From: a virus
IMG/VR virus record: IMGVR_UViG_3300028840_005764
Location: 62,001 to 126,000 of that record
Reading direction: 5' to 3' (one strand)
DNA: 64,000 bases
Shown: piece by piece, positions 1 through 64,000 of the stretch
How positions within the stretch are numbered: the stretch's first letter is position 1
Layout of the letters: each line of letters starts with the position of its first letter
Notes under the pieces: model-generated
Told to the model about the DNA's origin: nothing
Databases searched by the model: none
Seen by the model: only the letters and a program-made list of their open reading frames with translations
Program-made: the position numbers and the translations under genes

Positions 1-591
1 AGATATGATAGCCGCATTACGATGGTACCTTATCTTCTGTTACAGGGTTATGATTATGGTGGAAGACACGCACCATTGTTGTCTCAGGCAAGTCGCAATT
101 TTGATATGTTGAGAGATATTGTTAATACAAATTTGAAAACTGTTAAATGTATACCTAATAAAACTAATATTTTAACAATATATAATATCCTTGAATATCT
201 TGAAAGACGGGAAGGACACAAAACAGATTTGCTTATCATTGATTCGCCAGAACTGATGACATCAGTTGCAACTTTTAAGGAATATCGTCTGCAGAAAGCA
301 GCTGTTTATTGGGAATTGAAATCACTGTTACTGGAGAAGAATATCATTGGTTTTGTTACATCACAACTTCGTTCCTCAACAGATGACTCTATGCCCACGG
401 CAGAGGATATGAGTGAGGCTTATGATAAAGCGCGGTTACTAGATTATATGTTGGTATTGAGTAGAACTCAAAGGCATATCATTGAAGGAACTGCAGCTTT
501 AACAATTGTCAAATCAAGAGATAGCGACAATGACGGCAGACCAATAGAACTCAATCCAGATTATAGTTGTATGATGATGGACGTTTCTTAA
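1..591 (+). CDS. DnaB-like replicative helicase, C-terminal part (truncated by window edge)
   Basis: The frame is open back to base 1 (codons read through without a stop before the first ATG at 22), so this is the 3' end of a longer gene. The visible 196 residues fit the RecA-like motor core of DnaB-family helicases: a Walker B-like stretch ending DLLIID, then a TSQLR motif typical of the segment after it, and a basic VKSRD segment near the C-terminus. The family unwinds DNA at the fork as a hexamer. The primase gene follows with a TAATG overlap, consistent with a helicase-primase pair. Family call moderately sure; the Walker A part lies outside the window. Confidence 0.7.
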   Translation, partial: RYDSRITMVPYLLLQGYDYGGRHAPLLSQASRNFDMLRDIVNTNLKTVKCIPNKTNILTIYNILEYLERREGHKTDLLIIDSPELMTSVATFKEYRLQKAAVYWELKSLLLEKNIIGFVTSQLRSSTDDSMPTAEDMSEAYDKARLLDYMLVLSRTQRHIIEGTAALTIVKSRDSDNDGRPIELNPDYSCMMMDVS

Positions 592-1661
592 TGTATGTTG
601 AGAAAAAAGATTTTATTAAATGGATTATAAATGAATTGGGTGCAAAACCCTCATATAAAAAAGATGAATATATATGCAATTGTCCTTTTTGTGATAAAAA
701 CGAAAATCATTACGACTTTACAATAAATACAGAAAAAATGGTGATGAATTGTTGGCGAGGTTTCGATCGCCGTTGTGAGTCTGGGCATAATGTTCTGACT
801 CTGTTGTCATTTTACTATGATGTGTCGTTCGAACGGGCGAAAGAACTTGTTAAAGAAAAGTTTGAGACAGAAAATTCTTTGCTAAGACTGAAAAAAAAGC
901 TGAAAAATTTGGACAACAGGAGGATATTACAGATCGACACACAGAAAATATTATGGGATATGCCACGTGGAGTAGAATCGATTGAAGAACCAGTGACTGA
1001 TGGTGGAAAAAAAGCTAAGAAATGGCTGTTGAAAACTAGAAAAATACCTTTGGAACTTATAACTGCAATTAAACCATATTATTTTGGGAAGAATGTAGAT
1101 AAAAGATGGAGAAAATATAATGACAGAGTTTTCTTTCCGGTTGTATCGAAAAGTAATAAAGCGTGGATTGCCTATAGTATGGATAAAAAATCAACTAAAA
1201 AAAGACCGAAGACAATGAATCCTCCTGGATCAATATTGAGTAATATGCTTTTTATGTACGACTTCTGTTTTGACTCTAAAATCATTGTTGTCTGTGAGGG
1301 AATTTTTGATGCGTTACGTATGTTCATGTTTGGCTATGCGGCAGTGGCCATTTTCGGTGTGAATATATCAGGTTCACAACTAGATCTTCTTAATGATCTG
1401 GATGCTGATGAGCTTGTTGTATGCCTTGATCCAGATGCCAATAAAGTGGTGGTGGATAGTAAAGGAAGAAAAAGTTCAAAATCCTTCAAATTAGCTAGAG
1501 AAGTAGAACAGTTTTTTCTTGGTGACGTCAGCATCATGAAGCTGAAAAGGGAGGATCCTGATCGCTCAAGTTTCAAGGAGATTAGGATTTGCTACGGAAA
1601 CCGCGAGAGACTAGGGCGCAGTACCAGGCGTTTGAAAGCTCTACGCACCATGAGAACATGA
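591..1661 (+). CDS. DnaG-type primase
   Basis: Likely makes RNA primers for the phage replisome. The N-terminus has a CHC2-like zinc-binding arrangement (CNCPFC, then C and H spaced about 30 residues on). A Toprim fold follows, with the glutamate in CEGIFDAL and the acidic pair in CLDPDA near residues 215-280. Start chosen at ATG 591, overlapping the helicase stop as TAATG; a TTG at 567 is in frame but less likely. The C-terminal 35 residues are Arg-rich and unlike the rest; a frameshift near 1560 or a genuine tail are both possible. Length about 356 residues is short compared with cellular DnaG but usual for phage primases. Confidence 0.85.
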   Translation: MYVEKKDFIKWIINELGAKPSYKKDEYICNCPFCDKNENHYDFTINTEKMVMNCWRGFDRRCESGHNVLTLLSFYYDVSFERAKELVKEKFETENSLLRLKKKLKNLDNRRILQIDTQKILWDMPRGVESIEEPVTDGGKKAKKWLLKTRKIPLELITAIKPYYFGKNVDKRWRKYNDRVFFPVVSKSNKAWIAYSMDKKSTKKRPKTMNPPGSILSNMLFMYDFCFDSKIIVVCEGIFDALRMFMFGYAAVAIFGVNISGSQLDLLNDLDADELVVCLDPDANKVVVDSKGRKSSKSFKLAREVEQFFLGDVSIMKLKREDPDRSSFKEIRICYGNRERLGRSTRRLKALRTMRT

Positions 1662-1671
1662 GGAGTGACAG

Positions 1672-2502
<831 letters not shown>

Positions 2503-2541
2503 CTTATTCGCATTTTTTGTCTCTTACTTTGGCGGTAAGCA

Positions 2542-2979
2542 ATGGATGAAACAAATAGAACGAGGCACCGTGCCGTTGACCGTATTGATGGCTGCATAAT
2601 ACCTACTGGGTTTGAGTACTTCGTCGAGCTAATGGAGGAAATTAGTGCGGTGAAACACAAGGGTACTGTAAGCGTTTTTTTGGATGAAACTGAGCGCCCT
2701 TTTCTATCTATCATGAAACAGGGCAGCAATAATCAGCGCATCACTATCGTGCTCAATAAGAGTAGAGAGTGGGAGCCAACAAGACGTTACAAAAGTATTA
2801 CTCTTGAACCATGGCATACAGGAGATATCAGAGTTACGGTGCCTGCGAACGAGAAAGCACTGAAACAGGCATTCAAGCTTGCACGCGAGTGGAAAGAGGC
2901 AAAGGATTTCCATAAGCCCACTACCACTGTGCTTGGTACAAAAAAAGGTATACGACGTCGGCCTCGTCCAAAACTGTAG
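2542..2979 (+). CDS. Unknown protein with C-terminal RPRPK tag
   Basis: 145 residues, not recognised. The central part has alternating hydrophobic strands and the C-terminus is strongly basic, ending RRRPRPKL, one of the recurrent PRPK-type tails in this genome. Sits between the poly-Asp gene and the polymerase on the same strand, so a role in replication or nucleoid organisation is possible but only by position. Confidence 0.65.
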   Translation: MDETNRTRHRAVDRIDGCIIPTGFEYFVELMEEISAVKHKGTVSVFLDETERPFLSIMKQGSNNQRITIVLNKSREWEPTRRYKSITLEPWHTGDIRVTVPANEKALKQAFKLAREWKEAKDFHKPTTTVLGTKKGIRRRPRPKL

Positions 2980-3015
2980 ACCCATCTTCTGTACAATTCT
3001 ATCCTGAGACGAAGC

Positions 3016-6000
3016 ATGAAACACTTCGCACATCTGCACGTCCATTCTGAATATTCAATTCTTAAAGGGATTGGTGAGATCAAGTCCTGGTATGAAGCAG
3101 CTGCAAAGCGTGGGATATCGGCATTAGCTTTTACTGAATATGGGAATATGAATTCTGCTATGGCTTCTTATCTACAGTCATTAGATACGGATGGAGTGAA
3201 GGCAATATTTGGTATGCAAACTCTTGTTGTACAGGATGTGCATGCGACCATGCAAGAGGAACCAATAATATTACTGGCTAAAAATGAGACAGGTTATAAG
3301 AATTTATTGCAACTGAATAATTGGGCGTGGATAAATGGGTTTGATAGTAAACGTCAAACCGCACGCGTTGGCTATGAACAATTATATGATTACAGGAAGG
3401 GTTTATTTGCATTGACAGGCTCGCTTTCTGGGCCTGTGGCAATGGCTTCTGAAGTTGATTTTCATATTGCTGAAAGAGCTATTTATCAATTGAAAGAAAT
3501 ATTTGGTAAGCGCTTATATCTTGAACTTCAATTGAATGATGTACATGAACAAAAAATATATAATAATAAATTGATTAGATTATCACATAATACAAATGTA
3601 GAAATAGTTATTACAAACGATTGTCATTATCCCAATAAAGGAGAACACAAATTAGCTGATGTTGTGGAGAAAATAGATCGAATGAGTATTAAATCCTCTA
3701 AAAGAGGAAGATCATTTGATAGCACACAAAAGTGGTTAAAGAGTTATAAACAATTAAATATTATTAGAAATAAACTTCATGCTTATATTACATTAACAGA
3801 TTTTAATAAATATGTCTCGAATACTAATAAAATAGCGGAACAATGTAATGTTAGTATATCTATTGGTAAACATAGTTTGCCACAATATGATATAAAATCA
3901 CATCCTATGTATGAAGATGATATGAAAGATGATAAAGATTTATTTAATAAAATAGCTAAGACTGGATTTCGTAGTAAAATAATAAAAAGTAAAAAGAGAA
4001 AGAATAATAAAAAGAAATATTTGAAACAGTTTAAATATGAAGTTGATATTATAGGCAAAGCAAATTTCATAAATTATTTTTTAATTGTTGAAGATATTAT
4101 TAGATACGCGAGAGTATCAAATATTGAAGTGGGCGCAGCGCGCGGTTCTGTTGCTGGTTCATTGGTTGCATTCTGTATGGGTATTACTGATGTAGATCCG
4201 TTTGAATTTGATTTGATGTTTGAGCGTTTTTTGAATCCAACACGTATTAGTGGTGAGCGCGCGCAAAGTGCTGACGCGCTGCCTGATATTGACTTGGATT
4301 TTGAGAGGGTAAGGCGCCCTGAAATTAAGAAATATTTAGTTGAAAAGTATGGAGAAGATAGAGTTTGTACAATTGGTTCGTATCAGACTATGAAATTGAA
4401 GAGTTTATTACGTGACTTACATAGAGCATTCGAACATCGTATACCAGATGAGACAGGTTATTATGATTATAGTAATGATGAATTATTTGCTTTAATTAGG
4501 AAATTAGACAAAGACAAAATTGATGACTTAGATAAAGCTTTGAATAAAAGTGAAGCGTTTAAGGAGTTTTATAAAAGATTTCCTTATTTTGTTGACTTTT
4601 ATTTGAAGAAACTTGATGGGCAAATTCGTTCACGCTCTAAACATGCGGCTGGTGTCATTGTGACACCAACATCCATATCAGATTGGATTCCGATTAGGAC
4701 ACAGAAGGTTGAAGATGAAGAGGAACGAGTCGCTGTTTCACAGTGGGAAGATACCTTTTGTGAGCGTCGTGGTTTGCTTAAGTTAGATGTGCTTGGCATC
4801 AAGACCCTCAACGTTTTCAAACGTGCCAGGGAGCTTATCCTCAAGCGACGCGGTAAAAAGATCGATCTATCTAAAGTTAGGTTGGACGACCAGGATGTGT
4901 TTGATGAATTTGATGCTGGTAAAACCGAGGGTGTTTTTCAGTTTAATTCTCATTTACAGAGTCAATATCTGAAGCGTTTAGATGTGACAGAGTTTGAAGA
5001 TCTTATTACTACTAATGCTTTGTTGCGGCCTGGCCCAATGGATGCGAAGGCTCATGAATTATATATTGAATTGAAGTCTGGTGAACGCAAACCAAAATAT
5101 GATCATCCTATGATTGAACCGTATCTGCGTAGGACATATGGACTTTATGTGTATCAGGAAGACGTTATGCGCACTGCGCATGTTCTTGGTAAATTGACTT
5201 TGGCAGAAGCAGATATTATGCGCACTGCTATGAAAAAACACGACAAAGATCAGATGGAGGCTTTTCGTGAGAAATTTGTTAAAGGATGTGTGGAAAATGG
5301 TTTGAAGAAAAAACATGGGAATAAGGTTTGGGATAAATTACTGGCATTTTTTGCTTATGGTTTCAATAGATGTATACACGCCTTTTCAGAAATAACTCTA
5401 TCAAATGGTAAAAAAAGAAGAATATCTAGATTGTATAATGATTATCTAAAAGGGAAGGAAATAGTATTAAAAAGTTATGATATAGAAACTGGAAAAATTG
5501 TTGATAATGTAGTTGAAGAGATTGTATATACTGGTAAAAAGAATTTAGCTAAGTTTTTTCTACAAGATGGTAAGAATATACGGTTGACAAGTAGACACGG
5601 TATTGGCACTGATCGTGGTTTTCGATTGATGAAAGATATTATTAATACCGATCTGATTTGGATATTAAATGGAAGTGAGGCGCAACAAGTTGGCGTTGAT
5701 GCTTATAATACTTTTTATGATGATAGATACAAAGAAGATACATATGATATTGTAATGGTAAATAAACCGCATAATTATTTCGCCAATGACATACTTGTTC
5801 ATAACAGCCACAGCGCAAGCTATGCATTGATTGGATATCTTTGTCAATGGTTGAAAGTATATTATCCGCTTGAATATTGGTCTGCGACATTAGAGTACGC
5901 TGCAGACGACGAAAAGAAGTCTGAAAATATATGGACTTTTCGTAGTACTATTATTAAGTATGGATATCAATTTGAACGCCCACGTGCAAATCGCAGTGAT

Positions 6001-6702
6001 TATCATTTCTCGATATCTAAGCGAGGCAGAATCATATGGCCAATCAGGGCTATCAAAGGCGTGGGTGTTAAAAGTGCGATTGCAATAGCTCAAGCTTGTA
6101 AGGAACATAAGCCAAAGACTCTTGTTGATTTTTATAATGTTGTACCGAAGAGGTCTGCTAATAAAAGAGTATTCAATAAACTTATCACATCTGGCGCATT
6201 CGATAATTTTGGTACACCATATGAGATTGCAAAAGAATATTATGAAGATATTCGCCGCGAGGAAATACCTAAAGAACTTAATGTGCCAAGTAAACGTAAA
6301 GCGTATTGGATGAAAATGCGCGAAAGTGTATTAGGTTATATGGAAAAATCTTTCCAACAACAGTTCTCTCACTGGTTCAGCAAGAGCATCACTCCAGTTT
6401 CTGAATTGGCCAATATACCAAGTGGTAAATATGTTATATCAGGTGGAAAAGTAAAGAGAAGTTTTCCTTATAATGCCAGAACAGGTTGGATGTTTTTTGT
6501 CACAGTATATGATTTGGACGGGGAGTTCTTGTTAATGATTACCCCTGAGTATTATAAGAGACACAAGAAAAAAGTGAAAGAAGGCGACATCATCGAAGTG
6601 CTTGGTAGATGTGGGAGATCAAAGCGAGGAGAAATACAGATTACTCTTGGCAAGGATAAGGCGTCACAGCTAGAAGTATATGACTTGTCTCATGAAATTT
6701 GA
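3016..6702 (+). CDS. DNA polymerase III alpha subunit (DnaE-like) interrupted by an intein
   Basis: Replicative C-family polymerase. Starts with a PHP domain (HLHVHSEYS), then the palm with catalytic Asp in PDIDLDF (D424, D426) and the third Asp in KLDVLG (D591), and the fingers segment that normally reads YGFN-SH. That site is split after residue 785 by a 145-residue mini-intein; removal restores a 1083-residue protein with the usual YGFNR-SHSASYAL join. The C-terminus has an OB-like fold. The PHP metal-binding His residues look intact, so a proofreading activity may persist beside the separate DnaQ gene at 14551. ATG 3016 follows a GAGACGAAGC leader. Confidence 0.93.
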   Translation: MKHFAHLHVHSEYSILKGIGEIKSWYEAAAKRGISALAFTEYGNMNSAMASYLQSLDTDGVKAIFGMQTLVVQDVHATMQEEPIILLAKNETGYKNLLQLNNWAWINGFDSKRQTARVGYEQLYDYRKGLFALTGSLSGPVAMASEVDFHIAERAIYQLKEIFGKRLYLELQLNDVHEQKIYNNKLIRLSHNTNVEIVITNDCHYPNKGEHKLADVVEKIDRMSIKSSKRGRSFDSTQKWLKSYKQLNIIRNKLHAYITLTDFNKYVSNTNKIAEQCNVSISIGKHSLPQYDIKSHPMYEDDMKDDKDLFNKIAKTGFRSKIIKSKKRKNNKKKYLKQFKYEVDIIGKANFINYFLIVEDIIRYARVSNIEVGAARGSVAGSLVAFCMGITDVDPFEFDLMFERFLNPTRISGERAQSADALPDIDLDFERVRRPEIKKYLVEKYGEDRVCTIGSYQTMKLKSLLRDLHRAFEHRIPDETGYYDYSNDELFALIRKLDKDKIDDLDKALNKSEAFKEFYKRFPYFVDFYLKKLDGQIRSRSKHAAGVIVTPTSISDWIPIRTQKVEDEEERVAVSQWEDTFCERRGLLKLDVLGIKTLNVFKRARELILKRRGKKIDLSKVRLDDQDVFDEFDAGKTEGVFQFNSHLQSQYLKRLDVTEFEDLITTNALLRPGPMDAKAHELYIELKSGERKPKYDHPMIEPYLRRTYGLYVYQEDVMRTAHVLGKLTLAEADIMRTAMKKHDKDQMEAFREKFVKGCVENGLKKKHGNKVWDKLLAFFAYGFNRCIHAFSEITLSNGKKRRISRLYNDYLKGKEIVLKSYDIETGKIVDNVVEEIVYTGKKNLAKFFLQDGKNIRLTSRHGIGTDRGFRLMKDIINTDLIWILNGSEAQQVGVDAYNTFYDDRYKEDTYDIVMVNKPHNYFANDILVHNSHSASYALIGYLCQWLKVYYPLEYWSATLEYAADDEKKSENIWTFRSTIIKYGYQFERPRANRSDYHFSISKRGRIIWPIRAIKGVGVKSAIAIAQACKEHKPKTLVDFYNVVPKRSANKRVFNKLITSGAFDNFGTPYEIAKEYYEDIRREEIPKELNVPSKRKAYWMKMRESVLGYMEKSFQQQFSHWFSKSITPVSELANIPSGKYVISGGKVKRSFPYNARTGWMFFVTVYDLDGEFLLMITPEYYKRHKKKVKEGDIIEVLGRCGRSKRGEIQITLGKDKASQLEVYDLSHEI
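5371..5805 (+). other. Mini-intein in DnaE
   Basis: In-frame 145-residue insertion starting with Cys (CIHAFSEI) and ending VHN, followed by extein Ser. Block B is recognisable as LTSRHG and block F as the stretch TYDIVMV to ANDILVHN. No LAGLIDADG or HNH nuclease domain fits in the space, so it is a splicing-only mini-intein. It sits at the conserved YGFN/SH point of C-family polymerases, a site also used by cyanobacterial DnaE split inteins. Confidence 0.9.
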
Positions 6703-6767
6703 ACTCCAACTTCATTAAAAATTTCTTAATATTTTTCTCTATGGTGGTATATATTATCGTACGCCGT

Positions 6768-6784
6768 CGGCAAACGGTTTGCCG
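6768..6784. promoter_or_regulatory. 8-bp palindrome upstream of HU-like gene
   Basis: CGGCAAAC and GTTTGCCG flank a single base, 23 nt before the HU-like start codon. No T-run follows, so an operator or mRNA leader hairpin is more likely than a terminator. Confidence 0.45.
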
Positions 6785-6806
6785 CACTATAACAAGGAGT
6801 AAAAAG

Positions 6807-7247
6807 ATGGCGAAGGACAAGAAAGAGAAGAAAAGCAAGAAGGAAAAGAAAGAGAAGAAGTCCAACAACAACGAGGCGACTGAAACTCAGGCTGCTGATG
6901 ACGGCGAGGAGAAGAAGGCGAAGAAGTCCAAGAAGGACAAAAAGGACAAGAAATCAAAAAAGAAATCCAAAAGTTCGAATGGCGAACCACAGACATTCAC
7001 GGTTGCGGATCTTGCCGACAAGGCGGATGTGGATATCCGTGATGCGAAATCTCTGTTCAACATTCTTGGCCGTACTCTCGAGAAGATGCCATTGGGTTCG
7101 AAAGTACGACTCAACAACATCTGCAACTTCGTGAAGATCGAGACCAAGCCACGGAAAAGTCGCAATCCACGTACCGGGGAACCAGTGGATGTTCCATCGA
7201 AGAGGAAGGTCAAGGCGAAGATTTCGAACAATCTGAAGAACCTCTGA
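6807..7247 (+). CDS. HU/IHF-family DNA-binding protein with Lys-rich extension
   Basis: 146 residues. ATG 6807 is chosen because AAGGAG lies 6 nt upstream and the preceding reading frame lacks protein character. Residues 1-60 are an acidic-basic Lys-rich extension; the C-terminal 90 residues match the bacterial HU fold, including the RNPRTGEPV segment of the DNA-wrapping arm. The family bends and compacts DNA. The Lys-rich head resembles that of the poly-Asp protein, suggesting shared DNA or polyanion contacts. Confidence 0.88.
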   Translation: MAKDKKEKKSKKEKKEKKSNNNEATETQAADDGEEKKAKKSKKDKKDKKSKKKSKSSNGEPQTFTVADLADKADVDIRDAKSLFNILGRTLEKMPLGSKVRLNNICNFVKIETKPRKSRNPRTGEPVDVPSKRKVKAKISNNLKNL

Positions 7248-7263
7248 GCACGTCTGACCTGCA

Positions 7264-7776
7264 GTGGCAAAAAAACGAAATCGGCTGAGGGAGCTTCTTC
7301 TCATCAAGGATCATCTCCTTGGTGAGAAGATTGTTCTCGATGTTTGGGATGATCTCAAGCTGAACGAAGACGAACCTGAAGTAATGATGCAGGATTGTCT
7401 TTTCGGGCACCAGTTGTCTGGGCATCTTGAGGCTGTGGCAGAGGCGCGATATGAACTTGGCAAGGTCGAGTTAGATCACGTCTATGCCGAGATGGACAAT
7501 TTCGCGCGTGAGATGGAGGTCATGGCAAGACCAACAGATGCTAAGGTAAAAGCATGGATTCTACGTGAAGGAAAATATATAACCAAACGCAAAGAATTAA
7601 TTGAATTAAAAATGAAGTATCAATTCTTGAAAGTATTAAGTAAATCATTCGTAATGAAGGCTGATTTCATTCGTACGAAAGTGGCAAGCAGACGCGCTGA
7701 GCTCGCGATGCCAGCGACTTCTGTTGAGACAGTGAAGAGAAAGAAAAAAAAGAAGAAGAAAAAATCGGAGGAATAA
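7264..7776 (+). CDS. UvsY-like recombination mediator (tentative)
   Basis: 170 residues from a GTG start. Mostly helical; the central part alternates a long charged helix, a WILREGKY turn and a second long helix, the arrangement I associate with T4 UvsY. UvsY loads the UvsX recombinase onto ssDNA coated with SSB, and the next two genes here are an SSB and a RecA/UvsX protein, which supports the call. The C-terminus is a run of Lys. Similarity is by layout, not clear motif identity. Confidence 0.45.
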   Translation: MAKKRNRLRELLLIKDHLLGEKIVLDVWDDLKLNEDEPEVMMQDCLFGHQLSGHLEAVAEARYELGKVELDHVYAEMDNFAREMEVMARPTDAKVKAWILREGKYITKRKELIELKMKYQFLKVLSKSFVMKADFIRTKVASRRAELAMPATSVETVKRKKKKKKKKSEE

Positions 7777-8769
7777 ATGGCCGTCAAGACTGACCTGGCC
7801 AAGCTAGGTAAACGGGCCGCCGATCATAAAGCTGGTAGGGACAGATATGACGGCCCAGGCAATTTCATAGTTGAAGCAGATTCAAGCAGGTTCATCATTC
7901 TCTGCCCACCGCACGAAAACATGGGTGGTTATCCATTCGTCGAAAACATGTATCATCACCGTGATATACCACGGGATGCTAATGGTAGTTTCAACATCCG
8001 CTGTATGCGGAATAACTACAAAGATGATACTAATAAATGCGCACCTTGTACAAAGATGGTCAAATTCAGAAAGAAGCGCAAGGACAAGGGCGACAAATGG
8101 GATGAGAAAGCGCGCGAACACGCACCAAAGTTGAAGCCAATTGGGCAGGTGATCGACATTACCTGTATCATGCGTGCCAATGGCGAGATTAAGAAAAAAG
8201 TCAAGCCGTGTTTTGGCGCTTATGGCGACGAAGACGGTTGTGACAAGTGCTATATGCGCGACGCGTGTGAGGACCTCCCCAAGAAGTACTATTGCCCAGT
8301 GGGCGTGTGGGAGGAGCTGCTCGACCATTTCGAGGACGAGGGCGACATCACAGACTTGAGTAAGGCTATCCCAATTCGTATTAAGCGTAAGGGTTCTGGT
8401 CGCTACGATACGAAGTACAAGACCAAGGCCTTCCCAAAGTCGGCTATCGAGTTCCCATCCAAAGCCAGGAAGCGTATCGAGAAAGCGCTCTATGATCTAA
8501 GTACTCTGGATCCAAAACCAGAGGGTACGGCGGATGAGATAAAAGAAAAGTACAGAAAGTTCTTCTCACTGGAGGATATAGATACTGACACCAGTGGCGA
8601 TGATGATGACGACGAGCCCAAGCGTCGTCCGCGGTCTGGTGGTAAGAAAAAATCTGCAAAGAAAAATAACAAAAAGAAGTCCAGTGAGAATACGGACAAA
8701 AAGAAACGCGGCGAGAAGCTCAGGAACAAGTTGAAGAAGAAAGCGAAGAAGGGCAAACTCGACCGTTAG
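7777..8769 (+). CDS. Phage single-stranded DNA-binding protein (gp32-like)
   Basis: 330 residues with a strong GGAGGA leader. The N-terminal half has an OB-like region with Cys/His pairs (CPPH, CAPC) that could bind zinc as in T4 gp32; another Cys cluster (CDKC, DACED) follows. The segment RKGSGRYDTKY is common in phage SSB-like proteins. The C-terminus is first acidic (DDDDDE) and then strongly basic, unlike the purely acidic tail of most SSBs. Position between the UvsY-like and RecA genes fits. Confidence 0.7.
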   Translation: MAVKTDLAKLGKRAADHKAGRDRYDGPGNFIVEADSSRFIILCPPHENMGGYPFVENMYHHRDIPRDANGSFNIRCMRNNYKDDTNKCAPCTKMVKFRKKRKDKGDKWDEKAREHAPKLKPIGQVIDITCIMRANGEIKKKVKPCFGAYGDEDGCDKCYMRDACEDLPKKYYCPVGVWEELLDHFEDEGDITDLSKAIPIRIKRKGSGRYDTKYKTKAFPKSAIEFPSKARKRIEKALYDLSTLDPKPEGTADEIKEKYRKFFSLEDIDTDTSGDDDDDEPKRRPRSGGKKKSAKKNNKKKSSENTDKKKRGEKLRNKLKKKAKKGKLDR

Positions 8770-8781
8770 TGGAATCAGTAA

Positions 8782-9867
8782 ATGATTTGTCGAATCCCCC
8801 GTAGGAAGACAGAGCACACACAGAAAAAAAAGGTATCCAGAAATCAGTTGATTCGTTCGCTGAAGAAAATCGGATACAAAGATCTATCGGATCAATCGAG
8901 TTCTCTGCTTGTTCGGCGATGTCTTCCTACGGGGATTCCATGTCTCGACGTGCTCTCAGCCTGTGACGTGGATGGTGTCTACGGCTTACCATTTGGCCGT
9001 CAGATTGAATTCTCCGGGAAAGAAGATTCTGGTAAGACCAGCATCATGCTGGCCATAGCGGCCTCTGCACAGCGCCAGGGGTACATCGTGCTTTGGATAG
9101 AGACAGAGCAGACTTTGTCAAAGGAAAGAGCTCAGGTGCTGGGCGCTGACATCGATTACTTCCTGTTGGATGAGCCTGACTACCTGGAACAGGCCATATC
9201 TCGTGTCAAAAAAGCGGTGGAAAAATTACCACAATATGATGAGAAAGGATATTCGAAGAATAAAGGTCTTGTGATTTTTTGGGACAGCATTGCCGCTACT
9301 CCAACAAAGGCAGAGTATGCGCCCAAGAAAAAGAAAGACGTCGATGAGGAAAAAGACAGTGCGATGGCTGATTTCGCAAGGAAGATGTCTCGCTTTCAAC
9401 GGCAAATGAAGAAGAAGATTGCGAAGCGCAATGTGATGATGATCTACGCTAATCAAATCAAAGAGAAGATTGGTGTTATGTTTGGCTCGAAGACCGCCAC
9501 TTACGGTGGGAAGGCGCTGAAGTATCATTGTACATTGAGATTCGTGATCACATACACGGGAAAAATAAAAGGGAAAAATAACAAACCAGTCGGTATGACT
9601 ATAAAAGTAGATAACATAAAGAATAAATGTCGTATGCCATTCAGAGGTTTTGAGGGCTTGGAATTCACCTTCGGCGGTGGATTCAATTATCCACAAGCTC
9701 TTTTGTATGCTTTGGAAACACTTGGGTATGCAAAGAAAGAAGGACCAAAATATTTTGTGTATCCATTGGGTCAAGAAGCATCTTATAAAAAATCTGAATT
9801 CGAGAAGTTAATAAAAAATAAACCTGTGATAGCAAGAAAACTCATGGAAGTTGTCAATGGTTCCTAA
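8782..9867 (+). CDS. RecA/UvsX-type recombinase
   Basis: 361 residues. Walker A is GKEDSGKTS near residue 80, followed by an ATPase strand with a conserved Glu (WIETEQ), a Walker B-like FWDSIAA, and loop 2 region around NQIKEKIGV. Forms filaments on ssDNA for strand exchange and recombination-dependent replication. The N-terminus (MICRIPRRK) is basic and reminiscent of the PRPK-tagged proteins. Its end overlaps the next gene. Confidence 0.9.
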   Translation: MICRIPRRKTEHTQKKKVSRNQLIRSLKKIGYKDLSDQSSSLLVRRCLPTGIPCLDVLSACDVDGVYGLPFGRQIEFSGKEDSGKTSIMLAIAASAQRQGYIVLWIETEQTLSKERAQVLGADIDYFLLDEPDYLEQAISRVKKAVEKLPQYDEKGYSKNKGLVIFWDSIAATPTKAEYAPKKKKDVDEEKDSAMADFARKMSRFQRQMKKKIAKRNVMMIYANQIKEKIGVMFGSKTATYGGKALKYHCTLRFVITYTGKIKGKNNKPVGMTIKVDNIKNKCRMPFRGFEGLEFTFGGGFNYPQALLYALETLGYAKKEGPKYFVYPLGQEASYKKSEFEKLIKNKPVIARKLMEVVNGS

Positions 9868-10171
9868 AGAGCGCATACTTCTCGCCTTGAATGAACATGT
9901 TACTGAAAGGTTGAGAGGGCAGGTGGATCACAATGTCTTACAGATGATTGAAGATTTGGTGAATAAAAGTACTGAAATAGTTTTATATAATATTATTAAA
10001 ACGCACCCAGAGAATGAAATTGATATCGCATTAAGTAGGGTTTCTGGCAATGTGGAGAACTTTATTAGCCTTGTGGTATTGCAATTGATTGATTTTGGTA
10101 GTGGTAGGAACGAGGGCCCATTTATCAATATGTTCGATAGTCTCTTGCAGCAACAATGCGAACTGTCTTGA
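9857..10171 (+). CDS. Unknown small helical protein
   Basis: 104 residues from ATG 9857, which overlaps the end of the RecA gene by 11 nt; translational coupling is likely. No motif recognised. Lies between the recombinase and the nuclease subunit genes. Confidence 0.6.
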   Translation: MVPKERILLALNEHVTERLRGQVDHNVLQMIEDLVNKSTEIVLYNIIKTHPENEIDIALSRVSGNVENFISLVVLQLIDFGSGRNEGPFINMFDSLLQQQCELS

Positions 10172-10180
10172 AGACCTGCA

Positions 10181-11290
10181 ATGACCCATATTATTACCAG
10201 TGCCGACTGGCATTTACGTAATTCTGATTCCTATGGCGTCTTTGATCACGATGGTGTCAATGACTTTCTGACTTATCGCGTTTCCGCGGCGAGGCAAACA
10301 ATTCAATCAGCGATAGACTGCGGTGGCCATTTGGTCATTGCTGGTGACATGTTAGATGATAAAGTGGTTGATTCTGTAACTATGTATCATGCTTCTGAAC
10401 TTGTGCGTATGATGCAGGGCACCAGGTTGGCTGTGTTGTTGGAGGGCAACCATGGTTATGACAGTAAGAGTAATGCACATTCTTCAATTGCTCATTGGAA
10501 GCATTTGGCTAATAAAAATATAAAGATTATTACATATCCAAAAGTGATACATAAAGATAATATTAGTTATCATTGTATTCCAGCTGTAAATGCTCTTGAA
10601 ATAAATTTTGCTAAGATTGTTGATAGTCTTTGGTGCCATAAGAAAAAAGGCAATGTCAATATACTTGTAATACATGGGCCTGTTATTGGAGCTAGATTTG
10701 ATAGCGGTATTAAATCTAAAACCGGTATCAAAATGAAAGATATCCATAGGGCAAGTAAGAAATATAATTATATTGTATGTGGTGATTTTCATAGATATCA
10801 AATGTTATTTGATAATGTTTGGTATACAGGTTCTTTAATACAAACTTCATTGCGTGATAAAAATCAGGATAAAGGATATCAAATAATAGATTTAGATAAT
10901 GATGAAGTTAAATTTGTGAAATTAAATGGTCCAGAGTTTATTGAATTAGACTGGGAGATTACAAAAAAGATTAGTCCTATTATTAGAAGGCCACATTTAT
11001 ATAAAGGAACATTAAAGAATAGTATTTGTGTCATACGTATATCAGGAACTTCATCAGAATTTAATACTGTATCAAATGAATTAGATTCAGTTAGAGAATC
11101 ACTCATAGAAAATGGATCAATTCGAGTTTTTATAGATAAGCAGACTACGGAATCAAAGAGAAAAAAAGCTACCATTAGTATGAATATGGGATTTCAAGAA
11201 ATGATTGAGTCATATGTGTCTTATAAGAAGCGTTCACTGCCAGCCAAAAAGAAGCAAGTCATAGAAAAAGGTTTGTTTTATATAAGGTGA
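10181..11290 (+). CDS. SbcD/Mre11-type nuclease subunit (T4 gp47-like)
   Basis: 369 residues. Calcineurin-like phosphoesterase motifs appear in order: ADWHL, AGDM, EGNHGYD, VIHGP and GDFH, supplying the two-metal site. Works with the ATPase at 15647 as the gp46/gp47 (SbcCD, Rad50-Mre11) end-resection complex. The two subunit genes are separated here by about 4.4 kb of nucleotide and repair genes. Confidence 0.9.
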   Translation: MTHIITSADWHLRNSDSYGVFDHDGVNDFLTYRVSAARQTIQSAIDCGGHLVIAGDMLDDKVVDSVTMYHASELVRMMQGTRLAVLLEGNHGYDSKSNAHSSIAHWKHLANKNIKIITYPKVIHKDNISYHCIPAVNALEINFAKIVDSLWCHKKKGNVNILVIHGPVIGARFDSGIKSKTGIKMKDIHRASKKYNYIVCGDFHRYQMLFDNVWYTGSLIQTSLRDKNQDKGYQIIDLDNDEVKFVKLNGPEFIELDWEITKKISPIIRRPHLYKGTLKNSICVIRISGTSSEFNTVSNELDSVRESLIENGSIRVFIDKQTTESKRKKATISMNMGFQEMIESYVSYKKRSLPAKKKQVIEKGLFYIR

Positions 11291-11294
11291 AAAA

Positions 11295-13925
11295 GTGGAA
11301 AACAAAATCACGCTTAAGTTCGAGCCATATTTCATATCATCCGAAGAAGATCTTGATGAACATCTCAATTGGATACAAAGAGATGCTGTTATAAAAGGTG
11401 CTGATGGCAGTATAATTTTTCAACAAAAAGATGTTGAATTCCCTGATTTCTGGTCCGATACAGCTGTCAATATAGTATCTGATAAGTACTTCAGAGGTAT
11501 TCTCGGTTCTGATGAACGAGAATATAGTTTGAAACAGTTGGTGAACCGTGTTGTCGATACAATTACTCAGTATGGTATTGAGTTAGGATATTTTGATGAT
11601 GAGAACGCTAAAATATTTCAGTGTGATTTGAAGTTTCTTATTTATATGCAATATTACTCTTTCAATTCTCCAGTTTATTTCAATGTTGGTATTGATCCGA
11701 ATCCACAAGTCGCCGCGTGTTTCATACTTGGCGTAGATGACCACATGCCATCCATTATGGAATTGGCACGCACAGAAGCTATGATTTTCAAGGGAGGTTC
11801 AGGCGCCGGTACTAATTTTTCCAAGCTCCGCAGCAAATACGAGCATCTATCAGGAGGAGGTAAAGCTAGTGGGCCTGTGTCTTTCATGCGTGGTTTGGAT
11901 AGCTTCTCTGGCGTGATTAAGAGTGGTGGTAAAACTAGACGTGCTGCGAAGATGGCTATCCTTGACATAGACCATTTAGATATATTGGAATTTGTTGAAT
12001 GCAAGCTGATAGAGGAAGGTAAGGCTTCTGCTCTTATTCAAGCAGGATACAGCCCACATTTCGAAGCAGATAACAATGCGTATTCTTCTGTTGCGTTTCA
12101 AAATGAGAATCACACCATTAGAGTATTTGATAAATTCATGCAAGCTGTAGAACAAGATGATGAATGGGATTTACGTTACGTAACAAATCAACAACGCAAA
12201 TACGTTAAAGCGCGTGAAATATTCATGCGTATCTGTGAATGCGCACACCAATGCGGCGATCCTGGGTTGTTATTTTCTGATACAGCGAATCGATATCATA
12301 CAACTCCAGCTTCTGGTAAAATTGTGGCTACTAATCCTTGTGGCGAATATATTGATATTGATGATTCCGCATGCAATTTAGGTTCATTCAATCTTATGCG
12401 TTTTGTACAACATCACGATAGTCATTTTTCATTTGATGTTGATGCATTTAAGGCGGCCGTTAGGATCGCAACGATAGCGCAGGAAATCATTATTGATAAA
12501 GCTAGTTATCCAACCGATAAGATCAAGCGTAATGCGGTTAATCATAGGCAATTAGGGCTTGGATATTCAAATCTAGGTACGTTGATTATGTATTGTGGTT
12601 ATCCATACGACTCACGCGACGGACGTGCACTGGCTGCTTCTATTTCTGCCTTGTTGACCTCTTCTGTATATAACACTAGTTGTGATGTTGCTCTTGTGAA
12701 GGGTACGTTTAAAGAGTTTGATAAGAATAAGGATAAGATGCAGCAAGTTTTGTGGCGTCATGCTTCTAATGTGAAAGATATTGAGACAGATGTAGATGGT
12801 ATTAAAGAGATCATAGATGCTGTTGAAGATACGTGGCAGTCTGTTACGGAGAAATATCAACATCATGGTATTCGCAATTCAAAAGCTACAGTGATAGCCC
12901 CAACAGGCACTATCGGGTTTATGATGGATTGCGATACGACTGGAGCTGAGCCAGAACTTTTTCTTGTAAAACACAAGACACTGGTAGGTGGTGGTAGTAT
13001 TAAAATCGTTAATAGGTCTATAGGTCATGTGCTGGCTAATTTAGGATATGACCAAAAAACAATATCTAAGATTGCAAATTACATAACTGAGAATGAGACA
13101 TTGGAACGATGTAAGTTAATCAAAAAAGAACATATTCCGATTTTTGATTGTGCTTTTGGCAGTAGTGAGAAAAGTAGAGTCATTGCCCCAGAAGGTCATG
13201 TCAGAATGTTGGCTGCTATTCAACCACATATATCTGGAGGTATTTCAAAGACAGTGAATCTTCCTGAAAAGGCTTCTGTGCAGGATGTATATAATATTTT
13301 TATGTTAGCGCACAAGCTTAAGCTAAAAGCTATTACAATTTATCGTAACAATTCGAAGGGCTCGCAACCGTTAAATGTGAAGAAAAATGATGATGATAAA
13401 AAGCCTAAGCAGGTAAAGAGAAAGATGGCTGCAGAGCGCAAGGCCTTAGCCCATGATTTTAATATTCAAGGCCATAAGATCTATCTTCATTGTGGACTTT
13501 TCCCAGATGGCACATTGGGTGAAATTTTCATTCGTGCGTCTAAAGAAGGTTCCACTATGACGGGGTTATTGGATTCAATTGCCGTTTTAACATCTACCTC
13601 ATTACAATATGGTGTACCTCTCGAGGTGCTTTCAAAGAAGCTGGCATATACTACTTTTGAGCCACAGGGATTTACACCTAAGATGGGTTATGCTCGCAGT
13701 ATAACAGATTATATTTTTCGTTATTTGCTCCAGAAATTCAGCGGTCACGTTTTGGATGGTGACACAGTGATTGAAGATGATGAAGAAGCTCCTGTGCCGC
13801 CACGTGCTTTGCTGGACACCCCTACATACGACGCTCCGCCGTGTCCCAACTGCGGTTCGATCATGGTCAGGAATGGTTCGTGTTTTAAGTGTGAGACATG
13901 TGGAGAGACTAGTGGGTGTTCATGA
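11295..13925 (+). CDS. nrdJ: Ribonucleotide reductase, class II (adenosylcobalamin-dependent) type
   Basis: 876 residues from GTG 11295. Contains the substrate-site loop NPCGEYI followed by the ACNLGSFNL stretch, the ATPTGT-like PTGTIGF segment and a C-terminal zinc ribbon (CPNCG and CETCG) typical of NrdJ. No small-subunit or activase gene lies beside it, which also favours class II. Reduces ribonucleotides to deoxyribonucleotides using coenzyme B12, so the host must supply cobalamin. Confidence 0.9.
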   Translation: MENKITLKFEPYFISSEEDLDEHLNWIQRDAVIKGADGSIIFQQKDVEFPDFWSDTAVNIVSDKYFRGILGSDEREYSLKQLVNRVVDTITQYGIELGYFDDENAKIFQCDLKFLIYMQYYSFNSPVYFNVGIDPNPQVAACFILGVDDHMPSIMELARTEAMIFKGGSGAGTNFSKLRSKYEHLSGGGKASGPVSFMRGLDSFSGVIKSGGKTRRAAKMAILDIDHLDILEFVECKLIEEGKASALIQAGYSPHFEADNNAYSSVAFQNENHTIRVFDKFMQAVEQDDEWDLRYVTNQQRKYVKAREIFMRICECAHQCGDPGLLFSDTANRYHTTPASGKIVATNPCGEYIDIDDSACNLGSFNLMRFVQHHDSHFSFDVDAFKAAVRIATIAQEIIIDKASYPTDKIKRNAVNHRQLGLGYSNLGTLIMYCGYPYDSRDGRALAASISALLTSSVYNTSCDVALVKGTFKEFDKNKDKMQQVLWRHASNVKDIETDVDGIKEIIDAVEDTWQSVTEKYQHHGIRNSKATVIAPTGTIGFMMDCDTTGAEPELFLVKHKTLVGGGSIKIVNRSIGHVLANLGYDQKTISKIANYITENETLERCKLIKKEHIPIFDCAFGSSEKSRVIAPEGHVRMLAAIQPHISGGISKTVNLPEKASVQDVYNIFMLAHKLKLKAITIYRNNSKGSQPLNVKKNDDDKKPKQVKRKMAAERKALAHDFNIQGHKIYLHCGLFPDGTLGEIFIRASKEGSTMTGLLDSIAVLTSTSLQYGVPLEVLSKKLAYTTFEPQGFTPKMGYARSITDYIFRYLLQKFSGHVLDGDTVIEDDEEAPVPPRALLDTPTYDAPPCPNCGSIMVRNGSCFKCETCGETSGCS

Positions 13926-14554
13926 TGTCTATACACACCGATAATCGCGCAGCTATGTTCAAAAGAGATACCAAAACTAAGTGGCAAACGCCACTTTGGT
14001 TTTTTCGTTTCTTTGATAATCAGTATCATTTTGAATGGGATATGGCTGCGTCTAAAAAGAATCGATTATGTAAGAAATACGTCAATCAGAAGATGGACGC
14101 CACGTCGTTTGATTGGCCATCTAACAGCAGTCTTTGGTGTAATCCACCATATGATAGTCGTCGTCTGCATTTGTGGTTTGAACGCGGGTGGGATGCGGCT
14201 AGACATGGTTCTACGGTCGTGTTCCTTGTGCATGCGCGTACAGATACTGTGTGGTATCACGAGTGGGCTATACGTGGTCATGTTGGTTTCGTACGAGGCA
14301 GGATGAAATTTCTGTACAAAGACAGAGAGACAGATGCTGCGCCATTTCCATCTTTAGTGGTGATATATGATCCAAAAGCTGTCGAAAATTATGAGAAGAG
14401 TGGTATAGATCTATTACATCATTTTGATGGCTTCTGTATCGATGGTCGTTTGGGGACAACTTGGAGGAAATTACCACGTTATCCTAGGGCAATTGTTAGA
14501 TACCCAAGAAAAATAATAAGAACACCAAAACCAAAACATTGGAGTGGAAAGTGA
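13922..14554 (+). CDS. Phage DNA N6-adenine methyltransferase (Dam family)
   Basis: 210 residues. Start chosen at ATG 13922, overlapping the reductase stop as ATGA. The fold matches the phage Dam family: KWQTPLWFF, then D-x-AAS, the catalytic CNPPY motif and the HARTDTVW and RGRMKF segments. Methylates adenine in DNA, probably against host restriction. The C-terminal 30 residues add repeats of RYPR and RTPKPK, the genome-wide tag, outside the catalytic fold. Confidence 0.85.
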   Translation: MMSIHTDNRAAMFKRDTKTKWQTPLWFFRFFDNQYHFEWDMAASKKNRLCKKYVNQKMDATSFDWPSNSSLWCNPPYDSRRLHLWFERGWDAARHGSTVVFLVHARTDTVWYHEWAIRGHVGFVRGRMKFLYKDRETDAAPFPSLVVIYDPKAVENYEKSGIDLLHHFDGFCIDGRLGTTWRKLPRYPRAIVRYPRKIIRTPKPKHWSGK

Positions 14555-15246
14555 ATGATATATATAAAAAAGATTGGAGAAAACTAAAGATAGCATGCTT
14601 TGACACTGAAACAACCGGTACGAATATCAATGACGATAGAATAACAGAAATGGGTATAATTATATTTAAGAAGGGTGAACCAATAAAAAAATATTGTCGT
14701 TTGATCAATCCTAAGAAAAAAATTCATCCAAAAGCTGCGAAAGTAAGTGGTATCACAGATAGCGATGTGAAGGAGCAGCGTACTTTCAAACAACGTTTCA
14801 AAAAAATATATAAGCTTTTATATGGCGCAGATCTTTGGTGTGCATTCAACGATCAGTTCGATCGCGGTATCATGGCGGCTGAATTCAGACGTTGTGGTGA
14901 AGAATACGAGGATAAACCATGTATTGATCCAAGAATATGGGCAGACCACATGTGGCCAGGTCAGACAAACAATTTGGATTCTGTTTCTGCCAGATTGAGA
15001 GTGAATGTACCAAGAACAGTTACGGATGAATTGAAGATCAATGTTGCTCGCCATAGAGCTGATTACGATTCATTAGTGACAGGATATTGTCTTTTTGCAA
15101 TGATGTCTGCTATGCCAAAAACTTTGAGACAGACGTTGTATGTACAAGATTACATTTATAGGAGATGGTTGACAAACGTATACAATAATAATCCAAGATT
15201 CGCTCGTAGTGTTGAACCAACTATGCCACCGGAACATGTCAGATAG
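14551..15246 (+). CDS. DnaQ-type 3'-5' exonuclease (DEDDh)
   Basis: 231 residues; GTG 14551 is preferred because GGAG lies 6 nt upstream and it overlaps the methylase stop as GTGA. Exo I motif FDTETTG, Exo II region with N and FD (FNDQFD) and Exo III HRADYD are all present. Likely the proofreading subunit for the DnaE polymerase encoded upstream, or a general 3' exonuclease. Confidence 0.85.
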   Translation: MNDIYKKDWRKLKIACFDTETTGTNINDDRITEMGIIIFKKGEPIKKYCRLINPKKKIHPKAAKVSGITDSDVKEQRTFKQRFKKIYKLLYGADLWCAFNDQFDRGIMAAEFRRCGEEYEDKPCIDPRIWADHMWPGQTNNLDSVSARLRVNVPRTVTDELKINVARHRADYDSLVTGYCLFAMMSAMPKTLRQTLYVQDYIYRRWLTNVYNNNPRFARSVEPTMPPEHVR

Positions 15247-15276
15247 AAACCGTGTTGTCTATGAGAAAAAAGAACG

Positions 15277-15669
15277 ATGATTTGCAAAGCAATAAAATAC
15301 CATCCACGTCCTCTCATTCAACGGTTTCCTAGACCGAAGCGTATACCGTATCCAAAAAAACCAATCCACCGAGGCGAATGCCGTGATGGCATACGTCCAT
15401 GTCCTTTTGTTTCATGTAGGTATCATCTTTACGCAGATATAGTATCTGGTGTTTGGAAAGAATATTTTGAGGCTCCATGGCTTATGGAGGAGACGTGTGC
15501 TCTTGATTTGGCTGAAAGAGAACGTGGTATGAATCTTGATGACATTAGTTATTATTTTGATCTAACACGCGAGAGAATAAGGCAAATAATAGATAATTCT
15601 TTAAGAACCATCAGAACAAGAAAATTAGCTAGAGATAGGTCTATTCATGATAAAATTTCTATCGGTTGA
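15277..15669 (+). CDS. Sigma region-4-like DNA-binding protein with N-terminal PRPK tag
   Basis: 130 residues. Residues 1-35 are a repeated basic-proline tag (YHPRP, RFPRPK, PYPKKP). Then a PCPFVSCRYHLY motif and a C-terminal helix-turn-helix ending LTRERIRQI, the signature of sigma-70 region 4.2. I recall this motif pair from deltaproteobacterial proteins; that is from memory, not searched. Probably a transcription factor or part of a split sigma factor; see the region-2 protein at 33000. Overlaps the next gene by 23 nt. Confidence 0.75.
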   Translation: MICKAIKYHPRPLIQRFPRPKRIPYPKKPIHRGECRDGIRPCPFVSCRYHLYADIVSGVWKEYFEAPWLMEETCALDLAERERGMNLDDISYYFDLTRERIRQIIDNSLRTIRTRKLARDRSIHDKISIG

Positions 15670-17518
15670 GCTCTTTAACTTCGTTACACATAAACATACT
15701 TACATAGATATGGAAAGCGGTGGTAGCCTGTATATTTCAGGTTGGAACAAAGATGCTCATGCCATTGGAAGTAATGGCGCTGGTAAATCACTTATCTATG
15801 ATGCTATTTATTGGTGTTTATACGATGTCACTGTACGTGGATTTGGTAAAGATGATGTTATAGGCAAGAATGAAGATTATACTTGGGTACAAACATGTTG
15901 GTTGGATGATGATGGTCGTAGTGTTGTTATTAGAAGATTTCGTAATCACCCAGAATACAAACATGATGTTCAATTGTTAATTGATGGTGAAGATGCAAGT
16001 AAGACTCGTAATATAAGTAAGCACGGTACTAACGCTCATATCGTGCGTATTTTCAAAATGGATAGGGTGGCGTTTCTGTATTCTGTAATTTTCAGTAAAA
16101 GTCGAGGGAGTATCTGTGAAGCCAAGGATGTGAAGAGGCGCGAATTACTATCACACATTATTGGCCTGGATATTACAGATGAAGGTTTGAAAGCGGCGCG
16201 TAAAGATCGCAAGGAACTTGATAAATATTTGAATACATTGAAAATAAAGCTGTCATCAGTTGAAACGGAATCTCATCAATTTGAGAAACGACTTCATGAT
16301 GCGCAGGAACAATTGATTGAGGAGGAGCGTAGGATTGAGGAAAGAAAAGCCAAAATTGCTAGTGAAAATAAAGATATCAAGGAAAAAGAAAAAGAACTAA
16401 AAGAAAAACGTAAGAAAATAAAAGACAAGATTAAGTCCATTGAAGGTAAACTTGTTGAACAGATAAATATTGATAAAGAAATTACATCTATTGAAAATAA
16501 TATTGATATGGTTAATGAAAAAGTATCCAAATATAAAGTTGATTTGGATTATAAAGTTCAAGTTGAAGATAAAGCACAGCGTGCAATGACGGCGTGTAGA
16601 GAGAAGTCAGGTTCTGTCTGCCCGACATGCGAGCAAGTAATACCCGGCAACCATGTACGACGTCAGCTGTTCAATCTCAAAAAACTTAGAGATAAAGCGC
16701 GTGCTGAGAAAAAGTATTGTGCCAAGAAATATCAGAAATGGGAAAAGAGACGCACACAACTTGTCAAGGAAAAAAATGCACTCAAGTTGTCTGTTGATAA
16801 GAAATTGGAACGTCAATATTTCAAACTCGAATCGCAGTTGAAGTATATCAAACGTGATTTGAAACATATTGTATTTGTTGATGAAAATAGTATTGAAGAC
16901 AACAGTGACGCTTTGCGTCAAAAGGTGCGTTCTCTAAACGATGAACATCAGGACTCATTGAATAGGAAAAATCTTTTGGAGTCACAGATCAAAACTGTTG
17001 AACAGAAGCTTGCAATAGCTGAATTTTGGGTTGTAGGTTTTGGGTCAAAAGGTTTAAAAAACTTTGTGATCAACGGTATATTAGGATTACTGGAACAGAG
17101 GACAAACGAGTACCTCAGTGAACTGACTGACGGTTATATGCGTGTGTCTTGGGAGAGTGAAAAACAATCAAAAAAGACAAAGAAATCTATGGATAAACTT
17201 ATGTTAAATGTGAAGACAGGTAATAGAGGATATAGAGAATATCATTGGTGTAGTGAAGGGGAAAGATCCAGAGTTTGGTTGTCAACAGAGTTGGCATTAA
17301 ATGAAATCAAAAGAACAACTGTTGATATAGGTCTGATAGATGAATGTCTTGATGGTTTGGATTCACAAGGCATTGTAAAGGCTGTCGAGTTAATAAGTGG
17401 CGAGAGTACGAAGAGAAAAATGATATGTATTTCACACAGAGAAGGTGTTGAAAAACATTTCAGAAATAAAAAAGTAGTTATCATGCACAAGGGAACGTCA
17501 ACGCTGCGCGCAGCATAG
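15647..17518 (+). CDS. SbcC/Rad50-type ATPase (T4 gp46-like)
   Basis: 623 residues. Walker A is GSNGAGKS near residue 43; long coiled coils flank a zinc hook CPTC (residue ~325); the signature and Walker B segment (GLIDECLDGLD) lie near the C-terminus. Pairs with the gp47-like nuclease at 10181 for end processing during recombination. The short total length is usual for phage gp46. Confidence 0.9.
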   Translation: MIKFLSVELFNFVTHKHTYIDMESGGSLYISGWNKDAHAIGSNGAGKSLIYDAIYWCLYDVTVRGFGKDDVIGKNEDYTWVQTCWLDDDGRSVVIRRFRNHPEYKHDVQLLIDGEDASKTRNISKHGTNAHIVRIFKMDRVAFLYSVIFSKSRGSICEAKDVKRRELLSHIIGLDITDEGLKAARKDRKELDKYLNTLKIKLSSVETESHQFEKRLHDAQEQLIEEERRIEERKAKIASENKDIKEKEKELKEKRKKIKDKIKSIEGKLVEQINIDKEITSIENNIDMVNEKVSKYKVDLDYKVQVEDKAQRAMTACREKSGSVCPTCEQVIPGNHVRRQLFNLKKLRDKARAEKKYCAKKYQKWEKRRTQLVKEKNALKLSVDKKLERQYFKLESQLKYIKRDLKHIVFVDENSIEDNSDALRQKVRSLNDEHQDSLNRKNLLESQIKTVEQKLAIAEFWVVGFGSKGLKNFVINGILGLLEQRTNEYLSELTDGYMRVSWESEKQSKKTKKSMDKLMLNVKTGNRGYREYHWCSEGERSRVWLSTELALNEIKRTTVDIGLIDECLDGLDSQGIVKAVELISGESTKRKMICISHREGVEKHFRNKKVVIMHKGTSTLRAA

Positions 17519-17527
17519 GGAGTAGAG

Positions 17528-18094
17528 ATGAAAGACCCAGCAGAATTGATGAAGTTGGTGAATTTCCAGAACATGAAGATCCGCGAGCTCGGCCTCAAGA
17601 TCAACGAACTTGAGGGACAGGCGATTCACTTGTACCAGAACTTCGATGCTTTGGCCCAGTTCTTGATCTACATGATTCAAAAGTTCGGAGAAGATCAAAG
17701 CGGTACTTGTTCGGTTGGCATTCCACTGGAAAGCCTGCGCTCGGTACCACCTGGAAGTTGGGTTAAGACAGAGAACATCGAGGACATGAAGATCTTGACC
17801 GTGATGGAACATGATACGATGGAGGAGATTATGGGTCAGGGCGGCGGTGGTCCAGTGCCATTGGCCGGTGCCACACCACCGGGACGGACAACACCTCCAG
17901 GACGTCCACAGCCTATGGCTGCCCCACCACCGCCGCCCCGCCCACCACGTCATTGCGCGCCACCACCGCCTTCAGCGAAGATGGATATGGATGACGCCCC
18001 CACGTCAAAGCCATCAGTGCATGAGGTGACTTTGTCATCCCAGTCCGTGGTTCCGCAGGATAGCAACCCGGCGCCCAGCACTGATGGTGAATGA
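17528..18094 (+). CDS. Unknown protein: coiled-coil head, Pro-rich tail
   Basis: 188 residues after a GGGAG leader. Residues 5-60 form an amphipathic helix or coiled coil; residues 105-150 are rich in Pro and Gly (PPGRTTPPGRP, then a run of Pro), and the tail is acidic-Ser. Base composition is richer in G+C than the flanking nuclease genes. Function not recognised; the disordered tail suggests a scaffold or protein-binding role. Confidence 0.6.
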   Translation: MKDPAELMKLVNFQNMKIRELGLKINELEGQAIHLYQNFDALAQFLIYMIQKFGEDQSGTCSVGIPLESLRSVPPGSWVKTENIEDMKILTVMEHDTMEEIMGQGGGGPVPLAGATPPGRTTPPGRPQPMAAPPPPPRPPRHCAPPPPSAKMDMDDAPTSKPSVHEVTLSSQSVVPQDSNPAPSTDGE

Positions 18095-18095
18095 C

Positions 18096-18323
18096 ATGCC
18101 GATCTACGACTATTATTGTGAGAAATGCCATCAGAGGTTCGAGGACTGGCATACACGGATGGATGACGATCCGGAGCCATGCCCAACGTGCGGAGCTCTC
18201 TCGCCGCGTGTGAGGCATACAAGCCAGAATCTGAAGAAGGTTGAATACGTACCTCCTCCGCGTGCGAAACGCAGATTTGGTGAACATCGGGCCTGGCACC
18301 ATAAGCGTCCTAGGTGGGTCTGA
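18096..18323 (+). CDS. FmdB-type zinc ribbon protein
   Basis: 75 residues. Begins MPIYDYYCEKC and continues to CPTCG, the pattern of the FmdB/CxxC_CxxC-SSSS regulatory family. ATG 18096 follows the previous stop directly. The tail is Arg-rich and ends KRPRWV. Likely a small nucleic-acid-binding or regulatory protein. Confidence 0.75.
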   Translation: MPIYDYYCEKCHQRFEDWHTRMDDDPEPCPTCGALSPRVRHTSQNLKKVEYVPPPRAKRRFGEHRAWHHKRPRWV

Positions 18324-19084
18324 TGGCGAAGAAACCGATTCCAGTCCAAGAACAGCGTCGTTTATTGGTCGAGAACATGAGATATTTACATCATGTTTTC
18401 ACCAGTTACGATAAACAATGGGTGATGGGAATCGATCCATCGTTGAATCATACAGCTGTAGCAGTGCAAAAAATACGGAAAAAGCGTGTCAAAGTATCCA
18501 GTTCACCAGCTACAATACGAGATTCAAAGCAGAAAAAAACCGCTACACATCGAATCGCGCTTACCCGTCATTTCCTGATAAACCAGGTTCAAAAATACCC
18601 ACCATTATTGATTGCGGTTGAAGGCTATGCCTACGGCCGCGCCATGAATCGTGAGCTGCTTGGAGAAGTCGGAGGTATGATTCGTCTGAATGTGTTTTGG
18701 GATCATCCAGATGAAGTTGGGCCGGTATTGATTGTTGGTGCCACGCAATTGAAAAAATTCATTTTGGGTTCAGGAACAGTAGGAGGTGGTAAAAAGACAA
18801 AACAATTAATAATTATGAATGTGTTTAAGAAATGGGGTATTGAAGTAGCTGATGATAATGAAGCTGATGCTATAGTGTTGGTTAGGATGGCAAAAGAATT
18901 CGTGAAATTTGTTTTAAAATTACATGATAAAATTCCGTCTGATGAAAAAGGATTACGTAATTTTGTAAATAATGGATGGGAAGAATATGGATATAAAAAA
19001 TATATATGGGAAATATTTTGTTCGTTTGTGATCAATAAAGGTAATAACCAGCTCTTTGATTTTTGTAGTGAAGGCAAACTATGA
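18323..19084 (+). CDS. RuvC-like Holliday junction resolvase
   Basis: 253 residues, start overlapping the previous stop as TGATG. RNase H-fold acidic residues appear as GIDPSLN near residue 35, AVEGYAYG near 95 and EADA near 190, the order of RuvC. Cleaves four-way junctions arising in recombination-dependent replication. The last 60 residues extend beyond a typical RuvC and are AT-rich. Confidence 0.78.
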   Translation: MAKKPIPVQEQRRLLVENMRYLHHVFTSYDKQWVMGIDPSLNHTAVAVQKIRKKRVKVSSSPATIRDSKQKKTATHRIALTRHFLINQVQKYPPLLIAVEGYAYGRAMNRELLGEVGGMIRLNVFWDHPDEVGPVLIVGATQLKKFILGSGTVGGGKKTKQLIIMNVFKKWGIEVADDNEADAIVLVRMAKEFVKFVLKLHDKIPSDEKGLRNFVNNGWEEYGYKKYIWEIFCSFVINKGNNQLFDFCSEGKL

Positions 19085-19635
19085 AAATTAAGAGAAGGCC
19101 TAGAAAAATTTATAGAATTCCAAAAGAATCTTTGAAAAAAGGATGTGTTCTTGAGAGTAAATACTTTCCATATAAGTTGTTAATGTATATTATCAAATGG
19201 GGTATACCATATAATTTATATTCCAATAACAAAATGTATTATTTGAATATATTGGGTAAGGCGAAATACAAAAGAGAGAAACATTTTAATAGAAAGCCAA
19301 GAAGTTATTCTTCATGCGAGCCAATTTATAATAACGGCGTTAAACCTAAAGACAAAGACCCAGTTTTATATAAACAATATAAACAATTGAGAGAATGTTT
19401 TATTAATAAGGGTAGGCCATTACATGTTTACTGTGAATATGACATGCATCAGGTATCTTTGGAAACTTGTTTTTGCAGGTGTGATAAAGAATGTTCTTCG
19501 CTGCGGCCTCGCTGGTTGGTTGGGGAAGATGATGGTTTGTACAGTTATATGAATGATTTTATGAAATTGCAGAGGTTGGTCAATTTGTTGTACGGCACCG
19601 TTAGAAAACGTGACATAGAACCAACCAATCAATGA
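19081..19635 (+). CDS. Unknown basic protein with N-terminal RRPRK tag
   Basis: 184 residues, ATGA overlap with the resolvase. N-terminus MKIKRRPRKIYRIPKES resembles the PRPK tag seen elsewhere. Contains a Cys cluster (CEYD, CFCRCDKEC) in the last third that may bind metal. Function unknown. Confidence 0.6.
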   Translation: MKIKRRPRKIYRIPKESLKKGCVLESKYFPYKLLMYIIKWGIPYNLYSNNKMYYLNILGKAKYKREKHFNRKPRSYSSCEPIYNNGVKPKDKDPVLYKQYKQLRECFINKGRPLHVYCEYDMHQVSLETCFCRCDKECSSLRPRWLVGEDDGLYSYMNDFMKLQRLVNLLYGTVRKRDIEPTNQ

Positions 19636-19934
19636 AGAGTGAGCGTGAAAATTTTACCGAAGGTGAAAGGGATATGTGTCGTTATTTATTGGCGGTTGCA
19701 ATCAAAGATGCTGTCACCAATAGTAACAAACAATATGATATGAAGTGTAAACGTGATGCAGTAAGATGGTTAAAATCTGATAATGAAATGGGGTTCTCAT
19801 TTATAAATGTTGTGTCTTTCTTATTTGGGGATCAATTAGATTATTCTTGTTTGAGGAAAAGGATATTAGAACTAATTGAAGAAAAATCAGTCACAGCAGA
19901 TGACGCCAACATTGAAAGATTAATAGATGCATGA
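19632..19934 (+). CDS. Unknown small protein
   Basis: 100 residues, ATGA overlap with the preceding gene and 8-nt overlap with the glycosylase. Helical, no motif recognised. Codon use matches its neighbours. Confidence 0.6.
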   Translation: MKSERENFTEGERDMCRYLLAVAIKDAVTNSNKQYDMKCKRDAVRWLKSDNEMGFSFINVVSFLFGDQLDYSCLRKRILELIEEKSVTADDANIERLIDA

Positions 19935-20490
19935 AATACCAAGACAATCCATTTGTAACATGTGCCGCCTGTGGAAAACCAGGAGGCAAGTGGTCGTGTC
20001 TGACGGCGGGATCCGTGAATGCCGAGTGGTGGTTGTTGGTGAGGCACCTGGTGCTGAAGAAGACAAGAAAGGCAAACCTTTCGTCGGTAAGAGCGGTAGC
20101 TTACTTCGAAGTGCTATTCAGGAATCTGTCGGGATCGTATTAGGTACAGATGCGGTCGTTCTCAATACTGTCAGCTGTAGACCACCCAATAATAGAGACC
20201 CCAAGGATGATGAGAAAGACGCATGTTTGAATTGGTTGCGTCTCAATATACGCAGGATCAAACCGAGGATAGTATTATCTGTTGGCAAACATGCGGCGGC
20301 TGTATTCACCCCTGAGAGAGATAGAGGTTTATTTTTCAGTAAGCGATACTTATATGAGATGTGGCGCGAATATGGATTCATTATGATGCATGTGTGGCAC
20401 CCTGGTTATGTTCTAAGAAATCGAACAAGTATGAATGAATGGTGTAGGCATTTGAAACTTTTCGGCGAAAGATTGTTGGAGTTGTCATGA
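19927..20490 (+). CDS. Uracil-DNA glycos­ylase, family 4-like
   Basis: 187 residues. Carries GEAPGAEED followed by KPFVGKSG (motif 1 of family 4/5 enzymes), an N-terminal CNMC pair and later Cys that could ligate the 4Fe-4S cluster, and HPGYVLR as motif 2. Removes uracil from DNA during base-excision repair. Overlaps both neighbours slightly, consistent with one transcript. Confidence 0.87.
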   Translation: MHEIPRQSICNMCRLWKTRRQVVVSDGGIRECRVVVVGEAPGAEEDKKGKPFVGKSGSLLRSAIQESVGIVLGTDAVVLNTVSCRPPNNRDPKDDEKDACLNWLRLNIRRIKPRIVLSVGKHAAAVFTPERDRGLFFSKRYLYEMWREYGFIMMHVWHPGYVLRNRTSMNEWCRHLKLFGERLLELS

Positions 20491-20687
20491 TAATAAAATA
20501 TGAATCTATATCTTGCCCAAAGTGTGGTTCTTATATATGTCAAAGTGTTGTAGTTAATACATTGTTTTATGACTCAGGACCGGAATGTGTTCATGTTGGT
20601 TATTGTATATTTTGCAGACATTATTATGAAATAGATCCTATTGGCGAACGTCTAGTTGATATGGGTTCAGTCAGTATAGCAAGGTGA
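20487..20687 (+). CDS. Small zinc-ribbon protein
   Basis: 66 residues starting in the ATGA overlap. Two Cys pairs (CPKC and CIFC) about 30 residues apart form a probable zinc ribbon. No specific function recognised. Confidence 0.65.
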   Translation: MIIKYESISCPKCGSYICQSVVVNTLFYDSGPECVHVGYCIFCRHYYEIDPIGERLVDMGSVSIAR

Positions 20688-20691
20688 ACTA

Positions 20692-20970
20692 ATGCCAAAG
20701 ACAAATATGAAACGTATGCGGCGTCGTATTAAACGCCATCGTAAAGAAAAAGAAGAATATGGAGGTCCTTTGATCGTTGTTGATGACGGCAATGATGTGA
20801 GATTCAATATTGGCAGTGGCAGGCTTGCTCCATGGAAAGGAGCATTGACTTCTGAGATGGCAACAGATCATGATGGTCGTGGTATTTTGAGGTGGATTAT
20901 TGAAAAGAGTGATTTTGATGAGACTGCTAAAGAGATAATTACAGAGCAATTGGATTCGGTTTGGTTCTAA
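20692..20970 (+). CDS. Unknown protein with Arg-rich N-terminus
   Basis: 92 residues; the first 20 are basic (KRMRRRIKRHRK), the rest mixed. Starts five nt after the previous stop. Not recognised. Confidence 0.55.
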   Translation: MPKTNMKRMRRRIKRHRKEKEEYGGPLIVVDDGNDVRFNIGSGRLAPWKGALTSEMATDHDGRGILRWIIEKSDFDETAKEIITEQLDSVWF

Positions 20971-20971
20971 T

Positions 20972-21220
20972 ATGAACAACGCAACCAGATATATATTAAG
21001 TTGTATTTTGCCAAGAACCCCTTCTTACATAGGTGGTAACTTTGCTATGACTACAAATGGTGCGTCAGAACCAGGGCCAATGGTTCGTTGCATAGATTGC
21101 GTTGAACGTAAGAAATGTAAACGTATATCTAGAAATGTTAATAAATATAAGAAAAGAGAATGTAGATATTTTGTAATAGATTTAGTGAAACAATCTAATT
21201 ATTATGCAAATAAAAAATGA
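20972..21220 (+). CDS. Unknown Cys-containing small protein
   Basis: 82 residues; a CIDC pair followed by KKCKR and ECRYF suggests a small metal site. Last gene of the plus-strand replication cluster before the promoter at 21239. Confidence 0.5.
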   Translation: MNNATRYILSCILPRTPSYIGGNFAMTTNGASEPGPMVRCIDCVERKKCKRISRNVNKYKKRECRYFVIDLVKQSNYYANKK

Positions 21221-21238
21221 TATACGATACACAATTAC

Positions 21239-21266
21239 TTGAATATACAATTTATTCACATATAAT
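21239..21266 (+). promoter_or_regulatory. Sigma-70-like promoter
   Basis: TTGAAT and a perfect TATAAT separated by 16 nt, followed 27 nt later by the AGGAGG of the lipoprotein gene. One of the few clear consensus promoters in the window. Confidence 0.6.
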
Positions 21267-21293
21267 AATCTTTATTAGTAAGAGGAGGTTGCT

Positions 21294-21464
21294 ATGACCA
21301 GAATTCTTGGTTTGTTGTTGGTTTTTGTCGGTCTTTTGTTAGGTTGTCCGAAGAAAAGTGCCGTGAAACCGGCGGATGAAGAGCCGCAGCTCAAGGTGGA
21401 TGGCGGGAAAGTTGAATCTCCACAGAAAGCGGAGATCGCGAAGGAAGATGCGGGGAAGAAATAG
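21294..21464 (+). CDS. Small lipoprotein
   Basis: 56 residues. AGAGGAGG lies 5 nt upstream of ATG. The N-terminus is a short signal with lipobox LLGC (Cys19), so the mature protein would be a lipid-anchored, charged 38-residue peptide ending in Lys. An outer-membrane spanin (Rz1-like) is one possibility, but there is no partner gene nearby. Its stop codon abuts the 3' end of the convergent tRNA-Gln. Confidence 0.7.
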   Translation: MTRILGLLLVFVGLLLGCPKKSAVKPADEEPQLKVDGGKVESPQKAEIAKEDAGKK

Positions 21465-21537
21465 CAGGGGTGGGAGGGTTCGAACCCCCGGCCCCCAGGA
21501 CCAAAACCTGGTGTTCTACCAACTGAACTACACCCCT
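21465..21537 (-). tRNA. tRNA-Gln(UUG)
   Basis: Full cloverleaf: acceptor AGGGGTG, anticodon loop TTTTGGT giving UUG, T-loop TTCGAAC, G73 as in glutamine tRNAs. CCA is not encoded. Confidence 0.92.
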
Positions 21538-21868
21538 ATCTGTTATCACCACTTCCATTTAGTGCATCTCGTTGTTTTCTAGATGCTAATTTTTGTAGAT
21601 TTTCAAATGCAACTCCTTCCATGTCTAAACCGAGCTCAGTACACATAGCAGCTATGTACCAAAGAACGTCACCAAGTTCTTTGCTTATTTCTCTTATTTT
21701 ATCAGGAGTCATTATTCCATTGTTGTCACGTAATACTTTCTTTACTTTCTCGGCTACTTCTCCGGCTTCTCCCGTAAGACCAAGAACAGGATAAATATAG
21801 TTATTATAACGATTTGGATATTTGGCTGTTTCGAATGCACCTTCTTGATAATCGCGAAAACTTAGCAT
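21536..21868 (-). CDS. MazG-like nucleotide pyrophosphohydrolase
   Basis: 110 residues after AAGGAGATAAAAC. The helical metal-binding motifs GLTGEAGEVAEK and ELGDVLWY match the MazG/all-alpha NTP-PPase family. May hydrolyse non-canonical dNTPs or lower (p)ppGpp signalling in the infected cell. Its end touches the tRNA-Gln gene. Confidence 0.85.
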   Translation of the reverse strand: MLSFRDYQEGAFETAKYPNRYNNYIYPVLGLTGEAGEVAEKVKKVLRDNNGIMTPDKIREISKELGDVLWYIAAMCTELGLDMEGVAFENLQKLASRKQRDALNGSGDNR

Positions 21869-21888
21869 GTTTTATCTCCTTATGTGAA

Positions 21889-21976
21889 TGGCGGAAGGGG
21901 AGGGATTCGAACCCCCGGAGCTTTTACACCCTCTTGTTTTCAAGACAAGTACCATAAGCCGCTCGGTCACCCTTCC
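21889..21976 (-). tRNA. tRNA-Ser(UGA)
   Basis: Type II tRNA with long variable arm, anticodon loop CTTGAAA, G73 and an encoded CCA. First of four tandem serine tRNAs. Confidence 0.93.
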
Positions 21977-21988
21977 ACAAGAACAAGA

Positions 21989-22073
21989 CGGAAGGTAGAG
22001 GATTCGAACCTCTGGAGCTGTTACACCCTCACGCTCTCCAAGCGCGCGCCTTAAACCGCTCGGCCAACCTTCC
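21989..22073 (-). tRNA. tRNA-Ser(GGA)
   Basis: Type II tRNA, anticodon loop TTGGAGA, G73, no encoded CCA. Variable arm shares GGGTGTAACAGCTCC with its neighbours. Confidence 0.93.
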
Positions 22074-22081
22074 AAGATGAT

Positions 22082-22166
22082 CGGAAGAGAGAGGATTCGA
22101 ACCTCTGAGGCTGTTACACCCACTTGTTTTCGAGACAAGCGCCTTCAACCACTCGGCCACTCTTCC
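22082..22166 (-). tRNA. tRNA-Ser(CGA)
   Basis: Type II tRNA, anticodon loop CTCGAAA, G73, no encoded CCA. Confidence 0.93.
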
Positions 22167-22167
22167 A

Positions 22168-22255
22168 TGGCGGAAGGTAGAGGATTCGAACCTCTGGAGC
22201 TGTTACACCCGCTGGTTTAGCAAACCAGTGCCTTCAACCTCTCGGCCAACCTTCC
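22168..22255 (-). tRNA. tRNA-Ser(GCU)
   Basis: Type II tRNA, anticodon loop TTGCTAA, G73 and encoded CCA. Completes decoding of the serine codons by wobble. Confidence 0.93.
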
Positions 22256-22391
22256 CTTGTATTATATTTGTGAGATTTTCTAATTCTTTGATTGTGAAAT
22301 CAATTATATCTACCATTTCTTGTTGTGTTTTGCCAAGGCACAGCTGCCTAGTGAAACATTCGATCATAATTTTTGCTTGTTTGGTCCCCAT
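22203..22391 (-). CDS. Possible small protein ending inside tRNA-Ser(GCU)
   Basis: 62 codons from ATG 22391; residues 1-45 look protein-like (helical, mixed charge) but the last 17 codons are the tRNA gene itself. Either a real gene whose end was overwritten by tRNA insertion or a spacer. Low confidence. Confidence 0.35.
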   Translation of the reverse strand: MGTKQAKIMIECFTRQLCLGKTQQEMVDIIDFTIKELENLTNIIQGKVGREVEGTGLLNQRV

Positions 22392-22395
22392 AGTT

Positions 22396-22470
22396 TGCCC
22401 CTGGAAGGATTCGAACCTTCACTGCGCGGTGCTTGAAACCGCTGTCTCTACCAAGTTGGACTACAGGGGC
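22396..22470 (-). tRNA. tRNA-Leu(CAA) with short variable loop
   Basis: Acceptor GCCCCTG/CAGGGGC, D arm with TTGGTA, anticodon loop TTCAAGC giving CAA, 5-nt variable loop GCAGT, A73. The anticodon and A73 say leucine, but bacterial tRNA-Leu normally has a long type II arm. Confidence 0.85.
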
Positions 22471-22526
22471 ATGATAACAAAAACAGCTTGACAATATCAG
22501 TGACTCAGTTATTATGGCGGCTTCGA

Positions 22527-22578
22527 AACACCGTAACCATCTTCTGCAGGCGCCCTGGAGAAACGTGGTTACGGTGTT
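22527..22578. other. 13-bp inverted repeat between tRNA genes
   Basis: AACACCGTAACCA and its perfect complement enclose 26 nt. On the plus strand it is followed by TTTTGCTTT. Could be a terminator for plus-strand readthrough or a processing stem in the tRNA transcript. Confidence 0.55.
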
Positions 22579-22584
22579 TTGCTT

Positions 22585-22659
22585 TGCCCACCCTGAGATT
22601 CGAACTCAGACTTTCACGGACCTGAACCGTGTCCCTCTACCAAGTTGGGGTAGGTGGGC
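22585..22659 (-). tRNA. tRNA-Leu(CAG) with short variable loop
   Basis: Acceptor GCCCACC/GGTGGGC, anticodon loop TTCAGGT giving CAG, 5-nt variable loop AAAGT, A73. Same non-type II form as the other leucine tRNAs here. Confidence 0.85.
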
Positions 22660-22666
22660 TGGGGAA

Positions 22667-22894
22667 GGTACTGGTCGGATTCTCACCGGCGGTCCACCGA
22701 TAGGGCCATGGTGGTCACTCACCCAGTGCGTTACCGGGAGTTGCTTATTCTGGCCCATAGCGCGACCCGTCGCGCACGCAGTACCACAGGAAATGCAGCA
22801 GCGGGACACCCCGGCGTCAGGATCTTGAGGCATCGGAACCGGGTCTAACATCCTCAAGTCTGTGTCCAGGCCACCTCGACCTCTCGACTGCTGC
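22667..22894 (-). ncRNA. Structured RNA of the GGTACTG family, copy 1
   Basis: Gene-free and GC-rich between tRNA-Tyr and tRNA-Leu(CAG). Read on the minus strand, a 5' domain has nested helices GCAGCAG/CTGCTGC, GGACAC/GTGTCC and CTTGAGG/CCTCAAG, with a possible pseudoknot ACCCGG/CCGGG. A 3' domain (22667-22785) is closed by GGTACTG/CAGTACC and contains a first hairpin capped by ACGGGT and a last one just before AATCC. The 3' domain recurs at 23103-23187. Not matched to RNase P, tmRNA, 6S or a riboswitch by eye. Strand inferred from its tRNA neighbours. Confidence 0.65.
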
Positions 22895-22896
22895 GA

Positions 22897-22981
22897 TGTG
22901 CGGGGGAGGATTCGAACCTCCATGTTTAGCCTGAGGCGGCAGGTTTACAGCCTGCTGGTTTCACCGTTCACCCACCCGCAC
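22897..22981 (-). tRNA. tRNA-Tyr(GUA)
   Basis: Type II tRNA, anticodon loop CTGTAAA, long variable arm, A73. It shows that the long-arm class is kept for Tyr and Ser in this phage, unlike for Leu. Confidence 0.93.
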
Positions 22982-22990
22982 ATAAATCAA

Positions 22991-23063
22991 TACTCGTGCA
23001 GGGATTCGAACCCCGAACATCCTGGTCCTAAGCCAGGCGCCTCTGCCGTTGGGCTACACGAGC
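22991..23063 (-). tRNA. tRNA-Leu(UAG) with short variable loop
   Basis: Anticodon loop CTTAGGA giving UAG, variable loop ATGTT, A73. G1-U72 wobble closes the acceptor. Confidence 0.83.
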
Positions 23064-23102
23064 AAATGAGGTAATGAAATGTCGAAAGGAGGTAAAAAAT
23101 CA

Positions 23103-23187
23103 GGTACTGGCAGGATTTTGGCTACCTGCGGTATGGTCTCTTGACCCTGCTTTGTGGCAGTCGACACCCGTGCCGATCCGCAGTACC
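23103..23187 (-). ncRNA. Structured RNA of the GGTACTG family, copy 2
   Basis: On the minus strand: GGTACTGCG, hairpin CGGC-ACGGGT-GTCG, a GGTC-AAGA-GACC tetraloop hairpin, a GCAGG/CCTGC hairpin, then AATCC and CCAGTACC. It shares with copy 1 the closing helix, the ACGGGT loop and the AATCC-NN-CCAGTACC end, while the inner helices differ in sequence. Lies directly upstream of tRNA-Leu(UAG). Confidence 0.6.
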
Positions 23188-23190
23188 TTT

Positions 23191-23469
23191 CTAGAACTTC
23201 TTCCCTCTACGCGCTTGGTGCTTTTGCCAACGTTTCCTCTGGCGCTCGAGGAAATCGTTTTTCAATGGCGCGAGCTCCTCCAGCACGATGTGGGAAGAGG
23301 TTTGGCTATCTTCAGAAAAAACCAACACCGTATCTTGATTTATATACGTTGTTGATTCTTTACACCACATACATTCTTGTACCCTTATTCTCTGGTATTC
23401 GTCAATATAAACATTAAGCTGTGCGCCACAAACATTGCAATAATATTGTTTTGGTTCAATAGCTATCAT
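23191..23469 (-). CDS. Small zinc-ribbon protein
   Basis: 92 residues; CNVCG near the start and CMWC 24 residues later form a probable zinc ribbon, and the C-terminus is basic (RQRKRWQKHQARRGKK). Its ATGA overlaps the next upstream gene. Function unknown. Confidence 0.6.
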   Translation of the reverse strand: MIAIEPKQYYCNVCGAQLNVYIDEYQRIRVQECMWCKESTTYINQDTVLVFSEDSQTSSHIVLEELAPLKNDFLERQRKRWQKHQARRGKKF

Positions 23470-23702
23470 TTCTTTTTCTCAATCTTTTTCATGACTTTCG
23501 CCATTCTTTTCTCTTGACCGTGAAAACATTTCATGATCTTTTTTAGTGCCTTTTTTGGGTTGTGGTGCATTATCTTACAATGTGTGCTTTGTTCTTCAGC
23601 TACCCATTTTTGATCTTTTTCGTGCCAGAAGACAGAGAATTGGTAGTTTTTTAAGAGAGGATATTTCACTACACAGGCTCCACATCCCAAGCGACCATAC
23701 AA
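23466..23702 (-). CDS. Unknown basic small protein
   Basis: 78 residues, Lys-rich C-terminal helix. Starts right after the tRNA-Thr gene. Not recognised. Confidence 0.5.
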   Translation of the reverse strand: MYGRLGCGACVVKYPLLKNYQFSVFWHEKDQKWVAEEQSTHCKIMHHNPKKALKKIMKCFHGQEKRMAKVMKKIEKKK

Positions 23703-24472
23703 GAGCCAGTGAGAGGAATCGAACCCCCAACATCTTCATTACAAGTGAAGCGCTCTACCGATTGAGCTACACTGGCATACTCAAAATCACCACGTTCGAT
23801 CGCCTCGAGATGTTTGATTGAAGGACGGCATTGGTTCAATGATTTGTTGTTGTTCAATACACTCGTTGCAATCTTCGAGATAATATCCGGATCCGTCCAA
23901 TATGACTGGCCTTTTTTCAATCTCAATTTCCGCACATGGTAACGGACAGCAGATTCTGACAGCTCTGTGACTCTGCAGATTTCTTTGACGGTAATTGTAC
24001 CTGATTTCCAGATTATACCCATTGCTCTGCATTTTATTTCGATTGCTTTTCTGCTTCTTCCAAGGCGTTTGGATGCATATTTCAATGGCATTCTTCCGGC
24101 GAGAAAAAGTAGTAAATCTTCTTCTTTTTTTGTCCATGGTTTTACCTTAATGCCATGTCTTGATGGCATTATTTGTGCTTTCAAACCAAGTTTTTGAAGT
24201 TTGGTCCCAACAGCATTAATAGATCTATTCAGTTTTTCTGATATTTGTTTTTTTGTATGTGTTGGTAGAAGTTTTTTTAGTTGTTGAATTTCTTCATCAG
24301 ACCACGGTGGATTATGTTTTAATTTTGCTATACCAAGTTGATTGACTTTGTTTTGTATTACTTTATGGCTTCTATCTAAAGCTTCTGCAATTTCTTTTAT
24401 TGATCTACGACCATGCCAATATCGTATGTAGTCGTATTCTTCTTCAGTGAATCTTCTTGAATTATCACCCAT
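23669..24472 (-). CDS. Myb/SANT-like repeat DNA-binding protein running through tRNA-Thr
   Basis: 267 residues as read. Three repeats of a Trp/acidic-led helix bundle start near residues 7 (FTEEEYDYI), 57 (PPWSDEEI) and 112 (KPWTKKEED), each followed by a recognition-type helix ending near KLGL or RAMGI. A fourth HTH-like region follows near 160. The last 35 codons are the tRNA-Thr gene on the same strand, so the original C-terminus was probably replaced when the tRNA inserted. Probable transcription regulator. Confidence 0.7.
   Translation of the reverse strand: MGDNSRRFTEEEYDYIRYWHGRRSIKEIAEALDRSHKVIQNKVNQLGIAKLKHNPPWSDEEIQQLKKLLPTHTKKQISEKLNRSINAVGTKLQKLGLKAQIMPSRHGIKVKPWTKKEEDLLLFLAGRMPLKYASKRLGRSRKAIEIKCRAMGIIWKSGTITVKEICRVTELSESAVRYHVRKLRLKKGQSYWTDPDIISKIATSVLNNNKSLNQCRPSIKHLEAIERGDFEYASVAQSVERFTCNEDVGGSIPLTGSCMVAWDVEPV
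23704..23776 (-). tRNA. tRNA-Thr(UGU)
   Basis: Anticodon loop CTTGTAA giving UGU, T-loop TTCGATT, U73. Fully inside the 3' end of the Myb-like gene. Confidence 0.92.
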
Positions 24473-24474
24473 GA

Positions 24475-24603
24475 TTATTCTTCACATTCATCGCAGATTT
24501 TTATATCTTTTTTAGCTTCTTTTTTTGTTAATTTATCACCGCAATATAAACAACATTTTGGATGTGGTCTATTGTAATCTTTTTTCTTTGTTTTCTTTTC
24601 CAT
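24475..24603 (-). CDS. 42-residue zinc-finger protein
   Basis: Very short frame: Lys-rich start (MEKKTKKK), CCLYCG, then CDECEE at the end, two Cys pairs about 20 residues apart. Stop lies 3 nt before the Myb-like ATG. A strong hairpin lies just upstream of its start. Real by composition and spacing, but small. Confidence 0.5.
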   Translation of the reverse strand: MEKKTKKKDYNRPHPKCCLYCGDKLTKKEAKKDIKICDECEE

Positions 24604-24619
24604 TATTTTACTCGCAGTC

Positions 24620-24657
24620 CCAACCCGCCCCCTACTACAACTTCAGGGGCGGGTTGG
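24620..24657. other. 12-bp GC-rich inverted repeat
   Basis: CCAACCCGCCCC and its perfect complement enclose 14 nt, 17 nt upstream of the 42-residue gene. No T-run on either side, so an mRNA leader or tRNA-processing hairpin is more likely than a terminator. Confidence 0.5.
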
Positions 24658-24720
24658 AATGTGCCCACGGAGGGGAAGGCACACATGCAGTATAACCGAG
24701 TCTCGTCTCATACAAAATGA

Positions 24721-24794
24721 TCCGGGTAGAAGGACTCGAACCTCCGACTTCCTGGTCCCAGGCCAGGAGCGCTACCAATCTGCGCCATACCCGG
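24721..24794 (-). tRNA. tRNA-Pro(UGG)
   Basis: Anticodon loop CCTGGGA giving UGG with G37 as in all proline tRNAs; acceptor CCGGGTA/TACCCGG; A73. Confidence 0.92.
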
Positions 24795-24798
24795 TCGA

Positions 24799-24873
24799 TG
24801 TCCGTCCTGGGATTCGAACCCAGACTGGCAGCGCCCTCAACGCTGTTCCTCTACCTTGTTGGGATAGACGGAC
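24799..24873 (-). tRNA. tRNA-Leu(GAG) with short variable loop
   Basis: Anticodon loop TTGAGGG giving GAG, variable loop CCAGT, A73, acceptor GTCCGTC/GACGGAC. Confidence 0.85.
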
Positions 24874-25124
24874 TAGAATGCCAGAGTTGGTGGTGTTCCA
24901 TTGGTGAAGTACTCATACCATTCTTCTAACCAATCTCTTCTCACATCATCTGGCTCAATTAATCTCCATGGTTTATTGCCTGTTTCTGGTTCTGGTGGCA
25001 TTAACTTACAACAGAACACAGGGCAATATCTGCATATTGCTGATTGTCCATATTCATTAATCTCATGTATATATAAACAATCTTCCGGACAATTATCAGG
25101 AAATTCTAATCCTTGAATATGCAT
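24873..25124 (-). CDS. Unknown Cys-rich small protein
   Basis: 83 residues with CPEDC, CRYC and CC within the first 45, a possible metal site, and a Trp-rich C-terminal helix. Ends exactly at the tRNA-Leu(GAG) 5' end. Confidence 0.6.
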   Translation of the reverse strand: MHIQGLEFPDNCPEDCLYIHEINEYGQSAICRYCPVFCCKLMPPEPETGNKPWRLIEPDDVRRDWLEEWYEYFTNGTPPTLAF

Positions 25125-25126
25125 TG

Positions 25127-25648
25127 TTATTCCTTTGGTCTTGGATATCTTTGTATTGATACACTTGCTTTTCTTCTTGTCTCATGTTCATAACATTTGA
25201 TGCAGATGCTGTGAGGCCAGTCGCCAACTCGTCTGAGTAGTGATACGAGACATGCGATTTCGGCTTTGGCGTTGTACGGTAGTAATATGTTTGGAGGCTT
25301 CTTGATGGTTATGGCTTTGCCAGTACTGCCGATGATTAGCAGCCCCCAGTTATCTGGGACTTCATGTTTTTCAATGATCCCCGCTGGTGCACAGTAGTAG
25401 CGGATTCTACCCATCCCCATCTCAGTCTTCTTCCTAAAGCTCTTTTTTTTGTCCTTTAGGAAATCAGATCTTGAGATCTTGCATTCAATAACTACGCTCA
25501 CATTGCTACCAAATGCAAGTACGTCTGGTGACTCACGTGTCGTGCTAACAATTTCTGTTATCACAACTGGATATTTTTTCTTGGCCCAGCGTGCAGCTTT
25601 TGCGATGACTTGTTCATGTGTGTAAGTGTACATGTATGTATATACCAC
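25127..25648 (-). CDS. PD-(D/E)XK-like nuclease with C-terminal YPRPK tag
   Basis: 173 residues from GTG. The core SPDVLAF then VVIECKISRSDF has the Asp and Glu-x-Lys of the PD-(D/E)XK fold; a conserved GRIRYYCAP segment follows, as in MmcB-like DNA-repair proteins. Ends IQRYPRPKE, the recurrent tag. Stands in the tRNA cluster beside an HNH nuclease with the same tag. Substrate unknown. Confidence 0.6.
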   Translation of the reverse strand: MVYTYMYTYTHEQVIAKAARWAKKKYPVVITEIVSTTRESPDVLAFGSNVSVVIECKISRSDFLKDKKKSFRKKTEMGMGRIRYYCAPAGIIEKHEVPDNWGLLIIGSTGKAITIKKPPNILLPYNAKAEIACLVSLLRRVGDWPHSICIKCYEHETRRKASVSIQRYPRPKE

Positions 25649-25661
25649 AACGCTGAATTTT

Positions 25662-26225
25662 TTATTGAGTTTTTGGTCTTGGATATCTTTTTATTGGCCT
25701 GGGGTATCTTTTTATTTTTGCATTAAGTTCTTTTTTCTTACCGCCATTCCATAATTTGTTTTGACAAATATATCCTATAGTAGACAAATGCACTCCATAT
25801 ATTGATGCAATGTATTTTAATGTATTACCATGTGTACGTAGTGTCTTAATCTCTTCAACGTCTTGTTCAGATAATTTAGCACTTGGATTTTTAGAACCCA
25901 CTAATGAACGTTGATCAAGTATCATGTCATTCATATTATCTTGATGTGTGCCGATGATTAAATGTTTTGGGTTACAGCACAATGTATTATTGCATGTGTG
26001 TCGCACACACATACCACTTGGGATTGGTCCATTGACATCTTCATACACAAGTCTGTGGGCCCTATACCATTTGCGATGTTTTTTTGAATAGTATACTTTG
26101 AACTCACCATAGTAGTTGTTAGTGCGACCCGATCTGGACTTCGCACCAGTCCATAACCAACATTCGTTAGGACCGCGCTGTTCTATCTTCTCCCATATGC
26201 GTTTGTGTATCTCTTTGTCGATCAT
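25662..26225 (-). CDS. HNH endonuclease with tandem C-terminal YPRPK tags
   Basis: 187 residues. HNH_3-type core: AHRLVYE, then CVRHTCNN, CCNPKHL and GTHQDNM. A C-terminal DNA-binding helix-turn-helix (residues ~115-165) resembles those of free-standing homing endonucleases. The protein ends IKRYPRPIKRYPRPKTQ, two copies of the genome tag. Probably mobile in the tRNA cluster, but the tag shows that it has adapted to this phage. Confidence 0.85.
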   Translation of the reverse strand: MIDKEIHKRIWEKIEQRGPNECWLWTGAKSRSGRTNNYYGEFKVYYSKKHRKWYRAHRLVYEDVNGPIPSGMCVRHTCNNTLCCNPKHLIIGTHQDNMNDMILDQRSLVGSKNPSAKLSEQDVEEIKTLRTHGNTLKYIASIYGVHLSTIGYICQNKLWNGGKKKELNAKIKRYPRPIKRYPRPKTQ

Positions 26226-26322
26226 TGTTGACTCTTTCTACTTGTTGGTATCAATCTAATATACCACTAAAGTAAAAAGAATTCTTATACTTATGGGAGT
26301 TGAACTTCCGAGTCGAACCCGT

Positions 26323-26396
26323 TGCCACGGGAGGGATTCGAACCCTCACTTATGCGATTTTAAGTCGCATGCCTCTACCAGTTGGGCTACTGTGGC
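26323..26396 (-). tRNA. tRNA-Leu(UAA) with short variable loop
   Basis: Anticodon loop CTTAAAA giving UAA, variable loop TAAGT, A73. The acceptor has one A-C mismatch at pair 6-67. Completes five leucine isoacceptors, all short-armed. Confidence 0.82.
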
Positions 26397-26401
26397 GTGA
26401 A

Positions 26402-26534
26402 TCGGGAGAGGTGGAATCGAACCACCGACCTGGGAGCTCCATATGCTGAAGTGGCGTCTTAGTTCCATGTGTGAGGCACGAGCGTTAGTTTAGACGTCAC
26501 TTACATCCCCGCTCTACCACTGAGCTATCTCCCG
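26402..26534 (-). ncRNA. tRNA-like RNA with Y-type stem inserted in the anticodon loop
   Basis: On the minus strand: acceptor CGGGAGA/TCTCCCG, D arm GCTC-AGTGGTA-GAGC and T arm GGTGG-TTCGATT-CCACC are tRNA-perfect, but the anticodon stem (GGGAT.. ..CTCCC) opens into a hairpin at 26449-26502. Its outer helix is AAGTG-A-CGTCT paired with AGACG-C-CACTT. The 3' strand carries GGAACT-AAGACGCCAC-TTCAG, the motif shared with the RNAs beside the Ro-like gene. Splicing at TTCAGCATA would give anticodon UGG, but A at 37 argues against a working tRNA-Pro. Confidence 0.7.
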
Positions 26535-26539
26535 AAAGG

Positions 26540-26680
26540 TGGACGGGCTAGGATTCGAACCTAGAAAAACTATGCTGAAACAACTTCTGAGTTCTCAATC
26601 GTATTGAGTGATGAAAGAAATTGTTGTTGCTTGCGTTGCTAGCTCTATAGGCTAGTGCCTTACCATTTGGCTACCCGTCC
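26540..26680 (-). ncRNA. tRNA-like RNA with Y-type stem inserted in the variable region
   Basis: On the minus strand: acceptor GGACGGG/CCCGTCC, D arm GCC-AAATGGTAA-GGC, a complete anticodon arm CTAGC-CTATAGA-GCTAG (anticodon would be AUA) and T arm CTAGG-TTCGAAT-CCTAG. About 75 nt between anticodon and T arms form a hairpin (AACAAC/GTTGTT at its base, CTCAAT/ATTGAG at its tip). The 3' strand reads GAGAACT-CAGAAGTTG-TTTCAG then CATA, matching the neighbouring RNA and the two beside the Ro-like gene. Confidence 0.7.
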
Positions 26681-26681
26681 A

Positions 26682-26758
26682 TGGTGGGGGCAATAGGACT
26701 CGAACCTATAGCCATCTGCTTGTAAGGCAGACACTCTGCGCAATTGAGTTATGCCCCC
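26682..26758 (-). tRNA. tRNA-Val(UAC)
   Basis: Anticodon loop CTTACAA, acceptor GGGGGCA, A73 and encoded CCA. Confidence 0.93.
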
Positions 26759-26766
26759 ATGGGTTG

Positions 26767-26839
26767 TGGACCAGGGCGGAATTGAACCGCCGACTCGAGG
26801 CTCTTCAGGCCCCAGCTCTACCTACTGAGCTACCGGTCC
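26767..26839 (-). tRNA. tRNA-Phe(GAA)
   Basis: Anticodon loop CTGAAGA, acceptor GGACCGG/CTGGTCC, A73; T-loop TTCAATT. CCA not encoded. Confidence 0.9.
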
Positions 26840-26896
26840 ACAAGATTCGTATTCAGTTTTCAAAGACTAAACATCAACGGATTGCCGAAGATGTTT

Positions 26897-26973
26897 TGGC
26901 GGGCCCAACGGGATTCGAACCCGTGTTACCGGCGTGACAGGCCAGCGTGCTAACCTGGCTACACTATGAGCCC
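26897..26973 (-). tRNA. tRNA-Asp(GUC)
   Basis: Anticodon loop CTGTCAC, acceptor GGGCTCA/TGGGCCC, G73 and encoded CCA. Confidence 0.92.
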
Positions 26974-26977
26974 ATAC

Positions 26978-27163
26978 CTACAGAATTCTGAGTTCCTTCC
27001 TACGAACCCATTGTTCTGTTCCATCCTTCCATCGAACCTTTACTGACTGCATCTTAGTAGTGCCTTTTCCATCTAGTACTCGACCGGTCTTACCGTTCTT
27101 ACGGTGCTCTACAATAGTCGAGCCGTGAGTCAGCCAGTGATATCTTCTTTTCCCATCACTCAT
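26978..27163 (-). CDS. Unknown basic small protein
   Basis: 61 residues, strand-rich and basic, with Trp-containing repeats (RYHWLTHG, VRWKDGTEQWV) suggesting a small beta-barrel such as an SH3/KOW-like fold. Start overlaps the end of the next upstream gene. Confidence 0.55.
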   Translation of the reverse strand: MSDGKRRYHWLTHGSTIVEHRKNGKTGRVLDGKGTTKMQSVKVRWKDGTEQWVRRKELRIL

Positions 27164-27416
27164 GGCGTATGTCTTCTGACATCTTCTCTTCGTCTTTTTT
27201 TCTCTTCGCTCGTACCATGTGTTCGGGGATCGCTATCATCGACACACTGATCTGTGGCCCTTTCTCTCCGAACTTCCAAATCTCGTTCTGGATGATGGTA
27301 TGTAGCCGTCCGATCTCTTTCGGCGTAAACCATTCACAGTCCTGAGTTTCGGCACAGAAATGCACACGATGGTATAACGGCTCGTCTCTTTTTATGTTTT
27401 TCCCAATACCCACCAC
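27156..27416 (-). CDS. Unknown small protein
   Basis: 86 residues; Cys pair CAETQDC near residue 22 and a Lys/Glu-rich C-terminal helix. Overlaps the downstream gene by 8 nt. Not recognised. Confidence 0.55.
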   Translation of the reverse strand: MVGIGKNIKRDEPLYHRVHFCAETQDCEWFTPKEIGRLHTIIQNEIWKFGEKGPQISVSMIAIPEHMVRAKRKKDEEKMSEDIRHE

Positions 27417-27455
27417 ATCTCCTTTCAGAAGTACGGCGGGGTACTTCTGAAATTT

Positions 27456-28322
27456 TCAATCCACCCAGGCCACACCTTCCATGCGGCCCTCGTTGGACTC
27501 GGTATTGCGAATCACCTTGCGCCAGCTCTTGAACGACACCGTCTTGTGCTCCGGGTGCCGCACCTTCCCGCGCACGAAGATCTCCCGCCCCCTGATCGAG
27601 TAGCCATGCTCGAGGCGCACTCCATCAGCGACGATCAGCTCTTCTGCCACGTGCTGGTTCCCACCACCTCCACGTCTTCCTCGCCTGGCTGCGGCGATGT
27701 CGACTTTCCTTTGCACCAGGCCTTTGCCTACCGCTTCGTCGATATTGGCCTGCTCGTTGGCGTCCACGTTGAGGAAGAACCATTCTCCCTGGCGGATGGT
27801 ACGCCCCATCTGCTTGCCTTCGTACAGCCACACGGTCGGAGCCTTGAGTCTGTCGTGGGCCCGCTGGACCGTTGGTGCCGCTTCTGGCAGCTGGGCGATG
27901 AACAATTGTCTTTCGTCCACACCCAACAGAAAGTGGCGTTTGTTGCTCGATGTGCGCCGACGGACAACCACACGCCCCTTCTTCAGACGGCGCACGATGT
28001 CTCGCTGTGGCACTTCACGCGCGACGTACTGGCCCACCTCCTCGGTGAATTCCCGGGCCTTTTCGTGGACCATCAACACCAGTTGACTGAGTTTTTTGTC
28101 GGTGTTGATCACCTGGATGTTCACCTCTTCGCCAGGCCAGATCCTGAAGTATTCGCTGCGCCAGTTGCCCTTGATCTTGCGCTGGATGTCCATGCCGAAC
28201 ACAGCGCGGTTGACACCTCGGCCACCGACAGGATTGTCTGTGATTTCCAACTTGAGACCGGCCTTCGCGAATTGCGAGACCAGCGACTCGCACATGATTC
28301 TGAACTGACCCTTCATCAACAT
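27456..28322 (-). CDS. Unknown 288-residue basic protein, GC-rich
   Basis: Long, clearly coding, much richer in G+C than the tRNA region around it. Mixed alpha/beta with a basic Gly-rich patch (RRGRRGGGG near residue 215). The pattern suggests RNA or DNA binding, but no family is recognised. First of the GC-rich genes, possibly acquired separately. Confidence 0.65.
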   Translation of the reverse strand: MLMKGQFRIMCESLVSQFAKAGLKLEITDNPVGGRGVNRAVFGMDIQRKIKGNWRSEYFRIWPGEEVNIQVINTDKKLSQLVLMVHEKAREFTEEVGQYVAREVPQRDIVRRLKKGRVVVRRRTSSNKRHFLLGVDERQLFIAQLPEAAPTVQRAHDRLKAPTVWLYEGKQMGRTIRQGEWFFLNVDANEQANIDEAVGKGLVQRKVDIAAARRGRRGGGGNQHVAEELIVADGVRLEHGYSIRGREIFVRGKVRHPEHKTVSFKSWRKVIRNTESNEGRMEGVAWVD

Positions 28323-28337
28323 CTTGTGTCCTTTTGA

Positions 28338-28409
28338 CGAGCGGCTAAGGAATCGAACCCTACAGACGGTCGGGTTTGGAGCCCAACCCGCTTACCCAGA
28401 GCGCCGCCC
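28338..28409 (-). tRNA. tRNA-Trp(CCA), D arm shortened
   Basis: Anticodon arm TTGGG-CTCCAAA-CCCGA and T arm TAGGG-TTCGATT-CCTTA fit Trp, G73 as expected. The D region between acceptor and anticodon stem is about 16 nt, roughly 3 shorter than usual, and its stem is weak. Confidence 0.65.
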
Positions 28410-28411
28410 AA

Positions 28412-28487
28412 TGGCTCCAGGGGTGGGGCTCGAACCCACGGCCAGCGACTTAACAGGCCGCCGCTCTACCAGCTGAGCTACCCTGGA
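28412..28487 (-). tRNA. tRNA-Asn(GUU)
   Basis: Anticodon loop CTGTTAA, acceptor TCCAGGG/CCCTGGA, G73 and encoded CCA. Confidence 0.92.
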
Positions 28488-28530
28488 ACAGGCGCAGCTC
28501 TTACCAATTGAACGGGCTACTAAGTCGATC
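28488..28530 (-). pseudogene. 5' half of a tRNA (remnant)
   Basis: Minus strand reads TAGCCC then TTCAATTGGTAAGAGC, a D-arm-like segment, and stops in the 5' end of tRNA-Asn. No anticodon or T arm follows. Likely a leftover of tRNA replacement. Confidence 0.35.
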
Positions 28531-28585
28531 TGACCCGGACAATAAGTCCGAATATGGCAGAGAAAAGGAGGTTGTGGTTTGGACC

Positions 28586-28729
28586 ATGAACGTGACGCTG
28601 GTTGTAGTTTTCATGGCATCCTCCTGTGGGATCATTCGATCCTATCACCCACCATCGGCAAAGCACAACTCAAAATATAATTATTTTCTAATTATTTTTG
28701 GCGATGGGGTTGGGGATAATGATTGTTGA
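28586..28729 (+). CDS. Possible small lipoprotein on the plus strand
   Basis: 47 residues with hydrophobic start and lipobox MASSC. AAGGAGG lies 14 nt before the ATG, a little far; an in-frame GTG at 28574 is alternative. Its end overlaps the minus-strand gene at 28681, which reduces confidence. Confidence 0.4.
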   Translation: MNVTLVVVFMASSCGIIRSYHPPSAKHNSKYNYFLIIFGDGVGDNDC

Positions 28730-28869
28730 TTGGACTCTTCTTCAAGTTCTTGAGTACATTGCTCACAAACAACTATATGCATACCATCATAAGGCATGAA
28801 TTTATATGGAGGATTTCCGCATAATTCGCACGGCACTGCGCATTCAACATTTATTTTGTCTGTTGCCAT
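28681..28869 (-). CDS. Small zinc-finger protein
   Basis: 62 residues; CELCG and CEQC about 20 residues apart, acidic tail. Overlaps the next upstream gene by 19 nt. Confidence 0.6.
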   Translation of the reverse strand: MATDKINVECAVPCELCGNPPYKFMPYDGMHIVVCEQCTQELEEESNQQSLSPTPSPKIIRK

Positions 28870-29357
28870 GGTTTCCCCTCATCAAGAACATGTTGTTGTA
28901 TTTCCTTGAACGTGACTTGTGGTTTTTCACCGGATTTAAACATAGTAGATGTCGGAGTTGGTTTTGTTATAGTAACTAGTTTTTTATCATGTGATGATTC
29001 TTCAGCTACGCATTGGCTATCCTGGCATTCGTGCATTACGGGACAGTCGCTATCCGATTGACATTCTCCCATGAATGCTCTGATTGCATCAGGTTCATCA
29101 GCTGCTGACACCGGCATCATAGGTGCCGCTGTATTCATTTGAAGTTTTATTTCATACATTAGATCTTTTAGTTCATCATGTTTTTCATTTAGTTTAGATA
29201 TTTCTTGTGTTGAATAATTAAATAAACTATGAAGCATTAATTCATTTTTACTGTCACTTTTGATTGCAGCTATTAATGCAGCTATTGCTGTAATCAATGC
29301 TGGTATAGATACTAGAATATTTTTTGAGCCGCTGACTTTTTTCTCCTTATCAGACAT
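28851..29357 (-). CDS. Membrane protein with coiled coil and Cys-rich module
   Basis: 168 residues after a good AAGGAGG leader. One hydrophobic segment (residues ~14-32), a coiled coil to residue 75, then a compact CQSDSDC..CQDSQC module like small disulfide domains. Suggests an inner-membrane anchored protein facing the periplasm. Confidence 0.65.
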   Translation of the reverse strand: MSDKEKKVSGSKNILVSIPALITAIAALIAAIKSDSKNELMLHSLFNYSTQEISKLNEKHDELKDLMYEIKLQMNTAAPMMPVSAADEPDAIRAFMGECQSDSDCPVMHECQDSQCVAEESSHDKKLVTITKPTPTSTMFKSGEKPQVTFKEIQQHVLDEGKPWQQTK

Positions 29358-29422
29358 ATCATCCCTCCTTGTGCTGATTTAATCGTTATAGTATCACAAT
29401 AAGTAATCAGTACCAGGAGTAA

Positions 29423-29495
29423 CGCGTCCGGCAGGATTCGAACCCGCGTAGTTCTGATTAGAAGTCAGATGCCTGATCCCCTAGGCTACGGACGC
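29423..29495 (-). tRNA. tRNA-Arg(UCU)
   Basis: Anticodon loop CTTCTAA, acceptor GCGTCCG/CGGACGC, G73. Confidence 0.92.
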
Positions 29496-29504
29496 GAAAG
29501 AAGT

Positions 29505-29532
29505 GGTGATAGCCGCCCACATCACTATCACC
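29505..29532. other. 8-bp inverted repeat between tRNA-Arg genes
   Basis: GGTGATAG and CTATCACC enclose 12 nt. Perhaps a processing stem of the tRNA transcript. Confidence 0.4.
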
Positions 29533-29575
29533 CGCACAAGCCCCAACCGAACCAAATGCTTGCACATCCCTGTAA

Positions 29576-29649
29576 CACGCCCGGCAGGATTCGAACCTGC
29601 GACCTCCTGGCCCGCAACCAGGCACGCTATCCAACTGCGCTACGAGCGC
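29576..29649 (-). tRNA. tRNA-Arg(GCG)
   Basis: Anticodon loop TTGCGGG giving GCG, acceptor GCGCTCG/CGGGCGT, G73. Bacteria normally read CGC with an A34 (inosine) tRNA, so a G34 form is unusual. Confidence 0.85.
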
Positions 29650-29840
29650 TCGTCTTCGTCGATGAAGACTGTATTTTTTGGAAGTTTTTTTAGACTGAAT
29701 GGTAACTCTTGATGATAATCCTCTGGTGGGAAAATACCCACAGGTATAAGAGTTTGTGTTGTAGCTGTCATCACTTCGTGGTCACCATACCCATCTTCGA
29801 TGAGTTCAGTGATTCTTTGGTGTAGTTCCGATAGTGTCAT
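29640..29840 (-). CDS. Unknown small protein
   Basis: 66 residues from ATG 29840 (MTLSELHQRI). Runs 10 nt into the tRNA-Arg gene. Immediately downstream of the gene at 29842 and therefore probably in the same transcript as the Ro-like protein. Confidence 0.55.
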   Translation of the reverse strand: MTLSELHQRITELIEDGYGDHEVMTATTQTLIPVGIFPPEDYHQELPFSLKKLPKNTVFIDEDERS

Positions 29841-29841
29841 T

Positions 29842-30825
29842 TTACGCACCTGCTGAGCACAGAGACACATAAGGGTAGCCTTGCCGTTCCTTATACAGAA
29901 TTTGCCCAGCCAGTTGTTGGTTGGCTACAGTCGCCACACTCATCTTGGGCAGTCTGCTGTCGGCTGCACCTTCTGACAGCAGCGGCTGTTGTGTCACGTG
30001 TTCGATCGTTTTTTCGCTCAGCAGTTTGACCTGCGCATTGGCGTTTTTCAGTGCGCGGTGAATACCAGCCAGCGATTTGACCTCCACGCTCATGGGCACA
30101 AAGAATTTTGACGCTTGCCTGTGCCGCTTTTGATACTGAATTGCGAGTGAGCCGTAGCAGACTCTTATCAGTGGTTCCCACACACGTTCCCAGAACGCCA
30201 TGTTTGGAGCGCGTTCGACACCAACCACGTTTTCTCCCAGCAAGATGATGGCACCAATTTGTTTTGGCACCAACTCAAACTCAGCTACGAACTCATCCAG
30301 CTGCTTTTCAAAGTGCTTCAAGAAGTAAGTGAGGTGGCCACCAGTATGTGGCACTCCACTTTCTTTGTTCAGACTTCTGATGTGCGGCCAGATCTTGTCA
30401 TAACCTTGTCTGTGTCTCATACTGAGAGCATGAGATCGTATTGATGCTGGCAATACCAACATGGTGATCGCTTTCTGGTCTCTGATGTAACCACCTTGGC
30501 TGTCCTCGATGCACATGGCTGTCTCGATGGACTTGCGGCCGTTTGCTTTGACCAAAAACGCGCTTGGCACAGCGTGGTCTTGTGCACGTTCTCTTGTCAC
30601 CCAACCAGCACCTGTCGGTACGATGCTTGGTCGTGTGCTGTCTGTATTGCGCACTTGAACCGTACCATAGTTCGATGTTTCCACATGGAAGTCTGGTGGT
30701 GCGAAGTCGTCATCTTGCGCGTCGCCCTCGTCGATGAGCGGGATGACAGACATGTGGCCCACGGTTTGGGTTCTGCCACGTCCCATTCCTCTGAGGATTT
30801 CTTCGACTGTGAGGTTGCGTGTCAT
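29842..30825 (-). CDS. Partner gene of the Ro-like protein (possible ARPP-1-like)
   Basis: 327 residues, start overlapping the Ro-like stop as ATGA, so the two are translationally coupled. Residues 55-125 (a VRN strand, GAGWVTRERAQDHAVPSAF, then CIEDSQGGY) recall the ARPP-1 domain, in which a conserved Gln-Asn-Arg loop is followed by a VE-type strand; here the loop reads AQDHAV. That resemblance is from memory and weak. The C-terminal half is helical. Likely works with the vWA/Ro-like protein. Confidence 0.5.
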   Translation of the reverse strand: MTRNLTVEEILRGMGRGRTQTVGHMSVIPLIDEGDAQDDDFAPPDFHVETSNYGTVQVRNTDSTRPSIVPTGAGWVTRERAQDHAVPSAFLVKANGRKSIETAMCIEDSQGGYIRDQKAITMLVLPASIRSHALSMRHRQGYDKIWPHIRSLNKESGVPHTGGHLTYFLKHFEKQLDEFVAEFELVPKQIGAIILLGENVVGVERAPNMAFWERVWEPLIRVCYGSLAIQYQKRHRQASKFFVPMSVEVKSLAGIHRALKNANAQVKLLSEKTIEHVTQQPLLSEGAADSRLPKMSVATVANQQLAGQILYKERQGYPYVSLCSAGA

Positions 30826-32435
30826 GACAGTGCCTTTCTCGTCTCAACTGACCCCAGGGCCAGACGTAGTAGGGCGTTGATTCCATTCACTGGCTCTGCC
30901 TCGATCATCCCTCGGATGAAGGTGGCTGTGAGCTGCCCAGGTTGCTGCACTGGCATTGTTGGTACACCGTCGTTGGGCGCCAGCTCACGTGCACCTTTCG
31001 ACTCGGCAGCGAACACCGGGTTTAAATGATACACAGGCGTATCAATACCGATCTCCCGCACGTGGTGCATGACCTCAGCGAAGCGCCCGGCTGGTGCATT
31101 CTCGTATCCGTCGCTGATCACGAACACAGCCTCGGGTTCGTCGTTCAGCGCCTCCACCAAGCTGTCAGCAATGGCTGTGTCACCCATCGGACGGACGAGA
31201 CCATCGCCAGCTTCGATGTCTGTACCACTGACATGGTACTCCTGACTCTCATCACCGGTGTGCAACAGGGTGTCGCGCATGGCCAAGGCCACCGCCAGGG
31301 GTCGCAGTGGTTGGCTGCGGTGACCAGCCATCGATTGTGACGCGTCCACGATGACGGCCACCGATTTGTAGCGCGTTGGGAACATCGCTGCGGTCTCCTT
31401 CGCCTTCTCGTCCAAGGCGTTCGCAATCTCTTGCGTCAGCCCACACTCGAACGCGTAGAGGTATAGGCGCACAGCGTCGTACTTCGTCGGGTCCATGTCG
31501 ACTTCGACGTTTGCGCGCTTTGCTCTTTTCTGTACTGCCATCTTCTGGTGGCCGGTGAGCTTGCCGCCCTTGGCCACAAGTTTCAGCACATCCTCCTTCT
31601 TCGTGTCGGGGTGGTATGTGCTTCTCAGGCCCTCCAGGACCTCCAGAGGAAGTTTAGAGCCAGCCTTGATATCTTCCTTCGCTTTTTCAAACGAAACGAA
31701 GAGAGGCAGGCTCAGGCGTTCACGCACGTCCAGGATGAAGCCCACGCACTCGAGCACTTCCTTGTATCTGTTCAGCTGGCAGTGCTTCCGGATGTTCTGC
31801 TCGAGAATCGTTAGCTCCTTCTTCTTTCGGTAACGCCCACCCTTCTTCAGGATCGATCCGATGATTGATGTTAGCCGTAGGCCCCAGGCGTGGGTCAGTG
31901 CCGCCCGCATTTTTGTCCTGTACTTCACCGACCAGAGTTGCAGTCTCGGGCTCGAGAGCAGCGTGCGCAGGATCAGTTTTCTTGTCCTGGCGTTGTTCGC
32001 CTTCTTCAGACCCAGGGATGCATCACCCACCCGCAGTCCATCGATCAGCTTCAACATGCGCTGTGGTGGCAGAGCTTGGAACAGGTGGTACAGCACCATG
32101 CGTTCTTGTCCCGGCTCGAGGAACGCTTGTTCCACGCCGTTCCGGGGGAATGACAGCAGCTTCTTCATACCGATCTGCACGCTGCGGTCGGTCAACCCTG
32201 GCAGCGTCAACAGCACGGCGTATACGTCCCTCTCCAGGCCAAAGAGTTCGTCGTGCACACGCAGTTCGGCAGCCTGTTGTTCGGCGCGCGTGTTGTAGTG
32301 CGTCGCGCGCCCCATGGAGCTGACAGCTGTGTCCAGGAATGAGCAGACGGATTTGCTCATCTTCTTCACAGCAGTCTTGTTCCGTGGCATCCACAGCAGC
32401 TGTTCATTCGAGTGCGTTTGCACCAACGTATTCAT
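30822..32435 (-). CDS. Ro60/TROVE-like protein with C-terminal vWA domain
   Basis: 537 residues, about the length of human Ro60. Residues 1-340 are helical and repeat-like, with many basic residues; residues ~355-537 are a vWA domain with an intact metal site: D364-x-S366-x-S368, T420 in GDTAIADS and D442 in ISDG. The order (helical ring, then vWA) is that of Ro60/Rsr, which binds misfolded RNA and Y RNAs and in bacteria cooperates with PNPase. The N-terminal part is too divergent for a sure TROVE call by eye. The case rests on layout, MIDAS and the Y-like RNAs lying directly upstream. Confidence 0.6.
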   Translation of the reverse strand: MNTLVQTHSNEQLLWMPRNKTAVKKMSKSVCSFLDTAVSSMGRATHYNTRAEQQAAELRVHDELFGLERDVYAVLLTLPGLTDRSVQIGMKKLLSFPRNGVEQAFLEPGQERMVLYHLFQALPPQRMLKLIDGLRVGDASLGLKKANNARTRKLILRTLLSSPRLQLWSVKYRTKMRAALTHAWGLRLTSIIGSILKKGGRYRKKKELTILEQNIRKHCQLNRYKEVLECVGFILDVRERLSLPLFVSFEKAKEDIKAGSKLPLEVLEGLRSTYHPDTKKEDVLKLVAKGGKLTGHQKMAVQKRAKRANVEVDMDPTKYDAVRLYLYAFECGLTQEIANALDEKAKETAAMFPTRYKSVAVIVDASQSMAGHRSQPLRPLAVALAMRDTLLHTGDESQEYHVSGTDIEAGDGLVRPMGDTAIADSLVEALNDEPEAVFVISDGYENAPAGRFAEVMHHVREIGIDTPVYHLNPVFAAESKGARELAPNDGVPTMPVQQPGQLTATFIRGMIEAEPVNGINALLRLALGSVETRKALS

Positions 32436-32493
32436 AGCATCACCTCTCCCGTGGAGTTCTCCATCAAATTGTTTGTGGAGGAAAGGAAAGATC

Positions 32494-32563
32494 TAGCGGT
32501 AATTACGGAAGCTGGGTCTTTGACATAAACTATTTGTCTGAACCAGCATCACAGTTCCCGCTA
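32494..32563 (-). ncRNA. Possible third, tRNA-less Y-like hairpin in the Ro-like leader
   Basis: On the minus strand TAGCGG-GAACT opens a stem closed by CCGCTA, with inner helices GCTGG/CCAGC and GACA/TGTC. It shares GCGGGAACT with the GCGAGAACT of the RNA at 32711. Lies between the Y-like RNA and the Ro-like start codon; could be a separate RNA or an mRNA leader element. Confidence 0.4.
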
Positions 32564-32570
32564 AAAGAAA

Positions 32571-32694
32571 TGGTTGAGTCAATTAGAGCATCACGTTTTC
32601 TAAGTGACTGGACTTGAACCAGCTACCTACGGTTTTCAGGACCGTTGCTCTTTCCAACTGAGCTACACTAAAGTGACCCTCAAGTTCTCAACCA
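32571..32694 (-). ncRNA. YrlA/Y RNA-like: tRNA-like module in a bulged stem, copy A
   Basis: 124 nt. Ends pair as TGGTTGAG/CTCAACCA, followed by a two-base 3' bulge (GA), AA/TT, a C-A mismatch, T-A, a T-T mismatch, GAG/CTC, a G-G mismatch and GTCAC/GTGAT. The loop is a complete tRNA-like fold (32600-32672): D arm GCTC-AGTTGGAAA-GAGC, anticodon arm ACGGT-CCTGAAA-ACCGT, T arm GCTGG-TTCAAGT-CCAGT. C at position 33 and a U-U mismatch in the acceptor argue against a working tRNA. Bacterial YrlA RNAs have the same plan and are often next to the Ro gene. Confidence 0.7.
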
Positions 32695-32710
32695 AAACAA
32701 GGCGTTTAAA

Positions 32711-32832
32711 GCGAGGGAAGTAGGACATCACGATTGAGTGAAAGAGAAGGATTTGAACCTTCAACCTTCGGCTCTGCATGCCGATGCTCGACCACTCGAG
32801 CTGTCTTCCTAAAGTGACCTCCAAGTTCTCGC
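32711..32832 (-). ncRNA. YrlA/Y RNA-like: tRNA-Cys-like module in a bulged stem, copy B
   Basis: 122 nt. Same stem plan as copy A: GCGAG/CTCGC, 3' bulge CC, AA/TT, C-C mismatch, T-A, T-T mismatch, GGA/TCC, G-G mismatch, GTCAC/GTGAT. The inner module (32739-32810) is tRNA-like with anticodon loop ATGCAGA (GCA, Cys), GAGC D stem and TTCAAAT T-loop; an A-A pair ends the acceptor. A TATATT box at 32838-32843 would place transcription start near the stem's 5' end. A plain tRNA-Cys is the alternative. Confidence 0.65.
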
Positions 32833-32919
32833 TAAAAAATATATACCACAGGTGCTCGAACTTTTCGCAAGTTTTTTTCTTATTTTTTCACTTTTTCTTC
32901 CATAATATATTGGGTGGAA

Positions 32920-32993
32920 TGCCCCCGGTGGGATTTGAACCCAACGTTGCCGGATTGAAAGCCCGGTGTCCTACCCGTTTGAACGACGGGGGC
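32920..32993 (-). tRNA. tRNA-Glu(UUC)
   Basis: Anticodon loop CTTTCAA, acceptor GCCCCCG/CGGGGGC, T-loop TTCAAAT, A73 (glutamate tRNAs usually have G73). Confidence 0.88.
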
Positions 32994-32999
32994 GAAGGA

Positions 33000-33722
33000 T
33001 TATTCTGCAATTGCGTCGTTGATCGCTGCATATATTTCATCTTTTGCTCTTGCTATTTTATAGTATGGAACATGGAAAAATTCAGCTAGATGATTATTAC
33101 GTATCACAAATTCAAATGGCAAATTGGATATGAGGCCTACGTGGCGTTCACGCATTTTTTGAATACGATCGTTTTTAATTTTATTCACCAGCTCTTCTGG
33201 TGGTGTGAGTAGTGAATGTAGGACACGCCGTGCAAAAGGTTTTAATCTTTTTTCTGTGTGTTCTAATATTTCTTTGTATCTATAATCCCATTTTGCTTGG
33301 CATGAATATGGATATGATTTGATTTTATCGACTGAGATATCTTGGTTTTTCATTACCTCAATTTTTACATGTTGTTTTGGATCTTTAGGTGTGTATTTAG
33401 AATCTTTTCTAAATGCTGTCACAGCAGTATTTAAGAAGTTTTTGCGTGCTATATACATACACCAAGTTTTGATTGATGCGCGTGTCTCATCATATTTGTC
33501 TAGATTCTTAAACATTTTTAAATATGCTTCTTGAACAAGATCTTCTTTATCTATAAATGACGGTATAGATACTTTCCCAGCTTCACGCATAAGGAATGGC
33601 CGCAACTCTTGAATAGTTTTGAGGAATAGCTGTTTTCTTTCGTCAGTGACTGTGAATTTTTTCTGGCGTGGATAGAGTTTCGGGCGTGGGCGGAGCTTCG
33701 GGCGTGGTTTTCTGACAATCAC
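33000..33722 (-). CDS. Sigma-70 region 2-like factor with N-terminal RPRPK tag
   Basis: 240 residues from GTG 33722 behind GGAGGG. Residues 1-22 are a basic-proline tag (RKPRPKLRPRPKLYPRQK). Residues ~50-95 match sigma region 2: IDKEDLVQEAYLKMFKNL, then KTWCMYIARKNFL. The C-terminal part may be a degenerate region 4. T4 late sigma gp55 is a functional analogue. A separate region-4-like protein with the same tag is encoded at 15277. Likely directs host RNA polymerase to a class of phage promoters. Confidence 0.75.
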   Translation of the reverse strand: MIVRKPRPKLRPRPKLYPRQKKFTVTDERKQLFLKTIQELRPFLMREAGKVSIPSFIDKEDLVQEAYLKMFKNLDKYDETRASIKTWCMYIARKNFLNTAVTAFRKDSKYTPKDPKQHVKIEVMKNQDISVDKIKSYPYSCQAKWDYRYKEILEHTEKRLKPFARRVLHSLLTPPEELVNKIKNDRIQKMRERHVGLISNLPFEFVIRNNHLAEFFHVPYYKIARAKDEIYAAINDAIAE

Positions 33723-33856
33723 TGTACCCTCCGATTTTTTATCAGCGTATAGGACTATCGGTGGTGTGACTGATACGCAATAGAAAAATACAGATGATTG
33801 TCTTGAAACGTTAGGAATTACTTTAAGATTGGAACGTACTATTGGAGAACTTTTGT

Positions 33857-34468
33857 TTAAATTATCAAGTCAATAAGGTTATCAATATCATGACATTCTG
33901 GTTGGCTTTGGACTGCCTGTTGAGCTTTTTTGGTGGCTGCTTTCTTACCCATTCCACTTTCGCACAGGACCTCAACGATCTGCTCGACACGATAGTCCTC
34001 GAACTCATTGTTTTCATTGGCTTCATTGGTTTGTTCGAGAGACTGAGCCATGAGATCTCTCATCAGCATACGCTTGCGCCCGGTTGGTGGTGGTGCGTTG
34101 TTTGATTCGTCTTCTGTGGCTTCTTCGACGCATTGAGCCAAGTTGTAGAACCCACGGTCTGCTGTCCACTTGATCTTCTGAACCACACCCACAGCATTGC
34201 TGTTGATGGTGATGCGCGCATTGACCTCGGCATACACCATCTCCTCTTCCTCCTCGACTTGGTACCAGCCGTTGTGTGCGTACAGGATTGGGACTACGGT
34301 GCGCACCTTCCACAATGTTGGGTCCATCTCGATGCTGTAGACGTGGGTGTCGGTGTCGTGTGCTGCTAGTGCCACGCCCAGTGCTTGGGTCAACCATTGG
34401 GGCAACCAGATCTCTTTGAGATATGCACGCTTTTGTTTTCTGTTGGCGTCATGTCCTTGGACTAGCAT
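33857..34468 (-). CDS. Unknown protein, helical C-terminus
   Basis: 203 residues after AGGAGGATATC. N-terminal half strand-rich with an acidic run (EEEEE); C-terminal residues ~165-200 look like a UBA-like or helix-hairpin segment (VEVLCESGMGKKAATKKAQQ). Not recognised. Confidence 0.6.
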   Translation of the reverse strand: MLVQGHDANRKQKRAYLKEIWLPQWLTQALGVALAAHDTDTHVYSIEMDPTLWKVRTVVPILYAHNGWYQVEEEEEMVYAEVNARITINSNAVGVVQKIKWTADRGFYNLAQCVEEATEDESNNAPPPTGRKRMLMRDLMAQSLEQTNEANENNEFEDYRVEQIVEVLCESGMGKKAATKKAQQAVQSQPECHDIDNLIDLII

Positions 34469-34525
34469 GATATCCTCCTGTGAATACCTTTATTCTACAG
34501 CAAAAGTTTTGCTATTTTTCTATAA

Positions 34526-35488
34526 TCAGGCAGCTTTGAGGAGGGTGTCGATCCGGTTCATGGCCTCGGTCTTCATCTGCGCGGCGCCGCCCCACCACAC
34601 GCTATTCAGGCGCGCTTCGTCACCACGGGACTGGCGGTGGTGGTCCGTGTACTCGGCCACGGCGTTGATCGCTGCCCACGCAGTACCGCGGAAGTCGGCG
34701 AGGCCGATGCCCTGGTCAAAGAGACGCACGACCTTGTTCCTGTTGTTCTGTGTGCGCGTCGGCACCTCGTTCTCGTCCTTTGCCGGGAACAAGCCCTGCG
34801 CCAGCATCTGCATCTGGATGTCGGTGAACTTCTGCCGCGCCATCCAGTCCGCGCGCTCCTGGAACCTGTTGAAGTACAGGTGTGCGAGCCCCAGCGCTTC
34901 TCTCGCCTGCTCCATCTTGTCCTTGTACTTGGTTGTGTGGCGGATCCTGAAGGTGTTGGTGGCACGGCCCATGGCGATGTTCAGCGTGTTTTGGCAGACC
35001 ACTCTTTCCGGTGTGAACATGCCGCTGCAAGCGCCGCTACCGTCGTGCGACGTGCTCAGTAGCAGGTACTGCTCGAGGATGTCGTTTCCGGCCACACGCA
35101 TGACCTCGGGCAGCTTCGCCTGCATCCACACCTTGCGACCGTTCCACAGGCTGCCAGCCGTGTGGTACATGGCGAGCTTCTCGCCCACGATCCCGTCCAG
35201 GAGCTCGAAGGCATCTCGATTCTGGATGCAGTGGTAGCGGCTGCCGCACACGCCCAGCGCCTCTTCCGTGTCCTTGCGCACGATGGCGTAGTTGCCCACC
35301 ATCACGTTCATGCGCTCCTCACCGTAGTGCTCGGTGAACAGCTCGCGGGTCTCAACTTCCCAGTCCAAGCCCGCGGCCACGAGAGCCTCGTCACTGGTCG
35401 CGGCGTCTGGGACCTCCACACCCATACCGTGCCACGGGCGCTGTCCGTAGTAGAACATGTTGTCGTGTTCCTGGATACCTGCGGTCAT
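34526..35488 (-). CDS. DUF932 / phage-plasmid-like protein
   Basis: 320 residues. N-terminal RPWHGMGVEV and later YHCIQNRDAFELLDGIVGE plus SHDGSGA and RVVCQNTLN are typical of the DUF932 (TIGR03299) family found on plasmids and phages. Role unknown; often near replication or anti-defence genes. Strongly GC-rich. Confidence 0.85.
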   Translation of the reverse strand: MTAGIQEHDNMFYYGQRPWHGMGVEVPDAATSDEALVAAGLDWEVETRELFTEHYGEERMNVMVGNYAIVRKDTEEALGVCGSRYHCIQNRDAFELLDGIVGEKLAMYHTAGSLWNGRKVWMQAKLPEVMRVAGNDILEQYLLLSTSHDGSGACSGMFTPERVVCQNTLNIAMGRATNTFRIRHTTKYKDKMEQAREALGLAHLYFNRFQERADWMARQKFTDIQMQMLAQGLFPAKDENEVPTRTQNNRNKVVRLFDQGIGLADFRGTAWAAINAVAEYTDHHRQSRGDEARLNSVWWGGAAQMKTEAMNRIDTLLKAA

Positions 35489-35566
35489 AGTGAGATCCTT
35501 TCTGTTTGCTGTATCGATGATTCAATACTAGCATACAGTTTTTTCTATTTTTCTATAAAGGAAAGT

Positions 35567-35989
35567 TTAGGAAGCGACAGGTGAGATTTCGATCTTGACC
35601 ACTTCTTTGTCTTCGCCGATGGTCGTGTGCTCTTCCAACCCCTTGTTGTAGCTCGACTGCATCTTGCGCGCGAAGTCCATGATCGGGCGTGGCTGGTCCG
35701 GATACTTTGCCAGCAGCTTCTCTTTGGCCAGCATCACGTCGTTGACCATCTTGTCCACGATCAGCTTGTACTTTGGTGTACGTGCGCCTTTGCGTGGTGT
35801 GATGGTGATGGCGCAAGCCCACTTGCCCAGGACGTGGAGTCCAGCACCGAGCAGGCCAAGCACCTTCTCTTCCTGCTTGACGATCTTTTCGTCCACAGAC
35901 TTCAACCGTTCTTTGAGCTCATCTCGCTCTTCTCTCAGTTTGCGCAGCTTTGTGGTGGCTTTCTTCTCCTTGTCACTGTACTTCGCCAT
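35567..35989 (-). CDS. Unknown coiled-coil protein
   Basis: 140 residues; ATG 35989 behind GAGGGAG is preferred. Residues 5-48 are a coiled coil, followed by a mixed domain. Not recognised. Confidence 0.6.
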   Translation of the reverse strand: MAKYSDKEKKATTKLRKLREERDELKERLKSVDEKIVKQEEKVLGLLGAGLHVLGKWACAITITPRKGARTPKYKLIVDKMVNDVMLAKEKLLAKYPDQPRPIMDFARKMQSSYNKGLEEHTTIGEDKEVVKIEISPVAS

Positions 35990-35996
35990 GTCTCCC

Positions 35997-36290
35997 TCAG
36001 AGGCAGCGCTTCTCGCCGCAGTCTTGGTCCGCACACACCAGCCAGTCACTCAACGGATATGTTGAGTCGCTGACCCTCATAGTGAATTCGGAACGGTGAA
36101 AAAATACCAACATATATGTACCGCATTTGTTGCATTTTTTTGGGAAAAAGTATTCGTACCGCAACAGACGTAGAATGTACCTCCACGCATCCCATGCCAT
36201 ACAGCAGACAGATTTTAAATGACCCTGTTTCAGGTGAATCCATCCAGCTATTGTGAAGTTCTTGATGTGTATTAACGTATTATTCTTCAT
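35997..36290 (-). CDS. Unknown zinc-ribbon-like protein
   Basis: 97 residues from ATG 36290. CNKC in the middle and CADQDC near the end could form a zinc ribbon; the start is hydrophobic-basic. AT-rich island between GC-rich genes. Confidence 0.5.
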   Translation of the reverse strand: MKNNTLIHIKNFTIAGWIHLKQGHLKSVCCMAWDAWRYILRLLRYEYFFPKKCNKCGTYMLVFFHRSEFTMRVSDSTYPLSDWLVCADQDCGEKRCL

Positions 36291-36298
36291 GATCGTAT

Positions 36299-36532
36299 TC
36301 ACCGTTGGCAGCTTTTGATGCAACGGTTCTTTTCATTGACGCACGCCTTCTTCGTGTTGATGTGGCTTCGCGACAGACATGTCTCGTACTGTGCATCGCA
36401 CTCGGCGATGCACTGGTACACGTTGCTTGTATCTGTGGTGGTCGTGCTTGCGTATGGTGAGGTATATCCACCAGGTGGCACAGATATACATCCTATACAA
36501 AAAAACATTGTCACGATGATGATTTTCAACAT
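36299..36532 (-). CDS. Cys-patterned lipoprotein
   Basis: 77 residues behind GGAGG. Signal with lipobox FCIGC (Cys15). The mature part has C-x3-C-x6-C and, 9 residues on, C-x6-C-x3-C, the pattern of a disulfide-linked helical hairpin. The gene at 55648 encodes a paralogue with the same Cys layout. Confidence 0.7.
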   Translation of the reverse strand: MLKIIIVTMFFCIGCISVPPGGYTSPYASTTTTDTSNVYQCIAECDAQYETCLSRSHINTKKACVNEKNRCIKSCQR

Positions 36533-36540
36533 ATTGCCTC

Positions 36541-36816
36541 CTATAGTTCTACATATGGCAGCCATTCTGCCGGGACAGAAAAGTCTGTGGCTATGCCCAT
36601 TACACCAACAGAGAAGTGGTGGTCCATGTCGCTGTCTGCCAACAGCATCCAGAAACCTTGTTCGTTTTGGACTTCGACACGATCACCAAACAGGCGCCAG
36701 GCATGAGCTCGCATACCTTTGTTACCGTTGGTACCGAACACACCAATGGTTGCGCCCTTGCTGATAGCGGTTCGGATTGTGTCGTATTGTTTTTCTTCTT
36801 TGACGCTGAATAGCAT
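36541..36816 (-). CDS. Unknown small protein
   Basis: 91 residues after GGAGGAATAA. Strand-rich, no motif recognised; the segment IGVFGTNGNKG is Gly-rich but lacks a P-loop. Confidence 0.6.
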   Translation of the reverse strand: MLFSVKEEKQYDTIRTAISKGATIGVFGTNGNKGMRAHAWRLFGDRVEVQNEQGFWMLLADSDMDHHFSVGVMGIATDFSVPAEWLPYVEL

Positions 36817-36913
36817 TTATTCCTCCACCATCTATAATTACACGATAGCAAAAGATTCGTAGAATTTTTCTATGAATGTGATGTAGAAAATTGGAGGCAG
36901 GATATCTGAGCGC

Positions 36914-37138
36914 TCATTCTCTCTCGTCGTACTCTTCTTTTGGATAGTCGCGCTCTCTCTTCTCATCAATGATGAGAGTGAGCCCACCATCCCTACGACG
37001 TGATGGAAACACAAGGCATTTCATCTCTGATAGATCAATTTCACATCGTGGTGCGCCCCATTCACCAATGTAGAACGGAGGCTTCTCGGGATCGTTTTTA
37101 TCGATTTTCTTCAATGGGATTTCAATACGTCCAGACAT
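36914..37138 (-). CDS. Unknown small protein
   Basis: 74 residues, charged, predicted beta core with an acidic-basic tail. Not recognised. Confidence 0.55.
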   Translation of the reverse strand: MSGRIEIPLKKIDKNDPEKPPFYIGEWGAPRCEIDLSEMKCLVFPSRRRDGGLTLIIDEKRERDYPKEEYDERE

Positions 37139-37288
37139 TGTGTTTCCTTTTCTCCTTTGACGTTGACATATAATATATCTGCTGAACCCTATAAAGGCGC
37201 ACCTCTATATACCATAATTGGTGAAAGTTTTTGTGAATTTTTCAGGGTTGCCTAAAAGGCTAGGAATGGCGATACTTTGACGGATTTT

Positions 37289-38617
37289 TTAGGCGCTTAA
37301 GGCACAAATGATCTTTGCGAACAGCTCGTCGCATGCATCTCGGTGCTCCACGCTGCCGTCCTCGAGACCACCGTCATGTGCCAGCTCATGCACGAGGGTG
37401 GAGATTAGCTGTTTGCGGTCTGTCAGCGTGCGTCTGGCGAGCTCAATGCGTCCATCACCCTGCCAGCGGCCGAGGATGGCGTCTGAGTAGAAGTCCACGA
37501 TGTTGATCTCGTGGCCAGGGCAGTGCTCTTTCACCAGGTTCACAGCCCATTCGAAGCGCACCTGCTCCTCGGCCTCCAGCTCCATCAGGCTGTAGATGTG
37601 CTTGGCCTGTGTCTCCAGCTGCTGCTGCTTGCTCTCGTATGACCCCGTCTCCTTTTCTATGACAGCTTTCAGCGTGCGGCCCACAGCCACACCCTTGATA
37701 CCATAGTGCTTGGCGTCCATGGTCTCGACACTGCTCGACACAGGAACGGCCTCGTCGCCGTGCTTCTCGGTGAAGATCTTGGCCATGGCCGTGGAGATGG
37801 TGCTGTTCGTGTACAGGTTATCGCGAACTGCACGCCCCTCTTCCCATTCATCATTCTGAAGCAGCTGCCAGATGTCTTCGGTCTTCACCATCTTGCGGGA
37901 CAGAGCCTTGTTCAGCACTTTGGTGATCGCGTACTTCAAGGACCAGGGATCGGCCAGTCGACGGTCACGATCCAAGTCCACATCGTCCAGGTCGTAGCCG
38001 TAGAAGTAGCGACCAGGCAACCGACCAACGTACACACCCTTGACGTACAGCACGCCAACCTTGTCCTCTGCCGTCAGGATCCTGTCATAGTCCAGGTCGA
38101 TCATGTCGGCCTTCTTGATCTTCGACAGGAAGAGACAACGTTCCTTGATCTCGTCCCAGTCCTCTTTGCCCAGCCCAATGACATCGACCTGGATCGCATT
38201 GCGGTATTTGACGGGTGAGCACTCCACCTTCAGGACCTCAGCCCCGAACTGGTCGCTGTGCTCGATGTGCGGGATCCACTGCTCGGCCCCAGACCGGCAA
38301 CGCACGGTGAAACCCATGCGGCTGAGAACCAACCACGCCAGCTTGAAGCCCTCACCGAACTTGCCACGCTGCCGGTTGTCTTCGGCCTTGGACGTGGTGC
38401 CCATGAGCAGAGTCTCGCGGTCGATGACCACACCTTGGTTCACGATGCGCAGCATCGGCTCCTTGGTGTTGGTAATGTAGTTGACCTCCATGTCCCGGCC
38501 GATGTCGTGAGCGTCCTGGGCGTTCTGCAGGAGCTCCCTGATGGCCTCCCACGCGCCCCAGTTGCGCACGTAGCCAGGGTTCAAGGTGAGCTCGAGAGTG
38601 GTTCTGGTGGCGCGCAT
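37289..38617 (-). CDS. GHKL (Hsp90-like) ATPase fused to a metallopeptidase-like domain
   Basis: 442 residues. N-terminal ATP site: the helix AIRELLQNAQDA with the Mg-binding Asn, and the lid GKFGEGFKLA. Near the C-terminus LVHELAH plus a downstream His (VEHRDACDE) matches a zinc peptidase HExxH site. Middle region mixed. The pairing of an Hsp90-type ATPase and a peptidase in one phage protein is unusual; such ATPases occur in anti-phage and anti-anti-phage systems, but no role can be assigned here. Confidence 0.75.
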   Translation of the reverse strand: MRATRTTLELTLNPGYVRNWGAWEAIRELLQNAQDAHDIGRDMEVNYITNTKEPMLRIVNQGVVIDRETLLMGTTSKAEDNRQRGKFGEGFKLAWLVLSRMGFTVRCRSGAEQWIPHIEHSDQFGAEVLKVECSPVKYRNAIQVDVIGLGKEDWDEIKERCLFLSKIKKADMIDLDYDRILTAEDKVGVLYVKGVYVGRLPGRYFYGYDLDDVDLDRDRRLADPWSLKYAITKVLNKALSRKMVKTEDIWQLLQNDEWEEGRAVRDNLYTNSTISTAMAKIFTEKHGDEAVPVSSSVETMDAKHYGIKGVAVGRTLKAVIEKETGSYESKQQQLETQAKHIYSLMELEAEEQVRFEWAVNLVKEHCPGHEINIVDFYSDAILGRWQGDGRIELARRTLTDRKQLISTLVHELAHDGGLEDGSVEHRDACDELFAKIICALSA

Positions 38618-38671
38618 ATCGTCTCCTATTGAGTCACACGTGGTTTGTATTCACACATTGTTGTTGTGGTT

Positions 38672-39130
38672 CTATTTGTCCTTGGGTCCGGTGATGAAGT
38701 ACTTCATCGTTCTCTTCTCGCCCTTGCTCTGGACCTGCCCGGCCTTCTTCAACGCGGCAATGGCGATGCTGATGTACTTGCTGGCCTCCCCCAAATGTTC
38801 GCCGATCTCGCTCACGCTCATCTCAGCACCGCTTTCACGCAGCACCTTGAGGATGTTGCGCTTGAGGACCTTGGGTTCACTGTGACGCTGCTCGCCGTTG
38901 ACGCCGAACAGTTCCTTGAGTGTCATCTCCTGGACGTACTCCGTCACGCCTTTGTCGTCGAGCATGCCCAGGAAGTCGCTGAATGCCATGTCCGGTGTCA
39001 TGTCGCTGATCTGCTCCTTGATCACGGGCCCGACGCCGTACAGCTCAATGAACTTCTTCAGCATCCCCTCGTTGGTCAATTGCCCCGTGGCCTTCTCGTT
39101 CTTGCTCTTGTTACTGATCTTTTTGCTCAT
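38672..39130 (-). CDS. Winged-helix DNA-binding protein
   Basis: 152 residues from ATG 39130 (GGAGAAAAAG leader). Lys-rich start; residues ~95-150 form an HTH with wing (VLRESGAEMSVSEIGEHLG, then YISIAIAALKKAGQV). Probably a transcription regulator. Confidence 0.65.
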   Translation of the reverse strand: MSKKISNKSKNEKATGQLTNEGMLKKFIELYGVGPVIKEQISDMTPDMAFSDFLGMLDDKGVTEYVQEMTLKELFGVNGEQRHSEPKVLKRNILKVLRESGAEMSVSEIGEHLGEASKYISIAIAALKKAGQVQSKGEKRTMKYFITGPKDK

Positions 39131-39271
39131 CTTTTTCTCCTCTTTTATCAGAGCGTTGTTTGTAATCAGTATATCATCGAACATCAAAGCATTTTGCTAT
39201 TTTCATTTTATTCAATCGCTATGTCAATTAAAAACAGCATAACTTTGACAGAATTCTATGACCTTTTATCT

Positions 39272-39844
39272 TTATATTATTACGTACGATATATGCGAAT
39301 TGTAGCCAATGTCTTGCGGTCCAAATTCCTTCGCGGTTGTCAGTGTTGAATTGAACAGGTCGTTGGTGGCCATTTTTTTTCGGAGCTGTTTTTCAACACC
39401 GCTCCACCACCTACCACCCTGGGCTCCTGTGGCTATCAACGCCTGGCACAGGGCGATCGACTGGCGGTAGGCCGTGGTGAGGTCAGGACATTCTGTGCCT
39501 GGTGTCGTGACGCAGGCAATGCCCTTTTGTCCGGGCCTGGAGAACACACGCACGCCGTCGACTACCAGGTCTACCTGTTTGGAGTACGGGGTTCTGAGGC
39601 AAACCACAGCGCCGTGATGCGAGCCCTCGTGGTGCTTGGTGATCTGAATTGCGCCATGGCAGCGCTCCCAGCTCGGCACGAGGTTGGCGTTGTGCTTCAT
39701 GCCCACTACCCGGCATCCGTCCAGCTCGGCAAAGGCCTGGACCAGCGGCAGCACGCCCAGAGGGTACTCAGCACCTGTGTCACGGTCGCCAAACGTGGCC
39801 TCGATTTTGGTGCCCTGCTTGGTTTGTAGCTGGTACCGGTACAT
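39272..39844 (-). CDS. Unknown protein
   Basis: 190 residues from ATG 39844 behind GGGAGGATGTC. Mixed fold; no family recognised. The upstream 44 codons of the longer frame overlap the neighbour and look non-coding. Confidence 0.6.
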   Translation of the reverse strand: MYRYQLQTKQGTKIEATFGDRDTGAEYPLGVLPLVQAFAELDGCRVVGMKHNANLVPSWERCHGAIQITKHHEGSHHGAVVCLRTPYSKQVDLVVDGVRVFSRPGQKGIACVTTPGTECPDLTTAYRQSIALCQALIATGAQGGRWWSGVEKQLRKKMATNDLFNSTLTTAKEFGPQDIGYNSHISYVII

Positions 39845-39854
39845 GACATCCTCC

Positions 39855-40214
39855 CTAGAACAGGTCGTAGAGCAGGCCGTGGACGTAACCGTAGGGCTCG
39901 CAGTTGTAGCGCTCTGCGATGTACCGCCAGATGATGTCCTGCGACACGCCACGCGGCTCGGTGTCGCCAGCCCCAAGGTCGCTGTTGCCCGGCTTGCGGC
40001 GGGCGGTCTGGATGACGTAGAACGCGGCCTCCACGGCCGTGGTCAGCTCGTTGCCCGCCGCGAACTCCTCGTCCAGCAGACGCAGCGCCTTGCACGCGGC
40101 CTTGCTCAGCCGGTGTGCTGCGAGGCCAGCACCCTTCATGTGGGTGTAGAGCTGCCAGTCATCGGCCTTCATCTTCATGATCTTCTCTTCGTGCTGCTGT
40201 CGGATCTTGTTCAT
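39855..40214 (-). CDS. Unknown helical protein
   Basis: 119 residues, GGAGAAAC leader. Mainly helical, basic start. Not recognised. Confidence 0.6.
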   Translation of the reverse strand: MNKIRQQHEEKIMKMKADDWQLYTHMKGAGLAAHRLSKAACKALRLLDEEFAAGNELTTAVEAAFYVIQTARRKPGNSDLGAGDTEPRGVSQDIIWRYIAERYNCEPYGYVHGLLYDLF

Positions 40215-40288
40215 GGTGTTTCTCCTAAAACTTTGGTGGTTTTTTCGTGCCCTTTAAGGGGGCGGCGGTTGTCCACCGCCCCCAGGTT

Positions 40289-42718
40289 TTACTTCAACAT
40301 CTCTCGGATGATGCCCAGCGCCACGTCCGTCTCGTTGACCACGGACACACCGTCCACGACCTCACCGAACACCGCGCGCTTGGCCTCGATCATGCTGGCC
40401 AGGTACGTGTCGATCGAACCCATCATGTCCAGGTACTCGACGAACACCGGCGCGGTCTGGCCGATCCTGTGCAGCCTGTCCTCGGCCTGCGCCAGGTCAG
40501 CGGGGCGCCAGGTGCGCTCGACGAACAGCGCGTTCTGGCAGCGGTCCTGGAGGCCGTCAGTGCCGGTGCCAGCGGCCATGATGCTGAGCACTGCCACTCG
40601 AGCCTGGCCAGTCCTGAAGGTGTCCACGGCAGCCTGGCGCTGGTCGCTGGTGTCGCCACCGAGGATGCTCACGACCTCGTGCCCGGCCTCGCGCAGTCCC
40701 TTGGCCATGGCGGTCAGCACGCTGCGATGGTGGGCGAAGATCACAAGCTGCTCGTCCTCGCGGCTGGCCAAGAAGTCAGCGGCGTGGGCCACAGCCTGCT
40801 CGGTCTTGGCCTCAGCAGCCAGGCGTCGCAGTGTGGTCAGGCGGGCGATGGCCTCGGCACGCTGGGCTTTGGCCAGCTTGTCACCACCTTGTGCAGCGGC
40901 CCAGGACAGGAAGTCGCTGGCAGCCTGGCTGTACTCACGGCGGTCAGCGGCCTTGACCTCGATGTTGGTGCAGGTCACGGTCTTGGCCGGCAGGTCCTCG
41001 AGCACCTCGGACTTGCGCCTGCGGACCATGTAGTGACCGATCAGCTGGTCGTGGAGGCGATCGGCATTGCTCACGCCCGTGAAGTCCCAGCCCCAGCGCC
41101 CACGGTGCCCGGCGCAGAACTCGATCCCGAAGTTGAAGAAGGACTTCCACACCACGGGGTCGCAGATGTTCAGCTGGTGCCAGAGCTCTTTCGGGCGGTT
41201 CAACATGGGAGTGCCGGTGAGCAGCATGCGCTTGGTGACGGTCTTGGCGATGGCGTTGCACGCCTTGCTCCGTGCGCTCTTGCTGTTCATGACATAGTGG
41301 CTCTCGTCGAGCACGAGGGTGGAGAAGCCCGCGGCGCACAACACGTCTTGGTGGCGGCGCAGCAGGTCGTAGTTGATGACCACGACGTCGGCAGCCTTGC
41401 AATTTTCGGTAGTCATACTGTCGCTTTTGTTGGTTTTGCGGCCCTCGACCACCTCGAAGATCTTGTTGCCGTCGACAACGGCGATCTTGTGGGTGACGCC
41501 GTTGTTGAGCCAGGTGTTGACCTGGCGCGCCCAGTTGAGTTTGACGTTGGCCGGGACCACGATGAGCGCCGGGAGGCGGCTTGCGTCGCGGCTGAGGTAC
41601 GCCAGGGCCTGCACGGTCTTGCCAAGGCCCATGTCGTCGGCCACGATGGCCCCGAACTTCTCGCCCTGCCGCTCCAGGAACCGGACGCCGGCACTCTGGA
41701 AGGGGTAGAGCCGGCCACCGGGCAGCTCGATGGCCTCGTCAGCCTCGACGTTGGTGGCCCGTGCCAGGCGCTTGGCGTCGGCCTCGCGCTCCTCGCGCCC
41801 TTCGAGCTCAGGGGCCCACCGCACGTCCTCGCCGTACATGTCCTTGATGATGGCCACGGCCTCGTCCCAGCTCGGGCGAGTGACCCACCACGCCTTGGTC
41901 TGGGGGTCGAAGCGGCGATGGCCGCGGGGCAGGGCCTTGATGCGGGCCACCAGCGTGGGGTTGTACGGCGCCTTGATGCCCAGCTCGCTGCCGCGCACCT
42001 TGGTCAGACAGGTGGGCTCGTTGTTCTCGGGCTTGGCCTTGGGCGTGGCCTCGGTGGTCGCAGGCGCCTGCTCGGTCTGCTCGACCAGCTCACGGGCCTC
42101 GCGGCTGAAGGTGGCCTTGGGGAAGTTCTCAGCGATCATGGCGAAGACCTGCTTGGCGATGGCTGGCTTGGTCGCGAACTCGTTGCGCTTCTCGGCCCGG
42201 TTGAAGAACCGGGTGGGGATCGCCCGGAACTTGTCGAGCAGCTCGGGGCAGTAGCTGGTCTTGACGGCGAGGCGCTTGCCGTACTTGCCTGCGTCCACGA
42301 CGCTGACGGCGGCCTTGCGCGCGCCCTGGTCATGACCCTTGATGCGAAGGTTGGCACCGGCGATGGCCGCGCTGTTCCGGAGGCCGAGGGCCACAAGGGC
42401 GTCGCAAGCGGCTGTGGCCTGCTCAGGGGCGAGACCCTGGCACAGGGCCTGGAGGATGGCGTTGCCCGCCTTGTTCAGGCCGGCGTCGAGGGAGATGGTG
42501 AGACCGGCTCGGGCACAGGCCTCGTCAAAGGCCACGGGGTCAGCCGCGCCGTTGACCTGGTCGAGGACGTAGCGGTAGGTCTGGGCGCACCACGGCCCCA
42601 TCCCGCGCTCGGCGCTCTCGGGCACGAAGAGCGGCTCACCACACACGACGCAGTTGCCCAGCTGGCGGCGCTCCAGCTCCACGTTCACGCTGTTGTTGTC
42701 CTTGGTGGTCTTACACAT
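40289..42718 (-). CDS. SNF2-family DNA translocase (SMARCAL1-like)
   Basis: 809 residues. N-terminal CVVCG zinc finger, a HARP-like segment (RRFDPQTKAWWV near residue 275), then the helicase core: motif I ADDMGLGKT, motif II DESH, motif III LLTGTPMLN, and C-terminal motifs V-VI (VLSIMAAGTGTDGLQ, QAEDRLHRIGQ). SMARCAL1-type enzymes anneal ssDNA and remodel forks, fitting a phage replisome. GC-rich. Confidence 0.9.
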   Translation of the reverse strand: MCKTTKDNNSVNVELERRQLGNCVVCGEPLFVPESAERGMGPWCAQTYRYVLDQVNGAADPVAFDEACARAGLTISLDAGLNKAGNAILQALCQGLAPEQATAACDALVALGLRNSAAIAGANLRIKGHDQGARKAAVSVVDAGKYGKRLAVKTSYCPELLDKFRAIPTRFFNRAEKRNEFATKPAIAKQVFAMIAENFPKATFSREARELVEQTEQAPATTEATPKAKPENNEPTCLTKVRGSELGIKAPYNPTLVARIKALPRGHRRFDPQTKAWWVTRPSWDEAVAIIKDMYGEDVRWAPELEGREEREADAKRLARATNVEADEAIELPGGRLYPFQSAGVRFLERQGEKFGAIVADDMGLGKTVQALAYLSRDASRLPALIVVPANVKLNWARQVNTWLNNGVTHKIAVVDGNKIFEVVEGRKTNKSDSMTTENCKAADVVVINYDLLRRHQDVLCAAGFSTLVLDESHYVMNSKSARSKACNAIAKTVTKRMLLTGTPMLNRPKELWHQLNICDPVVWKSFFNFGIEFCAGHRGRWGWDFTGVSNADRLHDQLIGHYMVRRRKSEVLEDLPAKTVTCTNIEVKAADRREYSQAASDFLSWAAAQGGDKLAKAQRAEAIARLTTLRRLAAEAKTEQAVAHAADFLASREDEQLVIFAHHRSVLTAMAKGLREAGHEVVSILGGDTSDQRQAAVDTFRTGQARVAVLSIMAAGTGTDGLQDRCQNALFVERTWRPADLAQAEDRLHRIGQTAPVFVEYLDMMGSIDTYLASMIEAKRAVFGEVVDGVSVVNETDVALGIIREMLK

Positions 42719-42976
42719 GATGTTGCCCTCGTTGGTTTGAGTTCTCGACGTGATGTCATCGTCTCAAAAAATGCTGATTTAATCAAACTTTATTTTCTTT
42801 ATTTTACAACAACAAGTTTTTATTGAATTTATTGGAAATCAAGATGAGTACTGCATTGAGACGATCTTCATTGGCAGCCACATCTCGAGCTATGCCAGCC
42901 ATACAGTAGGCTATATTAGCCACGAACCAGGGCTTTGAAATTATTAGTGTTTTTAGCTTTATGCTAGGCTAGGAGA

Positions 42977-43279
42977 TCAGGCAGGAACGTGGACCCAGAT
43001 GAAGCCGTGGCAGTGGCGGCAGCCGTACACGTACATGTCGCCGTCCAGGGCCAGGACCTCGACACCGGTGCTCTCTGCGTGGCAGCGGGCGCAGCTCACG
43101 TCGCACACGAAGCGGTGCAGCACGCGCACTTTCTCATCGGTGTCCGGGCGCCGCACCCAGTCCGGGCGCTGCTGGGGGTTGACGAGCAGCACGCCCCGGC
43201 CCTCGGGCAGGTCCTCGAGCACCTCGCAGAACGAACCCAGTGCGTCTCCAGGCATCTTGCTTTTCCAATAGGTATCCAT
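42977..43279 (-). CDS. Unknown zinc-binding small protein
   Basis: 100 residues; CARCH and CRHCH about 27 apart near the C-terminus suggest a zinc ribbon. Leader upstream holds paired TAGCC/GGCTA motifs (42910-42970). Confidence 0.6.
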   Translation of the reverse strand: MDTYWKSKMPGDALGSFCEVLEDLPEGRGVLLVNPQQRPDWVRRPDTDEKVRVLHRFVCDVSCARCHAESTGVEVLALDGDMYVYGCRHCHGFIWVHVPA

Positions 43280-43323
43280 CGTTCTGACCTCCGTTTGCCC
43301 AGCACAGGGCAGCCTGCTAAGCC

Positions 43324-43794
43324 TCAGCTACAGTCTGGGCACAAGTGCCGTTTGACTTCTCGCACTGCGCCGTCTTGTTGTTGCATCATCAATACTGGTA
43401 TGCAGTCTGTTCTCCATTTCCCGCAGTTCCAGCAGCACTTGAGCCCGTGGTATCGGATGATCGACAGATAAAGAATGCCCGCAGCTCGCCACGGGTCATT
43501 GCCCAGCGGGTGTTGTTGTAGATCGGGGTCTGCTGCTTCGATCTCCACTTGCTCTTGAGCCACTACCCATCCAGCGCCAAGTGCCACGGGCAGCCCTTTG
43601 TAGTCGCCGGCCACCTGCTTGCACACTTCCCAGCACCTGTTGAGTGTGGGCAGCCGCTCGTACCACACCGGGTGCTTGTCTTCGAGCTCTTGAGCGGTGA
43701 GGAGGGCACACTCGGCACAGCACGCACGCGCACTTGTCAGCCCGTCATAGTCGTGTTGCTCTATTTCGTTGCCACAGATTGGACAGCGCTTCAT
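43324..43794 (-). CDS. Unknown protein with two zinc ribbons
   Basis: 156 residues: CPICG and CCAEC at the N-terminus, CCWNCG and CPDC at the C-terminus. ATGA overlap with the next upstream gene. Confidence 0.65.
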   Translation of the reverse strand: MKRCPICGNEIEQHDYDGLTSARACCAECALLTAQELEDKHPVWYERLPTLNRCWEVCKQVAGDYKGLPVALGAGWVVAQEQVEIEAADPDLQQHPLGNDPWRAAGILYLSIIRYHGLKCCWNCGKWRTDCIPVLMMQQQDGAVREVKRHLCPDCS

Positions 43795-43985
43795 GGTTGA
43801 TCCTCCTCGGTCAGGGGTGGGTGCAGGTGACAGTCCTCACCATGCACCGGGCACGTGGTGTGGAACCTGGCCTGCTCGGCGCCGCACACCTGGCACACCC
43901 AGCGCCCCACGTCATCGAGGCGCATCCCGCGCAGGCCTCGGGGATCGTCGCACGTGCAGTTCCAGCAGTAGCCATTGGCAGTCAT
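43791..43985 (-). CDS. Small Cys-rich protein
   Basis: 64 residues from ATG 43985. Cys pairs CWNC, CQVC, then CPVHGEDCH. Overlaps both neighbours by 4 nt. Confidence 0.6.
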   Translation of the reverse strand: MTANGYCWNCTCDDPRGLRGMRLDDVGRWVCQVCGAEQARFHTTCPVHGEDCHLHPPLTEEDQP

Positions 43986-44170
43986 CGGTTCTGCCCCCAG
44001 ACCTCGGGCAGGAACCCGCCCTTGCACAGCCAGCCGTGCAGCGCGTCGAGGTGGTTGACCAGTTCGATCACCTCGTAGTCGTAGCACCCGCCCTTCGAGT
44101 CGCAGCCGTCACGCTCGGCGATGTCCACACAGATCTGCAGGATCTCTTTGAGACAGGCGTTGGGGTCCAT
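43982..44170 (-). CDS. Unknown small protein
   Basis: 62 residues from ATG 44170, AGGACAAG leader. Helical with Cys near CDSKGGC. Translationally coupled to the next gene. Confidence 0.55.
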   Translation of the reverse strand: MDPNACLKEILQICVDIAERDGCDSKGGCYDYEVIELVNHLDALHGWLCKGGFLPEVWGQNR

Positions 44171-44189
44171 CACTTGTCCTTTCTTGTTG

Positions 44190-44396
44190 TCATGACGCCA
44201 CCACTCTTTGCACCGACCGGACACCAGCGTAGAAAAACGTGGTGCCGCTTGGTCTGCGCACGTGGACCTTCACAGTGTTCTCACCGTAGTCCTCGACGCG
44301 CAGCACATAGTCGATGTTCTCAGGCTTGCTGCCATCGCCCCACACCACACGGTCACCGGGCACGAGGTCAACGGTCTTTTTCTCGATGGTCTCCAT
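44190..44396 (-). CDS. Small beta-barrel-like protein
   Basis: 68 residues; VDLVPGDRVVWGDGS near the start is typical of small SH3/KOW-type barrels. Function unknown. Confidence 0.6.
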   Translation of the reverse strand: METIEKKTVDLVPGDRVVWGDGSKPENIDYVLRVEDYGENTVKVHVRRPSGTTFFYAGVRSVQRVVAS

Positions 44397-44405
44397 GTTC
44401 TCTCC

Positions 44406-44425
44406 CTAGCCCAGCGATGGGCTAG
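44406..44425 (-). terminator. Hairpin containing the UAG stop of the 44422 gene
   Basis: CTAGCCC and GGGCTAG enclose 6 nt. The stop codon of the gene at 44422-44652 lies in the 5' arm of the RNA hairpin. No T-run follows, so it may protect the 3' end or mark the gene junction rather than terminate. Confidence 0.5.
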
Positions 44426-44652
44426 TACAGTATCACTCCCATGCTCAGCTCTTCGCAGTGCCGGGGCGCGTCCTCCAGCTCCAGGCCCAGGCGACCAGCG
44501 GCCCAGCCCACCTCGACCATGACATCCTCGCCGCAGGCCAATGCCGGGCAGGGCTCAGCCATCCCCCGTCTGCTGTACTCTGGCAGGACCTCCACCTTGA
44601 TGTTGAGCTTGTGGAGCTCGGTGGCGATCTTCATTGCCTGGTACAGGGTCAT
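44422..44652 (-). CDS. Unknown protein, paralogue of 47130
   Basis: 76 residues: MTLYQAMKI, EVLPEYSRRGM, a Cys-containing centre, EVGWAAGRLG and a final GVILY. The protein at 47130 has the same order of motifs. Both genes end in a UAG-containing hairpin. Confidence 0.65.
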   Translation of the reverse strand: MTLYQAMKIATELHKLNIKVEVLPEYSRRGMAEPCPALACGEDVMVEVGWAAGRLGLELEDAPRHCEELSMGVILY

Positions 44653-44670
44653 GCTGAGTCTCCCTCGTTG

Positions 44671-44688
44671 TAGCCCATCACTGGGCTA
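44671..44688 (-). terminator. Hairpin containing the UAG stop of the 44686 gene
   Basis: TAGCCCA and TGGGCTA enclose 4 nt, again taking in the stop codon of the upstream gene. Confidence 0.5.
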
Positions 44689-45063
44689 GTAGTAGTCGTC
44701 GGGATCGGGCGCCTGGTCCCAGGCGCACTCCATCAGCTCATCCAGCTCCACGGCACAGACCTCGCCGTCGGCCCACTTCACCACCACGATGTCGACGTGC
44801 AGCGCGCGGTACTCGCCGGGCTTGCCGTAGACGGACGAGAGCTTGATCATGGTGTCCTGGTCCATGTCCAGGATCTCGTGGGTTTCGCACTCGACGTCGT
44901 ACACCTCGAAGTCTCCACCCTCTTCGGGGTGGCAGTCCTCGGGTGGCCCCCAGATCTTGGCGGGGATCACGGGTGTGGCGTAGGCCTCGAAGCGCAGGGT
45001 GCGCTCACCATGCCGGGGGCCAGTGACGATCTCGTGGTGGTACTCGAAAAAGATGGTGCTCAT
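44686..45063 (-). CDS. Unknown acidic protein
   Basis: 125 residues, strand-rich and acidic, ending PDPDDYY. Not recognised. Confidence 0.6.
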   Translation of the reverse strand: MSTIFFEYHHEIVTGPRHGERTLRFEAYATPVIPAKIWGPPEDCHPEEGGDFEVYDVECETHEILDMDQDTMIKLSSVYGKPGEYRALHVDIVVVKWADGEVCAVELDELMECAWDQAPDPDDYY

Positions 45064-45064
45064 G

Positions 45065-45280
45065 TCAGCTCTCCTCTCGCTGGATCCCGGTCAGGTTGCG
45101 CAGACGACGGACCTGTGCGACAGACACCAGGCCCAGCTGCTCGGCGACCTCTACCTCGCTCAGACTACAGTCGGACAGCAGCGCGTTGCGCAGGCGCTGG
45201 CGCTCGCGCTCCGCCAGGTACTGATCGGCGGCGCTGATCGCCTCGCGTGCTTTCTGCTGCCATCTTTCGTAGTCTGTCAT
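45065..45280 (-). CDS. Small HTH-like protein
   Basis: 71 residues; coiled N-terminal helix then a possible HTH (LSEVEVAEQLGLVSVAQVRRL). Adjacent to the 44686 gene without a gap. Confidence 0.6.
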   Translation of the reverse strand: MTDYERWQQKAREAISAADQYLAERERQRLRNALLSDCSLSEVEVAEQLGLVSVAQVRRLRNLTGIQREES

Positions 45281-45367
45281 TGATCGTCCTCCAGCTTTCC
45301 ATTATGCACGAAACGCTTATTTCATCAACATTTCTTTTCTTTATTTCATAACGTGTTGATATCTAGC

Positions 45368-45841
45368 CTATTCCTCGGCTAATGCGTACAGTGCCCAACT
45401 GCCCCCGGGCGCCGTTACCAGACCGGTGCCAGCGCATCGATCACAGCCTGGACACGGATCGTCGCTCACGTCGCCAAACTCCCAGCGCACCACTCGTTTG
45501 CCGCGCACGATCTCGGCCACCTCGCGCCCATGGCAGTTGCACTCGCGCTGGGACTCCGGGAGCACAGCACAGCTCGCCACGAGTCGGTACCGATACTCGC
45601 CCTCGCGGTACGCTGCTGGCCATTCGCAGCTGTAGTTGCCGTGTGCATACACCGTGCACGACAGGCCCCAGTAGTCGTTGCCAGTGAAATAGTCCAACAC
45701 CCACGGCACGTAGTCCGGATCCACGTTGTCCCACACGCCCCAGGCGCAGGCCTCGAGGGCCTTGGGCGGGGCCTCGAATTCATAGCCCCCGGTGTCGATG
45801 CCGTAGCCTATCGTGAGGCTAAGCCGCTGTTCCTCGGTCAT
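45368..45841 (-). CDS. Unknown protein with C-terminal Cys cluster
   Basis: 157 residues from ATG 45841, overlapping the upstream stop as ATGA. C-terminal CNCHG and CPGCDRCAGTG resemble a DnaJ-type zinc motif half. Function unknown. Confidence 0.6.
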   Translation of the reverse strand: MTEEQRLSLTIGYGIDTGGYEFEAPPKALEACAWGVWDNVDPDYVPWVLDYFTGNDYWGLSCTVYAHGNYSCEWPAAYREGEYRYRLVASCAVLPESQRECNCHGREVAEIVRGKRVVRWEFGDVSDDPCPGCDRCAGTGLVTAPGGSWALYALAEE

Positions 45842-46170
45842 TGTCGCATCTCCTTTCGCACGGGCAGGCTGAGTAGTTCCACCACCGTCAGGGCCACGGA
45901 GTGCTCGAGTTCTGCCCACGGCAAGCCCTCTGACACGTTGTCTGGCCACATGGCAGCGATCATGGGCTCGCCCGTTTGATAATCGGTGTAGTATTGGAAC
46001 GGTATGAGCTCACCATTCATGGTGGCCATGCCAATGATCATCAGCTGTGGTTCGTCGCCCGGCTCAGGCCGGGAGCAGTGCCAGTGCACGATGACGCCTC
46101 GCACTTCACCCTTGTGCTGCCCGCGCTTCACGGTGTGGAAATACAGGTCAATGGCGTCTGAGCTCAGCAT
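45838..46170 (-). CDS. Unknown protein
   Basis: 110 residues, strand-rich; coupled to the following gene by ATGA. Not recognised. Confidence 0.55.
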   Translation of the reverse strand: MLSSDAIDLYFHTVKRGQHKGEVRGVIVHWHCSRPEPGDEPQLMIIGMATMNGELIPFQYYTDYQTGEPMIAAMWPDNVSEGLPWAELEHSVALTVVELLSLPVRKEMRQ

Positions 46171-46254
46171 GGCTTCTCCCTTGGCTGTTGGTGAGAAGAC
46201 GCGGGGCCCTGGTACTTTCTGACAGCAAACATCAAAAAAAATCAGCCTTTCTTT

Positions 46255-46776
46255 CTACCTCAGACCGTAAGTGGTCATTGTCGTAAAAGCGCTCAGAAGT
46301 TCTTCAAGCGTGCACGTGGTTCTGTCGGGTGGCCGCAGTGCTGAAAAGATCGTGTACCAGTCACGCCACCACCACGTGATGTCACGATAGCGCAGAGCCA
46401 GGTAGCAGCCGTTGGGCTCAGGGCGCAGAGCACGGCACACCAGCGGCCTGCGCCTCCACGACAGCACGCAGCCCCGGGCGCCGAGCATGCTGCATTGCCC
46501 CAGGATATGGCCTGTGCACGGCCCGTGGTACGGTAGGTCCTCGAACAACTCGTCGGTGGTTCGTGGTCGGACAAAGTACCGGCGGCGCGATCCTTCGGTC
46601 GGACCTCGCACCCAGTCCAGGGCCCAGCGGCCAGAGGCCAGGGCCTGCATCACGAGCTCAACACTGTGATCGAAGTCCGCGGGGTGCGCTGCACCGGGCT
46701 CGGTATGGCAACAGCGCCCGCGGCACACTTGGCACAGGACCGTTGGCCTGTACACGGCTATGTCAGCCCCGGCCAC
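46255..46776 (-). CDS. YkgJ-like Cys-cluster protein
   Basis: 173 residues from GTG 46776, chosen to avoid overlap with the upstream gene. CQVCRGRCC near the start, then CSMLGARGCVL and CRALRP match the zinc/iron-chelating YkgJ (UPF0153) pattern. Activity of this family is not established. Confidence 0.6.
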   Translation of the reverse strand: MAGADIAVYRPTVLCQVCRGRCCHTEPGAAHPADFDHSVELVMQALASGRWALDWVRGPTEGSRRRYFVRPRTTDELFEDLPYHGPCTGHILGQCSMLGARGCVLSWRRRPLVCRALRPEPNGCYLALRYRDITWWWRDWYTIFSALRPPDRTTCTLEELLSAFTTMTTYGLR

Positions 46777-46778
46777 GG

Positions 46779-47075
46779 CTAATGCCCACAACACGGGTAG
46801 TCGATGCACCCGCAGCTGCAACCGATCCGCGACCCGTCCTGGAGGTAGACCCCGTAGCGATCGAAGTGTGAGGCCACGGCGCCGGGCGAACGATCGCCAC
46901 GCTCGTACGCCGTGCGGCCGTCATATCGTCCGTGGTTCACCTCGTGATCCGACTTCTCGCAGTCGACGCACGCAACGCGCCCCCCGCCGTACCACTTGGC
47001 GCGCGTCCCCCGCCGCAGACGCCAGCCACAGTGCACGCAGGTCCCCGCGTACTTCAACGTGATGACTCGTGCCAT
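46779..47075 (-). CDS. Zinc-ribbon protein
   Basis: 98 residues from ATG 47075. CVHCG and CVDC form a ribbon like PARP-type or TraR-like fingers; the C-terminus is CSCGCIDYPCC. Not further recognised. Confidence 0.6.
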   Translation of the reverse strand: MARVITLKYAGTCVHCGWRLRRGTRAKWYGGGRVACVDCEKSDHEVNHGRYDGRTAYERGDRSPGAVASHFDRYGVYLQDGSRIGCSCGCIDYPCCGH

Positions 47076-47114
47076 GTCCAGACCCAACCCTTCTAGCCCC
47101 TCACGGGGCTGCTG

Positions 47115-47132
47115 TAGCCCTTGTCAGGGCTA
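47115..47132 (-). terminator. Hairpin containing the UAG stop of the 47130 gene
   Basis: TAGCCCT and AGGGCTA enclose 4 nt; the stop codon of the upstream gene is in the stem. A second TAGCCCC/GGGGCT pair lies just downstream. Confidence 0.5.
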
Positions 47133-47366
47133 GTAGAGGACGACGCCCGTGCCCAGTGCATCGCTCCTCGACGGTACCTCGCGCAGCGTCATTCCCAGCA
47201 CGCCACACGCCCAGCCCACCTCAGTCCAGCAGTCGACGTCGCAGTACAGGGCGACACACGTCTTGCCGTACATGCACCGCCCACTGTACTCTTCCCTGAC
47301 CTCGACGCCATCAACCCCAGCGTCCTCGAGCAGTCTCACGATTTTGTGTGCCTGGTCCAGTGTCAT
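47130..47366 (-). CDS. Unknown protein, paralogue of 44422
   Basis: 78 residues: MTLDQAHKI, EVREEYSGRCM, Cys in the centre, EVGWACGVLG and a final GVVLY. Duplicate of the 44422 gene with about 40% visible identity. Confidence 0.65.
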   Translation of the reverse strand: MTLDQAHKIVRLLEDAGVDGVEVREEYSGRCMYGKTCVALYCDVDCWTEVGWACGVLGMTLREVPSRSDALGTGVVLY

Positions 47367-47402
47367 GTCGCGTTCCTTTCTCTGGTTTGAGGTGTTCGGG
47401 GC

Positions 47403-47618
47403 TCAGGCGTCCCACGTCTTGACGCAGGTGCCGTCGATGTACGCCGTGATGTGCAGCACACCGTCGAGGTCCACGCCCATTGCGTCCCGGAGCTCGGCGT
47501 GCAGCGCCATCTCCGTACCGGCCTCTGCCAGCAGCCGGCCGTCTGACCACGCGAGGTGCTGGCCCCTGCCCTTGTACGTGGAGTGCGTTGTGTAGATGCC
47601 AGTTGTGCCTGTTGCCAT
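47403..47618 (-). CDS. Unknown small protein
   Basis: 71 residues behind GGAGATCGACC. Thr-rich start, mixed fold. Last gene before a 1-kb gene-free stretch. Confidence 0.55.
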   Translation of the reverse strand: MATGTTGIYTTHSTYKGRGQHLAWSDGRLLAEAGTEMALHAELRDAMGVDLDGVLHITAYIDGTCVKTWDA

Positions 47619-48608
47619 GGTCGATCTCCTTTAGCCCTCAACGAGGCTGGTTTAGCTTACCAAACAGCTATTCTAAAGCCTTATTCAACAATGTCAACAA
47701 AAAAAGTGTAAATAAAACCACAACAAGTTCCTATCACCGTTTATCCCGTAGTATACAAAGTATACTACATCGGATATCTCACCTCTAATCTAGCCCACCG
47801 CACGGCTAAAAACGCGCCCGCCCGCAGCCAGCCACCAGCCCCGCGCTGTTCCCCCACCAAATAGTTCCAACTACCACGACTATCACTGCTGTACTCCCCA
47901 CTACCCACTACCGTAGTACAGTACCCTGTACTGATATGTACTCGTTTTGAGGGTTTCGTTGTTTCCCTTTATATATTCTTTGTGCATTATGCGGTGTGCG
48001 GCTTTTCACGTGTGTTGTGTTGTGTGTCGGTCGTGTGGGTGTACGTCAGTGGCCACAGGCTCACAGTTTACAAGTTTACACAGTGGTTGTGGGGTGGGTG
48101 TGGGACGTGGTTAAACACCCCAAAACACCTGCCGCCACACCTCATCGAGGCCGTCAACCCCCAATTTTGACGTTTTTTCTGTCGCCGTTGAACCTCCTGT
48201 GTCGAGAGACACCACCCCGTTTCTATAGTACGTAGTACTACGGGAAAACTTTGGTGACTTTCACAGCCCCGCATAGGGCTGTAGCACCTGCACCTCAGGC
48301 TAAAAGTGTTTTAGCCGCAGCTAAGGCTAACTCAGCCTTGCACAGGTTTAGCCACACGTTATGCTAGTGTCTCGTTTTGACGCTTTCACACCTCCGGCTT
48401 AGGCACCAGCCCATCACTAGGCTAACGCCGAGTTAGTGTATCACTTTGGTACAGGGTTGATCCCGGGCTCAGCCCCGATAAAGCCCTACGTCATCAGCCA
48501 CACCTTAGGCTAAAAGCTCCTTGACTTTGACGGTTTTGTACCTTGCCTTTAGAGACACCTCCAAATATTTCGACCTCGGTTTTCAGCCTCGCTCTTGCAC
48601 CTGGCCCC
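47619..48608. other. Gene-poor 1-kb stretch rich in TAGCC/GGCTA pairs
   Basis: No convincing gene on either strand. Contains many copies of TAGCC paired with GGCTA, several TTTTGACG words like those upstream of the following genes, and short GTAGTA palindromes. It may hold promoters and decayed gene remnants. Confidence 0.5.
47748..47768. promoter_or_regulatory. 9-bp palindrome GTAGTATAC
   Basis: GTAGTATAC and GTATACTAC flank AAA. Related GTAGTACTAC and CAGTAC/GTACTG palindromes occur near 47930 and 48230, suggesting a shared operator. Confidence 0.45.
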
Positions 48609-49106
48609 CTACGGCATGCACACCCAGACCGGGGTGCTGCTGGTGCCCGCCACCCGCGTGACCGACGAGAACACCTCGCACAGCTCAGCCTCGATCTCTG
48701 ACGGTCTCAGGTCCGCCTTTCGAGGGCTCTGTGGGTAGTTGCACACCACGGATCCGTCCCACGTGCAGGCGTCGAACAGCTCACGGATCGTGATGCGCAG
48801 CATGGTGCGCGAGCTCAGTACGTTGAGCACGTTGCTGGCATACACCAGGGTGTATGTGCGGCTGAGCGCTCGGGTGTCGTGCACGCCTGGCCTGACGTTC
48901 TCCCCGAAGTCGTAGGCTGTGACGTCCAGGCCCCTGGCCCTTAGCATCTGCGCGTGTTGCGCCGTGGTCCCGGATCCGAAGTCTAGGATTGTGTCCTCGG
49001 GCCTGGCGATCTCCAGCACCATGCGTGGGACGATGGCCTTGGCACCCACGGCACCTGCGCCCCGGCTTGTGGCGTTAGCCACCTTGACATCAGCGGTCGA
49101 ATACAT
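48609..49106 (-). CDS. SAM-dependent methyltransferase-like protein
   Basis: 165 residues. Motif I DFGSGTTAQ, an acidic residue after strand 2 (VTAYDFG) and a conserved VYASNVLNVL segment fit a class I methyltransferase. Substrate unknown; no NPPY motif, so not an obvious adenine-DNA methylase. Confidence 0.65.
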   Translation of the reverse strand: MYSTADVKVANATSRGAGAVGAKAIVPRMVLEIARPEDTILDFGSGTTAQHAQMLRARGLDVTAYDFGENVRPGVHDTRALSRTYTLVYASNVLNVLSSRTMLRITIRELFDACTWDGSVVCNYPQSPRKADLRPSEIEAELCEVFSSVTRVAGTSSTPVWVCMP

Positions 49107-49123
49107 GGAAACACCTCCACATC

Positions 49124-49132
49124 TTTTGACGG
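49124..49132 (-). promoter_or_regulatory. CCGTCAAAA element upstream of the methyltransferase gene
   Basis: Minus-strand CCGTCAAAA lies 18 nt before the ATG at 49106, next to the GGAGG. The same word sits 15 nt before the next gene. Confidence 0.4.
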
Positions 49133-49145
49133 TTTTTGACCGGCC

Positions 49146-49373
49146 TTAGCGCACCACGCCACAGGCGCACCCCGTGCACCCACACAGGGCGCGCCGCACA
49201 CGGCGCACACGGCGGCGCATGGCCCCGTCCCCGTTGTCTGCCAGGTGGCAAACGTAGGTCCACACGTCACACCCCAACGCCTGTGCGTGTGAGGCCACGG
49301 TCTGTGGCACGCGCACCCGGGTCTCGGTGCCGTGGAATGAATTCGACAGGGTCACGGTGGTGGTCTTGCTCAT
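49146..49373 (-). CDS. Unknown small protein with Cys-rich tail
   Basis: 75 residues; the C-terminus alternates Arg and Cys (ALCGCTGCACG). Not recognised. Confidence 0.55.
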   Translation of the reverse strand: MSKTTTVTLSNSFHGTETRVRVPQTVASHAQALGCDVWTYVCHLADNGDGAMRRRVRRVRRALCGCTGCACGVVR

Positions 49374-49387
49374 GTTCGCGCTCCTCT

Positions 49388-49396
49388 TTTTGACGG
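49388..49396 (-). promoter_or_regulatory. CCGTCAAAA element upstream of the 49146 gene
   Basis: Same word as at 49124, 15 nt before the start codon; a variant CCATCAAAA stands 15 nt before the gene at 49472. Confidence 0.4.
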
Positions 49397-49471
49397 TCCC
49401 CAGCCCGCCGTTAGGGGTGGAGCCGGGCTGTTCTGTGGCACAACCCGGTGGAAGCCTAGGGGCAGGCTAAT

Positions 49472-49993
49472 CTAGCCTACGGCCTTGGTCAGCACCTCGG
49501 CACCCGCCCGCACCACGAGGTCCTCCACGCGCTCGACCTCCGCACTTTTGACGGATATGGACCCGCGCTTGTGCTGCGGCGGGAGCTTTGACGTCACCTC
49601 GCGATCGAAGCGCTCCATGGCATCGGTCACGCCCTCCTGCTCCAGGACAGCGTTGCGCGCCTTGGTCCCCTGCTTGCCGATTTTGATGGCCTCAGGGATC
49701 GCCTCTGCGAGGTAGCGCAGGGCGTCGTCACGCGTGATCCCCATGCGACGGATGAGGAGCGCACACACGATCGTGAAGGGGATCGACGTGGTGGGCTTGG
49801 CGTCGGGCACATCACGGCCCTTGGCGAACTCCCCGCACACGTGCACGTGAAAGTCAAAGGAGTGCGCGCCCGTTTCGAGGGCATCGCGTGCGCCGTTTAC
49901 CGTGTCTTTGCTCCCCCCATCTGTGAGGATCTTCGCCAGGGCGACGATCTGAGTGGAGGTGAGGTCCGCGATCTTGGTGGTGTTCTTGGCCAT
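49472..49993 (-). CDS. Unknown protein
   Basis: 173 residues from ATG 49993. Helical; a Lys-rich start and repeated Ala/Glu helices. Stop is embedded in an AGGCTA/TAGCCT hairpin. Not recognised. Confidence 0.6.
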   Translation of the reverse strand: MAKNTTKIADLTSTQIVALAKILTDGGSKDTVNGARDALETGAHSFDFHVHVCGEFAKGRDVPDAKPTTSIPFTIVCALLIRRMGITRDDALRYLAEAIPEAIKIGKQGTKARNAVLEQEGVTDAMERFDREVTSKLPPQHKRGSISVKSAEVERVEDLVVRAGAEVLTKAVG

Positions 49994-50084
49994 GGTACGC
50001 GCTCCCGTTTTGATGGGTGCCCATCTCCCCGTTAGGGCATGGTGAGGGGTTGTTCTTGGGCACAACCCCACAAAGCCCGGGACT

Positions 50085-50891
50085 CTACTCGCTCGCGCTC
50101 AGCGCGGCGCTCAGCTTCGCCTTGCGTGCACCATGCGCAGGGAAGCCCACGATCCCCTTGCGCTGGCGTTGACAGAGCTTGCACGTGGCACACGTGATAT
50201 CATCGCGCACCGCAGCAGGACACACGCCCACGGTGCGGCCCGCAGGGGTTTTGACGGGTTTGTCGGTGCCCATAGGGAGCACGCAGACCACGGGCGCGAT
50301 CTCAAGTTCGGCCAGTGCGTCCACTTCTGCCAGGTTATCCGCGCTCAGGTTTACCGTGAATCCGCTTTCATTCATTGCCTGGATCACGGCCCTATTGTGC
50401 GCCGCATTTTCCTTGCCCGTTTCTCCCAATACGTCGTGATGCGTATACGTGAACCCCCCGCGGTTTGCGCCCACGGAATTTGCCTGGCACAACATGGCAG
50501 CAGACTCTGCGCAGATGCGATCGGGGTTGTCTTGCTCGGGGCGCAGATCTCCTAGTTCATTGTGTCGCCAGATCGTGACGCTATCCGGATCCATCTCTGC
50601 CACGGATTGGCAGAAATTTGACCAATTTGAGACGCTGTTATAGGCGCTGGCGTCGACGCGGTCCCAATGAAATCTACAGTTTCCCCCCTCCCCGTAACAA
50701 CCCCCCGATCCACGGAGCGGGCAGACGATCGGGCAAGTGGAACGGCTCGAACGGCTCACCGGGATCTCACCGGTTTTGATATTCTTTGAGACGTGGGTTA
50801 GTTGGTGCGTTGTCGGGCTCGCATTGCGTTTGGCGACGGTGAGAAGTGCGAGGAAAAGAGCGGCGATCGTGTTCTTGATCTCTGTCATCAT
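50085..50891 (-). CDS. Cys-rich phage/plasmid protein
   Basis: 268 residues. The start (HQLTHVSKNIKTGEIPVS) is followed by a Cys core CPIVCPLRGSGGCYGEGGNC and a later CATCKLC cluster. I recognise the Cys core from plasmid and phage proteins of unknown function; an Fe-S or zinc site is possible. GC-rich. Confidence 0.7.
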   Translation of the reverse strand: MMTEIKNTIAALFLALLTVAKRNASPTTHQLTHVSKNIKTGEIPVSRSSRSTCPIVCPLRGSGGCYGEGGNCRFHWDRVDASAYNSVSNWSNFCQSVAEMDPDSVTIWRHNELGDLRPEQDNPDRICAESAAMLCQANSVGANRGGFTYTHHDVLGETGKENAAHNRAVIQAMNESGFTVNLSADNLAEVDALAELEIAPVVCVLPMGTDKPVKTPAGRTVGVCPAAVRDDITCATCKLCQRQRKGIVGFPAHGARKAKLSAALSASE

Positions 50892-50957
50892 GGCTTGATC
50901 CCTTCTGACGTCTTATGAAAACTTGGTGTGTTTTCTGCGCCCGTTTGCGTGTCTTGT

Positions 50958-51518
50958 TTAGAACGTTCCCCGGTAGTTTCCAGCGCCATCCCAGAACAAG
51001 CGCGATCCGTCGGGCGCGATCGTTCCCTCGTCGTCAAAGTGCCAACCGTCGACGCTGGCGATCGTTGCGGCAAGCTTGCCGATCGCGTTTTCTGTTTCGG
51101 TGTAGTGACATTGCGCGTAGTAGAGACGATCGCCCATGGTTTCGCACGTGCTGTCATCATATGGCACGTGGATCGGTGCGTGCGCCGCTTTCTCGTCGAG
51201 ACGATCTGCCATTGTCCCGAAGATCGGCGCGATCGTCGCGTTGTCTTGCGTCGCCAGCGCTTCCTGAATTTGGCCACTATGATCGCGCCGATCGGCGCGA
51301 TCCTTGCGCTGGCGCGCTTCTGATTTGTACCATCGATCGTCTTTGTTGAGCTTGCGCGCGTGCTTCGGAGTGCGATCGATCGCGTTCGGCGCCACGGACT
51401 CGAACAACTTGCGATCGCGCTTTGCTGCGTTGCGTGTTGCTGTTCTGCGCGTTGCGCGCTTGCGGTTCTTTGGTGCGCTTGTGGCCAGTGTTGCGAGTGT
51501 TGCGAGTGTTGCGAGCAT
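50958..51518 (-). CDS. Unknown protein with LAT tandem repeat
   Basis: 186 residues from ATG 51518 (GAGGGAAAC leader). Begins with four copies of L-A-T encoded by a 9-nt tandem repeat, then a basic region, then a C-terminal domain with HYTETENAIGKLA. Not recognised. A competing frame (50888-51277) is a shadow. Confidence 0.6.
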   Translation of the reverse strand: MLATLATLATLATSAPKNRKRATRRTATRNAAKRDRKLFESVAPNAIDRTPKHARKLNKDDRWYKSEARQRKDRADRRDHSGQIQEALATQDNATIAPIFGTMADRLDEKAAHAPIHVPYDDSTCETMGDRLYYAQCHYTETENAIGKLAATIASVDGWHFDDEGTIAPDGSRLFWDGAGNYRGTF

Positions 51519-51550
51519 CGTGTTTCCCTCGTGTTTCGTGGTTTCTCGTT

Positions 51551-51871
51551 TCAATCCAAGATCGGGCAATGGCAAATTGCGGTTCTGTCTTCGCGCTTTG
51601 CGGGTGCGCTGTTGAGTTCAACAAAGAGGCTTGCGTGATAGGCCTCAAGTTCGGTTTTGATGCGCTCGCACCTTGCCACGGCGATCGGGTAGAGACGATC
51701 GCAAGCTGCGAGCGTGCGCGCTTGGCACGCTTCGGGTGCCCAGTATGCATGCCAAGCGGCGATCGTTTCGGGTGCTACTTGTACTGTGTGCGCAAGTGGC
51801 AAGCGCTTGTGATTGGCGATCATGCTGGCGACGGCAAGAGCGGCGGAGATACAAAGCAAGATCGTGATCAT
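51551..51871 (-). CDS. Membrane-anchored small protein
   Basis: 106 residues. Hydrophobic start (residues 3-20) acts as signal anchor; three Cys later. GAGGGAAACCAC leader. Function unknown. Confidence 0.55.
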   Translation of the reverse strand: MITILLCISAALAVASMIANHKRLPLAHTVQVAPETIAAWHAYWAPEACQARTLAACDRLYPIAVARCERIKTELEAYHASLFVELNSAPAKREDRTAICHCPILD

Positions 51872-52650
51872 GTGGTTTCCCTCGTGTTGATATCTCTTTA
51901 TATCACGCTTTAGAGCGTGATTAGATATTTTTTTAATAACGTATTGATATCATTGAAATCTTAGCTCTTGTCTAGGCTAGTATTTCGTGTTGTGTGTGCA
52001 TATGTCACATTAGCCTACATGCAAGCTAAGTTATTGAATTCATTGACTAAGCAATGTGATCTCATTACCCTATAACTTCACATAAAAGACCTATAACTAT
52101 CGGCACAACTTATTGTTATTATTATACAATCTCGACCATAGGCAAAAAAACGGTTTTCGATTGTGTTTTTCCAATGTCCTACATGTAGGACAAGGTATAC
52201 AAATGGGGGTGGATGTAGTATGGCGGGCGCGCCCCTACTACCTTGTCCTACATCTAGTTTGTGGTGCTCGTTTCACTTGTTTTGGTATAATACTTGCTAG
52301 AAAAGTGAGACAATACCTACATTTGTTTACACACATAATTATATATAACTTATGCATAATTTATATATCATTGTACCTATGGCACCATATATATATGTCG
52401 TGCTGAGAGCTCCTAGGATGCTCTCTAACGAACGAAAAAATCGGAGATATCAGCCTATGGATAGGCTTGCGATCGTCCAATACAGAGGAAATGTGATCTA
52501 AATCACATTTTAAAATATATCTTATCACTGCCTCAAAACGAGACGATCACTAGTGTGTCAAATTGCGACAGTGCATAGCTTATCGCTAGGCTACCCAAGC
52601 CGAGACCTAGGCTAGTCTAGCAAGTATCGTGCCAAGCAGTGATATTGAGA
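51872..52650. other. Gene-free stretch
   Basis: No gene supported on either strand. Holds repeated TAGCC/GGCTA words, the inverted repeat at 52183 and a GAGAGC/GCTCTC hairpin near 52405. Confidence 0.5.
52183..52253. repeat. 15-bp inverted repeat with GC-rich palindromic centre
   Basis: ATGTAGGACAAGGTA at 52183 and its perfect complement at 52239, with the palindrome GGGCGCGCCC between. Could extrude as a cruciform; possible regulator or origin element. Confidence 0.6.
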
Positions 52651-52900
52651 TAACAACTTACACATGAATACATATCAATACATTTACATACATAAGAGCA
52701 TATCTTCACACATATGGTTACAATTGAACACAAAAGAGCATAATTGCATACAAAAGCATACTTATACGCATAACTACGCATATAAAACTACAATTACATA
52801 CAATCTCTTACTTGTATCTACAATTGAACACAAAAACGCATAAATACATACAAAAGAACACATTGCAGCATATGAACACACAATCGCGCACACACGCGCA
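52651..52900. repeat. Tract with strict 10-nt period of pyrimidine-A steps
   Basis: Cut into 25 successive decamers, every one ends in CA or TA and every one begins with a pyrimidine, mostly followed by A; so YAYA recurs exactly every 10 nt for 250 nt. Sequence between is not conserved and the period is not a multiple of 3, so it is not coding. Phased pyrimidine-purine steps at the helical repeat suggest curved or flexible DNA, or a cooperative protein-binding array. Confidence 0.75.
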
Positions 52901-53147
52901 CTTGTGGCGCATCTAACCTACACGTAGGCTAAAGTAGGATAACGCAAGGCTAAATAGCTTATCACTAGGCTAGCAATAATCGTGCCATCATCTTAGCTTG
53001 GCGCGTGGCTAATTTTCACCGTATCTTATCATAGAAAACTGGCCAGATGTTATGTTGGCACGATTCTCGCAATGTTAGGTGCCGGAATATTTTGGGGTCA
53101 TATTTTTGATGCCCTAGCCCACCCCCCGGCTACCACAGCCTACCGGT

Positions 53148-53256
53148 GAGCTAATCATAGACATCAGTGAGCTAATACAGTATTGAGAGCTAATCATAGA
53201 CACCGGTGAGCTAATACCGTCATGAGTGAGCTAATTACAGACACCGGTGAGCTAAT
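53148..53256. repeat. Six GAGCTAAT iterons spaced 18-21 bp
   Basis: Copies start at 53148, 53169, 53187, 53208, 53228 and 53249. Three share the longer ACCGGTGAGCTAAT. The spacing of about two helical turns resembles replication or partition iterons. Close to the 10-nt phased tract. Confidence 0.65.
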
Positions 53257-53524
53257 CCCAATCCCCTATGACCCACCAATCCCACGGCATCCACCATAGT
53301 CACAGACCCCCCGGGCCCCACCACCAATTGCCAGCCCACACAGAACTCAACAGAACTAGTATCACGTCTGTAGAAAAAAATATTAGAGTTGGCGGGCCGC
53401 GTCCAGTCCCGTCTATCAACGTACATCCGCCACCCGGCCCCCGTCACAGGGGCTGTGGGACTGGGCGCCCGGCGCTTACCACGCCACGCCACTCACGTTC
53501 AACAACCTGTTCTGGGAACGTTAA

Positions 53525-53941
53525 CTAAGAAAGTAGGTCACTGCGTCCAAGGACCTCAACGTCGTACACCAATTGATAAATGAATTCTCTATTTCTGGTA
53601 CAGAACTGACTCCCAGCCAACATGCCCATAGACTTGATGAATGCGTTATACGTTTCTACCTCGGCAACAGCGTATAGATGTAGACGATTTGTTTCTACGC
53701 CCCACACACATTTATACAGTTCTTTGACCACGTCCCCAACCATTCTCATGGCTTGGTACACGGCGTCTACATCACCCAGTTCCAGGGCCTCAAGTATTGT
53801 AAATACAGTAATTGTTTCTAATCCTTTTTCTGCGAAGAAATGGCGTACTAGCCACACAGGCCATTCCCTACACGGAGTGGCGTCCTTCATTATGTCATCT
53901 ATACTCCAGTGCCTAATCCTTTTGGTTTTCATCTTTGGCAC
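53525..53941 (-). CDS. Unknown protein
   Basis: 138 residues, helical, one of the genes after the gene-free region. Not recognised. Confidence 0.55.
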   Translation of the reverse strand: MPKMKTKRIRHWSIDDIMKDATPCREWPVWLVRHFFAEKGLETITVFTILEALELGDVDAVYQAMRMVGDVVKELYKCVWGVETNRLHLYAVAEVETYNAFIKSMGMLAGSQFCTRNREFIYQLVYDVEVLGRSDLLS

Positions 53942-53966
53942 CTGACTTTTTATAATGGTTTTTTAT

Positions 53967-54206
53967 CTAGCCAGAGAACGTAGAGCTGCAGCCCTCACAC
54001 ACGTCGATGAACAACGTTGTGGACAACGGTGGATCACTGTACAGCAGATCGTCGTCAATCAGCGGGGAGCCGGGTGCCTGGCCCAAGAACGAGTCCTCGC
54101 CCCACACGTCCTCACTCAGCTCACTACAGCCGTTGTGCGTCTCAAGCGTGAACATCAACCAATGCCTCCCACCACACACAGGACACGGTCTAAGACTTCT
54201 CATCAC
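53967..54206 (-). CDS. Zinc-ribbon protein
   Basis: 79 residues; CPVCGG at the start and CEGC near the end frame an acidic middle. ATGA overlap with the HD-domain gene upstream. Confidence 0.6.
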   Translation of the reverse strand: MMRSLRPCPVCGGRHWLMFTLETHNGCSELSEDVWGEDSFLGQAPGSPLIDDDLLYSDPPLSTTLFIDVCEGCSSTFSG

Positions 54207-54751
54207 AGACTCCTATCACCATTCAGGGTTACGAGTGCGGACACCATGATTTTTGACATTCGTTGCCAGAGTCCTTCACACAGTCCCGGGCGGTAGACAG
54301 CCGCCGTGAAGTCCGTGTGCTCCTTGCAGTACATCTTTAGCCGTGAGTCTTGGTACTTGACGCAGGTCTCGAGGTTCGCGAGTCTGTCCCCGGCCTTCGT
54401 GATGAGAGCGGCTATGTGCACTGGGTTCCTGGCGTCACACGCAGCCAGCCGCTTACGGCTCTGGGCCTTACGCGCTCTGCGATTCGGTCCCGGTCTATCT
54501 GATACCAGGTCCACGGCGTGAGCGATTTGCCAGTCGAAGTTCTGCGCCACGTCGTCAAGCGTGGCACTCGTGTCCTCAACTATATCGTGGAGATAGCCGA
54601 CAACCGAGATCATGGAGCCGTAGTGCTGGAGATGGCGCACAACGTGATCCAGGTGCTCGACGTACGGCCGGTGGTCGTACAGCTGTGTACCATGTGCGTG
54701 GTACGCCAGGCCCCGGGCCCTTGCCACATCCACCCAGTCATAAGTTTTCAT
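54203..54751 (-). CDS. HD-domain hydrolase, MESH1/RelA-like
   Basis: 182 residues. Metal ligands appear as EHLDHVV and the YLHDIVEDT motif, the HD...ED order of SpoT/MESH1 enzymes, plus a later D in KAGDRLANLE. Could hydrolyse (p)ppGpp or a related nucleotide to blunt a stress signal. No synthetase domain. GC-rich. Confidence 0.75.
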   Translation of the reverse strand: MKTYDWVDVARARGLAYHAHGTQLYDHRPYVEHLDHVVRHLQHYGSMISVVGYLHDIVEDTSATLDDVAQNFDWQIAHAVDLVSDRPGPNRRARKAQSRKRLAACDARNPVHIAALITKAGDRLANLETCVKYQDSRLKMYCKEHTDFTAAVYRPGLCEGLWQRMSKIMVSALVTLNGDRSL

Positions 54752-54753
54752 GG

Positions 54754-55059
54754 TTATTCTCGTATGATGAGTTTTGAATCCGGTAGAGGAAACACTTCCG
54801 TATCCCTCTCAAGTATTTGTACATTTCCGCTTTCGACGAAACAAACGGCGAGAGATAGTTTCTTTTTTAGCCATTTATCTGTATCAAATACAGTTGTTGT
54901 TAAACCTTTTGTTCCAGGTTTACAATGATCTACACCAATTTCTTTTGGATTTATTAAAATTGCCGGCATTCTGCTGTCACCAACGTAAAAAACTTCTCCA
55001 TATTCCATACTAAATAATTTTTTCTCTTTGTTTTTTGTTTTTTTTATAGTGATTTTCAT
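54754..55059 (-). CDS. Unknown protein
   Basis: 101 residues from ATG 55059. Basic start, strand-rich body. AT-rich again, marking the end of the GC-rich region. Confidence 0.55.
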   Translation of the reverse strand: MKITIKKTKNKEKKLFSMEYGEVFYVGDSRMPAILINPKEIGVDHCKPGTKGLTTTVFDTDKWLKKKLSLAVCFVESGNVQILERDTEVFPLPDSKLIIRE

Positions 55060-55063
55060 CTTA

Positions 55064-55249
55064 TTACTCCGTTGTGTCGTACTCTTTGTACCTCTGTCTT
55101 TCGGCTTTGTTTCTATATCTTTTCCACCAGCGTCTTGCCCGAGCCACATGCGTCGAATTACAGCCCTTCTCAGGGCAAGGGTTCTCCCATCTCGGACCGT
55201 TATCATGGTATCTCTCTGTACCCCGGCGATGATTGGGGCCCTTGCTCAT
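55064..55249 (-). CDS. Unknown basic small protein
   Basis: 61 residues, rich in Arg/Trp (RARRWWKRYR), one Cys pair and His; probable nucleic-acid binder. Confidence 0.55.
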   Translation of the reverse strand: MSKGPNHRRGTERYHDNGPRWENPCPEKGCNSTHVARARRWWKRYRNKAERQRYKEYDTTE

Positions 55250-55268
55250 TGTGCCTGCTCGTAGCTGA

Positions 55269-55595
55269 TCATTCTAGAACCTCGTGCAGCCACGCCAGCG
55301 TGTTACACAATTTGCACGGCTTGTTGGAATAGAAGTTATTGTCCCAGTCCCATACTCCGGAGACAGAATGCGCGTGCCCAGGGGCATTCTTGATGTTTGG
55401 CCTTGGTGGCCCCACCCACACCAGTGCCTCGGGCGTTCTCTTGGGACCGTGCTGGTTGCAGTACCAAGCGTCGAGAAACTCCAACACAGCCCCGCGCAGC
55501 CGTCCGTTCTCGTCGCGGAGTCTTTCGACCTCATACTCGAGACAGTCGACGCAAACGTCTCGGTCGGCCTCACATGTGCAAGCTGCTCCACCCAT
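55269..55595 (-). CDS. Unknown protein with coiled coil and Cys pairs
   Basis: 108 residues from ATG 55595 (GGAGGAGTGTG leader). CTC and CVDC at the start, a short coiled coil (RLRDENGRLRG) and CKLC near the end. Confidence 0.55.
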   Translation of the reverse strand: MGGAACTCEADRDVCVDCLEYEVERLRDENGRLRGAVLEFLDAWYCNQHGPKRTPEALVWVGPPRPNIKNAPGHAHSVSGVWDWDNNFYSNKPCKLCNTLAWLHEVLE

Positions 55596-55647
55596 CACAC
55601 TCCTCCTCGCCGCGTAGGGCGTCCTACAAACACGCTCATTCACCTAT

Positions 55648-55869
55648 TTACTGCACCTGCTCGTCACACGCCGTGAGGCAATCACTGAGCTTGAACTCAC
55701 AGCTGTTCCAGTAGTAGACGCTATTGGCATCGCGGCACGCGTCACGCTCCTCCACGCACTTTTTCTCGCACAGTTCTGTTGGCGTCATTGGCATGGGTTC
55801 GGGTACCGTGGCACACGACACAGGTAGAATTAGCGACAGTAGAGCAAGTTGGCGGCAGTGGTTATTCAT
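55648..55869 (-). CDS. Cys-patterned lipoprotein, paralogue of 36299
   Basis: 73 residues. Lipobox LPVSC (Cys19); mature part has C-x3-C-x6-C then, 11 residues on, C-x6-C-x3-C, the same layout as the 36299 protein with otherwise different sequence. Probably a periplasmic helical hairpin held by disulfides. Confidence 0.7.
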   Translation of the reverse strand: MNNHCRQLALLSLILPVSCATVPEPMPMTPTELCEKKCVEERDACRDANSVYYWNSCEFKLSDCLTACDEQVQ

Positions 55870-56053
55870 CGTCTTGCTGAATTTCTATAATACAACCTCC
55901 TTCATACGAATATGGTAGATGGACTTCCTCGCCAGGAGCCACCGGAATTTGTGGGGATGCGTCTTCAGCCTGTACGAAGACCGGGTGCTCAGACTCGTTT
56001 CTCAGTTTGCGGCCGTTGTTCAGCAAGCGAAATCGATCGAAGTGCATTGGCAT
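55862..56053 (-). CDS. Unknown small protein
   Basis: 63 residues from ATG 56053 (GTAGGAGAC leader). Strand-rich, acidic end. A longer start would overlap the next gene. Confidence 0.5.
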   Translation of the reverse strand: MPMHFDRFRLLNNGRKLRNESEHPVFVQAEDASPQIPVAPGEEVHLPYSYEGGCIIEIQQDDE

Positions 56054-56061
56054 TTTGTCTC

Positions 56062-56436
56062 CTACGTCAGTTCCCAATAGAAGTTCATGGCCGTGAGGCC
56101 TGGTCTTTCTCCGTTCTTTGATGATGTACTGTGTATCACTTGTTCCCAACCAGCTTCCACATATTTTTCGGCTACACGCTGTCTGACGTCATTTGAGTAT
56201 TCGCCGCTTACGATAACTGTCATTGGATTTCGTATGGCTTGGTTATTTCTCTTTGCACATTGAACTAATTCTTTTATTTTTTCTTCAATCTCATTTATTA
56301 GTTTATCTACCATCGCGTATCTAGCTATTCCCCTAACTTCATCTGGGGTCGTGAGTTTGCGTTGGTTACTACGCTCTTTGATCCATTGCATCATTTTTGT
56401 GACTTCCAACATCATTTCTCGTTCTGATCTGCTCAT
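56062..56436 (-). CDS. Unknown protein
   Basis: 124 residues from ATG 56436 (AAAGG leader). N-terminal coiled-coil-like helices, C-terminal alpha/beta segment (MTVIVSGEYSNDVRQRVAEKY). Not recognised. Confidence 0.55.
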   Translation of the reverse strand: MSRSEREMMLEVTKMMQWIKERSNQRKLTTPDEVRGIARYAMVDKLINEIEEKIKELVQCAKRNNQAIRNPMTVIVSGEYSNDVRQRVAEKYVEAGWEQVIHSTSSKNGERPGLTAMNFYWELT

Positions 56437-56440
56437 TTTA

Positions 56441-56662
56441 TTACCTTTGTTCGTCAGGGTTACAATCAAATCTTTCGCACAGTTTTCTGGCGTTCATCTC
56501 ACCTAGGCCAGTGCATTTCTGTATCAGCCAGTAGAGAGGAGCTGGCGACATGAACCGCACAGTACGTACAAGACCTTCAAGTATTTCTTCATCAGAAGGT
56601 TTTGTTTTAAAACGACGTACATGTTCAACGACGACGTCTCTGTTTCTTTGATAACGATTCAT
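56441..56662 (-). CDS. Unknown small basic protein
   Basis: 73 residues from ATG 56662. Contains a helix-hairpin-helix-like GLGEMNARKLCER near the end, suggesting DNA binding. Confidence 0.5.
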   Translation of the reverse strand: MNRYQRNRDVVVEHVRRFKTKPSDEEILEGLVRTVRFMSPAPLYWLIQKCTGLGEMNARKLCERFDCNPDEQR

Positions 56663-56666
56663 AATG

Positions 56667-56879
56667 CTATTCCTCTGGGAAATGACCATATGCCATCAGG
56701 CACAACAAATCATTTCTAAGTTTTTCCGTCAGTTCGTTTTCCGGATGCTTGTTGATCCACAGGAGCTTAGCCACATTGTATGCAGCGGCGACTGGATCTT
56801 TCAATGAATACATTACTTGTTTTCTTGTATATCCAAGTTGTTCATACAACTGGAACAACATTTCAATTCTATTCATCAA
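56667..56879 (-). CDS. Unknown small helical protein
   Basis: 70 residues, overlaps the next upstream gene by 11 nt. Not recognised. Confidence 0.5.
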   Translation of the reverse strand: MMNRIEMLFQLYEQLGYTRKQVMYSLKDPVAAAYNVAKLLWINKHPENELTEKLRNDLLCLMAYGHFPEE

Positions 56880-57282
56880 TATGCCTCATTATTCTTTGGA
56901 CGATGTTATTTCTGTACAGATAATCAGGGACTGAATTTGTTAATTCTGATCTGTATTCTTCACACAATGTTTTAAGTTTTTTGTATTTTTTTATTACCAA
57001 AAATAATTCAGATATTTCATTTGGACTGAGTCTGACACCCTTCCCAACTTTTCTATTCTTGTGCATTCTTTCGAGCACAGGGCTCATATATGGCTTCTTT
57101 AGATTTACATACTCTTCTTGCAGGTATTTGACTTCTGCCTCGGCATTCGCGCATCGTACAGCCAATTCCTTGCACAAGGCATGGGCTCTTTCCAGGTCTT
57201 CTTGTTCCCTGGTCTTAGTGTGTTTGATTTTTTGTTGTTTTGCCCAGAGTTCCGACTGAGTATCAGGATCTATTGGAGACAT
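56869..57282 (-). CDS. Coiled-coil protein
   Basis: 137 residues; residues 10-65 and 85-120 are coiled coils, the middle basic. Not recognised. Confidence 0.55.
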   Translation of the reverse strand: MSPIDPDTQSELWAKQQKIKHTKTREQEDLERAHALCKELAVRCANAEAEVKYLQEEYVNLKKPYMSPVLERMHKNRKVGKGVRLSPNEISELFLVIKKYKKLKTLCEEYRSELTNSVPDYLYRNNIVQRIMRHIDE

Positions 57283-57468
57283 TTATTTATCCTCTTCCGC
57301 GTTTTTTATCACTGAAAGGACATTCAATTGAGTTTTTTTCAATAAATCTTCAATAATTTTCAATTGATTTCTAAGTATTTCTTGATCTTTTTCTAGATTT
57401 TTTATCCTATTTTGTAATGCATTTATGATTTTTTCATCATTTTCCATTTGTTTTAACCAGATTTTCAT
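57283..57468 (-). CDS. Small coiled-coil protein
   Basis: 61 residues, one long heptad helix (LQNRIKNLEKDQEILRNQL). Directly abuts the previous gene and could partner with it. Confidence 0.55.
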   Translation of the reverse strand: MKIWLKQMENDEKIINALQNRIKNLEKDQEILRNQLKIIEDLLKKTQLNVLSVIKNAEEDK

Positions 57469-57637
57469 AGAATTTGTGAGTATTTTCCTCTATTTCTTTT
57501 TGTTTTTCTTTAGGATATTCCCATAGATGACCGAATCTTTTATCTTCATTGCACTTAGCACATCTCCAGTATGGTGCCTCGTTATACAACTTCATCAGGA
57601 TACTGCAGTTCAAACAGACAGGAGGCCCCAGTCCCAT
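57437..57637 (-). CDS. Small zinc-ribbon protein
   Basis: 66 residues from ATG 57637 (AAAGG leader). CLNC and CAKC 18 apart form a ribbon; C-terminal charged helix overlaps the next gene by 32 nt. Confidence 0.6.
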   Translation of the reverse strand: MGLGPPVCLNCSILMKLYNEAPYWRCAKCNEDKRFGHLWEYPKEKQKEIEENTHKFYENLVKTNGK

Positions 57638-57651
57638 TACTTTTCCTTTCA

Positions 57652-58290
57652 CTATACACCGATTGCACTGGTTATTTTTCTATGTTCTTTGAACGCCGCA
57701 TCATATGGCTCGCGTTTTTCTTTCCATAGCTTTACGTCTTCTGCCGTAATTTTCTTGTCACCAGTCAAGTCTTTGAACCAAGACCATGTTTTTTCGTCAT
57801 ATGGATCAATAAATTTTTCTGCCATAGCTATATAATATCCGTCTTTAACCAATCCCATAATGCAAGCATTGGTTATTTCGTATTCAAAAGCTGTTTTGTT
57901 CATAAGCACATAATCATCTTCGTTCCAAAACTCTTGGTCGCATGCGATTTCGATTTTCTTTGCAGAATGCGCGAGTCCGTTGAATGTACCTGACCGTAAA
58001 TTAGATTTCAATTTTCTATTACGTAGTGTACATGTGATTTTCTTTATATGTTTTCGTAGAGAATTTGTATTGAATGGATGAGGCCCCATATCAGAAAGAT
58101 ATAGTGATAGTATTCTTTGTATTTGAGTTTGTGATATTTTCAATCCTTTATCAACAGTAAAGGACATTCCTTCCACTGTGAAATCAACTAATATTTTTCT
58201 AGTGATTAATGTTATTGTTAATATCATTACTGGTATCAATAAAATTGAAAATACAAAAACAATGATAACTGCAACTGAAGCGGCGTTCAT
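57652..58290 (-). CDS. Membrane-anchored protein
   Basis: 212 residues from ATG 58290. A strong hydrophobic segment at residues ~3-28 anchors it; the rest is soluble with two Cys. Start overlaps the next gene as ATGA. Not recognised. Confidence 0.6.
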   Translation of the reverse strand: MNAASVAVIIVFVFSILLIPVMILTITLITRKILVDFTVEGMSFTVDKGLKISQTQIQRILSLYLSDMGPHPFNTNSLRKHIKKITCTLRNRKLKSNLRSGTFNGLAHSAKKIEIACDQEFWNEDDYVLMNKTAFEYEITNACIMGLVKDGYYIAMAEKFIDPYDEKTWSWFKDLTGDKKITAEDVKLWKEKREPYDAAFKEHRKITSAIGV

Positions 58291-58610
58291 GTCAATAACC
58301 ACCTGTTGACGTTTTTGCCAGTTCTTGTGCAGAGTATTTTACCATCTTGTTTCACTAGTTCCATACGCTCAAGTTCGCGCAGTTTTCTATGAACGTCACT
58401 GTGCTTTGGCGATACGTTACTCATCCAGATATTGATCTCGAATGCCGTCATTCCATTAGGATAAATATTCTTATGTTTGTACATGGCCGAGTACACCTCG
58501 ACCTGGCGTTCGGTAAGCTTGCCAGATGCTATCAGCTTGTTGTACGCCTCCTGCTGGCGTCTGCGTGCTTCGAGCACGTCACTGGTTGGTTCTAGTGTCA
58601 TGGCCTCCAT
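58287..58610 (-). CDS. Winged-helix-like protein
   Basis: 107 residues. Helical start, then HTH-like segment (LTERQVEVYSAMYKHKN and VHRKLRELERMELVKQ with a wing). Probable DNA-binding regulator. Confidence 0.6.
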   Translation of the reverse strand: MEAMTLEPTSDVLEARRRQQEAYNKLIASGKLTERQVEVYSAMYKHKNIYPNGMTAFEINIWMSNVSPKHSDVHRKLRELERMELVKQDGKILCTRTGKNVNRWLLT

Positions 58611-58613
58611 CGG

Positions 58614-58895
58614 CTACTCCTTCGGGCAGCAGCGATACTCTGTGCCGCCATAATGGTTCCTGACATGACGCTCACAGTTCAAGCATACTTCGTTTGTGGG
58701 ATCATCTCCACGCTCAAAGCGATGTGATTGTAGAGTCAGCATATTTGAACGAGCGTCTTGTTCCAGGATTTTCATGGCGTAGGAATTTGCTTGTTGTAGA
58801 TCACTTAGCAATATTTTTGTAGTGCTATGTAATTTGCCAAAACTCGTATGGACTTCAATATATGTAACAATTTCTTCCGGCATAATAATCACCAT
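58614..58895 (-). CDS. Unknown small Cys-containing protein
   Basis: 93 residues; TAATG overlap with the neighbour. CLNCERH and CCPKE near the end may bind zinc. Confidence 0.5.
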   Translation of the reverse strand: MVIIMPEEIVTYIEVHTSFGKLHSTTKILLSDLQQANSYAMKILEQDARSNMLTLQSHRFERGDDPTNEVCLNCERHVRNHYGGTEYRCCPKE

Positions 58896-59095
58896 TAACT
58901 ACTGGCTTTGATGAATTTCTTCAGCAGCAGACGTAGTTTCTTTGCGTCTTCAACCGTCAGCATGCACGGTACATAACCGTAGTCAATGCGTTGGGTACGT
59001 GAAAAAAGTATGGCTCGTTTCTTTTGTTTTGTGCAATGGCATAGATACAGAGTGCCTGTCTCTGTTTCTACTGCGCCATATGTTTTTTGACTCAT
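58895..59095 (-). CDS. Unknown small protein
   Basis: 66 residues; strands then a helix with KKLRLLLKKF. Not recognised. Confidence 0.5.
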   Translation of the reverse strand: MSQKTYGAVETETGTLYLCHCTKQKKRAILFSRTQRIDYGYVPCMLTVEDAKKLRLLLKKFIKASS

Positions 59096-59295
59096 ATTTT
59101 ACTCTTTGGGCTATCAGATACTATAATCTCTTTGGTGTCGCCACATTTTCGGCAGTAAAGCATAGAGTATGTTATTGTGTGGTCATAGGCAGGGGTACCT
59201 AATCCAGTTGTTTGCCCATTCATTTTATAATAATTAGCTCTGACGATGTGGTATTCATGGCCTGTTTCTCTGCAACTTGCTGCTGTGTGTCCCAT
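59092..59295 (-). CDS. Unknown small protein
   Basis: 67 residues with CRKCG near the end and one early Cys/His. ATGA overlap. Confidence 0.5.
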   Translation of the reverse strand: MGHTAASCRETGHEYHIVRANYYKMNGQTTGLGTPAYDHTITYSMLYCRKCGDTKEIIVSDSPKSKI

Positions 59296-59320
59296 TAGTA
59301 TTGTTCCTCCATATGATGTG

Positions 59321-59614
59321 TTATTCCAATACTATATGCGCTTTTAGCGGTATTACTATTCTTTCATTTGGTTCAAATTCTATCTGACCATCGTTTAAGC
59401 GAACTACTTGTGTCTTATCGCGACTGGCTGCTGCTTGTTTTTTGTTTGTTGGCTTTGATGATATTTTCATGAATACATATAAATAATTATCGTCTTCATC
59501 TGGCTCTTCAGCTTCATAGTCCTCTAATTCATTTGGATATGTAAAAACTTCTCCATGTTTTATTCGTTCTAAAGTGGCTGCTGGTTGCGTTACTCTTCTA
59601 TCTTTCACCTGCAT
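59321..59614 (-). CDS. Unknown acidic protein
   Basis: 97 residues; acidic centre (DYEAEEPDEDD) and strand-rich end. Not recognised. Confidence 0.5.
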   Translation of the reverse strand: MQVKDRRVTQPAATLERIKHGEVFTYPNELEDYEAEEPDEDDNYLYVFMKISSKPTNKKQAAASRDKTQVVRLNDGQIEFEPNERIVIPLKAHIVLE

Positions 59615-59870
59615 CTTTTTCTCCTCTTATAACAAATTCGTTTCTTATTGTATCAGTATTATTCATTTTTTGTGTTGCTAACAAACAATAATAATGTGCT
59701 CCTATTGTGACACGTCGCCCTTTATGACCACCAGACTTGTAAGCAGGTCGCACCATGAGCTCACAATCTGTTTGATCTTCGCCACAAATAAAACATGTCA
59801 ATGATGGATCGCCATCTTCATATATTTTCAATACTAGAGAATTTGTTAACTCTTGTTTGGATCCTGACAT
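59598..59870 (-). CDS. Unknown Cys-containing protein
   Basis: 90 residues; CFICGEDQTDC in the middle suggests a metal site. Overlaps the next gene by 17 nt. Confidence 0.5.
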   Translation of the reverse strand: MSGSKQELTNSLVLKIYEDGDPSLTCFICGEDQTDCELMVRPAYKSGGHKGRRVTIGAHYYCLLATQKMNNTDTIRNEFVIRGEKDAGER

Positions 59871-59927
59871 CCTGCTTCCTTCAACATTCGCAGTATTTCA
59901 GGTGGGTCGCCCCAAGCTGGATCTAGA

Positions 59928-60332
59928 TTATTTACTTTCAATATCGCCACCAATAATGACTTTGCCGGTAGATTTAAGCCCATTTAAAACTGTATCTAAA
60001 TCCTTACCCTTGAATCGATGACGATGTTGATGTTCTGGCGCGTCGTCTTTGCCTAAAGCACGCAACGCTCGTAATACAATCCAATTCTTGGAAACTTCTT
60101 GAGTATCTACTTTTTGCCAAATTTCTTCTAGGGCTTTTTTCATTCTGTCGTTTTTATCAAGCAAATCTCCATAATTTCTCCATGCATCACGTTCGTTGGC
60201 GGCGTGTTCAAAAGCTTCAAGTGCCTTGATCATCAGCTGAGCCAGAATGAAATCTGGAGTATCAGATACATTTTCGAGCGTGTATGTGTTGATCAATTTT
60301 TCCAGATCTTTTCTGAATCCTTGGTTGCTCAT
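59928..60332 (-). CDS. Unknown helical protein
   Basis: 134 residues from ATG 60332. Helical with a His-rich loop (HQHRHRF) near residue 105. Not recognised. Confidence 0.5.
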   Translation of the reverse strand: MSNQGFRKDLEKLINTYTLENVSDTPDFILAQLMIKALEAFEHAANERDAWRNYGDLLDKNDRMKKALEEIWQKVDTQEVSKNWIVLRALRALGKDDAPEHQHRHRFKGKDLDTVLNGLKSTGKVIIGGDIESK

Positions 60333-60340
60333 GATCCACC

Positions 60341-60550
60341 TCAATACAGGACAGCCTCTACACCACCAACGATGAAACGTTTATTTTGTCCGAAAACTGT
60401 TTGGTCTAGCATACACACATTGATATTTTGTGGTGTAATACCATATTTCTTTTCAAACTCATTAATAACATCTTGAATTACTCTAGATAGATCATGTTCT
60501 AGTTCTGCTTTGGCTTCTTTCAGCTGATTGATATGAACTGACAGATCCAT
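60341..60550 (-). CDS. Unknown small protein
   Basis: 69 residues; amphipathic helix then a short strand pair. Not recognised. Confidence 0.5.
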   Translation of the reverse strand: MDLSVHINQLKEAKAELEHDLSRVIQDVINEFEKKYGITPQNINVCMLDQTVFGQNKRFIVGGVEAVLY

Positions 60551-60565
60551 TGTTAGCTCCTATAT

Positions 60566-60874
60566 CTATATTGGTGTTCTTACGGTTGCGCTCTTGAACG
60601 GCCAACCAATACATACATTGACCATTACTTTTCTACCATTTAGGTTTGTTGCTTTTACTTTATATAATGCAGCATCATTTTTGTTACATCCTCTGAATCC
60701 GACGAGAAATATTGATTTATCAAGTATTTCAATATCTGTGAATCCTAGTATTTCCACAGCTTTTATAGCTTGGTCTTTTGTTGTACATGCGCCTCTAGCT
60801 AATGAAAATGATATTATTAATATAAGTGTTATGTAGAATATTGTTGTCGTTATAGATTGTTTTTTACGCATCAA
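60566..60874 (-). CDS. Exported small protein
   Basis: 102 residues; cleavable-type signal (SITTTIFYITLILIISFSLARG) ending near residue 28, then a small domain with three Cys. A YscW- or NTF2-like fold is conceivable but unproven. Confidence 0.55.
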   Translation of the reverse strand: MMRKKQSITTTIFYITLILIISFSLARGACTTKDQAIKAVEILGFTDIEILDKSIFLVGFRGCNKNDAALYKVKATNLNGRKVMVNVCIGWPFKSATVRTPI

Positions 60875-61115
60875 ATTTCCCGTTTATTATTGAATCTAAT
60901 ATTTTACACGCAAGGTGATCGGCATCAGTGAGTGTTATATCTCCAGGGCCATATCTCCATATCATATCGTTTATTCCACGTTTTAATTCTGATACGTTGT
61001 CTGGTTCTAATTCTTTTGGTGTTGGTTCTGCTGATGTGGTTGGAGGAAATCCAAATCGTCTACGTTCTGATTTAGAAAGCGCACCGGCAGGGCCGCCTTT
61101 TGGTGAATCGTCCAT
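60864..61115 (-). CDS. Unknown small protein
   Basis: 83 residues; Pro/Ser-rich start, helical end. Overlaps the exported protein gene by 11 nt. Confidence 0.5.
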   Translation of the reverse strand: MDDSPKGGPAGALSKSERRRFGFPPTTSAEPTPKELEPDNVSELKRGINDMIWRYGPGDITLTDADHLACKILDSIINGKFDA

Positions 61116-61116
61116 A

Positions 61117-61530
61117 TCAACCGCCTCCTGTTTCAGCCAAAATCTTCTTGTAATAACTCACTAGCTCGTCGATATTTTCTTTGTTTTTGATGAGGCTCAT
61201 GGCTTTCAGCGCACGTCTTTGTTCTTTGGCGTCAAGCCATTGATTATCTTTGTACTCTTTTTTCAAATCTTTCTTTTGTTCTCGGTACACATCAATCTCA
61301 GCGTCGATAGCGTTGATCGAGCGGATGAAGTCCGCGATGAGCTGTTCTTTGCTTCTGGATGTGTCTTCTGGCTCGGCTTCCGCCTCTTGTTGCAGCTTGG
61401 CGGCTATGGCCTTGCGCAGTGCTTTCTTCTTGGTGGTATCATCGTACGGCACGTCATAGACTCGTGCCATTTTTTTAAGTTGTTTTTTTGAAAGTTCTTC
61501 AAGATTCTTTGGTATTTGATTCGTCATCAT
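61117..61530 (-). CDS. SAP-like and GapR-like helical protein
   Basis: 137 residues from ATG 61530. Residues 5-48 resemble a SAP-type helix pair (LEELSKKQLKKMARVYDVPY); the C-terminal half is a helical coil reminiscent of GapR, which clamps overtwisted DNA. Both similarities are by pattern only. Confidence 0.5.
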   Translation of the reverse strand: MMTNQIPKNLEELSKKQLKKMARVYDVPYDDTTKKKALRKAIAAKLQQEAEAEPEDTSRSKEQLIADFIRSINAIDAEIDVYREQKKDLKKEYKDNQWLDAKEQRRALKAMSLIKNKENIDELVSYYKKILAETGGG

Positions 61531-61669
61531 CAACCTCTTCACTCAAAATGAGTCTCAGCTTTGGTTGTTTGCCAGCCGGCGGAATTGGAGTGTCATGTGG
61601 TGATTCGTTTTCATAGTGTAGAAAAACTTTCAACCACTTCTTCTTGAATTCTTTCCAATTTATGACCAT
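61499..61669 (-). CDS. Small 56-residue protein
   Basis: Too short for routine calling. ATG 61669 overlaps the stop of the upstream gene; basic start (WKEFKKKWLK), acidic end (EEVDDDE). Its last 30 nt overlap the start of the SAP/GapR-like gene. Confidence 0.45.
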   Translation of the reverse strand: MVINWKEFKKKWLKVFLHYENESPHDTPIPPAGKQPKLRLILSEEVDDDESNTKES

Positions 61670-61983
61670 TGTATTTCTTCTCTTTTATGACAATAATGTT
61701 CTATGATTTGTTCTTTTGTAAATTGGCTTTCATGGGGACCGGCCCGGTTGTTGGATATGATCTCATCAGCAGTATCTCCATACATACTGCTGCTTCCGTT
61801 TTTTTCTACACGCGCAAGACGTTGTTCAAGTTCTGTAAGACCTCGTTTGCCATATTCTTCTTTATAGTATTCCTTGAATTCTTCTAACGACAAACCAAAA
61901 GTCGCTGGTGCGTCTACAACAGTAGACCACTCCATGTACCAGTCGTGTTCTCCGTCATTCAGCTTGATTATGAATCTGGGCAT
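61660..61983 (-). CDS. Unknown protein
   Basis: 107 residues from ATG 61983. Charged helical; no motif recognised. Confidence 0.5.
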   Translation of the reverse strand: MPRFIIKLNDGEHDWYMEWSTVVDAPATFGLSLEEFKEYYKEEYGKRGLTELEQRLARVEKNGSSSMYGDTADEIISNNRAGPHESQFTKEQIIEHYCHKREEIQWS

Positions 61984-62192
61984 TCTTCTACCTCTGCCGC
62001 GTCTAACCACGCGGCATACGTGTGTTCAAATGTACCGTGATCATCGGGATGTAATTCTATTATCATACCACTTTTGAGTATTACTTTAACTATTGTGCCA
62101 CTACTCCATGAATCTGTTTTACTCATGTAATCGATATTATTGAATGGTATGATTGTTCCAAATTTTGATTGGAAAAAATTGCTAGGCATCAT
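61968..62192 (-). CDS. Unknown small protein
   Basis: 74 residues; strand-rich, possibly a small barrel. Overlaps both neighbours. Confidence 0.5.
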   Translation of the reverse strand: MMPSNFFQSKFGTIIPFNNIDYMSKTDSWSSGTIVKVILKSGMIIELHPDDHGTFEHTYAAWLDAAEVEECPDS

Positions 62193-62712
62193 CCCCCTCC
62201 CTTATCCAAAATTCGCACAGTTTGGAGAAGTGTTTGGTACTCAGGTATATTGGAAGATCTTTCACTGGTTTTTTATGATGTGCAAGATACGGGATGATAT
62301 CCCAATCCTCTCCAGCCTCGAATCTTGAAGCTGCTGCACAAAGGATTTTTTGAGCTTTTTCTGGTTCGTTGAAAAATCTCAGTATGTTGTCTAGATTTTT
62401 CCATTCTTCTGCTATTGGCCAATCGACAACTTTGTCTTCTTTGCACCTGTCTCTTGCCGCGTTTTGAGACACTAGCGCATAGAAAATTCGTGTTCGTAGA
62501 TTACAGTGGCCTATGGTCGGGGTCTTTGGCTTCTCTAATCCATATGCTTTGCCGAGCGCCCACGCGTAGTTCGGGCAAATATTGACAAATGCCAGTGCAT
62601 GGTGAAGATATGCTTCTCTGATTTCATCTTCTTCCAACTCCCCATATTTTGATTTCATTCCTTCTGAGCGCCACATTTGTCTGATCACGGCCAGAGCTGC
62701 ATTGTCATTCAT
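62182..62712 (-). CDS. Unknown helical protein
   Basis: 176 residues from ATG 62712, all-helical. Not recognised. Confidence 0.55.
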   Translation of the reverse strand: MNDNAALAVIRQMWRSEGMKSKYGELEEDEIREAYLHHALAFVNICPNYAWALGKAYGLEKPKTPTIGHCNLRTRIFYALVSQNAARDRCKEDKVVDWPIAEEWKNLDNILRFFNEPEKAQKILCAAASRFEAGEDWDIIPYLAHHKKPVKDLPIYLSTKHFSKLCEFWIREGDDA

Positions 62713-62713
62713 A

Positions 62714-62914
62714 TCAGTCCCTCTTGTAGGTTTTCTCAATATAGTCTTTGGCTTCTTTTAATGTCTGGAAGTTGTGTGTAGATACAGGCCCAAATGCACC
62801 GAAAATATCTTTGCCATAATCTAATACATAACCGTAGTTATATTTGTCGTCTTGAAAGAAATGTCGGAAGTTGCCGCGAGGAGAACGCCATATTGGTTTC
62901 GATCTTTTTCTCAT
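62714..62914 (-). CDS. Unknown small protein
   Basis: 66 residues; basic start, aromatic-rich centre. ATGA overlap. Confidence 0.5.
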   Translation of the reverse strand: MRKRSKPIWRSPRGNFRHFFQDDKYNYGYVLDYGKDIFGAFGPVSTHNFQTLKEAKDYIEKTYKRD

Positions 62915-63354
62915 GGAAATTTTCTCCTACCGGCGTCATCTTTGCCATATTTATCAAGGCAATAATCACACTCCTTATTACCACGAAATCCTTCTTCATC
63001 TAGAACTTGTTTTTCTAGTTCACAAAACCACCAACGAAGATTTTGTCGTGGTTCGTTGCTAAAACCATGCTCTACAGCAGACAAATTACTAGATGCAAAT
63101 TTGCCGTATCTCATAAACTCAAGTGCTCGCATGACGCCGAATGCCTCACAGTACCATGGGCAATTGCAGGATAAAGAGACTCTGTCTGTGTCTTCACCGT
63201 GATTTCTGAGAGCGTCCCTGGACGCGTGTAGCAGTGCTTTGATAGTGCTTTCTGTTTCTTTGATTATGACATCTGTCAATTTTTTTAGTCTGACTGTTGA
63301 CGTCAAGCCTTCGCGAAAGTATTTTGGTTTGTTGTTATTTGGTAATGAGCTCAT
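62911..63354 (-). CDS. Unknown Cys-containing protein
   Basis: 147 residues; CNCPWYC in the middle and CDYC near the end could form a metal site. Not recognised. Confidence 0.55.
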   Translation of the reverse strand: MSSLPNNNKPKYFREGLTSTVRLKKLTDVIIKETESTIKALLHASRDALRNHGEDTDRVSLSCNCPWYCEAFGVMRALEFMRYGKFASSNLSAVEHGFSNEPRQNLRWWFCELEKQVLDEEGFRGNKECDYCLDKYGKDDAGRRKFP

Positions 63355-63357
63355 TTA

Positions 63358-63582
63358 TTACCTCTCGATCGTATCGCCAGCTGGAATAACTTCTACTTCT
63401 ATATATGGAAAATGTTTTTTTACATACGCCACACCACATCTATATGCAACATCAAACGATAATGTAAGTGGTTCTATACTGACGTGCGCCGGGAATGGAG
63501 AAGGAAAATTAGTTTTTAAAAAGACTTTGTCAGTTGCGTGTGCCAGTATAACTGTGGCTTTAACAAATCGTAGACCGTACAT
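63358..63582 (-). CDS. Unknown small protein
   Basis: 74 residues, alternating strands. Its start overlaps the stop of the next gene by one base. Confidence 0.5.
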   Translation of the reverse strand: MYGLRFVKATVILAHATDKVFLKTNFPSPFPAHVSIEPLTLSFDVAYRCGVAYVKKHFPYIEVEVIPAGDTIER

Positions 63583-63956
63583 TATATTATTCCTATATAT
63601 TTAAGTAAAGCCATGGCGATTAGAACAAATAATGATAATACACCAATTACAATACATATTAGAACGAATGCGACTATGATTTCTATTATTGTAAAACCTT
63701 TATTTAGATTTGATTTATTTCTTTTTATTAATTTCATTATCTCGTCTATCTTTACTTCTACAGCTCCAGCGGCTATTGCTTTTTCTTGAAGCTGTTCATC
63801 AAGCTCATAGCAAGGATGTAATTTTGTATTTAAGAATTTCGAACGATCCAATCCAAGTTTTTCTTCAGCAAACTTATGAAGGAATTTGACATCACCATCA
63901 GATATTAGTTTTTGATTATGTATCATCATCTTTTTTGGGCGCGGATATAGCGGCAT
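63582..63956 (-). CDS. YPRPK-tagged protein with C-terminal prepilin-like membrane helix
   Basis: 124 residues. Begins MPLYPRPKK, one copy of the genome tag. After a soluble part, residues ~86-120 read NKGFTIIEIIVAF and continue as a hydrophobic helix, matching the type IV prepilin cleavage/methylation motif (G then F, with E at +5), but this is at the C-terminus. AGAGGAAAAG precedes ATG. Function unknown. Confidence 0.65.
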   Translation of the reverse strand: MPLYPRPKKMMIHNQKLISDGDVKFLHKFAEEKLGLDRSKFLNTKLHPCYELDEQLQEKAIAAGAVEVKIDEIMKLIKRNKSNLNKGFTIIEIIVAFVLICIVIGVLSLFVLIAMALLKYIGII

Positions 63957-64000
63957 CTTTTCCTCTGTTCTTTTTGAAGCAATTGCGTATTACTTGCATC

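What the first reader, a model, noticed from the sequence alone, without database searches (positions are those of the whole stretch)
30822..32832. Phage Ro60-Y RNA-like system: vWA/Ro-like protein next to two tRNA-mimicking stem RNAs
A 537-residue protein with Ro60 length and layout (helical part, then vWA with intact MIDAS) lies directly downstream, same strand, of two RNAs each consisting of a tRNA fold nested in a long bulged stem. Bacterial YrlA RNAs have this plan and sit beside Ro/Rsr genes. If correct, this phage carries its own RNA-surveillance particle inside a tRNA array. Layout and stems are seen; the Ro family call is inference.
Basis: partly seen in the sequence, partly recalled or inferred. 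Interest (0 to 1): 0.95.

Follow-up and report, generated by a model that had tools for sequence, protein, structure and literature searches.

The report
Phage Ro60 particle with tRNA-like RNAs
A large bacterial virus carries a very divergent cousin of the human Ro60 RNA-guarding protein, next to several small RNAs in which a transfer-RNA shape is grafted onto a conserved docking stem; viruses were already known to carry such pairs, but these RNAs are built differently from the described ones.

Summary
Gene 30822-32435(-) encodes a divergent Ro60 homologue: Pfam TROVE matches 0 of 19 family members, but the AlphaFold2 model matches Ro60/Rsr/TROVE structures over nearly its whole length (PDB ranks 1-10, Z 12.7-18.6). 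Two upstream RNAs (32710-32833, 32571-32694) each carry a tRNA fold on a bulged double stem. The stem covaries and recurs in small arrays upstream of the same gene in phages and planctomycete-type bacteria. An ARPP-1 gene is present in 19 of 19 other records. Four weaker homologues without ARPP-1 showed no such RNA on the gene strand.

The RNAs are not YrlA members: YrlA's tRNA is circularly permuted, whereas the window's RNAs keep tRNA order and hang from the acceptor end. Relatives also show permuted, tRNA-less and tRNA-inserted copies; a tRNA with the stem in its variable loop is in the window (26541-26680). Phage Ro60 with Y RNAs is known, so this is a new variant: new Ro clade, new RNA architecture, fixed partner gene. 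Binding and function are inferred; likely roles are tRNA or structured-RNA quality control, or tRNA decoys, during infection.

The parts
30822..32435 (-). Divergent Ro60 homologue, 537 aa: helical TROVE-like part (about 20-350) followed by vWA with intact MIDAS (D364, S366, S368, D442)
   Evidence: ORF; AlphaFold2 pLDDT 84, pTM 0.80; PDB matches; profile-profile match to canonical TROVE 95.0%, E 3.8e-8 over residues 260-442
29842..30825 (-). ARPP-1 protein (PF20208), 327 aa; start overlaps the Ro stop by 4 nt (ATGA), so probably one operon; function unknown
   Evidence: Pfam E 6.6e-27; matched in 19 of 19 other records; adjacency; AlphaFold2 pLDDT 90, no clear PDB match (best Z 4.0)
32710..32833 (-). 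RNA A: outer stem, 5/7-nt internal loop, inner stem with G-G mismatch, tRNA cloverleaf in normal order (D-arm, anticodon arm, T-arm; ARAGORN 'Cys gca' 32738-32810)
   Evidence: R1 111.5 bits (in training set); module score 32
32571..32694 (-). RNA B: same plan (ARAGORN 'Ser tga' 32599-32672, without the long variable arm of tRNA-Ser and with C at position 33)
   Evidence: R1 97.1 bits (in training set); module score 36
32492..32565 (-). RNA C: same stem plan, no tRNA domain, between RNA B and the Ro gene
   Evidence: fold z -3.3, 0 of 200 shuffles; module score 31 (below the cut-off of 32)
26541..26680 (-). tRNA with acceptor, D-, anticodon and T-arms, split between anticodon arm and T-arm by the same stem module (module 26579-26625, outer end closed by a triloop)
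   Evidence: Rfam tRNA 55.2 bits over 26540-26680; module score 35; designed fold -39.6 against MFE -43.1 kcal/mol, local stem z -2.65 (16 of 1000 shuffles as low)
26403..26534 (-). Candidate (weak): tRNA whose anticodon loop is replaced by a similar module (inner strands 26492-26502 and 26449-26459)
   Evidence: read by eye, coordinates; local stem z -1.3, 105 of 1000 shuffles as low; below the cut-off in the scan
21464..32993 (-). tRNA array that contains the system; 23 ARAGORN genes, of which RNAs A and B are two

Best explanation
The phage encodes its own Ro60-type ribonucleoprotein. The 537-aa protein is a divergent Ro60 (TROVE-like helices plus vWA). The short RNAs upstream are its Y-type RNAs: the bulged double stem is the Ro-docking module and the grafted tRNA is the second, effector-facing module. 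ARPP-1 is made from the same operon and works with the particle. SHOWN: Ro60 fold (model), a conserved covarying stem module, arrays of it beside this gene and rarely elsewhere in the loci examined, and linkage to ARPP-1. INFERRED: that the stem binds this Ro protein, that the tRNA part brings in a tRNA-recognising enzyme (a host or phage nuclease, ligase or modification enzyme), and that the particle handles structured or damaged RNA, probably tRNAs, while the phage runs translation with its own tRNA set. My estimates: identity (Ro homologue with Y-type RNAs) about 0.9; quality-control tether about 0.45; tRNA decoy against host anticodon nucleases about 0.3.
For: Protein: VIA-align ranks 1-10 are all Ro60/Rsr/TROVE (2i91_A Z 18.6 over 408 residues; 9kop 16.5; phage phiLo 9l5y_B 16.1; 2nvo Rsr 12.7), covering model residues 24-531; the 40 rows below cover only the vWA part, the best at Z 12.1. 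The only Foldseek hit under E 0.001 is 9kop, 'Trove domain'. hhalign against 11 canonical TROVE proteins gives 95.0%, E 3.8e-8. RNA: covariation. Model R1 built from 12 RNAs finds 13 further RNAs at 75 bits or more in eleven loci, against 69.3 for the best ordinary tRNA in these loci. The module scan gives 47 hits in 50,971 bases upstream of the gene in 18 loci against 5 in 520,409 bases elsewhere. Copies in relatives L012 and L013 that I read as permuted are where weak YrlA matches fall (34-37 bits for two in L012, 26.6 bits in L013), which ties the arrays to Y RNAs. Linkage: ARPP-1 in 19 of 19 records. Co-occurrence: two further planctomycete loci have ARPP-1 and modules; four weaker homologues have no ARPP-1 and no module on the gene strand. 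Precedent: the canonical Ro60 gene of phage BRock lies in a tRNA array with a Y-type RNA readable upstream.
Against: No expression or binding data exist. Pfam TROVE and vWA_Ro60 and NCBIfam do not recognise the protein; phrog_850 matches only 5 of 19 members, weakly (best E 0.016). The Foldseek superposition on 9kop is loose (TM 0.36-0.40, rmsd 11.9). In VIA-align ranks 9 and 10 (Z 12.7, human Ro60 9nen and Rsr) are tied with the first vWA-only row (12.1); only ranks 1-8 (Z 16.1-18.6) stand clear. The RNAs fail Rfam YrlA. The internal-loop letters (AACUU / UAAUUGA) differ from YrlA's (AUGCu / AaAcUuGu). Ring closure and the RNA-binding surface were not measured. 16 of 18 loci pass the module cut-off; L012 and L019 do not, although R1 finds RNAs there. 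L018, L019 and L020 have R1 matches only below 75 bits. No RtcB or RNA_ligase gene is in this record, which may be a fragment.
Confidence: 0.8

Rival explanations
1. tRNA decoys: the RNAs are baits that present anticodon loops or tRNA elbows to host defence nucleases, with Ro60 stabilising them and holding the captured enzyme.
For: In the normal-order RNAs the acceptor end is buried in the stem and the anticodon arm is exposed. Anticodon loops vary freely (of 12 aligned RNAs, U33 in 7 by my reading, and A34 in four by ARAGORN), so they seem not to be kept for decoding. Several different copies occur per locus. Hughes et al. [quoted passage not shown]
Against: Some copies have no tRNA at all (RNA C; copies in L020, L022, L023) and some permuted or truncated copies show no clear anticodon arm (L024 6920-7060). 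No nuclease target is identified.
Confidence: 0.3
2. Ordinary decoding tRNAs whose flanks happen to pair, or whose long stem is a processing signal; the vWA gene is a chance neighbour.
For: Rfam and ARAGORN call A and B tRNAs; their acceptor strands still pair in 6 of 7 positions each, and RNA A keeps U33 (my reading).
Against: Flank pairing in 20 of 22 against 1 of 112 other tRNAs; RNA B has C33 while 20 of 21 ordinary window tRNAs have U33; no long variable arm in 'tRNA-Ser'; tRNA-less and permuted copies with the same stem beside the same gene in relatives.
Confidence: 0.05
3. The stem module is a mobile, intron-like RNA element that inserts into tRNAs; the Ro-like protein and ARPP-1 serve its spread or excision.
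For: The same module sits at the acceptor end, in the variable loop and, in relatives, in the D-arm region of tRNAs with intact acceptor stems; RtcB occurs in 3 of 16 records.
Against: RtcB and RNA_ligase were each matched in 3 of 16 records and neither in this one; stems differ in sequence between copies of one locus, unlike recent mobile insertions; YrlA is a parallel with no such role known to me.
Confidence: 0.08
4. The protein is a MoxR-type vWA co-chaperone or another vWA protein, not Ro60.
For: The vWA domain alone also matches Rea1 (Z 12.1, tied with the two lowest Ro60 rows), Rpn10, NorD and others; Pfam suggests VWA_CoxE at E 0.018.
Against: Those matches cover only residues about 328-517, while the ten Ro60/TROVE rows cover the helical part too and eight of them reach Z 16.1-18.6.
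Confidence: 0.03

Closest known systems
Canonical bacterial and phage Ro60/Rsr with YrlA-type Y RNAs (Rfam RF02553, Pfam PF05731, phrog_850)
   Same: Ro60 fold with vWA; RNAs beside the gene; stem with 6-bp outer helix, 5-nt/7-8-nt internal loop and 7-8-bp inner helix (YrlA consensus, model R1); tRNA-mimicking second domain; placement in a phage tRNA array (BRock).
   Different: Protein not detected by TROVE or vWA_Ro60 profiles; RNAs not detected by YrlA; tRNA of A and B in normal order on the acceptor end instead of permuted; ARPP-1 partner; different loop letters.
Thermus phage phiLo Ro60 (PDB 9l5y) and 'Trove domain' 9kop
   Same: Ro60/TROVE structures; matches Z 16.1 and 16.5.
   Different: Only 12% identity over the alignment; their RNAs were not examined here.
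Listeria phage CKA15 Rsr-like CKA15_055 with putative Y RNAs (PMC12282133, passages read)
   Same: Phage Rsr call by HHpred, highly transcribed regions upstream on the same strand.
   Different: The tblastn search of the phage collection with the window protein lists one record, LR756500, at E <= 0.01, so CKA15_055 would not be a close relative if its genome is in that collection; no tRNA grafts were described in the passages read.
Archaeal tRNA clusters with TROVE genes (PMC6333295, passages read)
   Same: A TROVE gene lies in 20 of 29 tRNA clusters there.
   Different: Named TROVE domain; Y RNAs not mentioned in the passages read.

Membership tests
Ro60 / TROVE protein | Helical-repeat part followed by a vWA domain in the Ro60 arrangement | tested here: met
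   Model aligned over residues 24-531 to Ro60, Rsr and TROVE chains, ranks 1-10, Z 12.7-18.6; ring closure itself not measured
Ro60 / TROVE protein | Recognised by the curated TROVE (PF05731) profile | tested here: not met
   0 of 19 aligned members at E <= 1; TROVE is found in 5 of 5 canonical phage proteins
Ro60 / TROVE protein | Sequence homology to canonical TROVE by profile-profile comparison | tested here: met
   hhalign 95.0%, E 3.8e-8, residues 260-442; the N-terminal part is not covered; with fewer sequences 88.9%, vWA part
Ro60 / TROVE protein | MIDAS metal site in the vWA | tested here: met
   D364, S366, S368, D442 invariant in 19 of 19
Ro60 / TROVE protein | Binds Y RNA and misfolded RNA | not testable with these tools
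   Needs purified protein and RNA
YrlA (RF02553) | Scores above the Rfam gathering threshold (69 bits) | tested here: not met
   No match in the window or at E <= 10 in 32430-33010; 13.0 bits at RNA B and at best 37.3 bits in 16 virus records. Positive control: 70.9 bits in a canonical planctomycete locus
YrlA (RF02553) | tRNA-like domain circularly permuted (T-arm, closed hairpin, D-arm) | tested here: not met
   RNAs A and B run D-arm, anticodon arm, T-arm; YrlA order shown. Permuted copies are read in relatives L007, L010, L012, L013, L024
Y RNA (general plan) | Bulged double stem formed by the RNA ends, plus a second module, encoded beside Ro60 | tested here: met
   that the RNA ends lie at the stem is inferred from the structure, not from transcripts
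Y RNA (general plan) | Stem is bound by the Ro protein | not testable with these tools
   No binding data
Functional elongator tRNA | U33 and a 7-bp acceptor stem | tested here: inconclusive
   RNA B has C33, RNA A has U33; acceptor strands pair in 6 of 7 positions each (pairs counted by eye)

The most novel reading that the evidence does not exclude
A new class of Ro60 particle in which one portable Ro-docking stem is grafted onto tRNAs in several topologies: at the acceptor end with tRNA order kept, in the variable loop, in the D-arm region of a tRNA with intact acceptor and ACCA end, in a YrlA-like permuted form, or alone. The RNAs are served by a Ro60 clade that standard profiles miss and by an ARPP-1 partner found in every record examined that has the RNAs. 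The system is shared by huge phages and planctomycetes and gives phages a set of Ro-captured tRNA mimics.
Probability: 0.55. Interest if true: 0.85.

Novelty: new variant of a known kind. Interest (0 to 1): 0.74.

Why it matters
Why Ro60 and its tRNA-mimicking Y RNAs exist in bacteria and phages is an open question. Here is an independent natural variant with the same docking-stem geometry but the tRNA attached at other points. This separates what the particle seems to need (the stem) from what it displays (tRNA surfaces), and the two can now be swapped in tests. The ARPP-1 partner points to an unknown activity of the particle, and a planctomycete strain that I recall as cultured (Thalassoglobus neptunius KOR42, L024) carries the locus.

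Tried and rejected
Led nowhere or was set aside: phmmer and profile search of PDB sequences found no Ro60. The PADLOC scan of 6 proteins found nothing and NCBIfam gave one unrelated weak hit. The ARPP-1 fold search gave no clear match (best Z 4.0), so its function stays open. RtcB and RNA_ligase were searched as partners: each matched in 3 of 16 records and neither in this one. Weak YrlA matches occur in 10 of 16 virus records; several in L012 and one in L013 fall on copies I read as permuted, and the rest I put down to T-arm/D-arm succession in tandem ordinary tRNAs (my reading), as 13 of 14 control genomes ring too. A first canonical TROVE alignment (A5) used a wrong frame for L031, found by the Pfam scan, and was replaced by A6. 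A search for close relatives of planctomycete TROVE L028 in viral contigs found none. The D-first/T-first labels printed by the script come from crude letter patterns; the topologies reported were read by eye from the folds. Four weaker planctomycete homologues (L053-L056) without ARPP-1 were kept as negative evidence: no module on the gene strand, no R1, tRNA or Rfam match, though the scan gives one hit of 31 (L053) and one of 32 (L054) on the opposite strand, and L056 holds only about 1.2 kb upstream of the gene. Canonical TROVE loci also give a few module-scan hits of 30-38 (L029, L032, L033, L037, L040), which I take as chance. Duplicate records were not counted as independent: L004/L005 carry the identical protein; L011, L014, L021 and L008 repeat L006, L013, L020 and L003 (same match figures, or 42% as). 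L027 was left out of A2 and of the counts because its Ro and ARPP-1 genes are in pieces in that MAG; its two RNA modules lie on the other strand.

Prior art: ten paper searches were allowed and nine used. Among the papers listed there I saw none that describes normal-order tRNA grafts on Y RNAs or an ARPP-1 and Ro60 pair; most were seen only as title and start of abstract. Chen et al. 2014 (RNA 20:1715), Sim et al. 2020 and Burroughs and Aravind 2016 are not held; what I say of them is recalled or seen as a citation.
Full report
WHAT IS THERE. The window lies in a 142,861-base virus record. Genes on the + strand include a DNA polymerase, a UvsX-like recombinase, a ribonucleotide reductase and SbcCD subunits. 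A tRNA array of 23 ARAGORN genes occupies 21464-32993 on the - strand. Inside it are the 537-aa vWA gene (30822-32435) and, overlapping its stop by four bases, a 327-aa gene with an ARPP-1 domain (E 6.6e-27). Upstream of the vWA gene come three short RNAs of one plan. A (32710-32833) and B (32571-32694) enclose a tRNA fold; C (32492-32565) does not.

THE PROTEIN. Pfam, PHROGs and NCBIfam give no confident name. Relatives were gathered from virus contigs, one 462-kb phage record and bacterial genomes. The 19-member alignment A2 holds the window protein, 15 virus and phage proteins and 3 bacterial ones (Thalassoglobus neptunius, a Planctomycetota MAG, and L026, a MAG titled only 'bacterium'), 22-51% identical to the window. 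AlphaFold2 on A2 gave pLDDT 84 and pTM 0.80. In the PDB second look the ten best rows are all Ro60, Rsr or TROVE: Xenopus Ro with RNA (2i91_A, Z 18.6, rmsd 3.9, 408 residues), human Ro60, the 'Trove domain' 9kop (16.5), Thermus phage phiLo Ro60 (16.1) and Deinococcus Rsr (12.7). They span model residues 24-531. The 40 rows below match the vWA part only; the first of them (12.1) is tied with ranks 9 and 10. Foldseek's single hit under 0.001 is 9kop, loosely superposed (TM 0.36-0.40). Profile-profile comparison with 11 canonical TROVE proteins gives 95.0% and E 3.8e-8 over residues 260-442; with six planctomycete proteins only, it gave 88.9% over the vWA part and the stretch before it. TROVE itself matches 0 of 19 members but 5 of 5 canonical phage proteins. 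phrog_850, which covers those 5 of 5, touches 5 of 19 members with best E 0.016. So this is a Ro60 homologue by fold and by remote sequence similarity, in a clade the standard profiles miss.

THE RNAs. Twelve RNAs were aligned: A, B and one each from ten relatives. Of 29 pairs, 22 change on both sides. The outer stem does so in 7 of 7 pairs and the inner in 6 of 8. Cells paired are 86.7% against 63.8% in shuffles, and 0 of 500 shuffles reach the covariation score; for 'further pair types' 4 of 500 do. The sequences were chosen because they fold this way, so the tests below matter more. Model R1 over 21 sources gave 116 matches at E <= 1, many of them ordinary tRNAs. At 75 bits or more there are 25 distinct RNAs (27 rows, two being the window's own RNAs again in L004): the 12 used for training and 13 not used, in eleven loci. 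The best ordinary tRNA there scores 69.3 and the best in canonical phage loci 59.3; L018, L019 and L020 have matches only below 75 bits, overlapping the range of ordinary tRNAs. In a test of flanking complementarity over 134 tRNA-like genes, 20 of the 22 that are R1 RNAs reach z <= -2.5 (L024 and L025 do not, at -1.9 and -1.2), against 1 of 112 others, a tRNA-Thr at 23703-23776; R1 itself rewards the stem, so the grouping is not independent of it. A scan for the stem module alone (score >= 32) finds in the window A, B and one more place (26579-26625). Six shuffles of that strand give one hit in all; the motif rule was written from known copies, so A and B are not independent. In 18 relatives it finds 47 hits in 50,971 bases upstream of the gene and 5 in 520,409 bases elsewhere, with none upstream in L012 and L019; shuffled loci gave 4 hits in two passes over 301,183 bases.

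TOPOLOGY. The Rfam YrlA consensus, seen in a canonical planctomycete locus, runs outer stem, 5-nt loop, inner stem, T-arm, closed hairpin, D-arm, inner stem, 8-nt loop, outer stem. I read this as a circularly permuted tRNA whose hairpin is the acceptor stem and whose Ro stem sits where the anticodon arm would be. Canonical phage Ro60 loci show the same order (BRock, CcrPW, Xanthomonas phage Olaya; read). RNAs A and B instead run D-arm, anticodon arm, T-arm, with the stem attached at the acceptor end; the stem geometry (6 bp, 5 nt / 7 nt, 7-8 bp) is almost the same as YrlA's. Relatives carry mixtures, read by eye from folds: normal order (all 12 of A3); permuted, several of them keeping an anticodon arm next to the stem (L007 2655-2815, L010 4110-4300, L012, L013 6295-6450, L024 6920-7060); tRNAs with intact acceptor stem whose D-arm region holds the module with its outer end closed (two in L013, two in L010, one each in L015 and L003; four of these six end in ACCA); and tRNA-less (L020, L022, L023). 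Weak YrlA matches fall on permuted copies of L012 (37.3 and 34.3 bits for the best two) and L013 (26.6 bits). In the window a tRNA at 26541-26680 has the module in its variable loop. A second candidate with the module in the anticodon loop (26403-26534) is weak (z -1.3).

THE tRNA PARTS ARE PROBABLY NOT DECODING. RNA B has C at position 33, while 20 of 21 ordinary tRNAs of the window have U33; RNA A keeps U33, and the acceptor strands of both still pair in 6 of 7 positions. Among the 12 aligned RNAs 7 have U33, and one of the rest has no 7-nt loop (my reading). Four have A34 by ARAGORN's anticodons. B is called tRNA-Ser yet lacks a long variable arm, and a normal tRNA-Ser(tga) exists at 21889-21976.

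PARTNER AND DISTRIBUTION. ARPP-1 is found in 12 of 12 and 7 of 7 further records. It starts within -4 to +97 bases of the Ro stop in 17 of 18 loci checked by open frames; for the 18th, L025, the coordinates place it next door. In L027 both genes are in pieces. In 294 planctomycete genomes, 10 match A2 at E <= 1e-3, 8 of them strongly. Two further loci (G087, G024) have ARPP-1 and at least one module; four weaker homologues (G199, G255, G066, G136) have no ARPP-1 in the genome and no module on the gene strand, R1 match or tRNA nearby; on the opposite strand two of them show a scan hit of 31 and 32. The ARPP-1 model is confident (pLDDT 90) but has no clear PDB match (best Z 4.0). Its Pfam name ties it to 'ARG' (ADP-ribosylglycohydrolase, as I recall) and rhodanese-phosphatase proteins; that link was not tested.

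HOW IT MOST LIKELY WORKS. By analogy with D. [quoted passage not shown] The rival use as decoy for anticodon nucleases is nearly as attractive, because A and B hide the acceptor end and show the anticodon arm. Both readings share the same particle. Binding, partners and function are inferred.

KNOWN AND NEW. Jumbo phages with TROVE proteins are on record (PMC7824862, section 3.4.9 read), as are TROVE genes in archaeal tRNA clusters (PMC6333295, passages) and a Listeria phage with an Rsr-like gene and putative Y RNAs (PMC12282133, passages). In 50,697 phage records, 105 match one canonical TROVE protein. That Y RNAs near Ro60 are widespread in bacteria and phages and mimic tRNA is recalled from Chen et al. 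2014, seen here only as a cited title. New here, as far as the nine paper searches show: the Ro60 clade invisible to TROVE profiles, the normal-order and inserted tRNA grafts, and the ARPP-1 partner.

Noticed in passing
window 26541-26680 (-): A tRNA with complete arms is split by about 75 nt carrying the Ro-type stem module in its variable loop; ARAGORN does not list it, Rfam tRNA finds it.
   Followed up: partly
window 23703-23776 (-): Ordinary tRNA-Thr whose flanks are unusually complementary (z -2.6, 3 of 200 shuffles); R1 matches only its tRNA part.
   Followed up: no
window 33000-33722 (-): Sigma-70 region 2 protein (phrog_1740) directly upstream of the RNA cluster and a tRNA-Glu; could drive the array.
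   Followed up: no
window 34526-35488 (-): phrog_1221 protein that reads like DUF932 (family name by eye); a Pfam DUF932 protein also lies near the system in L003 774-1643.
   Followed up: no
L038 4998-5139 (crAssphage cr112_1): A tRNA whose anticodon loop carries an insert that looks like the canonical-TROVE Y-RNA stem (UUACUUC motif), beside a canonical TROVE gene.
   Followed up: partly
L037 2800-3780, L039 2150-2770: Arrays of several permuted Y-type RNAs upstream of the TROVE gene in Caulobacter phage CcrPW and Xanthomonas phage Olaya, with no RNA annotated there.
   Followed up: partly
L024, L025: Planctomycete loci with 25 and 42 ARAGORN tRNA genes packed upstream of the Ro-like gene, one in each being an R1 RNA.
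   Followed up: no
L027: Fuerstiella MAG with Ro-like and ARPP-1 genes in pieces and two RNA modules on the opposite strand.
   Followed up: no
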